This document shows, in pieces, positions 1 to 26,932 of a stretch of 26,932 nucleotides of DNA. Position numbers and translations under genes: made by a program. Position 1 is the stretch's first letter. Every line of letters starts with the position of its first letter. The notes under the pieces were generated by a model. The model made no database searches and was not told where the DNA came from. It saw only the letters and a list, made by a program, of their open reading frames with translations. Source of the stretch: a virus; the IMG/VR virus record IMGVR_UViG_3300032893_000246, positions 1 through 26,932 of that record. The stretch is one strand, 5' to 3'.

Positions 1-1064
1 GCGCGATGGGTTCCGGTCCCCGTCACCTCAATGGCATTGGTGAAAGTGTTTTCAGATGAGATATTGGCCGATACGGTCTGACCGGTCGACGTGAAGGAAA
101 ACAATGCACCAACATGGCCTGCCACAAAGATCGGACGGGAGGCGGAAAGCGTTGTGTTCCCATTCAATGCGCCCGGCGTCAGCGTTGTCGGAGTGACGTT
201 CTCCAAAAAGAAAGGGCCATCTTCCGGTGCGTACCTGGCAATACCCCATGAATGCGTATTGAAGCGTTCGATTACCTGTTGCTGATATCCACTGCAGGCT
301 ACGTAAATGATGTCAGCAGACTCATCCCAGCGGATGTTATCGAGGGCCGCCGCCGGCCAAATCGTCGGAATGCTCACGACGCCAGCGGCTTCCACGTTTA
401 CTGAATCTACCAAAATCAGTCGATTCAGTCTGCTAAAAAAGCGTATCCAGAAATTTGCGGTTGGCGTGAATGCCAGAGAATACGTTCCAGACTCCAATGT
501 GATGGAGTTAAAGTATTCACCGGTCCCTTGAGACAAGCCGACAGAGAACGTCACCGGTCCGCGATTGACGACGACTCGTAGCGCGTGTTCGACACCAGCC
601 TGATTGACCGTCACTTGCTGATCGCGTATCGCTGCATCCGTGCCGTCTCCGGTTAGGCCCATGTAGCCGCCGGACACCCATGCAGAGGTGGCGCCACCCT
701 CATCGCTGTCAGTCCATCCGGACAGATCAGAATTGAAGTTACCATTGGTAACGGAAGCGGTAACGGTTCCCCTGATCAAAAGGGCGTCGTTGATCCAGAT
801 CCGCATGTTGCTGTCGGTGAGTTCGATCAGCGCGGTGTCCGTCGTCGAGAACACGAACGGCAGGAACTTTGCCGCTGCATTGTTGTAGGTCGATCCGAGA
901 TAAGACAGTCCCGGACGCAGCATCATGGATCCCAGCACGCGAGGCATCCAATTGACCATCGTATCCGCTGAGAGCGGTACTCGCTCCACGTCTACGCGCG
1001 CAATTCCCCTCTGAGAGACGATGCCCCTATTGAATGCAAGGAGGGAAACCTGCTGCGTAGGCAC
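1..1064 (-). CDS. Phage tail (nozzle-like) protein, partial, 3' end outside window
   Basis: The reading frame is open from a GTG at 1064 to the window edge (about 354 codons) with no stop, so the C-terminus is missing. The GTG follows directly on the TAA of the upstream gp11-like gene. The N-terminus, with LLAFNRGIVSQRGIARVDVE (residues 8-27) followed by a NWMPRVLGSMMLRPG stretch near residues 42-56, is the pattern I associate with the conserved tail protein that follows the T7 gp11-like adaptor in BPP-1-like podoviruses, functionally a gp12-like nozzle protein. The middle is rich in Thr, Ser, Asn and Val, as expected for a beta-rich virion protein. The position after the adaptor supports a tail role; the exact structural role is inference. 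Short frames on the other strand here are shadows. Confidence 0.85.
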   Translation of the reverse strand, partial: MPTQQVSLLAFNRGIVSQRGIARVDVERVPLSADTMVNWMPRVLGSMMLRPGLSYLGSTYNNAAAKFLPFVFSTTDTALIELTDSNMRIWINDALLIRGTVTASVTNGNFNSDLSGWTDSDEGGATSAWVSGGYMGLTGDGTDAAIRDQQVTVNQAGVEHALRVVVNRGPVTFSVGLSQGTGEYFNSITLESGTYSLAFTPTANFWIRFFSRLNRLILVDSVNVEAAGVVSIPTIWPAAALDNIRWDESADIIYVACSGYQQQVIERFNTHSWGIARYAPEDGPFFLENVTPTTLTPGALNGNTTLSASRPIFVAGHVGALFSFTSTGQTVSANISSENTFTNAIEVTGTGTHR

Positions 1065-1733
1065 TTATCCCCCGATCAGCTGTTGCGTGTTTCCTAGATC
1101 CTGGTTTCCGCGAGTCTGACGTGCCTTTACCCAGTTTCCCTTGGCCGGGAACAACGTAGGCGTAGACAAGGCATTCTTGTTCTTCGCCGTCAGCAACCGC
1201 CTGGCCTCCAGTCCATCCTTGGGGTGCAGGATGTAATCACGGCGAGCCTGATCGGTGGTCAGTTTCAGGATGATCTTGCCGGCCAGATGTGCCGATACGT
1301 AGTCGGCGAAGGTCTGCGGCCACCGCGCCATGGCCAGGCCGTAGTCGGTAGCATTGGACACGAAGCGGACATAGATCGGCGTTAGTGGCGCGTACCAGTA
1401 ATCCACTTCATCGAAGTAGTTAAGTAGCGGGACCTTGAAAAACTCATCTTGGCAAACCGCAGCCGTCGATACCCAGTCCGCCGGCTTATTGAACCGGTAG
1501 TTGAGCCCGAAGGTCGGACTGGCATCAGGATCGTTGTCGATGAGCTGGGTCCTAATGGCAAAGTTCCATGGCGCCTGCTCCAGACAAAACTGGATCGCAC
1601 TGCCATTGTTTCCCCACGCCTGGTCAAGCAGCCTTCGCGGCTCCCGCTCTTCCGTCAGGGACGCTAGCGAACGCTCCCCGCAGATGAGAAGCGCATCGTT
1701 ATACAGGTTAAGCTGAGTGGTAGAGGTTGTCAC
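1065..1733 (-). CDS. T7 gp11-like tail tubular / head-tail adaptor protein
   Basis: A 222-residue protein starting at GTG 1733, whose GTGA overlaps the stop of the upstream gene. The N-terminus LNLYNDALLICGERSLASLT followed by EEREPRRLLDQAW is the signature of the tail tubular protein A (gp11-like) family; later segments PADWVSTA and YVRFVSN with a nearby WPQTFADYVS also fit. Family members form the ring joining the portal to the tail nozzle and are usually about 190-220 residues, so this one is full length. It is followed immediately by the next tail gene, matching the gp11-gp12 order. Family call is by remembered motif, position and length. Confidence 0.88.
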   Translation of the reverse strand: MTTSTTQLNLYNDALLICGERSLASLTEEREPRRLLDQAWGNNGSAIQFCLEQAPWNFAIRTQLIDNDPDASPTFGLNYRFNKPADWVSTAAVCQDEFFKVPLLNYFDEVDYWYAPLTPIYVRFVSNATDYGLAMARWPQTFADYVSAHLAGKIILKLTTDQARRDYILHPKDGLEARRLLTAKNKNALSTPTLFPAKGNWVKARQTRGNQDLGNTQQLIGG

Positions 1734-2179
1734 GCAGCGATCGTCTTCAGGTACTGCGCGAGATCACGGTGGGCGTCCGCGAGCAGAGGAATCTTGTCCT
1801 TGATAATGGCACTGTCTTTCTTGCGGATGATGCAGTGCTTGAGGTGTGGGCCTTTGAACTCCACCCGGTATTCATCGTTGGCGGCCGGGATGGTGAGGTC
1901 GGCTGAGGTCAGCTCCTTATACATCAGCATCGTCACCCGCGCCCAGGTCCTATCGCAGGACAGCACCAGCAGTTGAGCGAACCACGCCATGTCATCAGTT
2001 GTCACTTCTATCAAGGCCATGGGCCGTAATTGCGGGCCAACCGTCGACCAGTAAGACGGCGAAAGCACTTCATCGATGGTCGTGCCCTTCTCGGCGCAAA
2101 CGGACCATATCTCTCGCGAGGATTCAGCGGGCAGCATGCGCGATACGGGTACGCGCGGCTTCTTCGGTTGATCTGACAT
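1730..2179 (-). CDS. Conserved phage protein, virion module
   Basis: A 149-residue protein. I start it at ATG 2179 because a strong GGAGGAG ribosome binding site lies just upstream; a longer frame reading back to 2284 would run through the terminator hairpin at 2200-2226. The N-terminal 20 residues are basic and Pro-rich, the rest is a mixed alpha/beta sequence with a central hydrophobic stretch (AQLLVLS) and a basic segment KHCIIRKKDSAIIKDK. No recognised domain or catalytic motif. It lies between the terminator behind the capsid cluster and the tail adaptor gene, so a head-completion or tail role is possible but not shown. The stop overlaps the GTG of the next gene (GTGA). Confidence 0.7.
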   Translation of the reverse strand: MSDQPKKPRVPVSRMLPAESSREIWSVCAEKGTTIDEVLSPSYWSTVGPQLRPMALIEVTTDDMAWFAQLLVLSCDRTWARVTMLMYKELTSADLTIPAANDEYRVEFKGPHLKHCIIRKKDSAIIKDKIPLLADAHRDLAQYLKTIAA

Positions 2180-2199
2180 AGGGCTCCTCCTATGTGATG

Positions 2200-2226
2200 A
2201 AAAAGGAGGGCGGCCGAAGCCGCCCC
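2200..2226 (-). terminator. Rho-independent terminator behind the capsid cluster
   Basis: On the minus strand a GGGCGGC / GCCGCCC stem with a TTCG tetraloop is followed by TCC and five T. It lies in the only clear gap (2180-2237) of the structural region and would cut or attenuate the transcript after the capsid and its accessory protein, lowering expression of the tail genes relative to capsid. The stem is 7 bp, all GC. Confidence 0.85.
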
Positions 2227-2237
2227 AAGACGGGAGA

Positions 2238-2609
2238 TTACCGCGTTGAACTGAGGAAAGCGCCGCTCGATGCAAGGGCTGCACCGTTAGTCGTAACCGA
2301 GCTCAGCTGGCCGATGATGAAGTACCCAGACGACCCGGTGTTGCCACTGCAAACGAGGATATCGCCCTGTCGCATGCCGAGCTTAAGGGCATCGGTGAAG
2401 TAGTTCGAGTTGAATACCTCGGTGCTGCCGGCAGACGACGCGTACCACCACCAAGAGCGAGCGCCAAGACCGGCGCCATCCTTGGACACGTCAGTGACGT
2501 ATCCGGACGAAATCTGCGTGGTGTTCGCGCCGCGACCAAGGAAGCCGCCCCAAACCTTGACCGGCGGGTTCGAGACCGAGGACGCCGCAGTAGTGCCTTG
2601 ATAAGACAT
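2238..2609 (-). CDS. Putative head decoration / accessory virion protein
   Basis: A 123-residue protein starting at ATG 2609 behind an AGGAGC ribosome binding site. It is rich in Gly, Ser and Thr, with a central aromatic run (RSWWWYASS) and the segment MRQGDILVCSGNTGSSGYFI, which looks like a compact beta fold. Location directly after the major capsid gene and before the terminator is the usual place of a capsid decoration or cement protein; this is inference from position and composition, no family is recognised with certainty. Confidence 0.7.
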   Translation of the reverse strand: MSYQGTTAASSVSNPPVKVWGGFLGRGANTTQISSGYVTDVSKDGAGLGARSWWWYASSAGSTEVFNSNYFTDALKLGMRQGDILVCSGNTGSSGYFIIGQLSSVTTNGAALASSGAFLSSTR

Positions 2610-2624
2610 TGATATTGCTCCTGT

Positions 2625-4415
2625 TTAGGCGTATGCCGAACCGTCGGCCGTAATAACGACAACACCGGCGTTCTGCATCAGCACGCTGCCCATGAAGATC
2701 GACACACGCGCCCAGCTGTAATCCTGTTCCTCGTCGTAGCCGACCGGCGAATTGAGGCCGCCGGTATCAGTGGCGTGACCGATACAAGACTTGTGATAGA
2801 GGAAACTGATTTCAGACGACGTGCCTTTGCCGGGAAGGTTCGGATGCTCGATGATCAGAGCGTTCCTCCAGCGATAGGCCATCGGCTTGTCGCGCCAGCT
2901 CGGATCTTCTTCACCGCCAGCATAGGGTTTGACATCGACGAAATCAGCGTTGCTGAACTCCGGCGCCTGTTCCAGATAGGCCAGAAAGGACGGCTGAGCC
3001 AACAGCGTGATGTTGCTGTCCCACGGCACGGAAGCATTTGAGAGCTTGACGCGCGCGTTCTGGAAGAGCGACACCGAAGGCAGGGTCGTCGAGCTGCCGA
3101 TCGTCACGGTCCCGGTGTTCAGGGTCGTGATGATGTCGCTGTCGATTTTGCGATTGACGACGCCCATACTGGTCTGCTGCATGATCGAGCGCTGATTGCC
3201 CTGCGATGCGAAGACGTTGAAGCCGGTCTTGCGCACGAGGTCGTGCCATTCGATCAGGGTTGCAGAGTTCTGCGCGAGGTTATCCGCGCGGGCCGGGATC
3301 AGGCCGTTGACGCCGCGGGAAACTGCCTGCGCATTGCCGGAATCGGCAACCAGAAACACGGCCACGTTGCCCTTGATAACGGCTTCGGTGGTGACTGTCT
3401 CGGCCAATAGAGAACGGTGCTGTTCGAAACCCAGCACAAATTCCTGTCGATCAAAACCGCTTATGCGGCTTTCAGACTATCGCTTGCACTAACTCTAGGT
3501 TTCGTGCCCGGAACACTTAGTCGTTGCCGGTGGTGATGAATCATTGCGTCGATCTTCGCTCTTTTTAGTCGAGAATGACGTGCAGTCTTAGATAGAAATT
3601 CAAGGGCAAAACTACTGTTCTGATAGCCCAAGCTTCTCCACCAAATCTTCACGTTATCAGACTGTCCTTGAGGTTGTATGTATCCGCCAAATGAATGCTG
3701 GAGAAATTCCAGTACGCAAATATCGTTTACATGGGCGACCGCACTGACAAAGATGCTCCACTGTCGATACTCGCCGTTCATGTGACTACGATACGAGTAA
3801 CAGCCATCACCATCCAAATATCCAGCTACCCACGCCCAACTTGGATGATTCTTAGGTTTCAGCGGACCATGCTTCAGTCGACGAGACTCCTTAACTGCTT
3901 GAACTAGCGCTTCTCTTTCTTCAGATGAAACGGTGTTTTGTTTCGCCCTGAGATCGCGCCACATTTCATACAGCCATTGCCAATGCTTTGCTTTTATGAC
4001 CATGTGCTTGACTATTCTCGGCAGCAACATTTCAAGGTCAGCACGCTTGGAGACATTCCAGGTTTTAAACTGGTCAAACTCTCCATAACGATTCACCGTT
4101 CCGAATCCGGTCAATGCCGGCAGCGATTCGATGAAGCCTTCCTTATCAACTGCTGTCGATGAGGCCAGCCGCATGTTCAAGCCAACAAAGCAACGACCAA
4201 TATTGTTCTGGTCGCTTCTGAAGGCAAATGACAAGGAGCCATCCGCATCTAGCAAACCTGCTAGGTACTTCACTAATGATTCATTCATCTCAAGATCCGC
4301 TCTGTTATGTCTTGAGAAACCTTCCGTCTGGTTGGCGATTTCTCGCGTTTCCAGTTATTCAGTTCCAGTTGCTCTCAGCAATCGTTTACTGAGTTTGAAA
4401 CGCTGTGTCTGACAT
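2625..4415 (-). CDS. Major capsid protein, split gene: exon 1 4388-4415, exon 2 2625-3451
   Basis: The gene starts at ATG 4415 behind a GGAG site 7 nt upstream and encodes MSDTAFQTQ before the frame hits a stop in the intron. Joining 4388 to 3451 restores the frame: a Tyr codon is formed across the junction, then RQEFVLGFEQHRSLL and the rest of exon 2. The joined length is 855 nt, 284 residues, which fits this capsid family. Recognisable capsid segments include TVTTEAVIKGNVAVFLVADS, an NGLIPAR stretch, TEWHDLVRKTGFNVF-like sequence and QQTSMGVVNRKIDSDI. Read without splicing, the gene would seem to begin at an internal codon near 3437 and lose its N-terminus. It lies between scaffold and decoration genes. 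Splicing is inferred from base pairing and frame restoration. Confidence 0.88.
3452..4387 (-). mobile_element. Group I self-splicing intron in the major capsid gene
   Basis: A 936-nt intervening sequence. Exon 1 ends in T and the intron ends in G, as group I rules need. P1: exon CTCAGT (4393-4388) pairs with the internal guide GCTGAG (4379-4374), with the U.G wobble exactly at the 5' splice site and an 8-nt loop. P10: exon 2 ATCG (3451-3448) pairs with CGAT (4384-4381) next to the guide. P7: CGACTA (3523-3518), in a GCAACGACTA R-like element, pairs with TAGTC (3479-3475) in a GCGATAGTCTG S-like element. P7 lies inside the 3' end of the endonuclease gene, so coding and RNA core overlap. P3, P4 and P6 were not resolved by eye. 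Confidence 0.88.
3461..4288 (-). CDS. LAGLIDADG homing endonuclease, intron-encoded
   Basis: A 275-residue protein with two LAGLIDADG motifs: YLAGLLDADG at about 8-17 and WVAGYLDGDG at about 153-162. The spacing of some 145 residues is that of a monomeric two-motif enzyme, each motif giving one catalytic Asp. The gene sits wholly inside the capsid intron, starts 99 nt after the intron 5' end and stops 9 nt before its 3' end. Such enzymes cut intron-less alleles and spread the intron; some also help splicing as maturases. The coding region is visibly richer in A+T than its neighbours, which fits independent origin. Translation from the unspliced transcript is inferred. Confidence 0.92.
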   Translation of the reverse strand: MNESLVKYLAGLLDADGSLSFAFRSDQNNIGRCFVGLNMRLASSTAVDKEGFIESLPALTGFGTVNRYGEFDQFKTWNVSKRADLEMLLPRIVKHMVIKAKHWQWLYEMWRDLRAKQNTVSSEEREALVQAVKESRRLKHGPLKPKNHPSWAWVAGYLDGDGCYSYRSHMNGEYRQWSIFVSAVAHVNDICVLEFLQHSFGGYIQPQGQSDNVKIWWRSLGYQNSSFALEFLSKTARHSRLKRAKIDAMIHHHRQRLSVPGTKPRVSASDSLKAA

Positions 4416-4573
4416 GTATTACTCCAAAAGATGACGATGACCTGTCGCCTTCGGGATAACCGATATCTGCCGCCAGGGTGTCCGCTTTCGCGGGGCTGGA
4501 CACTCAGCCTAATCGGGGCCGGGCTACCTGGTGAACCTTACTCTACGTCACTAGAAGCGCGTCTATGGCACCC
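4416..4573 (-). promoter_or_regulatory. Untranslated leader before the capsid gene, with hairpins
   Basis: A 158-nt gap between the scaffold stop and capsid ATG 4415. It has an RBS (GGAG) just before the ATG. The stretch 4478-4503 can form a GTGTCC/GGACAC stem, or alternatively a CCGC-GAAA-GCGG hairpin inside it on the transcript. No T-tract follows, so it is not a standard terminator; it may be an RNA-stability or processing element. No convincing sigma-70 promoter was seen. Confidence 0.35.
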
Positions 4574-5533
4574 CTAGCCCTTCCCGCGAGATCGCGCGTC
4601 GATGAGATCGCGATAACGCTTCTGCACTGCTTCATCGCGCCAATACTTCTTGCCTTCGGCGGAATGCTTGGGCGCTGCCATCCAGCTCTCGTACTTCTTA
4701 ATCTCATCGTCGATGGCGGTCATGATGTTGGCGCCAGCGCCTGGCACCAGCGTCGACACCGGGTTGATCTGACGTGACAGGCCCGCCAGCCAGCTCAGCA
4801 CCTGCGGATGGCTGGCAATCGGATTGCCGTCGGCAAGGCGGCCGCCGAGGAACAGATCCTTCATTCCGGCCGGCGCCTGGTCCAACAAGCCGTTGATCAT
4901 GTTGACGTTGGTGCGGAAATCATTGCCCCACTCGGCGCGCAGCTTGTCTTCCGACGAGACGCGGAACTGCTCATCATTGGCGGACCGCTCTTCTTGCTGC
5001 CGCACTTGGTCCTGGAAATACCAGTTGACTGCGGCATTCACCTGTGATGGCGGCATATTCGAAGCGTGGGCGGCTTCTAGGAAGCGATCAATAACAGGCT
5101 TGTCCTCGTCTCCCATGACCAAGCCTTGCGCCAGCTCGATCTTGTATTCCTTCGCAGAGGCGGGCACGCCTTGCTCGGCACGCCATGCGGTCTGCTCTTC
5201 GGGGGTGCCTTGAGCGGGGAACGGCTTGGCGCTCTTGAGCTCGCCGGAGCTGATACGGTTCTGCGCGGCGATCAGTGCGGTGAGCGCCTTGGTCGGCGAG
5301 TCATAGCGAGCAAACCGCTGCAGCAACTTTTCGTCGACCTTGCCATCCTGGCCGAGTGCCGCAGCTTCCCGCCAGCGGTCAGGCCAGGAGACGACGAGTG
5401 GATCGTTTTCAGGTACAGGACTTGGGGCAGGCGCAGGTGACGGACTTGGCGCGGGGCTAGGCGCCGGACCTCCGGAAGGCGGAGGCGGGGCCGGCGTTGG
5501 TGACGGTGCAGGACTCGGTGCGGGATCAGGCAT
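4574..5533 (-). CDS. Putative capsid scaffolding protein
   Basis: A 319-residue protein starting at ATG 5533 behind GAGGAGC. The first 45 residues are a low-complexity Pro/Ala/Ser region of repeated PAPSP units; the remainder is charged, Gln/Ala-rich and predicted helical, with segments such as KALTALIAAQNRI, NWYFQDQVRQQEERS and a C-terminus rich in Lys, Arg and Asp. Composition, position between portal/Bbp19-like and major capsid genes, and the segment LRAEWGNDFRTNVNMINGLL fit phage scaffold proteins. The Pro-rich tail is probably flexible. It overlaps the upstream gene by 8 nt. No protease motif was seen, so processing is unknown. Confidence 0.8.
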   Translation of the reverse strand: MPDPAPSPAPSPTPAPPPPSGGPAPSPAPSPSPAPAPSPVPENDPLVVSWPDRWREAAALGQDGKVDEKLLQRFARYDSPTKALTALIAAQNRISSGELKSAKPFPAQGTPEEQTAWRAEQGVPASAKEYKIELAQGLVMGDEDKPVIDRFLEAAHASNMPPSQVNAAVNWYFQDQVRQQEERSANDEQFRVSSEDKLRAEWGNDFRTNVNMINGLLDQAPAGMKDLFLGGRLADGNPIASHPQVLSWLAGLSRQINPVSTLVPGAGANIMTAIDDEIKKYESWMAAPKHSAEGKKYWRDEAVQKRYRDLIDARSRGKG

Positions 5534-5816
5534 TTGATTTGCTCCTCAGCAAACTCAGGTTAACGTGAAGCATCTTCACAATCTCAAGGCCGACAGTGCG
5601 TCGCCCTTGAGCAAAATCACTATCGCGGGGATCGCCAGGGAAATAGGTCTGGTCATACGTCCGGCAGGCTGATTCGATCAGCCACTTCAAGGCGCGCTTC
5701 TGCTGCTCAGGCGTGGCGGTTCCGGCGTTCAATCCCTGTATTGCCGAAGCGTCTGCCAGATCCCAATCGGCCGGCATCCATGGCGCGCGCGGCTTAGGCT
5801 GCTTGGGCGGCGCCAC
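5526..5816 (-). CDS. Bbp19-like phage protein
   Basis: A 96-residue protein. Start is GTG 5816, chosen because GGAGG lies 5 nt upstream; it overlaps the end of the portal gene by 23 nt. The C-terminal half, with YDQTYFPGD followed by FAQGRRTVGLEIVKML, matches the pattern I recall for Bbp19-like proteins of Bordetella BPP-1-like phages, which sit between portal and scaffold genes. Function of the family is not established. The N-terminus is basic and Pro/Trp-rich. Confidence 0.65.
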   Translation of the reverse strand: MAPPKQPKPRAPWMPADWDLADASAIQGLNAGTATPEQQKRALKWLIESACRTYDQTYFPGDPRDSDFAQGRRTVGLEIVKMLHVNLSLLRSKSNA

Positions 5817-7470
5817 CTTGACCTCCTAGCTGTCCGGCCAATCCCTGTAGATCCACGGCTGCCTGCGCGCCCTTCTGCACGTTCTGCAGTGTTTGACTGG
5901 TCTGCGCGATCGATTGCGGATTCATGGCCGCCTGCATCTTCTGCTGATCAGCGAGTTCAGCCGCTTCGGCATCCGAGCGTATCCACGTGGCAGGAGCTCC
6001 AATGCCTTCGAGCACGTCTCTCATCGTGGTCTGAACGTCGATGATGGTCCCGATATGCGGGTCAAGCTGCGCGGCCTGCTGGATCAATGCCTCGACTTCC
6101 GTAAACTTCTGTCCCTTCTGTTGCTCGATGGCATCGTGCAGTGGCGATTCAAAATGGAACTGGATCGGCGCGCCGCGGAGCCGGCGGGGCATGTCGTGAG
6201 GCGAACCGAACCCGCCATTTCTGAGCATCAGGCTGAACGTCGCCTCGCACACCTGCGCGTTGTAGTCCTGCTCCATGGGCTCAAACAGAGGCAGGGCGCC
6301 GCGGATGTACTCCTGCACCCGCTGGCCTACCTCGTACGCTGTCATCTCCGGAGCGCGCTCAGGTAGCGTCAGGCGATCAAGGAAGAAGGCTTGCGAAAGC
6401 AGTTTCTGTCCCTCCGTGTACATCTCGATGCCCATCGGCATACCGCGGTGATCCAGCGTCATCGGGCGCAGGGCTTCACCCAGGCGTTCGTCGTATTCTT
6501 CATCGACCCAGGTGATGCCACCGGCGTAGACCGCGACATCCGAGCGGACTACGTTCTGTGTAGCGATCATCGGCGGGTTGACCAGCTTTTCACCGGCCTC
6601 CAGTAGCGTGTGCATCATGGCCTGAAGAAGACGGGCATCAGGCAGCGCGCAGATCGCTGCTGGCGAGAAGGCGTACTGATTGCCTGAAACGGTCTGCCAA
6701 CGGGGCACTACGTATTCAGAATCATTGACAGGAACGGCCTCGATAATCACTCGGTTAGAGCCATCGTAGTAGATCGACCAGAACGGCTTTCCCCTGGCGT
6801 CACCGTCGTACTGCTCCGCCTCGACGATCATGTGCATGCACTCAACCGTCTCCGTCGGCGTCTTTTCGGCCATCTTGACGACGTTCTTGTGCACCTTGCC
6901 GCGAAACAGCTGGTTCAAGATCCTGGCTTCCGGCTTCCACTTGCGGAAGATCGGGCCAACCTTGCCTTCAGCATCCTCCAGCCACGCGACATCGCGCAGA
7001 TGCCAGCAGCGGTACAAGAGTCCATCGCGGGCCTTGTTCATCTGGATCGATAGCACGCAGTTACCGAACGCTGCGTAATCGTGATCCGCTTCCTTGGTGG
7101 CACGATTGAATAGCGATGCGCGATCGTACATCGCGCGCCGTTGCGTCTGCGTGCTCCACTCCAGCCAGCGGCGGGACTCGATGTCCTTGTCGATCCGCAG
7201 ATCTTGTACGCCAACGTGGAACCAGTCCTTGGCGGTCGGCCTAAGCATTGTCGATAGGGAGTCGCCGAGATTGCGGCGCACCTGCAGCGGATAGCTCGTG
7301 AGCAGATTGATCGCCCGCTCCATGCCGATCGAGCGCTGATATGTGAAGTCCGCGCGCTCGACGTAGAAGTTCTCGCTGATCTCCTGCCAAAGATTGTGCA
7401 GCGTTATCCGCTTGGAGAACGTCGACTCAGCGAGGCTGTATAGCTGCTTGGCGTCGATGTCATGCTCCAA
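5794..7470 (-). CDS. Portal protein (head-to-tail connector, podovirus type)
   Basis: A 558-residue protein, the usual length of T7/BPP-1-type connectors. Landmarks include RRNLGDSLSTMLRPTAKDWF near residues 65-84, a YAAFGNCVLSI segment near 132-142, PLFEPMEQDYN near 395-405 and a C-terminal Gln/Ala/Gly-rich tail. The dodecameric portal forms the DNA channel at one capsid vertex and binds the terminase. It lies two genes downstream of TerL and upstream of the scaffold, the expected order. It begins at ATG 7470, overlapping the preceding gene by 11 nt. Confidence 0.93.
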   Translation of the reverse strand: MEHDIDAKQLYSLAESTFSKRITLHNLWQEISENFYVERADFTYQRSIGMERAINLLTSYPLQVRRNLGDSLSTMLRPTAKDWFHVGVQDLRIDKDIESRRWLEWSTQTQRRAMYDRASLFNRATKEADHDYAAFGNCVLSIQMNKARDGLLYRCWHLRDVAWLEDAEGKVGPIFRKWKPEARILNQLFRGKVHKNVVKMAEKTPTETVECMHMIVEAEQYDGDARGKPFWSIYYDGSNRVIIEAVPVNDSEYVVPRWQTVSGNQYAFSPAAICALPDARLLQAMMHTLLEAGEKLVNPPMIATQNVVRSDVAVYAGGITWVDEEYDERLGEALRPMTLDHRGMPMGIEMYTEGQKLLSQAFFLDRLTLPERAPEMTAYEVGQRVQEYIRGALPLFEPMEQDYNAQVCEATFSLMLRNGGFGSPHDMPRRLRGAPIQFHFESPLHDAIEQQKGQKFTEVEALIQQAAQLDPHIGTIIDVQTTMRDVLEGIGAPATWIRSDAEAAELADQQKMQAAMNPQSIAQTSQTLQNVQKGAQAAVDLQGLAGQLGGQGGAAQAA

Positions 7471-7744
7471 GCTGGTCGGACGGCTGGCTCAGGATTGTGC
7501 TGAGTCGACCGCTGCGCAGCCGCATGGCGTTGATTGCCGCCTGCTGGTTTTGCTGCAACGCGTTGTAATCGGGTAGCGGAGGCGTTGTATCGACCTGTTT
7601 ACCTGGCGTTGCCTGCCCATAACCGGCAGCCGATTTGACGCCATTCAGGCCGCTCAGGCCGATCGCACGCTCATAGCTCTTGATTCCCTTGAATCCGAAG
7701 AAGCTCTCCCCGAAATGCTCAACCGCCTTGAATACGTGACTCAT
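7460..7744 (-). CDS. Small conserved phage protein between TerL and portal
   Basis: A 94-residue protein. I start it at ATG 7744, which shares one base with the TerL stop (TGATG) and has GGAGG five bases upstream; a GTG one codon earlier is also possible. The N-terminal half is aromatic and basic (AVEHFGESFFGFKGIKSY), the C-terminal half is Gln/Asn-rich. No domain is recognised. Small proteins at this place in podovirus genomes are often minor virion components, but nothing in the sequence proves this. Confidence 0.65.
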   Translation of the reverse strand: MSHVFKAVEHFGESFFGFKGIKSYERAIGLSGLNGVKSAAGYGQATPGKQVDTTPPLPDYNALQQNQQAAINAMRLRSGRLSTILSQPSDQLGA

Positions 7745-9336
7745 CACTGCCTCCGATGCGGGTGATTCGACGACATGACGACTTTAGGCTTCACCACGCG
7801 ACCTTGCCTTTGATCGGCCCACTCCAATGCCGAATTGATCATCTTGGCACCTTCCCACCAGCACATGATCACCGCGTCGCCGCGATTGGTTGAGCGGCCG
7901 AGACGGGCGCAGACGTCCTCTTTCGGCTCTGCTTGGATCAACGTCTTCTTGACCTCGAACGTGGGTGCCGCGAGGTCCGCTAGCATTGTGGAATCCGGAG
8001 GCAGGGCGATATCACTGCCGCCGGGCTGACCTGGGTCCAGAGCCTCCCTGAAGGCCCACAGAGCGGCCGTACGGACGTTGGTGAAGCCAAGCTTACGGTC
8101 CGCCGTGCGCTTGTGTGTGCCACCGCCGCCTTTGTAGGAGTACGCCTCGATGTGGTTGCTGGCCAGGCATTCGTAGAGTGGGCCGCCGTAACCGCCGCCC
8201 ATGTCGACGACGACCAATGCGCCATCCCTGCGGATCTCAGAGACACGACCAGCTGCGAAAGCACCAGCCCGTTCCGCCGGGATCTCCCGACCGGGGATTT
8301 CACGGATGGGACCGAACCATGAGTCATAGCGGTGAGCGATCGCCATCGGGTCCTCGCCACCGCCGGAGCAGTCGACTCCCAACGCGCACATCGGCGCATG
8401 CTCGGGTGGGAACGGCTTCCAGCGCTCTTGCGCAAGCTGAATCCAGCGCGTGGGGATGATCTGGTTAGGCTGGTCCTTGAACGAGGTTTTGAAGCCGCCC
8501 ATCAGAATAGAGCGGAACGGCTCCGTCATGTTCGCTAGCTGGCGCTCGTAGTCGCCGCCAGCGTAATACGGATTGTCCTTCACAGACGAATGGATGTAGG
8601 TGCGCGACTTCGGGGCAACTAGCTTGCCGCCGATCTGGATCGGGATCGGTCCATCCACCCAGCGGTCATCGCCGTTTTCGTCGACCACGTACCAGCGTAG
8701 TTCGCCCGGCTTCGCCGGCTTCGGGAAGTGCGGGTCAAGCCATGGCGCAAACATCTCGATCACCCACAAACCTTCCGGACCAAGAGGGGGATTGGTGGCC
8801 AATACCACGCGAGTACGTTGCGCTTTGTTCTCATGCCGTAGCCAGCCGAGCAAAAAGCGGATCTGATTTTTCGCGAACTGAGTGGCCTCATCGAAACAGA
8901 TCAGATCGTGCGGCCGTCCCATCCATGACTGCTCTGAGCCGACGCGACCGGCAGCGCCGAAGTCGATGAAATGCTCATCGCCAATGACTAGGCGAGGAGG
9001 CGCCGATCCGTTGAATCCGTCTCGGCTGCCGTTGACCTTCAACGCATAATCAATACATCCGTCAAGGTCCGTGTACTGACGGCGCATAAATAGCGAGCGT
9101 TTGTGGCAGTTGAATGCTAATCCGATGCAAATAGCCGTTTTACCACCACCAGGTTCCCCGCCGAATAGCAGCTCATCCGCCTTGCTGAAGTACGCCTCCG
9201 TCTGCGGTCCAGGGTTAGGCACCCATCGGATGCCCTGCTTGTCAAGGGCAGCCTTGGAAGCCGCGCCAATGGCTTGGACGGCTTTCGGCGACTTCTGACC
9301 CAGCCGCGCCAGGATGTCATCCAATGCGATCGACAC
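7744..9336 (-). CDS. Terminase large subunit (packaging ATPase/nuclease)
   Basis: A 530-residue protein with both terminase domains. ATPase: Walker A GGEPGGGKT at 59-67, Walker B LICFDEA at 145-151 and coupling motif ATNPP at 180-184. Nuclease (RNase H fold): Asp322 in GVDCSGGGEDP, Asp378 in VVVDMGGG and Asp487 in NRGDAVIM are the likely metal ligands. The enzyme pumps DNA into the prohead through the portal and cuts the concatemer. The start is GTG 9336, which overlaps the upstream gene by 20 nt; no in-frame ATG lies nearby. All key residues are intact. Confidence 0.95.
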   Translation of the reverse strand: MSIALDDILARLGQKSPKAVQAIGAASKAALDKQGIRWVPNPGPQTEAYFSKADELLFGGEPGGGKTAICIGLAFNCHKRSLFMRRQYTDLDGCIDYALKVNGSRDGFNGSAPPRLVIGDEHFIDFGAAGRVGSEQSWMGRPHDLICFDEATQFAKNQIRFLLGWLRHENKAQRTRVVLATNPPLGPEGLWVIEMFAPWLDPHFPKPAKPGELRWYVVDENGDDRWVDGPIPIQIGGKLVAPKSRTYIHSSVKDNPYYAGGDYERQLANMTEPFRSILMGGFKTSFKDQPNQIIPTRWIQLAQERWKPFPPEHAPMCALGVDCSGGGEDPMAIAHRYDSWFGPIREIPGREIPAERAGAFAAGRVSEIRRDGALVVVDMGGGYGGPLYECLASNHIEAYSYKGGGGTHKRTADRKLGFTNVRTAALWAFREALDPGQPGGSDIALPPDSTMLADLAAPTFEVKKTLIQAEPKEDVCARLGRSTNRGDAVIMCWWEGAKMINSALEWADQRQGRVVKPKVVMSSNHPHRRQ

Positions 9337-10942
9337 GCAGGTTCTCGGGCCGCTTGATGATCACCTGACCAGACGGCAGACCGTACGGCGTGGTCCAGGT
9401 GTTGGTCATGTAGTTGAGATCGTCCATTGCACCGCGCAGATGGGCGATCTCGCCTGAATCCTTGCTCATGCGCTCGGTCGCGGCCTGGATGCGGTTGTTC
9501 AGTTCGCGGGCACGTGCGGTCAACTTGATGTAGTTGTGATCCCACTCGCACATGCCGTACACCGGCATCGGGCGCAGCAGATCGGATTCAGGAGGCACGT
9601 AGACGCCGATACCACGCTCAAGAGCGTTCAGGATGAAGTGCTGGCAGCCGGCGCGCTGATAACCGTATTCTTCGGTGTTATGCGATGCGAGACCTTCTGC
9701 AATGAAGGTTGCCGTGGATGTTTTCAGTCCAACGACAGGCTGTTCGCCGAGGAACTCGATACGCTCGACAGCGACCGTGCTCTGCTTCTGCATGATGCCG
9801 AGGAACTCCGGAGAGAACTTTTCGAGCAGACGACGCGGACGGACCCTGCCGAGGAATTCCATCGTCTTGGAGCGACCGCCGCGGATCGAATATTTGATGC
9901 AGTCGCCATTCATGCCGCCGTCGGTTGAGTCCTGCCCAAGCTCAAACCCCATCCGCTCGCAAGCCGCTAGCACTTCCGCAGACATCGCGTTTTCGCGCTG
10001 CGCGAAACCGATGCGCAGTAGGCCATAATCGTCTTCTCCGCGTTTCTGCGTAATGTGGCCCTCTCCATCGAATGCTGCCGCTAGATAGCCGGCATCCCAT
10101 GAGCGATCCTCCTCCCATGTGTCGCATAGCTTTATGACGCGCGTCGGCCTACCTTCACGGTGATGCGGCGTGACCAAATCCTTTGTCATCTTCCACCGCG
10201 CGTGATTCTCGGCGTGGGTCAGCCACATGTGCTCGTCGGAGCACACCTGCGTCGTTCCATCCTCGAAGTAAATGCGATAACACGGTTTTGTGATCTGGCT
10301 AGCGCGCAGAACTTCGCTGGTACGCCAATACCGTTTCGGCGTGCTATCGCCGTTTGCAACTGTCTCCTCGTCGAATGCTATGAGCTTGTCACCGACCTTC
10401 AGATCGCCGGCACGAACCCATCGCAGATCGGCCGTGAGCACTTTGGTATCTGGATGCGGACAAGCGCTCATATCTACGCCGAAGAAGCCGATCACATCGT
10501 CTGCGGGGTCATGGCCTGGGCTCTTGCGGGCCTTCTCGATCTCAAGAATCGCCAGCGCCGCCATCAGCGACAACGATGAAGTCAGGAAGTAGCTGCTGAA
10601 CTCAGTCTCAACTTCCTCAAGCGGGTAGCGTACGTGGTTCTTGATCTCCGGGATCTCGCCGCCGGTATAGACCGGCCCGCGGAACTCGCGCAAGAACTGG
10701 CAATATTCCGGACTGAACCAAGGCTTGCCAGGCTCCCAGCGATGGACCTCGAACCATGCCGTGAACCGCGGAGACTGCCCGTAGGCGCCCGGCGAGCATC
10801 CCCACATCTCCCAGCGCTCATCCGCGTGCGGAGAGGCCGGGTATGCGTGCACCTTGCCCTGCGTGAACTTCGTGAACGACTCATCCTGCCACGGTGCGAG
10901 TCCGATTGAACTCGGGGCAGATCCCACTAGGGCTATGCGCAT
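9317..10942 (-). CDS. Conserved phage protein interrupted by an intein
   Basis: A 541-residue precursor: N-extein 1-160, intein 161-422, C-extein 423-541, so the spliced host protein is about 279 residues. The extein begins MRIALVGSAPSS, a Rossmann-like beta strand and Gly/Ser loop, then has WGCSPGAYG, AWFEVHRWEP and, rejoined across the intein, GFFGVDMSA-TEEYGYQRAGC and VPPESDLLRP. I recall this as a conserved but functionally unassigned protein near terminase genes in podoviruses; a nucleotide- or sugar-binding role is only suggested by the fold-like N-terminus. It starts at ATG 10942, overlapping the HNH gene by 10 nt, and runs into TerL. Confidence 0.85.
   Translation of the reverse strand: MRIALVGSAPSSIGLAPWQDESFTKFTQGKVHAYPASPHADERWEMWGCSPGAYGQSPRFTAWFEVHRWEPGKPWFSPEYCQFLREFRGPVYTGGEIPEIKNHVRYPLEEVETEFSSYFLTSSLSLMAALAILEIEKARKSPGHDPADDVIGFFGVDMSACPHPDTKVLTADLRWVRAGDLKVGDKLIAFDEETVANGDSTPKRYWRTSEVLRASQITKPCYRIYFEDGTTQVCSDEHMWLTHAENHARWKMTKDLVTPHHREGRPTRVIKLCDTWEEDRSWDAGYLAAAFDGEGHITQKRGEDDYGLLRIGFAQRENAMSAEVLAACERMGFELGQDSTDGGMNGDCIKYSIRGGRSKTMEFLGRVRPRRLLEKFSPEFLGIMQKQSTVAVERIEFLGEQPVVGLKTSTATFIAEGLASHNTEEYGYQRAGCQHFILNALERGIGVYVPPESDLLRPMPVYGMCEWDHNYIKLTARARELNNRIQAATERMSKDSGEIAHLRGAMDDLNYMTNTWTTPYGLPSGQVIIKRPENLRVDRIG
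9677..10462 (-). mobile_element. Intein with LAGLIDADG endonuclease domain (residues 161-422)
   Basis: The element starts at Cys161 (CPHPDTKVLTADLRW, with a following GDLKVGDKLIAFDE, block A), has a block-B-like GTTQVCSDEHMWLTH near 229-243, and ends VVGLKTSTATFIAEGLASHN at 403-422 followed by Thr423: the C-terminal His-Asn and +1 Thr needed for splicing. One LAGLIDADG-like motif (AGYLAAAFDGEG, about 284-295) is plain; a second is not evident, so endonuclease activity may be weak or lost. It interrupts the conserved GVDMSA/TEEYG segment of the extein. All splicing residues are present, so I expect it to be active. Confidence 0.9.
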
Positions 10943-11403
10943 GATACAGCCCTCGCCAACATATATGCTTCCTTGGCCATTTCGATGGTTTTGAACGTTC
11001 CAATATGTTTATGCCCTATTCGCGCACGATACCCGCACTTATTAGATGCCTCGCTAACCCCCAATACACCTAATTTATTATTGCGCTGGCAGCGGTGCCT
11101 ATTGCTGTTATTAACAGAATGATCTACGTCTCTAAGATTGTTAATCCTGTTGTTAGTAGCGTTACCGTCTATGTGGTCTATACATTTATCCGGCCATTTT
11201 CCATAAACATACAGCCACGCAAGACGATGAGCCCTATGTAAGCGCCCACAAATTTTTATCTGAACTCTTCCGCGAGTCTCTGTTCCAGCAATAGTTCCAA
11301 CCGGAATCCTTCTGTTTGGGCTTACGCGCCAACGAAAAATGCCGGACTCCCTATCGTACTCAAGAAATGTTCGGACAATTTCTGCATTCAAAGCGATCTT
11401 CAT
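10933..11403 (-). CDS. HNH homing endonuclease with AP2-like DNA-binding domain
   Basis: A 156-residue protein starting at ATG 11403 behind GAGGAGC. The middle holds the HNH_3-type core: AHRLAWLYVYGKWPDKCIDH followed by IDGNATNNRINNLRDV, with the catalytic His and Asn. The C-terminal region (LGVLGVSEASNKCGYRARI, then HIGTFKTIEMAKEAY) looks like an AP2-type DNA-binding fold. It is a paralogue in design of the HNH gene at 17969. It stands alone, next to the intein-bearing gene, and is A+T-richer than its neighbours. Free-standing HNH genes of this kind are mobile. Confidence 0.9.
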   Translation of the reverse strand: MKIALNAEIVRTFLEYDRESGIFRWRVSPNRRIPVGTIAGTETRGRVQIKICGRLHRAHRLAWLYVYGKWPDKCIDHIDGNATNNRINNLRDVDHSVNNSNRHRCQRNNKLGVLGVSEASNKCGYRARIGHKHIGTFKTIEMAKEAYMLARAVSCA

Positions 11404-11428
11404 TAACTATGCTCCTCAGCTAGTTAAA

Positions 11429-11896
11429 TCAGGTGGTGGTGGTGTAGGTGTGGCCGGACGCGGTTGAGCCGTTACCGGTCACGGCCCACAGTGCGGTAGT
11501 CATCGGCGTCAACTGGATCGGCGCACCCAGCGACGACAACAGAACGACCGTGAACGATGAGCCAGCCGAGGTCTGGTAGTTCTCTCCATTGGCGGTCTTC
11601 ACGTAGGCAGCGGCCGTGCCATTGGTCATAACGGTCAGTGGATTGGCACCGGGGATCGGCGGGTCGACAGTGAAAACCTGGCTGGAACCGGCACTTGAGG
11701 TCGGCAAGATGTGGTTGCCGAACGGAAGCAGGTTAGTTGCCGTGGTGTCTGCGGTCGTGCAGTCCATGCGCTCGCCCTTGTACGTGCCGGCGAGGAAGTC
11801 GAACTGCCCGCGAGTTCCTCCACTGATGGCAGTCGTCACGCGCTGGAGGCCGATCTGCCGGCCGTGAATGGAAATCAAGTATTTGTCGGTAAACAT
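11429..11896 (-). CDS. Putative virion protein
   Basis: A 155-residue protein starting at ATG 11896 behind AGAGGTGA. It is rich in Thr, Ser, Gly and Ala with alternating hydrophobic positions, as expected for a beta-structured virion protein, and ends in a Thr-rich tail (SGHTYTTTT). No catalytic motif. It follows the SGNH-hydrolase tail protein and precedes the HNH gene, so it is probably part of the tail or head surface. Identity is not recognised. Confidence 0.65.
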   Translation of the reverse strand: MFTDKYLISIHGRQIGLQRVTTAISGGTRGQFDFLAGTYKGERMDCTTADTTATNLLPFGNHILPTSSAGSSQVFTVDPPIPGANPLTVMTNGTAAAYVKTANGENYQTSAGSSFTVVLLSSLGAPIQLTPMTTALWAVTGNGSTASGHTYTTTT

Positions 11897-11944
11897 AAAT
11901 CACCTCTGCTGTTGCTGTTATGCGCCTGCCGGGCGTACGGTCCC

Positions 11945-13456
11945 TTACTGAACAATCTTCATTTCTGCTCTATGAACAAGAATAGTGCACGATGATCCGG
12001 CGGTCCCAAAAATCCTGATCATTGGGGCCAAGTGCACCGTATTTGCTGGCACAACCCCTACTGGGGTTCTTATTGTGACGATCTTATTGATAGGGAATGT
12101 CGAATCCCATAGATTAGTGAATGCCGACATATAAGACCCATACACATACGAGTCAGGAGCGGTGTATAGAGTGTTTCCAACGTACCCGGTTGGGCGCAAC
12201 GTCCCTGAATAACCAGAGTCTTGGAACTGTATTGATGTCCTGATTCCGAATTGGCCGCTAATCGCCGTCACTGCAACATCTACTTCGAAAACGAGCTTTG
12301 TACCTGCATTAACGTTGGGGCAGCACAACCATGTGACGGTTCCATCAACAACCGTTTGCCCGACGGTTGTTGGCCACGTCGGCTCACCGGAGCCAGTAGA
12401 CCCGCCGACGCTAAGAGACTTGTACAGGTATCCATTGTTTCCAGTCGACGGATTTACAAGCTCTCCTAGACCTTTTGCTGTAGTCCCCGCCCAATTTCTG
12501 CTGATATAAACATCAGATCCAGAGATAGCAGCTAGAACTTCCACAGAATCTCCGTTCGCGGTGAATGAGCAGGCCACCTGAAGTGCCTGCCCATCCGATT
12601 GATCAAGCCTTGTTTGTCCGCCTGTGCAAACAGCCGATCCGGTGCCAGTAGTAGTTGCGCCCCACGCATGAGGACCAGTCCCTGAAGCAGACCCAGCTAC
12701 TGCCCACTTGTTTGTGCCGCTGGCATTTGCTCCATAGGCAAGCGGATTGGATGACATCACCAATGGTGATCCGTTTGAATACGACCCAGTTTTGACTGGA
12801 GGGGAAGACGTCAGCGATGACAGACAGTTATAAATCTCACGCCCCAGGTAAAGCGCGCCAGTGTAGTTAGGATGAATGTTGTCAGCAGTAAAACCGGTTC
12901 TTGGAACAGACGTCGCGTATGAAACAAAATAGCGATACAAATCGCAAACGATCAAATTTGGATACGTTTTGCCTGCAATGCGAATCAAGTCGTTAGCGTA
13001 TTCCAATGATTGAATTTGATTACCGCTAATGTCTCCTCTGGGCATGAGGGTTGACGCGATGACCTTTATCCCTGAATTCCATAGCGGACCCCACAAATAT
13101 GAAACCAATTTCGCGAGGATTGTGGCCCCACTATCTGGAGACCCGGCTGCAGCGTTGTTTGTTCCTGCTAGCACAAAACAGTATTGGGAGCCAGATGAAA
13201 CCGCTCCAGAAAGAAAACTTGATGCTATTTGTTCAATGGTGTAGCCGGTTTGAGCGCCAACGTAGTTGATGTTGAACGGGGAGCCCATCAACATATTGGC
13301 CATCGTAAAATAGCCGTCGGCACCAAAGCCAAGAGCATTGGCTATGTTGAAATTTCTGAGGGTGATTGAATCGCCTATCAGCGCTATATTATTGGCCGCC
13401 GCAGTTACTGTTAATGCGGTTTGCGTTACAAAAGGCGTGCCAGTGGCGCGCAACAT
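11945..13456 (-). CDS. SGNH/GDSL-hydrolase tail fibre or tailspike protein
   Basis: A 503-residue protein. The N-terminal 220 residues hold an SGNH esterase domain: nucleophile Ser30 in IALIGDSIT, Asn100 in VLAGTNN (block III), and Asp192/His195 in the ADNIHPN motif (block V). The C-terminal half is Gly/Thr/Ser-rich, beta-like, with segments TWPTTVGQTVVDGTVTWLCC resembling virion repeat domains. Such domains on tails remove acyl groups from surface polysaccharides during adsorption. Its ATG shares a base with the stop of the preceding gene (TGATG). The gene is clearly A+T-richer than the packaging genes, which suggests exchange as a host-range module. Substrate unknown. Confidence 0.8.
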   Translation of the reverse strand: MLRATGTPFVTQTALTVTAAANNIALIGDSITLRNFNIANALGFGADGYFTMANMLMGSPFNINYVGAQTGYTIEQIASSFLSGAVSSGSQYCFVLAGTNNAAAGSPDSGATILAKLVSYLWGPLWNSGIKVIASTLMPRGDISGNQIQSLEYANDLIRIAGKTYPNLIVCDLYRYFVSYATSVPRTGFTADNIHPNYTGALYLGREIYNCLSSLTSSPPVKTGSYSNGSPLVMSSNPLAYGANASGTNKWAVAGSASGTGPHAWGATTTGTGSAVCTGGQTRLDQSDGQALQVACSFTANGDSVEVLAAISGSDVYISRNWAGTTAKGLGELVNPSTGNNGYLYKSLSVGGSTGSGEPTWPTTVGQTVVDGTVTWLCCPNVNAGTKLVFEVDVAVTAISGQFGIRTSIQFQDSGYSGTLRPTGYVGNTLYTAPDSYVYGSYMSAFTNLWDSTFPINKIVTIRTPVGVVPANTVHLAPMIRIFGTAGSSCTILVHRAEMKIVQ

Positions 13457-13785
13457 CAGAGCCCCGATCCAGCGGTGACGTAGAACGTGTTGCCGGCCGC
13501 CGACCCGATCACCGCAAACACCGCCGCGGCGCTATCCGTGAACGACTCTGCCGAGTTGGGACCGATCGGGATGCTCGTTGTGGTCCCAGCCGTCGGGCTG
13601 GAGCCTGCGGCGCCGATCTCGATGAAGGTGATGTTGGACCCACTGTTGTACACCCGGTACTGCTGCAGACCGCCTGAATAGCTCGTGCTGCCCGCCTGGA
13701 GCGTCTGCGAGGTCGTAGTGACCGCCACACTGTTTGTGAGGTTGTTCCCCTGCGCAAGGAATGCTCGAAAGTCTTGTTCGCTCAT
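13456..13785 (-). CDS. Small virion-associated protein
   Basis: A 109-residue protein whose ATG overlaps the previous stop (ATGA). It begins with a helical MSEQDFRAFLAQGNNLTNSV, then Ser/Thr/Gly-rich beta-like sequence (GGLQQYRVYNSGSNITFIEI). The composition and its place directly before the SGNH tail gene suggest a small structural or tail-attachment protein. The family is not recognised. Confidence 0.65.
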   Translation of the reverse strand: MSEQDFRAFLAQGNNLTNSVAVTTTSQTLQAGSTSYSGGLQQYRVYNSGSNITFIEIGAAGSSPTAGTTTSIPIGPNSAESFTDSAAAVFAVIGSAAGNTFYVTAGSGL

Positions 13786-13940
13786 GGCTGTAGCACCGTG
13801 CTGACCTTGTGGTACTTCTTAGCGTGCGACTTCGGCAAGCCGCGCTTCTTGTCCAGCTCGCGATCGCGCTTGGAGCCCTGGCGAACGCCGCGCTTGCGGT
13901 CGTCGGCCATGTCCTCACGCTCAGTCCATTTCTTGCTCAT
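13782..13940 (-). CDS. Tiny basic protein
   Basis: A 52-residue protein beginning MSKKWTEREDMADDRKRGVR, very rich in Lys, Arg and Asp, and probably disordered or a single helix. ATGA overlaps on both sides (with the gene at 13937-14140 before it and 13456-13785 after it) show it is read as part of a coupled string. No domain. Three such tiny basic proteins lie in a row here. Confidence 0.65.
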   Translation of the reverse strand: MSKKWTEREDMADDRKRGVRQGSKRDRELDKKRGLPKSHAKKYHKVSTVLQP

Positions 13941-14140
13941 TGCCCGAGAATCCTGTTGGCTTTTGCGACGATGCGTTTTTCAGATGATGCGGAGAGGTTG
14001 CCGGCCTTGACCTGCTGCGCCGCACGGCTCTTCGCATTCGCTGCGTGAGCTTTGTCCGGCATCGGATACTTGCGTTGGCCAGGCAGACCAAACGTGGATT
14101 TCTTCAGCTTGTTTCGCTTGCGAGCGGTCAGAACGGCCAT
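13937..14140 (-). CDS. Conserved small basic phage protein
   Basis: A 67-residue protein from ATG 14140, which shares its A with the upstream stop (TGATG). The segment RNKLKKSTFGLPGQRKYPMP followed by DKAHAANAKSRAAQQV matches a pattern I recall in many phage and prophage small proteins (LPGxRxYPxPDxxHAxNAxxR). Function unknown; the high charge suggests nucleic acid or virion-interior binding. A longer frame back to 14419 was rejected because two better-coupled genes occupy that stretch. Confidence 0.75.
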   Translation of the reverse strand: MAVLTARKRNKLKKSTFGLPGQRKYPMPDKAHAANAKSRAAQQVKAGNLSASSEKRIVAKANRILGQ

Positions 14141-14295
14141 CAGTACTGCGCTCCGCTTGCCGCCATCATCTGCGCCTGCTGGCCGCTCAGAGCGGGCTGC
14201 AGGATGGTCCGGGCCTGCTTCTGCTTCTTCTTCTTGGGCTTGGGACCTGCTGGTCCGCCCAGGATGGTAGGAGGCATAACTCCGGGAGTGGCCAT
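14140..14295 (-). CDS. Tiny Pro/Lys-rich protein
   Basis: A 51-residue protein starting at ATG 14295 (TGATG overlap with the upstream stop) and ending in a TGA that overlaps the next ATG. It has a Pro/Gly-rich start, a run of Lys/Gln (PKPKKKKQKQAR) and a Gln/Met/Ala-rich end. Coupled overlaps on both sides are the main evidence that it is translated. No function can be assigned. Confidence 0.6.
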   Translation of the reverse strand: MATPGVMPPTILGGPAGPKPKKKKQKQARTILQPALSGQQAQMMAASGAQY

Positions 14296-14600
14296 CAGTG
14301 CACCTGCTCTTGCTGTGCTTGCTCAGGCATTGCGCGCGCTCCGTTTTCCAGCAGAAACGCCACTTGCCTTGCGACTTCGATTGGATCAGCCTGCGTTTCG
14401 GGGATGAGGTCCTTTCCATCTTTGCCAGTAACCTGCAGCGGTAGGACCTTGCCGAGCAGACTCATGAACGCAGCAGGACTGTCTTCCGCCTGCTTCGCCA
14501 AATACTTAACGCCTCCAGCCTGATCAAGAGCCTTGAGGATCATGTCCTTAAGCTCTGCGGTGATCTTGTTGGGCTTACCTTTTCGACTTCCGCCGGCCAT
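14295..14600 (-). CDS. Small terminase-like / DUF5681-type protein
   Basis: A 101-residue protein starting MAGGSRKGKPNKITAELKDM, a basic N-terminus followed by helices (GGVKYLAKQAEDSPAAFMSL, then LLGKVLPLQV). This layout is typical of small proteins at the head of packaging modules that are annotated as DUF5681 or small-terminase-like. The small subunit would recognise phage DNA for TerL, but here TerL is five genes away, so the assignment is moderate. It is the first gene after a 258-nt gap and probably opens the packaging/virion unit. Confidence 0.6.
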   Translation of the reverse strand: MAGGSRKGKPNKITAELKDMILKALDQAGGVKYLAKQAEDSPAAFMSLLGKVLPLQVTGKDGKDLIPETQADPIEVARQVAFLLENGARAMPEQAQQEQVH

Positions 14601-14858
14601 TTCACTTTAATGCACTTTGTTGGTGCATTCTCGGACGTAGATAGCTCCGATTATCACGCCAGTGGCGTGGCTCTATGGCCCCCTTTTGACGGGGTCCGGA
14701 ATGCAGCCGAAGAGGGCTAGCGCAGAATCAATAAATGCTCGCGATAAAGCGCAGAACGAACACCTATAATTCTCAATGCAATTAGAGACTCGGCGCTACG
14801 GTCATTGACAAACAATCTTGTAGATATCTAAAAGCGCTACGCGCGCGCATTTAACAAC
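14601..14858 (-). promoter_or_regulatory. Non-coding gap before the packaging/virion genes
   Basis: No plausible gene is present. It holds a CACGCC-ACT-GGCGTG hairpin (14655-14669), a GG-CCCC/GGGG-type imperfect hairpin just to its right, and a 10-bp perfect palindrome TAGATATCTA (14821-14830). A+T-rich sequence around 14760-14830 contains weak promoter-like elements on the minus strand but none with good spacing. It is the likely place of a leftward late promoter, which is inference. Confidence 0.35.
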
Positions 14859-15053
14859 CTAAGCCGTTCTGCTTCTGTACCTGCAGATATTTCTGATTGA
14901 TGTACGCGGCGCGTGGAACAGCTTTGCCAGCCGCTTGTAGCCGAGTCCCATTTCCTCGTGCAATGCCCTGATCTTGTCGACCTCGGCATCGGTCAGACGG
15001 GCCTGATGGTGGGCCTCGCCTTTCCTGCCGTATGGCCACTCAGCTGACGACAC
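14859..15053 (-). CDS. Small helix-turn-helix protein
   Basis: A 64-residue protein from GTG 15053, overlapping the end of the NeuB gene by 14 nt. The core RLTDAEVDKIRALHEEMGLG followed by YKRLAKLFHAPRTSIRNI is a clear HTH of the type found in recombinase-like and homing-endonuclease-associated DNA-binding domains. It could be a stand-alone regulator of the gap that follows it, or a remnant of an HNH-type element whose nuclease part is lost. The ribosome binding site is weak. Confidence 0.6.
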   Translation of the reverse strand: MSSAEWPYGRKGEAHHQARLTDAEVDKIRALHEEMGLGYKRLAKLFHAPRTSIRNICRYRSRTA

Positions 15054-15831
15054 GGTGCTTTGCCATGGCCGCCTCTTCGGCAGTCTGGTGCTTGATGCCG
15101 CTGCCGCGGTATTGCTCGGCGAATCGGACTAGCCTGACGTATTCGGCGAGGTCTGGCACTGCCACTGCGTAGTCAGGATTGGCCTTGTCGGTGTCCGGGT
15201 GCCTGAAGTGCACTTCGATCATCTGCGCGCCGGCTGCTACTGCCAGTGCGCCGGTCAGGTTGTGCGCGGTGTGGTCGGATAGGCCGATTAAATACCCCCT
15301 ACCGTCGATCGCCCTAAGACTCCACGAAAATAGCAACGCAAGATCTGGCGGACGGCATGGATAAGCCGATACGCAATGCAATACAGAATGACAATTGCGC
15401 AGGTTTCGCACCGCAACCTTAACGCCGTGAATATCCATCATCCCAGTAGACAGGATCACCGGGCGGTCGCCGTGCGCGGCCAAGAACTCGCTATCGCCGG
15501 CTTCGAAGCTAGACACCTTGAACCGCTTCACGAATGGCGCCACAACTTCGATATCTTCAGGCAGATACGTTGTGCACATGAACTCGACGCCCATAGTTTC
15601 GCAATGACGAGCGAGTTCGGGGAGCCATGTTGCCGGCATCTGGTAGCGCCGGTAGATCTCGCGGTAGTGGTCACCGACCTTTCTCCGGCCTGCCAGTCGA
15701 TCCGCATCGCTCCAGAATTGGAACTTCACGACATCCGCGCCAGCGTCAGCGGCCTGGCTGATCATCTCGATAGCATTGCCGAGGCTGCCGTCATGGCAGC
15801 TCGCGGCTTCGGCGATGACTTCACAGTGCAT
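15040..15831 (-). CDS. Nonulosonic acid synthase (NeuB/PseI/LegI type), no SAF domain
   Basis: A 263-residue protein with the NeuB TIM-barrel motifs in order: IAEAASCHDG (6-15), GADVVKFQFW (31-40), CTTYLPEDIEVV (86-97), FKVSSFEAGDSEFL (104-117), PVILSTGM (124-131), LHCVSAYP (151-158), GLSDHT (183-188) and IEVHF (205-209). The family condenses a hexosamine derivative with phosphoenolpyruvate into a nine-carbon sugar acid. Typical enzymes are near 340 residues; this one stops after the barrel and lacks the C-terminal SAF (antifreeze-like) domain that caps the active site of the partner subunit. Start ATG 15831 overlaps the acetyltransferase gene by 11 nt. Sialic, pseudaminic or legionaminic specificity cannot be told by eye. 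Confidence 0.9.
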   Translation of the reverse strand: MHCEVIAEAASCHDGSLGNAIEMISQAADAGADVVKFQFWSDADRLAGRRKVGDHYREIYRRYQMPATWLPELARHCETMGVEFMCTTYLPEDIEVVAPFVKRFKVSSFEAGDSEFLAAHGDRPVILSTGMMDIHGVKVAVRNLRNCHSVLHCVSAYPCRPPDLALLFSWSLRAIDGRGYLIGLSDHTAHNLTGALAVAAGAQMIEVHFRHPDTDKANPDYAVAVPDLAEYVRLVRFAEQYRGSGIKHQTAEEAAMAKHRVVS

Positions 15832-16222
15832 AGGTCACCTGAATAATCTTTCCGCCCAGCTTCTCGAATAGATGCTGCGATGCGGTGTTAGCCGGGTTGA
15901 CGTTGGCCAGAAGCGGCCCTGGATGACGTTTGCGCAGCTCGGCGATGGCCGCCTGTGCGTATCCGTGGGCCTGGAATTCCTTGATCACGAAGATCCCGAC
16001 TTCCCGGTTCTTGGTGAGGTAGATGGCGCCTACCATATCGCCGTCTTCGACCACATACCATGCCTCGTATGGCCTTGAGCGGACGAACGTAACGTGCTCC
16101 TCGTACGCCGGCATGCGCTTGTGCGAAATGCTCTGCTCTGGCGTCCGCTCGCTGAGCAACTGGTACAGGAAAAACTCTTTTCCGCGAGCTCCGTTAGCGC
16201 TGTAGACATCGATCAGCTTCAT
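15821..16222 (-). CDS. GNAT N-acetyltransferase, nonulosonate-cluster (PseH-like)
   Basis: A 133-residue protein with a compact GNAT fold: a segment HVTFVRSRPYEAWYVVEDGD typical of sugar-N-acetyltransferases of flagellin and surface-glycan loci, strand MVGAIYLT, EVGIFVIKEFQAHGYAQAAI carrying the acetyl-CoA loop (QAHGYA in place of the canonical Q/RxxGxG/A), and NPANTASQHLFEKLGG in the last helix. PseH-type enzymes acetylate the C4-amino group of the precursor sugar. It is shorter than usual (about 160-200). ATGA overlap with HisF upstream. Confidence 0.82.
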   Translation of the reverse strand: MKLIDVYSANGARGKEFFLYQLLSERTPEQSISHKRMPAYEEHVTFVRSRPYEAWYVVEDGDMVGAIYLTKNREVGIFVIKEFQAHGYAQAAIAELRKRHPGPLLANVNPANTASQHLFEKLGGKIIQVTYAL

Positions 16223-16950
16223 GTCCGCACCGTGATCCCGTGAGCCCGCAGATATTGGGCGGCGCCGGCTGGCGTGTTCTCCGTGAACTGAAAGACCGCT
16301 CCAGCTGCTACCGCATCAGCTCCGACCTGGATGGCGGCCAGCATGTCCGCGTAGTCCCGACAGCCACCGGAGGCGATCACCGGAACGCTCACGGCGGCGG
16401 CTACGCGCTTGATCAGATCGATGTCATAGCCTTCCATGGTCCCGTCCCGATCGACACTGCTGATGATGATTTCACCGGCTCTCAGGCGATCCATCATCTG
16501 GCAGTACGCCACCGGCTCCAGTCCGGTGTCGACCGTACCTGAGCGCTGATGAATCGTGCCGGCCTTGATGTCCGCAGAAACGATGATGGCCTGCCGGCCG
16601 AATTTGTCGGCCGCGGGCTCCACAAGTTCCAGCGCCTTGGTGCCGATGACTACCTTGTCGGCGCCCATGCGCAGTAACGTCTTGATGTCGTTGAGGTTGC
16701 GGATACCGCCACCGACGGACAACGGTCCCCAGCAGTCTGAGGCGAGCTCGTCGACGAGCTGAAAGTTCGGCCCGCGTCCCTCGGTAGTCGCAGCGACGTC
16801 CAGCAGCAGGATCTCATCGACCTGGCGGGACTGGTGGACCCTGACCGCTTGAGCGGCGACGCCGACAGAGCGCCACGACTGATAACGCTCGCCTTTGACC
16901 ATGGTCCGGCCGCGGCACAGAATCGTAGTGATTATGCGGCGGGCGAGCAT
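16219..16950 (-). CDS. hisF: HisF-like cyclase subunit paired with a sugar amidotransferase
   Basis: A 243-residue (beta/alpha)8 protein with HisF motifs: RRIITTIL near the start, DEILLLDVA, GPLSVGGGIRNLNDI, GADKVVIGTKAL, SSVDRDGTMEGYD and VPVIASGGC. True HisF uses Asp11 and Asp130; here residue 11 is Leu (ITTIL) while the second Asp is kept (about 127, in VSADIKAG). This pattern fits the HisF paralogues found with WbpG-type amidotransferases in surface-sugar loci, not histidine synthesis. I start it at ATG 16950, matching the family's N-terminus; it overlaps the amidotransferase gene by 19 nt. The usual glutaminase partner HisH is not in the window. Confidence 0.88.
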   Translation of the reverse strand: MLARRIITTILCRGRTMVKGERYQSWRSVGVAAQAVRVHQSRQVDEILLLDVAATTEGRGPNFQLVDELASDCWGPLSVGGGIRNLNDIKTLLRMGADKVVIGTKALELVEPAADKFGRQAIIVSADIKAGTIHQRSGTVDTGLEPVAYCQMMDRLRAGEIIISSVDRDGTMEGYDIDLIKRVAAAVSVPVIASGGCRDYADMLAAIQVGADAVAAGAVFQFTENTPAGAAQYLRAHGITVRT

Positions 16951-17972
16951 GACCAGAGCTTGAATTGATTGGCGAGCCACGATTCAGACATTCCGATGTG
17001 TTCTAGGCCCTCCTCGCGCGACACGCCGGCATAGTCGCCGCTGAAATAGCCTTCATGTAGATCCAGCCACGCCATCGCGTATTCACGACTCGTGCGGCCA
17101 GTTCTGACATCTACGCTGATCTGCTGGCATCCACGTCCAAATCCGTACTTTTCATACATCACGTAATCGTGGACGCACGTTTGCCAGTTGTCGAGGTTTT
17201 CGGCTATCCACCAGTTAGCCGGAGAGGGCGGCTCATTGAACGTGTGCATGCCGGCCGCTATCGCGACATCCGCGTTTCTATGCGAGTTCCACGGAATGAA
17301 TTGCCCCAGGAAATACGCTTCCGCGAGCGGTCCGTCCGGCAGCAGGTAGTCGCTCATGTCACGCTCGGTGATTCCGAGCTTCCCGATCATATCGGATGGC
17401 CTCAGCCCCAGGAATCCGCCGAACTCCGAGCGCCAGCGCGCGGTGAGTCGGTCGGCCTCGTCGGTGCCGATAGGCCCGCCGTATTGATTTTGCGGGCTCT
17501 CGCCGTAGAACATGAGGTTGATACCCAGCGCCTTGGCCACGCGGAACGGCGTCGTGAAGATCGAGACATGCTCCGGCCAGCTGATATCACCGACCAACTC
17601 AAGCCCCAGGCGGTTCAGCTTTGCACGCACAGTCCGATTCGGCGTCACTTCGATGGTCCGCGCGTAACGGGCGAGATTGTTGATGTTGGCACGGCCGATC
17701 GGCGTCAGATGGCAGGTAGCGGCGGTCACCACCGTCACATCGGCGCCCAACTCCAACAGGGTCAGGACTTGGTAATGGCTATCCTTACCGCCTGAGCTGG
17801 GGACGATGCAGCGGCCGTCGTGACGGTCCAGGATCTGCAACAAGGCCGCCTTGCGCGTCTCCCAATCGATCTGCGGGCGCTTGGCGTAGCTGACGCAGGC
17901 CGAGCAGACGCCGTCCACGAAGGCGGTATCGGGTCTGGAATTTGGCATAACGCACTTCGAACACCGGATCAC
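16932..17972 (-). CDS. N-acetyl sugar amidotransferase (WbpG/PseA type)
   Basis: A 346-residue PP-loop ATPase. The ATP-binding loop PSSGGKDSHYQ is at 58-68, and an N-terminal metal-binding-like set CSKC (4-7) and CSAC (23-26) matches the family start (CxxCVMPNSRPD). Family members use ammonia delivered by HisH/HisF to convert an acetamido group of a nucleotide sugar or nonulosonate to an acetamidino group, as in pseudaminic acid derivatives and Pseudomonas O-antigen. Start is GTG 17972 with a GTGA overlap to the HNH gene. Length is normal (family about 370). Confidence 0.9.
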   Translation of the reverse strand: MIRCSKCVMPNSRPDTAFVDGVCSACVSYAKRPQIDWETRKAALLQILDRHDGRCIVPSSGGKDSHYQVLTLLELGADVTVVTAATCHLTPIGRANINNLARYARTIEVTPNRTVRAKLNRLGLELVGDISWPEHVSIFTTPFRVAKALGINLMFYGESPQNQYGGPIGTDEADRLTARWRSEFGGFLGLRPSDMIGKLGITERDMSDYLLPDGPLAEAYFLGQFIPWNSHRNADVAIAAGMHTFNEPPSPANWWIAENLDNWQTCVHDYVMYEKYGFGRGCQQISVDVRTGRTSREYAMAWLDLHEGYFSGDYAGVSREEGLEHIGMSESWLANQFKLWSCSPAA

Positions 17973-18457
17973 AGCGTGGCCCCTTCATGCAACTGACGTT
18001 TGGCGGCGACATACGCAGCGTGCGCTTTATCCGCAGTGTCGTGATACCCGAGGTGCACTGACTTTCCAGAAATTTGTATAGCCGCCTTGAAGCGAGTCTT
18101 GCCGCGCGCCGGCGGCGACACGCCAAGGACTCCTATGCGACTACGCGAGGTGGCCGCCCTGACGTTCTGGGCGTTGATCGCAGGATTCGCTAGACGAAGG
18201 TTGCTCCACTTGTTGTCGGACTTGTTGCCGTTCTTGTGATCGATCATTGAGGCCCATTCCCCTGTCATGTAGAGCCACGCTAATCGGTGCGCAAAGTATG
18301 ATTTGTCGAACAGTGATATTCGGACATACCCGCGAGAGTTGACGCTTCCAGCGATCGTTCCATGCTTTATGCGTCTACGGTTTACCGCCCACTTAAATAT
18401 TCCGGTTAGCGGATCGTAGCTAAGGAATTCCTTGATTTGTTCTTGTGTTAGCGTCAC
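17969..18457 (-). CDS. HNH homing endonuclease with AP2-like domain, inside the sugar operon
   Basis: A 162-residue protein from GTG 18457. HNH_3 core: AHRLAWLYMTGEWASMIDHK followed by NGNKSDNKWSNLRLAN; the C-terminal SRIGVLGVSPPARGKTRFKA and HLGYHDTADKAHAAY form the AP2-like DNA-binding part. It has the same architecture as the gene at 10933. It is stitched into the operon by GTGA overlaps on both sides, so it does not stop translation coupling between neighbours, an unusually neat position for a mobile gene. Confidence 0.9.
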   Translation of the reverse strand: MTLTQEQIKEFLSYDPLTGIFKWAVNRRRIKHGTIAGSVNSRGYVRISLFDKSYFAHRLAWLYMTGEWASMIDHKNGNKSDNKWSNLRLANPAINAQNVRAATSRSRIGVLGVSPPARGKTRFKAAIQISGKSVHLGYHDTADKAHAAYVAAKRQLHEGATL

Positions 18458-18627
18458 GGCTTCGTCTCCTGCAACTCGTCCTCGAATAGATACGCTGACT
18501 TCGTCTCGCCGTTGACGAAGTACCGAACGTCATAGCGAGTCCCGCAGGCGTCGATATGAATGCCCATGACACGGCCCCATGTTTCGATCTCCGCGACATA
18601 AACTCTCTGACCGAAAGAAAACTTCAC
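18454..18627 (-). CDS. Small SH3/KOW-like hypothetical protein
   Basis: A 57-residue protein from GTG 18627, which overlaps the methylase stop (GTGA); its own TGA overlaps the GTG of the HNH gene. The sequence MKFSFGQRVYVAEIETWGRV followed by THE-like strands and YDVRYFVNGETKSAYLFEDE suggests a small five-stranded barrel (KOW/Tudor-like), a pattern common in small phage proteins. It has no evident sugar-enzyme motif. Function unknown. Confidence 0.7.
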   Translation of the reverse strand: MKFSFGQRVYVAEIETWGRVMGIHIDACGTRYDVRYFVNGETKSAYLFEDELQETKP

Positions 18628-19211
18628 CGTGTACGCTCCTTGGAAAGCAATGCCCAGTTCAGATTATCCTGACCCGTCATTCGCTTCCATGAAAAGCCAT
18701 AGTCCACGACCGTCAGATCCGGAAACCGGTCCAGCATCTCGCCGGCAAAATCCCGCTTCCAGAGCAGGCCATTCCGCCCGCGATACTCGACCTCGACCGG
18801 CGTCGGGCTGAAATATTCGGCGATCAGGATGTAGCGCTTCGAAGCCCGATAGAGCACTTCGTAGGCCGCCTGCAGTTGCTCTTGCGGGATGTGAATGAGT
18901 AGACCTTTTGTGAACGCCAGATCACATTGCGGATGTTCCACATGGAACATCGATCCGCGGATGACGTTGCCGACGTTGATCTGCTGGGCTGCGAACTCGT
19001 TCAACTCGACGCCCCATAGCTCCGCGCTCCGCAGCAAGCGATGGATAGCTTCCAAGTTCTCTCCACGTCCGGCTCCGAACTCGATGATGGAATCAATCAC
19101 GCCGGCCTTGTGCAGAACTTGCCTGAAAAACGCATGATTGGCATCCACTCGCCCCACATTGCGCATGTGGTACTCGTCGCCTGCATCGCCCTTCCAATAT
19201 TCATCGTTCAT
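18624..19211 (-). CDS. Pseudaminic acid biosynthesis-associated methylase (TIGR03587-like)
   Basis: A 195-residue SAM-dependent methyltransferase. I start it at ATG 19211, behind GGGAG, because the family begins with (E/D)xWxGxxGDEYxxRN, seen here as MNDEYWKGDAGDEYHMRN. SAM-binding loop IIEFGAGRGENLEAI at 42-56; then TKGLLIHIPQEQL, RYILIAEYFSPTPVEVEYRG and LLWKRDFAGEMLDRFP, all hallmarks of this family. Known members occur in flagellin-glycan or surface-glycan loci that make pseudaminic or related acids, and are thought to methylate the sugar. Its presence is the strongest pointer to the pseudaminic/legionaminic side. It overlaps the CMP-sugar synthetase by 11 nt. Confidence 0.92.
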   Translation of the reverse strand: MNDEYWKGDAGDEYHMRNVGRVDANHAFFRQVLHKAGVIDSIIEFGAGRGENLEAIHRLLRSAELWGVELNEFAAQQINVGNVIRGSMFHVEHPQCDLAFTKGLLIHIPQEQLQAAYEVLYRASKRYILIAEYFSPTPVEVEYRGRNGLLWKRDFAGEMLDRFPDLTVVDYGFSWKRMTGQDNLNWALLSKERTR

Positions 19212-19776
19212 GGAGCTCCCGGTAGACTCGTTCCGCGTCATCCCAATCGCTCTGCACATTGATGTCGATGGCGCGCGGCGCGCGGATCGCGTACAGAGTC
19301 GTGTTCTGGTGGTACAGCTCTCGGCCTTCGGCAAACAGCCAGTAGTTGCCCCAGTACAGCCAGCCGATGTCGCGTAGCGGATCGGTGCCGACCGCTACCA
19401 CGTAGCTCATCCCGTCGAGATAGCTGTAGGAGGCCCGCAGATCGTCAGCAGTGAGCAGCGGGGTTGCCGGGTACACACAGCACACCTCGTCGCGCTCGTA
19501 GAGCCGTAGGCTACGTACGGTGTGCTGCATGACCTGCTGAGTGCCAATGTGGTCCTGCGCCAGATGCGGCGGCCGGTGGAGAGGCTGCGCGCCGTAGGCC
19601 AATGCGATTTCTGCGATCTCGGCGTCGTCGGTCGTGACGTATATCGTCTGAAAAAGGCCGCTTTCCTTGCATGCTGTGATCGTTCGGCCGATGACTGGGA
19701 TGCCCAAGAAGGGCTTCACATTCTTGCGTGGAACGCGACGACTGCCTGAGCGAGCCGGGATTACTGCAACCCTCAT
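19201..19776 (-). CDS. CMP-nonulosonate cytidylyltransferase (NeuA/PseF type)
   Basis: A 191-residue protein starting MRVAVIPARSGSRRVPRKNV followed by KPFLGIPVI, the CTP-binding signature of acylneuraminate cytidylyltransferases. Further family segments are VTTDDAEIAEIALAYGA and VCCVYPATPLLTADDL; the C-terminal IDINVQSDWDDAERVY is the usual metal-site/C-terminal motif. It would activate the sugar acid as the CMP derivative for a glycosyltransferase. Length is below the usual 225-235. ATGA overlap with the aminotransferase gene. Confidence 0.93.
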   Translation of the reverse strand: MRVAVIPARSGSRRVPRKNVKPFLGIPVIGRTITACKESGLFQTIYVTTDDAEIAEIALAYGAQPLHRPPHLAQDHIGTQQVMQHTVRSLRLYERDEVCCVYPATPLLTADDLRASYSYLDGMSYVVAVGTDPLRDIGWLYWGNYWLFAEGRELYHQNTTLYAIRAPRAIDINVQSDWDDAERVYRELHER

Positions 19777-20378
19777 TGAAAGGCCTTCATCGTCGACAGA
19801 TCCGGATAGTTTGAATTCGGCAGGTCATGGTTATGAAGCGGCAGGTTGCTCAGCTTCCACAGCAGGCGCGCGGCGACGTCGGGAGACAGATAGCAGTGGT
19901 ATCCGACTTCGCGGATGTCGTCGTCACGCGGGTCCACTCCTTCGGTGCGCCCATCGAAGCGCATGCGACGAAACCACGCGTCCGCCTCGTCATCATCGTG
20001 AAGGATCGCTCCGCCCTGGGTGTCGCCGCAAATTTTCGAACTGTGAAATGAGATGCAATGGTACTGTCCAGCGCGGTACATATCAGACGTGAAGCGGCGC
20101 GCGTAGTCATAAACTGGACTCGGCCTCAACTGGTATCCGCCTGACCACTTCTCATCGTAGAACCTCACCTTAAGGCCAGCATTGATGATCGATGCAGGCA
20201 CTCCTACATAAGAGTGCCGCGGCATCCACAATTGCTTACGGCGATGCGATTTTGCGATCCATTTGCACGCCAGCAGCAAGGCCATCGTGCAAGATGATGT
20301 CGTCACCGCGTACTTTGCGCCAGTGTAGTCCGCGACGGCTTCCTCAAAACGGCGGACGACATCAAACGGGCTAGACAT
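19773..20378 (-). CDS. Short DegT/DnrJ/EryC1-type PLP aminotransferase
   Basis: A 201-residue protein, start ATG 20378 (8-nt overlap with the dehydratase gene) fits the family N-terminus. PLP features: SSCTMALLLA (28-37) for phosphate binding, VYDYARRF with Asp91 for the pyridine N, and ISFHSSKICGDTQGGAI with Schiff-base Lys115. A GYHCYLSPDVAARLLWKL segment matches the GYNxRLxxxxAAxxxxQL block that precedes the small domain. The usual 180-residue C-terminal domain is missing. PseC/LegC-type enzymes aminate the 4-keto sugar made by the dehydratase, so the place in the operon fits. Whether a half-length enzyme works is open. Confidence 0.85.
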   Translation of the reverse strand: MSSPFDVVRRFEEAVADYTGAKYAVTTSSCTMALLLACKWIAKSHRRKQLWMPRHSYVGVPASIINAGLKVRFYDEKWSGGYQLRPSPVYDYARRFTSDMYRAGQYHCISFHSSKICGDTQGGAILHDDDEADAWFRRMRFDGRTEGVDPRDDDIREVGYHCYLSPDVAARLLWKLSNLPLHNHDLPNSNYPDLSTMKAFQ

Positions 20379-21207
20379 TGGCGAGCGCCTCGCGCAGCTC
20401 CGCAACCGTCATCCTGCGCGCGTCCTTGCTGCAATTGCCTTCGCACATGCTCTCGTGTTTCTTCTCGAAATCTGGCAGCCCCGTTAGCGTCATCTTCACG
20501 CCCATGGCTTCAGCCAGATCCGCAAGCCGGTAGGCTGGCAACTCCGGAATATTCAGCTCGCCGCCCTTCATCGCCTCAAGCGTCCGCACGACGAGACCGA
20601 CCGCCTGATCGATCTCCATCCAAAACCGGGTACAGTCCGGATCAGTGACCGGAACCGCCTTTTTGCCGACGGCGATCATCGCACGCCACTTCGGGATTAC
20701 GCTGCCCTCACTGCCGGCGATGTTGCCGTAGCGCGTACAGGCGAACATCGGGCCGTGTCCATCGTTCGCCGACAACATCAGCGATTCGGCCAGGGCCTTG
20801 CTATAGCCATACGGACTACAAGGCTGGAACGCTTTGTCCGAAGAGAGCCCGACGACTCGTGTCACGCCGGCATCCCTAGATGCTTCAATGACATTGATCG
20901 TTCCTTCGACGTTCGTGCGAACCATTTCACTAGGGTTGTAAGCCCCAACTTCAATCCGCTTTAGCGCCGCGGCATGTACCACGGCCTCAACACCAGCCAT
21001 TGCCCTGCGCAGGCGGTCACGGTCGCGCACATCGCCGATGAACCAACGGATACGCGGATCATCGTTCAGCTTCTGCCGCATCGCGGCCTGAACGTGTTCG
21101 CCGCGCGAATAGACACAGATGCGATCGTCCGGACCGGCCGCTTTGAGCCAGTACCCGACGAAGGCCCGCCCGAATGTTCCCGTGCCACCTGTTACTAAGC
21201 AGCTCAT
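20371..21207 (-). CDS. UDP-sugar 4,6-dehydratase (PseB/FlaA1/CapD type, SDR)
   Basis: A 278-residue extended short-chain dehydrogenase. NAD(P)-binding GGTGTFG at 7-13; catalytic pattern LSSDKA ... YGYSK with Asp124, Lys125, Tyr133 (Lys137), the same spacing as Asp-Lys-Tyr in FlaA1/PseB; family segment HAAALKRIEVGAYNPSEMVR followed by TNVEGTINV. It would convert UDP-GlcNAc (or a similar sugar) to the 4-keto-6-deoxy intermediate, the first step of pseudaminic and some legionaminic routes. Typical length is about 330, so the C-terminus is somewhat shortened. Inverting versus retaining type cannot be told by eye. ATGA overlap with the gene before it. Confidence 0.9.
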   Translation of the reverse strand: MSCLVTGGTGTFGRAFVGYWLKAAGPDDRICVYSRGEHVQAAMRQKLNDDPRIRWFIGDVRDRDRLRRAMAGVEAVVHAAALKRIEVGAYNPSEMVRTNVEGTINVIEASRDAGVTRVVGLSSDKAFQPCSPYGYSKALAESLMLSANDGHGPMFACTRYGNIAGSEGSVIPKWRAMIAVGKKAVPVTDPDCTRFWMEIDQAVGLVVRTLEAMKGGELNIPELPAYRLADLAEAMGVKMTLTGLPDFEKKHESMCEGNCSKDARRMTVAELREALANV

Positions 21208-21545
21208 ACAAATTCCGACATCATCATGTCGACGAGTGCCGTCGCCTGCACTTTGCGGTCTTGCTTGGTTTCCCGCGCGAACGAACCGAGCATGAGTTCA
21301 ACGCGCTTGCTGAGCCGCAGACGTAGTTGTTCGGTAATCTGTGATCGCTTCTGCGTCGTCGGCGTGTCACCGCTAACTGCTTTGTAACAGGCCCTTGCGA
21401 ATGCCTCCGCGAACTGCGCGCCGGTCGACGGGTCGAGTGCACACCACTTAACCGGCTTCTCGAAGTGCATGATCACCATTCCATCCTTGTCGGATATCTG
21501 GACGGTCCTTGTGCCTTCGTAGTCATGCAGGATCTGTGCGCTCAC
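21204..21545 (-). CDS. Conserved phage protein of unknown function
   Basis: A 113-residue protein from GTG 21545 preceded by an AGAG-type site. It has an N-terminal beta-like part (GMVIMHFEKPVKWCALDPST) and a helical basic part (QRSQITEQ-like, LRLRLSKRVELMLGSFARET) with a C-terminal short amphipathic helix. No domain is recognised. It precedes the dehydratase by an ATGA overlap and overlaps the previous gene by 23 nt, so it belongs to the same leftward unit as Cro. Confidence 0.65.
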   Translation of the reverse strand: MSAQILHDYEGTRTVQISDKDGMVIMHFEKPVKWCALDPSTGAQFAEAFARACYKAVSGDTPTTQKRSQITEQLRLRLSKRVELMLGSFARETKQDRKVQATALVDMMMSEFV

Positions 21546-21720
21546 TTGTTTCTCTTTTTAATGATCCGTACAACCAATCCCACATGTGGGTGTATGAATG
21601 TGCACTCATCTCGCCGGTTTTTCTTGAAAACCAGATTTGATACGTAACTCCTGAATCAGAAATGCATATCACTTCATAGCCGTCCACGCAACTTTTAGAA
21701 TGGACGCTAACAAAGTTCAC
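21523..21720 (-). CDS. Small hypothetical protein after Cro
   Basis: A 65-residue protein from GTG 21720, whose GTGA overlaps the Cro stop. It is beta-like and aromatic (DGYEVICISDSGVTYQIWFS, HMWDWLYGSL). No motif. Position directly after Cro in the leftward transcript suggests an early-leftward product; the function cannot be given. Confidence 0.6.
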   Translation of the reverse strand: MNFVSVHSKSCVDGYEVICISDSGVTYQIWFSRKTGEMSAHSYTHMWDWLYGSLKRETSERTDPA

Positions 21721-21896
21721 TTCTTGAGCCTCTCCGGGATCTTGATATTGAGCCTACAGGCAGCGCCGAGCACGCGATCAGAGATACGCAGCGGCAACTC
21801 ATCTGGCCACTTGCTGATAGCCTGCTGGGATACTTCTAGCGCGCGGCTGGCTTTGGCCACGCTTCCGAACAGTTGGACGGCTTCCTTTTTGTGCAT
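21717..21896 (-). CDS. cro: Cro-like transcriptional repressor
   Basis: A 59-residue protein, MHKKEAVQLF then GSVAKASRALEVSQQAISKW (11-30), a complete helix-turn-helix, followed by PDELPLRISDRVLGAACRLN, the hallmark of short phage Cro proteins in which the last part makes the dimer strand. ATG 21896 is the first in frame. It is the first leftward gene, diverging from the rightward promoter at 21963; two CAAC-N4-GTTG operators lie between. By analogy it binds these to balance the two directions; a CI partner is not in the window. Confidence 0.9.
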   Translation of the reverse strand: MHKKEAVQLFGSVAKASRALEVSQQAISKWPDELPLRISDRVLGAACRLNIKIPERLKK

Positions 21897-21925
21897 GGCC
21901 TAGCTTAACCGAGCCGAAAGGCACT

Positions 21926-21941
21926 AGCAACAGGCGTTGCT
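21926..21941. promoter_or_regulatory. Operator-like inverted repeat O1 (AGCAAC-N4-GTTGCT)
   Basis: Perfect 6-bp arms with a 4-nt centre. The core CAAC-N4-GTTG is the same as in the second site 26 bp to the right. Lies 30-45 bp upstream of the Cro start, suitable for autorepression of the leftward promoter. Confidence 0.65.
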
Positions 21942-21949
21942 CACTTCAT

Positions 21950-21969
21950 TTAACAACCATGGTTGACAA
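21950..21969. promoter_or_regulatory. Operator-like inverted repeat O2 overlapping the rightward -35
   Basis: CAACCATGGTTG (21954-21965) is a perfect 12-bp palindrome, extending to 16 of 20 symmetric positions over 21950-21969. It covers the TTGACA -35 box of the rightward promoter, so a bound repressor would block it. Shares CAAC-N4-GTTG with O1; centres are 26 bp apart. Confidence 0.7.
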
Positions 21970-21991
21970 TCGCCTGGGCCTGCTGTATCGT
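21963..21991 (+). promoter_or_regulatory. Rightward early promoter
   Basis: TTGACA at 21963-21968, a 17-bp spacer and TATCGT at 21986-21991. The -35 is perfect and the -10 matches 4 of 6. It lies 45 bp before the first rightward gene. O2 overlaps the -35. Sigma-70 type, by consensus only. Confidence 0.7.
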
Positions 21992-22035
21992 TAGATCCGT
22001 CGCTGCACTCCGCAGCCTGTACCTGAGAGGGAGCT

Positions 22036-22269
22036 ATGAGCAATCTGAAAAAAGGCCAGCACGTTGCAATCATCAATTGCACAGTTGGCGGGACTTTCTT
22101 CGTTGAAGGGTTTGCCACAATTGTTGGGGAACCGAAGCCGATCGACGAACAGCAGCGCGTCCGGTTTGATACTGGATATCGTCAAGTCGTTGAGCGTTTT
22201 GTTGACATCGAAGCGCAAGCTGATCCGCATGAGTATGTCAGTCTGCTAAACAGTCGGAGCAAGTCATGA
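22036..22269 (+). CDS. First rightward early protein, unknown function
   Basis: A 77-residue protein starting at ATG 22036 behind GAGAGGGAG. N-terminal KKGQHVAIINCTVGGTFFVE looks like a small beta-barrel, with further strands (EGFATIVGEP, RVRFDTGY). No motif is assigned. It is the first gene after the operator-controlled rightward promoter and is followed by four more small genes in coupled order. In many temperate phages this place holds regulatory or anti-host proteins; nothing here proves that. Confidence 0.7.
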   Translation: MSNLKKGQHVAIINCTVGGTFFVEGFATIVGEPKPIDEQQRVRFDTGYRQVVERFVDIEAQADPHEYVSLLNSRSKS

Positions 22270-22448
22270 ACACCAAACGCACGCACCAGCCCGCAATCTA
22301 CTGGAAAGCCCGGCAATTGGCCTCTGACGCGATCCGGGAGCGCCGGAATACCAAACCACGCACTGACCGGCACGCGGCCCTGGCGCTCATTGCAGAGGCT
22401 GAGGCGCGGTTGGAAGCGCAGACCATCGTGTTTCCTGTCTTCCGCTGA
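22266..22448 (+). CDS. Small basic hypothetical protein
   Basis: A 60-residue protein whose ATG overlaps the previous stop (ATGA). It is Arg/Ala-rich and probably all helical (KARQLASDAIRERRNTK, ALALIAEAEARLEAQ). No motif is recognised. Overlap and direction place it in the early rightward operon. Confidence 0.6.
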   Translation: MNTKRTHQPAIYWKARQLASDAIRERRNTKPRTDRHAALALIAEAEARLEAQTIVFPVFR

Positions 22449-22456
22449 GGTCGCCA

Positions 22457-22611
22457 TGAACCGCAATCGCCCACCCGCCCTAGTGTTCCTGCTCGCCCAG
22501 GCACGTCTTACTATCGAAGCGGAGCACCTGACCGGCATTCGGATGCCGATCTTCGCCCACTTCGAGCTCCTGCAGATCCTCGACTGTGCGCGCCGGCTGA
22601 GGGCTGGATGA
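22457..22611 (+). CDS. Small hypothetical protein
   Basis: A 51-residue protein. I start at ATG 22457, behind GAGG; a longer frame reading back to 22390 would lie on the previous gene. The sequence is helical, with a hydrophobic N-terminus (PPALVFLLAQARLTIEAEH) and a C-terminal helix HFELLQILDCARRLRAG. It could be membrane-peripheral. Stop overlaps the next ATG. Confidence 0.55.
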
Positions 22612-22748
22612 TGCGCCCTCTGTTGCTGGCATTGCTGTGCATGTTCTGCTCCATCGTTGGCCTGGGGCTTGGCGATGGCTGGCTGGTATTGATCGGTCTT
22701 GTGGGGTCTGCACTGAACCTTGCTGCTTTCATGGGGGTGACACAATGA
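22608..22748 (+). CDS. Small membrane protein (two hydrophobic segments)
   Basis: A 46-residue protein, start ATGATG at 22608/22611 overlapping the previous TGA. Nearly all hydrophobic: residues 4-21 (LLLALLCMFCSIVGLGLG) and 25-43 (WLVLIGLVGSALNLAAFMG) make two likely transmembrane helices separated by a short Gly/Asp turn. No charged tail beyond the start. Its stop overlaps the next gene's ATG. Small two-helix proteins in early operons may alter the host membrane, but no holin or exclusion function can be claimed. Confidence 0.6.
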   Translation: MMRPLLLALLCMFCSIVGLGLGDGWLVLIGLVGSALNLAAFMGVTQ

Positions 22749-22951
22749 GCTTGACCCGTACTGACTGGCTGATGATCGCCAAAACTCTGCGCGATACGAA
22801 GCCGGCTGACGTTGTGGGGCCTGATTATCGCAGGCAATGGGAAATTGACTGCGAAGCTCTTGCCGATGTGTTAGAGGCCAACGCCGAGCGCCAGTGGCAG
22901 AAGTTCGACGCCGGCAGATTTTTAAGGGACTGCGGCTATACGTCAGACTAG
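22745..22951 (+). CDS. Last rightward early protein, unknown function
   Basis: A 68-residue protein starting at ATG 22745 (ATGA overlap) behind GGGGGTGA. Sequence is helical and charged (TRTDWLMIAKTLRDTKPADV, YRRQWEIDCEALADVLEANA), ending AGRFLRDCGYTSD. The pattern is one I recall from small phage early proteins without known function. A longer frame to 22637 overlaps the membrane gene and lacks an RBS. Confidence 0.65.
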   Translation: MSLTRTDWLMIAKTLRDTKPADVVGPDYRRQWEIDCEALADVLEANAERQWQKFDAGRFLRDCGYTSD

Positions 22952-23040
22952 CGCTCTCTCAGCAACCAGGCCAGCTATGTGTTATTAGTTGCACAATCGG
23001 ACACGTCACCGACCGCTGACGAAATAAACGGAGAAACGAC

Positions 23041-23088
23041 ATGCGAAGTACGAACGATGTCCTGTATTTTATTGAAATGAGCATCTGA
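23041..23088 (+). CDS. Possible 15-residue micro-ORF
   Basis: ATG 23041 follows GGAGAAACGAC, a good Shine-Dalgarno spacing, and reads MRSTNDVLYFIEMSI then TGA. It lies between the last rightward gene and the terminator. The good RBS on such a short frame may mark a leader peptide or a remnant. It cannot be told from chance without expression data. Confidence 0.25.
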   Translation: MRSTNDVLYFIEMSI

Positions 23089-23123
23089 TTCGGCGGCACG
23101 CTTTTCAACTCAACCGAAACCAA

Positions 23124-23148
23124 GGCCCGCTATATGCGGGCCTTTTTT
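23124..23148 (+). terminator. Rho-independent terminator of the rightward operon
   Basis: GGCCCGC-TATAT-GCGGGCC, a perfect 7-bp GC-rich stem with a 5-nt loop, followed directly by six T. It closes the rightward unit just before the convergent leftward early genes end. Confidence 0.93.
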
Positions 23149-23174
23149 GTTGCTCCTGTTGGTTCTACTGATTT

Positions 23175-23270
23175 CTACGGATACTGCTGAAAAAACGCCC
23201 AGACCATGAGCGCTATCACTATGACGCAGCCGATCCCTATGCAGTCGCCGATGGAGCGAGGTCCTTTCAT
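23175..23270 (-). CDS. Micro membrane protein, 31 residues
   Basis: ATG 23270 lies 2 nt after the stop of the PP-loop gene, with GGAG at the right distance upstream. Sequence MKGPRSIGDCIGIGCVIVIA then LMVWAFFQQYP: a basic start and a single hydrophobic segment (about 8-27), so a small inner-membrane protein with N-terminus likely inside. Last gene of the leftward early operon. No function is known. Confidence 0.6.
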   Translation of the reverse strand: MKGPRSIGDCIGIGCVIVIALMVWAFFQQYP

Positions 23271-23272
23271 GG

Positions 23273-24100
23273 TCAAACTCCACACATTCCTTCGCACTCG
23301 TTCTGGAATCCGAGAGGATCGAATAGTGTTTGCTGCCCCATGTCCTCGGCCGAGCGCAGATCGACCTCTTCCAGTGGCTTGCAGGATCGGTGCAGGTAGA
23401 TGTCTGCATCCATGCCACGCGCGGCCCGTACTGGCGCATCGCCCCTCAACGCGCGGTCGACTTCGACCGCGCTGTTCCACGACTCTGGATCGTTAATTTT
23501 CATATCCCGCCACATTGCATCATCGTGATACGGGCAAAACGTACAGGCTGACTTCGCCGGCTTGGGGTAGCCTCTAGCCAGCATCCAGTCCAGGCAATGC
23601 TGCCGAGTCATCCGAAGCTCGATCAGTGGCCAGCGATTCTGAATGTATGGCTTGCCGGAATCCTTCATGCGCCCTATTTCATCAAGGCTGATACCGATAA
23701 GCTGCTCGGCCAAAACCACATCGCGCGGGCCGCGTTGTCCAGGCGCGAGTCCACATAGCTCGCGCGCCTTGCGCTGTAGCGGCTCGATCTTGTATTCCCG
23801 CGTGCACTGCCGGCGGGTCATTCCAACGCTTCCGGAAAACGCGGTGAAAGCTGGGATCGAGGCGACTCGCCCCGGTTCCAGGGAAAGCAGATCGTCTCGC
23901 AGGTTTCCTGCACTGACGCGGTGAACTGGAAAGGTCAACTGCGTTTCCAGCCAGTCGAGCCATTCATAAACCTTCCGCGGCTCCGATCCGGTGTCAGCGA
24001 AGATCGCTGCATCGACTTGATAACCAAGTGCGCCCGTTGAGGCCATGAGCGCCAGCGTGCTGCTCTGGACGCCGGCACCAAGGGATAGAACCCTGATCAT
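23273..24100 (-). CDS. PP-loop / PAPS-reductase-like ATP pyrophosphatase
   Basis: A 275-residue protein with a PP-loop-like SLGAGVQSSTLALMA at 6-20, Cys99 in RRQCTREYKIEP, GISLDEIGRM (137-145), and SACTFCPYHDDAMWRDM with Cys186 and Cys189, the pattern of phage PAPS-reductase/FAD-synthetase-like proteins. The C-terminus has a further Cys pair (CEGMCGV). Such enzymes adenylate a substrate and then replace the AMP, often with sulfur; in phages the substrate is not established and sulfation, nucleic-acid thiolation or anti-defence roles are possible. Cys residues could hold an Fe-S cluster. ATGA overlap with the RuvC-like gene, so it is in the replication operon. Confidence 0.8.
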   Translation of the reverse strand: MIRVLSLGAGVQSSTLALMASTGALGYQVDAAIFADTGSEPRKVYEWLDWLETQLTFPVHRVSAGNLRDDLLSLEPGRVASIPAFTAFSGSVGMTRRQCTREYKIEPLQRKARELCGLAPGQRGPRDVVLAEQLIGISLDEIGRMKDSGKPYIQNRWPLIELRMTRQHCLDWMLARGYPKPAKSACTFCPYHDDAMWRDMKINDPESWNSAVEVDRALRGDAPVRAARGMDADIYLHRSCKPLEEVDLRSAEDMGQQTLFDPLGFQNECEGMCGV

Positions 24101-24606
24101 GACCGCCCCGGCCCGGCAGCCTCTGTCAGCTCCCCCCAGATGGCCAGCAGCGCCGCATCAGCCCGGCCGATGTCCTTCTTCCGGGTCAGCAGCGATGCAG
24201 CCGCTGGGAGCCGCTGCGTGGCTACCGTGCGGGCTACGTCCTTGTCTTGGCCGGTGAGCTGAAATGTCCGCTTCCACTTTGAAGGATGCACGAGGACGAT
24301 CGCGATGCCCAGAGTTCCGAATACGCCCTGGATCACGCCGTAGCCTTCCCCAAAGCGGAACATGCCGGAGACGCCCTGGCCCTTCATCGCGTGGACCTGC
24401 TCCAGAATGGCGACCTCTGCGGCTCCGGGATGGTTGGCCCGCACTTCCCGGACCTGCGTTGCCAGCTCAACGGCGTTGATCTGGTTGCCGCCAGCTGGCC
24501 GGGGAATCGTGGGCATGTCGATGAATCGGTCGAAGCAGCCATCAGCCAGCACAGCAAGCGCGCCTGTCTGTCCAGGGTCTATGCCATAGGTGAGTCTCAA
24601 GGTCAC
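24097..24606 (-). CDS. RuvC-like Holliday junction resolvase
   Basis: A 169-residue protein of the RuvC/RNase H fold: Asp10 in TYGIDPGQTGALAV, Glu69 in EVAILEQVHAM, then VHPSKWKR and KKDIGRADAALLA with Asp145/Asp150 as the last acidic pair. These residues bind the two metals. Phage versions resolve branched DNA before packaging. The start is GTG 24606 behind GGGGGTGA; the ATG one base over is followed by a stop. Length is near normal (about 160-175). Confidence 0.9.
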   Translation of the reverse strand: MTLRLTYGIDPGQTGALAVLADGCFDRFIDMPTIPRPAGGNQINAVELATQVREVRANHPGAAEVAILEQVHAMKGQGVSGMFRFGEGYGVIQGVFGTLGIAIVLVHPSKWKRTFQLTGQDKDVARTVATQRLPAAASLLTRKKDIGRADAALLAIWGELTEAAGPGRS

Positions 24607-24609
24607 ATG

Positions 24610-24771
24610 TCACCCCCTTGGTGTTGGTTTGAAATCCCGGCACCACGTCTTGTGTGGCTTGGAGTAGTTGGAACCGCAGTGCGGGCAGCCTGCAAAGCGC
24701 TTCACGGTGTCGTTCCGGATCACTTCTCTGATCGGCGGCACGATGGGCGGTCTGTTAGGCAAGTTGGTCAT
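24610..24771 (-). CDS. Small zinc-ribbon-like protein
   Basis: A 53-residue protein. I start at ATG 24771, which overlaps the upstream stop (ATGA) and has GGAAGAG before it. Contains CPHCGSNYSKPHKTWC (29-44), a Cys-x2-Cys ... His-x3-Cys set able to bind one zinc. Small zinc proteins next to resolvases often bind DNA or partner proteins, but the role is not known. Confidence 0.6.
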   Translation of the reverse strand: MTNLPNRPPIVPPIREVIRNDTVKRFAGCPHCGSNYSKPHKTWCRDFKPTPRG

Positions 24772-24956
24772 CTCTTCCTGCCTTTGGCCAGTCTGGCCCT
24801 TACCCATTTCTCGGTTTCCATCATGTCTTCGCTGAGGACGATCCAGCCTGGTCCGGAGGTGTCCCATTCGTCCTCTCGATCTCGCTGATCCACTTTCTCA
24901 GCTGGGCGAATGCGTACTGCCGGTCGATCGGGCTTAGGTTTTCCAGGCAGCGCCAT
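24768..24956 (-). CDS. Small hypothetical protein overlapping its neighbour
   Basis: A 62-residue protein with a basic, Pro-rich N-terminus and a C-terminal helix (DTSGPGWIVLSEDMMETEKW). Its end couples to the next gene by ATGA, which supports it, but 136 nt of it overlap the gene at 24821-24991 in another frame. A later internal start (ATG near 24824, directly at that gene's stop) would give only about 18 residues, so at least one of the two overlapping frames may be non-coding. Confidence 0.45.
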   Translation of the reverse strand: MALPGKPKPDRPAVRIRPAEKVDQRDREDEWDTSGPGWIVLSEDMMETEKWVRARLAKGRKR

Positions 24957-24991
24957 AATGGATACACCGCTATTGCGAGTTCTTCTGACAT
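24821..24991 (-). CDS. Small hypothetical protein
   Basis: A 56-residue protein; start ATG 24991 behind AGAGGGTGAC. Sequence SEELAIAVYPLWRCLENLSP then IDRQYAFAQLRKWISEIERT looks like two amphipathic helices with aromatic residues, coding-like in composition. It overlaps the HTH gene's end by 22 nt. No function. Frame back to 25099 rejected as it lacks a start signal. Confidence 0.55.
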   Translation of the reverse strand: MSEELAIAVYPLWRCLENLSPIDRQYAFAQLRKWISEIERTNGTPPDQAGSSSAKT

Positions 24992-25167
24992 GTCACCCTC
25001 TGCCCGCGTGGGCCGTATTTCCATGTGCGGATGGTGTTGCGCGGGATTCCCATGCCGGCCGCTACCGCGCTTTGCTTGTAGCCTCGTTTCAACAACCACA
25101 GCGCTCGTTTTACCTCTGCATCTGTGTACTCCCGCTTTCCGTTTCGCGGCTTGTGGGCGGCGGCCAT
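24970..25167 (-). CDS. Small helix-turn-helix DNA-binding protein
   Basis: A 65-residue protein with a basic N-terminus and TDAEVKRALWLLKRGYKQSA followed by VAAGMGIPRNTIRTWKYG, a full HTH where the second helix starts near GIPRNTIRTW. ATG 25167 lies one base after the TAA of the upstream gene. Size and motif fit a small regulator or excisionase-like protein in the replication operon. The recognition site is not known. Confidence 0.75.
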   Translation of the reverse strand: MAAAHKPRNGKREYTDAEVKRALWLLKRGYKQSAVAAGMGIPRNTIRTWKYGPRGQRVTCQKNSQ

Positions 25168-25168
25168 G

Positions 25169-25561
25169 TTAGTGCTCTCTCGCTGCTGCCATTACTGCTG
25201 ATTTGAAGGCCGGGAAGTGCTCGAACTGATCCGGGCGCATTCCAAGCTCCTTGCCCTTTGCTTCGATGCCGGCCGCTGTCTCCGACCAGTGACGCGACGC
25301 CTGTTCGATCTGCTGCGCGGTCGGCAGGTTGACTTCAAATTCGTCGGTCCAGCGTTCGCCCCGGAGCCATGTCGCCGGCAAAGGCACAAATTGCTTGCGA
25401 TCCGGGGTCCAGTTGTTTCCGACGATGGCTCGCTTGATGGCGTCCAGAAGCTCGGGAAGCGGCGGCCTAACGTCCTTGGTCTGCTGCCATGCCTTGTAGG
25501 CGTCCTTGCGAGCCTCGTGGCGCGGGTAAGCCGAATAGAACTGCAAGAATTCAGGGTCCAT
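25169..25561 (-). CDS. Replication protein, helicase-loader (DnaT-like) type
   Basis: A 130-residue protein. I start at ATG 25561, sharing a base with the upstream TAA (TAATG), because the family begins near FLQFYSAYPRHEARKDAYKA. Another typical segment is FVPLPATWLRGERWTDEF. In phage replication modules this pattern marks a C-terminal DnaT/helicase-loader-like domain that brings host helicase to the origin. A winged-helix N-terminal domain found in longer relatives is missing, so it may need a partner. The frame to 25633 is a longer alternative. Confidence 0.6.
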   Translation of the reverse strand: MDPEFLQFYSAYPRHEARKDAYKAWQQTKDVRPPLPELLDAIKRAIVGNNWTPDRKQFVPLPATWLRGERWTDEFEVNLPTAQQIEQASRHWSETAAGIEAKGKELGMRPDQFEHFPAFKSAVMAAAREH

Positions 25562-26145
25562 TAGTCCCACCCCATGCATCCGCAATAGAAATTGTCGAAC
25601 TCTTGAGGCCCTTTCGGAGTGAACGCGCTGCACTTGATGGTCGGCCTCGTTGGAACTATGGAAGTGACTTCAGCGCTGAATACCTCGACCTGAGAATGAT
25701 GTTTACCCGTCTGCTTCCGGTAAAAATCAGCGTGATGTTCGGCAACGGCTTTGGCGTCAGCCTCTTCGCAATTGAAGTCCTTCGCAACATCCTCTTCATG
25801 CCGCTCGATCTTGTACCAGCGTCGGACAAGGTGAATAGTTGCGCGCCAGCGAGGAAGATGAGCAACCTTAGCGTAACCGCATTTGCAAATATCAGTAGCC
25901 TCTCGGCTACCCTCTCCGCGAAACTCAAAGAATGCGAGGTTAAAACTTGACGGCTTTTTCGCGTGACCATGCGGCAAGTATGAGCATTGCGCAAAGCGGC
26001 CGTTAAGATCCGGTACACTTTCGGCCGGCTCAAAGCAGTCATGTATTACGCAGCACGGCCGCATCTGTGCTTCAGTCTCTCCGGCTTTGCGGCCTATTCC
26101 TTGGGCAACGCATCCGCATTTCATCAAAACGGCTTCTCTGCTCAT
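25561..26145 (-). CDS. Cys-rich hypothetical protein with CxC pairs
   Basis: A 194-residue protein from ATG 26145 (ATGA overlap, GAGGTGAC upstream). Cys occurs in pairs: CGC at 10-12, CC at 31-32, CVIHDC ending at 37, ICKCGYAKVAHLP near 86-98 and a C-terminal FYCGCMGWD. The CKCG...H set resembles a zinc- or Fe-S-binding knot. No catalytic motif. It lies at the start of the replication operon. The repeated CxC arrangement is unusual; function unknown. Confidence 0.65.
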   Translation of the reverse strand: MSREAVLMKCGCVAQGIGRKAGETEAQMRPCCVIHDCFEPAESVPDLNGRFAQCSYLPHGHAKKPSSFNLAFFEFRGEGSREATDICKCGYAKVAHLPRWRATIHLVRRWYKIERHEEDVAKDFNCEEADAKAVAEHHADFYRKQTGKHHSQVEVFSAEVTSIVPTRPTIKCSAFTPKGPQEFDNFYCGCMGWD

Positions 26146-26414
26146 TTGTCACCTCTCCAAATTCTCAGTCCGCGAAGCAACTGATCGGCCTCGACGCGCC
26201 GTCGTTTTGCGGACATTTTCTCTTGCTTAGTTGTCTCGAAAATTCTCTTATGCTCAGGAGGAATGACAGAACCTTCCACCTCGTCAATCCATCCAGCGAC
26301 CGGCGGCCACTTCACACCGATTGCAGCCAGTTGGACACGGTTCCAACCACCTCTACCAGTCTTGAACTGATGTACCCACTCCTTAGTAACCATGAAGCTG
26401 TTTAAGCTGTTCAT
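26142..26414 (-). CDS. Small hypothetical protein, early operon
   Basis: A 90-residue protein from ATG 26414 behind GGAAATCT. Segments NSFMVTKEWVHQFKTGRGGW and TKQEKMSAKRRRVEADQLLR suggest an alpha/beta N-terminus and a basic helical C-terminus. A possible nucleic-acid-binding role is only suggested by charge. Stop overlaps the Cys-rich gene's ATG. Confidence 0.65.
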   Translation of the reverse strand: MNSLNSFMVTKEWVHQFKTGRGGWNRVQLAAIGVKWPPVAGWIDEVEGSVIPPEHKRIFETTKQEKMSAKRRRVEADQLLRGLRIWRGDK

Positions 26415-26593
26415 AGATTTCCTTTGGTGGGGGTTGTGTTTGGGCAGCTCTCCACCTGCCGGTTAAGGCATGTAGAGAGCCGTTTCCCCCGGAGCCGGGC
26501 CGGAATGGGCAGCAAAGCTTTCCCAAAGCTACTTTGCAGCGTGCCCAGACTGTTGTCGGCTGCTAGGGAACCGACCCTCCGCGCTCTAGGCAT
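26411..26593 (-). CDS. Small basic protein, possible first gene of the leftward operon
   Basis: A 60-residue protein from ATG 26593 behind GGGGAGTTT, which is a better start than a longer reading back to 26659. Basic and Ser/Leu-rich (MPRARRVGSLAADNSLGTLQ, PARLRGKRLSTCLNRQ). Stop TGA overlaps the next ATG (ATGA). No domain; if this is not a gene, the leftward operon starts at 26414. Confidence 0.5.
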   Translation of the reverse strand: MPRARRVGSLAADNSLGTLQSSFGKALLPIPARLRGKRLSTCLNRQVESCPNTTPTKGNL

Positions 26594-26689
26594 AAACTCC
26601 CCACGCTGGGCGCTTGGATTGCTTTCGCCCACAACCAGCCGTTGCAGAAGGTGGTCCAAGACTCACGGCCGGACTGAGATAAGCGGGGA

Positions 26690-26718
26690 TTGACACAGAA
26701 GGGACGTATCCCTGTAAA
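26690..26718 (+). promoter_or_regulatory. Strong rightward promoter without a following gene
   Basis: TTGACA at 26690-26695, 17-bp spacer, TGTAAA at 26713-26718. Perfect -35, -10 matches 4 of 6. No start codon with RBS follows before the terminator at 26774. The spacer holds an AGGGA-CGTA-TCCCT palindrome (26700-26713), 5-bp arms, a possible operator different from the CAAC-N4-GTTG sites. Confidence 0.65.
26700..26713. promoter_or_regulatory. Operator-like palindrome AGGGA-N4-TCCCT
   Basis: Perfect 5-bp arms with 4-nt centre, fully inside the promoter spacer at 26690-26718. It suggests that a repressor or activator sits on this promoter. Confidence 0.45.
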
Positions 26719-26724
26719 CTACAC

Positions 26725-26807
26725 CCGCGAACCTCAGACCCTCGCAATGTAGCACCCGGTTCCATCCGGCACAAGCCCGACAGCTTCCCCAGCTGTTCGG
26801 GCTTTTT
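26725..26807 (+). ncRNA. Candidate phage small RNA (about 80 nt)
   Basis: A rightward promoter and a strong terminator about 80 nt apart frame a stretch with no coding potential (an ATG at 26746 is followed at once by a stop). The layout matches short regulatory RNAs of phages. The transcript would run antisense to the leader of the leftward operon or to the end of the gene at 26807. The ends are predicted from promoter and T-tract only. Confidence 0.4.
26774..26807 (+). terminator. Rho-independent terminator, rightward
   Basis: AGCCCGA-CAGCT, a TCCCC loop, AGCTG-T-TCGGGCT: a 12-bp stem with one bulge, then five T. The last T touch the stop of the leftward partial gene, so the hairpin is shared between converging units; on the minus strand no T-tract follows. 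Confidence 0.88.
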
Positions 26808-26932
26808 CATTTCACACCGACAAAGATTGCCGGCGGTCTCGGCATTTCAAGGTCCGTCGATCTCCACAAATGCAGGCAGTGCGGGTGATTATTGATGTAC
26901 TCTGATTTCGGTGGATGGTATTGCACAACGCA
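26807..26932 (-). CDS. Partial phage protein, C-terminus only
   Basis: Open from the window edge to TGA at 26807-26809, 41 codons. It reads VVQYHPPKSEYINNHPHCLH then LWRSTDLEMPRPPAIFVGVK, a coding-like composition with many His, Pro and Trp residues and resembling the C-terminus of a small phage protein I cannot name. The start lies outside the window. Its end abuts the rightward terminator. Confidence 0.55.
   Translation of the reverse strand, partial: CVVQYHPPKSEYINNHPHCLHLWRSTDLEMPRPPAIFVGVK

Follow-up and report, generated by a model that had tools for sequence, protein, structure and literature searches.

A nonulosonic-acid operon on a podovirus contig

The window analysed here is the whole stretch of 26,932 nucleotides of the IMG/VR virus record IMGVR_UViG_3300032893_000246. 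This podovirus contig carries eight nonulosonic-acid (NulO) genes in one leftward operon on the minus strand (15040-21207). Profile searches recovered at this position and on this strand all eight genes that an earlier note, made from the sequence alone, had named. In the order of the operon, from its first gene on, and with the adjoining and inserted genes, the features are:

21204..21545, minus strand: small protein, function unassigned (cluster in 19 loci, often near the PseB and aminotransferase genes of related cassettes)
20371..21207, minus strand: PseB-type UDP-GlcNAc 5-inverting 4,6-dehydratase, 278 aa, first cassette gene (TIGR03589, PF02719)
19773..20378, minus strand: half-size DegT/PseC-type PLP aminotransferase ('mini-AT'), 201 aa (PF01041, E 4.5e-18)
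19201..19776, minus strand: PseF-type CMP-nonulosonate synthetase (cytidylyltransferase), 191 aa (TIGR03584, PF02348)
18624..19211, minus strand: pseudaminic-acid-associated methylase (TIGR03587)
17969..18457, minus strand: HNH endonuclease, inserted in the operon (PF13392, E 2.3e-13; phrog_99, E 1.5e-59)
16932..17972, minus strand: WbuX/WbpG/PseA-type N-acetyl-sugar amidotransferase (TIGR03573; PP-loop SGGKDS, two CxxC pairs)
16219..16950, minus strand: HisF-like WbuZ/AglZ-type glycosyl amidation subunit (TIGR03572, NF038364)
15821..16222, minus strand: GNAT N-acetyltransferase, candidate for the PseH step (PF00583, E 8.5e-9)
15040..15831, minus strand: short NeuB-type nonulosonate synthase, 263 aa, no C-terminal SAF domain (PF03102)

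Reading frames overlap by 4-19 bases at all junctions save those flanking the HNH endonuclease gene; the string is thus overlapping as described earlier except around this gene, which had been missed. The small-protein cluster upstream lies at a median distance of 677 b from the aminotransferase gene (19 loci). A 'Cro' gene proposed on this side was not recovered, the open reading frames tested at 21204-22745 having no PHROGs match. Nucleotide composition of the operon segment resembles that of the remainder of the window. A search of the whole window for RNA families yielded no known family, and a group I intron sought in the split capsid gene was not found.

Most operon enzymes score under the strict equivalog cut-offs, and the proposed check of each product by profile search came out mixed: the methylase exceeds its curated cut-off (TIGR03587, 193.5 bits versus 112) and the family matches hold, but the PseB-, PseF- and WbuX-type proteins stay below theirs and the aminotransferase is too short for PseC. 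The best model for the dehydratase is TIGR03589 (281 bits, equivalog cut-off 407.75; PF02719 E 4.9e-68), and SSDKA and YxxxK are retained. TIGR03584 gives 160 bits for the PseF-type protein (cut-off 206; PF02348 E 6.7e-20). The WbuX-type protein scores 187 bits with TIGR03573 (E 7.9e-55, cut-off 203) and keeps its PP-loop and CxxC pairs; WbuX reaches this cut-off in 13 of 27 related records and falls, in a tree, into a virus-only clade of 52 rows with a support of 100/100. For the HisF-like protein, TIGR03572 (221 bits) and NF038364 (215 bits) both score above hisF (181 bits). NeuB clearly matches PF03102 (137 bits, E 8.6e-40), has 114 bits with TIGR03586 (cut-off 340) and retains His187 and His208; its homologues are mostly ∼326 aa long and several others are also short. 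The GNAT gene is present in most cassettes. Catalytic and metal residues are conserved across the cassette enzymes checked.

The aminotransferase consists, as judged by profile comparison with the PDB, of the PLP domain with the Schiff-base Lys115 and lacks the C-terminal domain of DegT enzymes. The full-length PseC model accordingly fails at a length of ∼200 aa (48 bits, cut-off 423.5). Viral homologues are equally short, with invariant catalytic residues in 14 aligned proteins. Since the mini-AT occurs in 151 viral contigs versus 3 of 84,980 cellular species, this half-size form is essentially virus-only.

PseG (TIGR03590) was sought in 25 records and not found, although the same search recovers PseG in control genomes; a glutaminase of the GATase/HisH type (WbuY) was likewise absent from the 25 records. 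Because both are consistently missing, two pathway steps are left unexplained, and the string, which had been called full, is better described as near-complete. We consider the operon a likely virus-adapted route to an activated nonulosonic acid of the Pse type, probably with acetamidino and methyl tailoring, as WbuX, WbuZ and the TIGR03587 methylase are present.

Recurrence of the cassette among uncultured phages

A survey of related genomes, as suggested earlier, found the same eight-gene set in dozens of uncultured phage contigs from many metagenomes, beside phage genes. The cassette occurs in at least eight gene orders and also together with unrelated or divergent portal and capsid genes; the set is therefore kept while order and neighbours vary. 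In 50,697 cultured phage records, the cassette was not seen as a unit, which indicates that standard phage annotation overlooks the system. Most proteins of the cassette-phage family have no PHROGs match or distant ones only. The set had been called unusual, and compared with cultured phages it is; uncultured phages, by contrast, commonly carry it. Of the genes that recur in the vicinity of the cassette, none was a flippase, a polysaccharide polymerase or another conserved glycosyltransferase. An integrase was seen in 7 of 24 long records, and no tyrosine integrase in the other 17, although such a record may be a fragment or have an integrase of another type.

A candidate transferase among the virion genes

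The late genes of the window comprise the following features:

11429..11896, minus strand: Ser/Thr-rich (26.5%) all-beta protein, g11429, candidate acceptor (composition; phage-appendage-type fold)
10933..11403, minus strand: HNH-type endonuclease gene between candidate acceptor and transferase (translation; similar to an HNH ORF of the related locus L008)
9317..10942, minus strand: candidate NulO transferase, g9317, extein 279 aa, predicted Maf/CST sialyltransferase fold, intein-interrupted (fold of homologue)
9677..10462, minus strand: intein, 262 aa, Cys...His-Asn|Thr (translation and junctions)
7744..9336, minus strand: terminase large subunit (phrog_979; relatives at 54-62%)
5794..7470, minus strand: podoviral portal / head-tail connector (PF12236, E 2.1e-58)
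2625..3449, minus strand: major capsid protein, main part (phrog_3437, E 8.9e-44; homologues 65-79% identical)

The transferase gene beside the terminase went unseen in the earlier note. It adjoins TerL in 99 of 105 loci, and its intein sits in the invariant GVDM-A|xEEY motif; intein-free homologues exist. The L008 HNH ORF is also matched by the other HNH protein of the window. In 60 of 66 loci, a g11429-type gene precedes the transferase on its upstream side at a distance of no more than 600 b, and g11429 resembles TSP4, T4 gp9/gp10 and the Pa223 capsid spike in fold (Z 6.6-8.8).

A Maf/CST fold of g9317 had been suspected from the sequence ahead of the fold search. As query we used the AF2 model of a 64%-identical intein-free homologue (pLDDT 74.7). 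The top VIA-align match of this model was Maf (5mu5, Z 11.3, 2.8 Å over 152 aa), followed, with other matches in between, by CstII (Z 9.5) and a Pasteurella sialyltransferase (Z 9.3); sialyltransferases hold many of the top rows. The same fold class includes HPPK and thiamine pyrophosphokinase (Z 9.7-10.2). Foldseek against the PDB gave no significant match, so that the Maf/CST relation comes from VIA-align only, and profile and co-occurrence tests were added for this reason. Comparison with bacterial Maf by hhalign was not significant (P 0.0045 over 37 columns), and 3 of 43 members of the g9317 family reach PF01973, with E 0.035 at best. The N- and C-terminal domains that surround the core of flagellar Maf are not found in g9317, whose extein has only 279 aa. 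Among g9317 records of at least 40 kb, 19 of 21 contain the cassette; two 50-kb g9317 records are without NeuB, WbuX and mini-AT. Some phages carry second g9317-like copies close to the cassette.

Cassette phages without g9317 carry Pfam MptE/Maf-like proteins (PF01973) above the Pfam cut-off, with one to three per lineage, mostly encoded directly after that of the major head protein. These proteins matched bacterial Maf by profile at 97-99% (E 9e-12 to 7e-16) and have ∼250-370 aa, versus mostly 440-940 aa for bacterial Maf open frames. Counting cassette-bearing records of at least 40 kb only, 37 of 38 contain either g9317 or a PF01973 protein. On its predicted fold and gene context, g9317 is a candidate NulO transferase that may move the sugar from CMP to Ser/Thr of a protein.

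Possible use of the sugar and comparison with known systems

We consider it likely that the phage produces a CMP-activated NulO of a Pse-like kind, which may be acetamidino- or N-methyl-modified, and O-glycosylates its own virion. PseB, mini-AT and GNAT would convert UDP-GlcNAc into a 2,4-diacetamido-2,4,6-trideoxyhexose, NeuB would join PEP to this product and PseF would activate the result to CMP-NulO. The NulO could be acetamidinated by WbuX with the HisF-like WbuZ and methylated by the TIGR03587 methylase, while UDP removal (PseG) and ammonia release (HisH) would be supplied by the host or another enzyme. Among the late genes, the spliced Maf/CST-fold transferase (9317-10942) would take the NulO off CMP and attach it to Ser/Thr residues in a virion protein. 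The most likely acceptor is the adjoining Ser/Thr-rich appendage or decoration protein (11429-11896), and the particle would depart coated in a bacterial-type sialic acid. Maf enzymes are known to O-glycosylate Ser/Thr with NulOs (PMC11339370). The reading builds on what the sequences show: which genes are present, that they are conserved together, that some have virus-specific forms, what fold is predicted for the transferase, and how the genes co-occur and are arranged. From these we infer what chemistry takes place, which protein is the acceptor and what the phage gains, be it shielding, mimicry or adsorption. For the phages at large, we lean towards the view that a large group of uncultured tailed phages carries its own sialic-acid-type glycosylation machine: virus-only mini-enzymes would make a decorated CMP-nonulosonate, a minimal Maf would place it onto virion proteins and two steps would be host-supplied, the whole having moved as a unit between unrelated backbones with one transferase type swapped for another.

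The earlier note had proposed two uses, change of the host surface and decoration of virions. The latter is favoured by the Maf/sialyltransferase fold beside the terminase, the Maf-like proteins behind the capsid gene and the Ser/Thr-rich neighbour. It is unlikely that CMP-NulO instead enters a host surface polysaccharide or LPS, causing a serotype change or a superinfection block: the missing polymerase, flippase and other glycosyltransferase near the cassette and the tyrosine integrase not seen in most long records speak against this, as does the fact that lineages whose capsids differ encode the candidate transferase amid their virion genes. Such a use would nevertheless agree with the known phage NulO enzymes, which work on the host surface (EpaA/EpaB, PMC12053666; a phage O-acetyltransferase, PMC6586298), and with the integrase seen in seven records. 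A role for the sugar in DNA modification was set aside, no supporting gene having been found. GT42 sialyltransferases, which share the fold of the g9317 model, act on LOS glycans, and this too fits a host-surface use.

Flagellin is a Maf substrate (PMC11339370, PMC13317340), and the targets of the Maf-like enzymes might be the flagellin or some other protein of the host, with e.g. altered motility or a block of flagellotropic phages as the outcome; the short phage proteins, devoid of the outer domains of flagellar Maf, and the location of their genes beside those for phage structural proteins and a Ser/Thr-rich protein of virion type make this highly improbable. Both g9317 and the PF01973 proteins could also be something other than NulO transferases (e.g. 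pyrophosphokinases or structural proteins), CMP-NulO being used by another enzyme. The pyrophosphokinases in the fold class and the two g9317 phages without the cassette would suit this idea, but it is rendered quite improbable by Maf as best match, the many sialyltransferases in the top rows, the near-constant pairing of cassette and one of two transferase types, and the second copies near the cassette. Every operon gene has bacterial relatives, as would be expected if the operon were cargo taken over from the glycan island of a host, or if the assembly were chimeric. Recurrence beside phage genes, in the same place in related contigs, together with the virus-only WbuX clade, the virus-specific mini-AT and the uniform composition, already contradicts this explanation, which we regard as hardly credible; the operon belongs to the phage, as had been claimed.

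Viral synthesis of a NulO and its attachment to particles would, if true, add a new type of chemistry to those known for virions, one that bears on adsorption, host recognition and evasion. Our search of the open PMC literature for viral pseudaminic-acid or NulO pathways (subscription papers and preprints being outside its scope) returned only capsule-modifying prophage enzymes, which suggests that coating of its own particles with a self-made sialic-acid-like sugar has been described there for no phage. The cassette phages offer minimal natural versions of DegT aminotransferase, NeuB and Maf, and their Maf-type enzymes provide a second setting in which to ask how Maf picks Ser/Thr acceptors.

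Bacterial flagella are a known site of proteins glycosylated with sialic-acid-like sugars. With the flagellin systems of Campylobacter, Aeromonas and Clostridium (Pse/Leg and Maf), the phage system shares predicted steps of the PseB, PseC, PseH, PseI and PseF types, a probable tailoring with acetamidino and methyl groups and a transferase of predicted Maf fold near a supposed Ser/Thr acceptor. In contrast, it is phage-encoded, its aminotransferase and, here, NeuB are truncated, PseG is absent, the transferase has no outer domains and the acceptor is apparently a virion protein rather than flagellin. With the WbpG-HisH2-HisF2 (WbuX/WbuY/WbuZ) module of O-antigen and flagellin sugars it has in common a WbuX-type protein with PP-loop and CxxC pairs and a WbuZ-like HisF, but the glutaminase HisH/WbuY was found in none of the 25 records searched. 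Prophage EpaA/EpaB epimerise Pse in the Acinetobacter capsule (PMC12053666), and an Acinetobacter phage O-acetyltransferase modifies capsule NulOs (PMC6586298). These are likewise phage genes acting on nonulosonic acids; their substrate is host-made capsule NulO, whereas here a near-complete pathway is viral. In mycobacteriophage virion O-glycosylation, as far as the citing article describes it, a phage-encoded enzyme modifies a capsid or tail protein (Freeman et al. 2023, cited in PMC11652166). A phage-encoded enzyme is proposed to glycosylate a virion protein here too, but the cassette phages carry a whole sugar pathway and a candidate Maf-type transferase. To our knowledge, the mycobacteriophages make no NulO and use other glycosyltransferases. 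The giant viruses PBCV-1 and mimivirus make their own sugar nucleotides and glycosylate their own particles, with hexoses and in eukaryotic hosts; we know of no NulO pathway of the cassette type among giant viruses. The cassette phages would resemble them in a virus-made sugar and in self-glycosylation, and differ in being bacterial viruses and in the proposed use of a nonulosonic acid.

Conservation of the cassette in podoviral genomes

The window is an IMG/VR virus record belonging to no bacterial assembly; it is a fragment of 26,932 bases, its longer relatives being about twice as long, and it contains no tRNAs. The cassette for nonulosonic acid (NulO), a sialic-acid-like nine-carbon sugar, lies among podoviral genes (portal PF12236, TerL phrog_979, major head protein phrog_3437 and tail proteins), and its base composition resembles that of the remainder of the window. 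All eight NulO genes that the earlier note had placed in a leftward operon were found and confirmed by HMM profiles:

20371–21207, leftward: PseB-type dehydratase (profile match)
19773–20378, leftward: DegT/PseC-type aminotransferase (profile match)
19201–19776, leftward: PseF-type CMP-NulO synthetase (profile match)
18624–19211, leftward: TIGR03587 methylase (193.5 bits, exceeding the family cut-off)
17969–18457, leftward operon, between methylase and WbuX: HNH endonuclease gene (profile match)
16932–17972, leftward: WbuX/WbpG-type amidotransferase (profile match)
16219–16950, leftward: HisF, WbuZ/HisF2 type (profile match)
15821–16222, leftward: GNAT (profile match)
15040–15831, leftward: NeuB (profile match)

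The frames overlap by 4–19 bases, in line with the overlapping string described before, but not around the HNH gene, which that description had omitted; the Cro gene proposed to lie beside the operon found no confirmation. A PAPS-reductase-like protein (phrog_424) is encoded upstream of the cassette at 23273–24100. Near the PseB and aminotransferase genes of 19 cassette loci we also observed a small protein of ∼105–113 aa without known family (window copy at 21204–21545).

Searches of viral contigs yielded 15 relatives with the amidotransferase as query (25–65% identity) and 10 with TerL. When all window proteins were compared with these loci by tblastn, the same eight genes were recovered in most of them, also in other orders. 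These loci include some whose portal was only 25–30% identical or undetected. Scanning with an alignment of aminotransferase homologues confirmed 151 viral contigs. Eighty loci were fetched, in which the eight genes occur in at least eight orders; protein clustering placed each cassette gene in 45–68 of these loci, and no additional gene near the cassette approached this frequency. Contig ends cut many of the loci short. A gene content that persists through shuffling of the order is characteristic of a functional set.

The window carries four homing-type elements within 27 kb: an intein, two HNH genes and a LAGLIDADG ORF. The latter (3461–4288) splits the major capsid gene in the region 3449–4415, with MSDTAFQTQ encoded at 4415–4389 and the remainder (RQEFVLGFEQH...) from ∼3449, whereas the gene is uninterrupted in homologues. 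The arrangement resembles an intron carrying a homing endonuclease; an Rfam search did not find a group I intron at this site.

Virus-specific forms of the cassette enzymes

The cassette enzymes take forms specific to viruses, and their catalytic residues are intact. The aminotransferase (mini-AT) has ∼200 aa compared with 360–390 aa for DegT enzymes: the PLP domain is matched and the C-terminal domain is missing, with identical key residues, including Asp91, Arg94 and Lys115, in 14 of 14 aligned members. Both conserved histidines of NeuB (SDH and ExH motifs) are intact; its C-terminal domain is missing from the window copy and from copies in other lineages. In WbuX, the SGGKDS loop is preserved, as are four cysteines. 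A tree of WbuX proteins (74 viral, 27 cellular) puts the window inside a virus-only clade of 52 (support 100/100), with smaller viral groups at other positions, so that for WbuX, at any rate, a single history does not suffice.

True mini-AT members occur in only three contigs from 84,980 cellular species, one of them itself phage-like. This 29.6-kb contig of a Sulfuricaulis MAG (L181/L335) encodes mini-AT, WbuX, capsid, MptE/Maf-like and tail proteins; it is phage sequence that was placed in the bin of a gammaproteobacterium, which gives a weak hint at a host. Distant mini-AT proteins (29–41%) were seen in Flavobacterium phage immuto (MW353176), where the gene is annotated beside a mannosyltransferase, and in the jumbo phage records LR756511 and LR756502. 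The half-size form of DegT predates the NulO cassette or extends beyond it.

A candidate transferase and a candidate acceptor

The NulO pathway requires an enzyme that consumes the CMP sugar. For the gene at 9317–10942 (g9317), which adjoins TerL, a Maf/CST (flagellin NulO transferase/CMP-sialic acid transferase) fold was suspected on reading the window, ahead of any fold search. The window copy is interrupted by a 262-residue intein (9677–10462) with a LAGLIDADG-like region, inserted immediately after the invariant GVDM, the most conserved motif of the candidate. We queried the PDB with an AlphaFold2 model (pLDDT 74.7) of the L017 homologue, which has no intein and is 64% identical in its first part. 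In VIA-align, Maf (5mu5, Z 11.3, 2.8 Å over 152 residues), which glycosylates flagellin, came first, ahead of MptE-type HPPK, thiamine pyrophosphokinase, CstII (Z 9.5) and Pasteurella sialyltransferase (Z 9.3); mammalian sialyltransferases scored Z 5.6–6.8. Foldseek alone gave nothing significant against the PDB and the sequence-level link to Maf is weak, so genomic context matters here.

The cassette is present in 19 of 21 g9317 records of at least 40 kb, and g9317 or a PF01973 (MptE/Maf-like) protein in 37 of 38 such cassette records, counts that represent related contigs and not independent events. One to three PF01973 proteins exceeding the Pfam cut-off are encoded in eight cassette records that lack g9317, and such proteins match bacterial Maf with hhalign probabilities of 97–99% (E 9e-12 to 7e-16). 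In the lineages examined the major head protein gene is followed, after one short gene, by these Maf-like genes; a second g9317-like copy occurs near the cassette in some phages. The strongest argument for a shared function of the two transferase types is that one replaces the other in genomes that retain the cassette. There are three exceptions: two 50-kb records (G002, locus L033; G028, locus L092) encode a g9317-type protein without NeuB, WbuX or mini-AT and may use another activated sugar or a host-made one, and one cassette record (G056) has no recognised transferase.

In the main lineage g9317 lies at most 700 bases from TerL in 99 of 105 loci, directly preceded in 60 of 66 by the gene at 11429–11896 (g11429), whose proteins contain 24–32% Ser+Thr in nearly all members. 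The g11429 model (window protein, 35 homologues, pLDDT 75) is almost entirely beta, and its structural matches are appendage proteins of phages: TSP4 of CBA120 (Z 8.8), KP1 baseplate (Z 8.6), T4 gp9 (Z 8.5), T4 baseplate 5iv5 (Z 7.1) and Pa223 capsid spike (Z 6.6). In flagellar systems, Ser/Thr residues of flagellin are the target of Maf (PMC11339370, PMC13317340); the like pairing of a Maf-type enzyme with a Ser/Thr-rich partner points to a virion protein as the probable acceptor. Next to g11429 lies a gene (11945–13456) for a 503-aa SGNH/GDSL-type protein (phrog_6102 lipase) with one stretch like phrog_20658 head decoration, flanked on the other side by a further Ser/Thr-rich protein gene (13456–13785); its product could be a virion esterase.

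The CMP-NulO might instead serve to change the host surface, as in lysogenic conversion, and the phage NulO genes described so far do target the host capsule (PMC12053666, PMC6586298). However, polysaccharide machinery was not found among the recurrent genes near the cassette, the transferase is part of the virion gene block and only 7 of the 24 long records showed a tyrosine integrase, which makes lysogenic conversion unlikely as the general purpose.

Proposed pathway and relation to known systems

For modification of the virion, we infer the order of steps and the exact product from the known Pse pathway (PMC7591256, PMC13317340). PseB would dehydrate and epimerise UDP-GlcNAc, mini-AT would aminate the product and GNAT acetylate it; for the removal of UDP a viral enzyme was not found. 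NeuB would condense the freed sugar with PEP and PseF activate the NulO using CTP, with WbuX/WbuZ providing acetamidino tailoring and the methylase a further modification. Late in infection, the Maf-like enzyme would transfer NulO from CMP-NulO to a virion protein. Neither PseG nor a class I glutamine amidotransferase was found in any of 25 records, and the same searches detect both in control genomes; the lack of both is thus a consistent feature, and the two steps must be covered by the host or by another enzyme.

Among 50,697 cultured phage records, WbuX, the methylase and the PF01973 transferase gave zero matches, g9317 one (a Microcystis phage, 31%), PseF one (a Moritella record), NeuB two distant ones and mini-AT seven distant ones (jumbo, Flavobacterium and Synechococcus phages). 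Most family proteins have no PHROG match or a generic one only. Openly available published papers, to which the literature search was mostly confined, gave no description of such a viral system. Every component type is already known; it is their combination in viruses that appears to be new.
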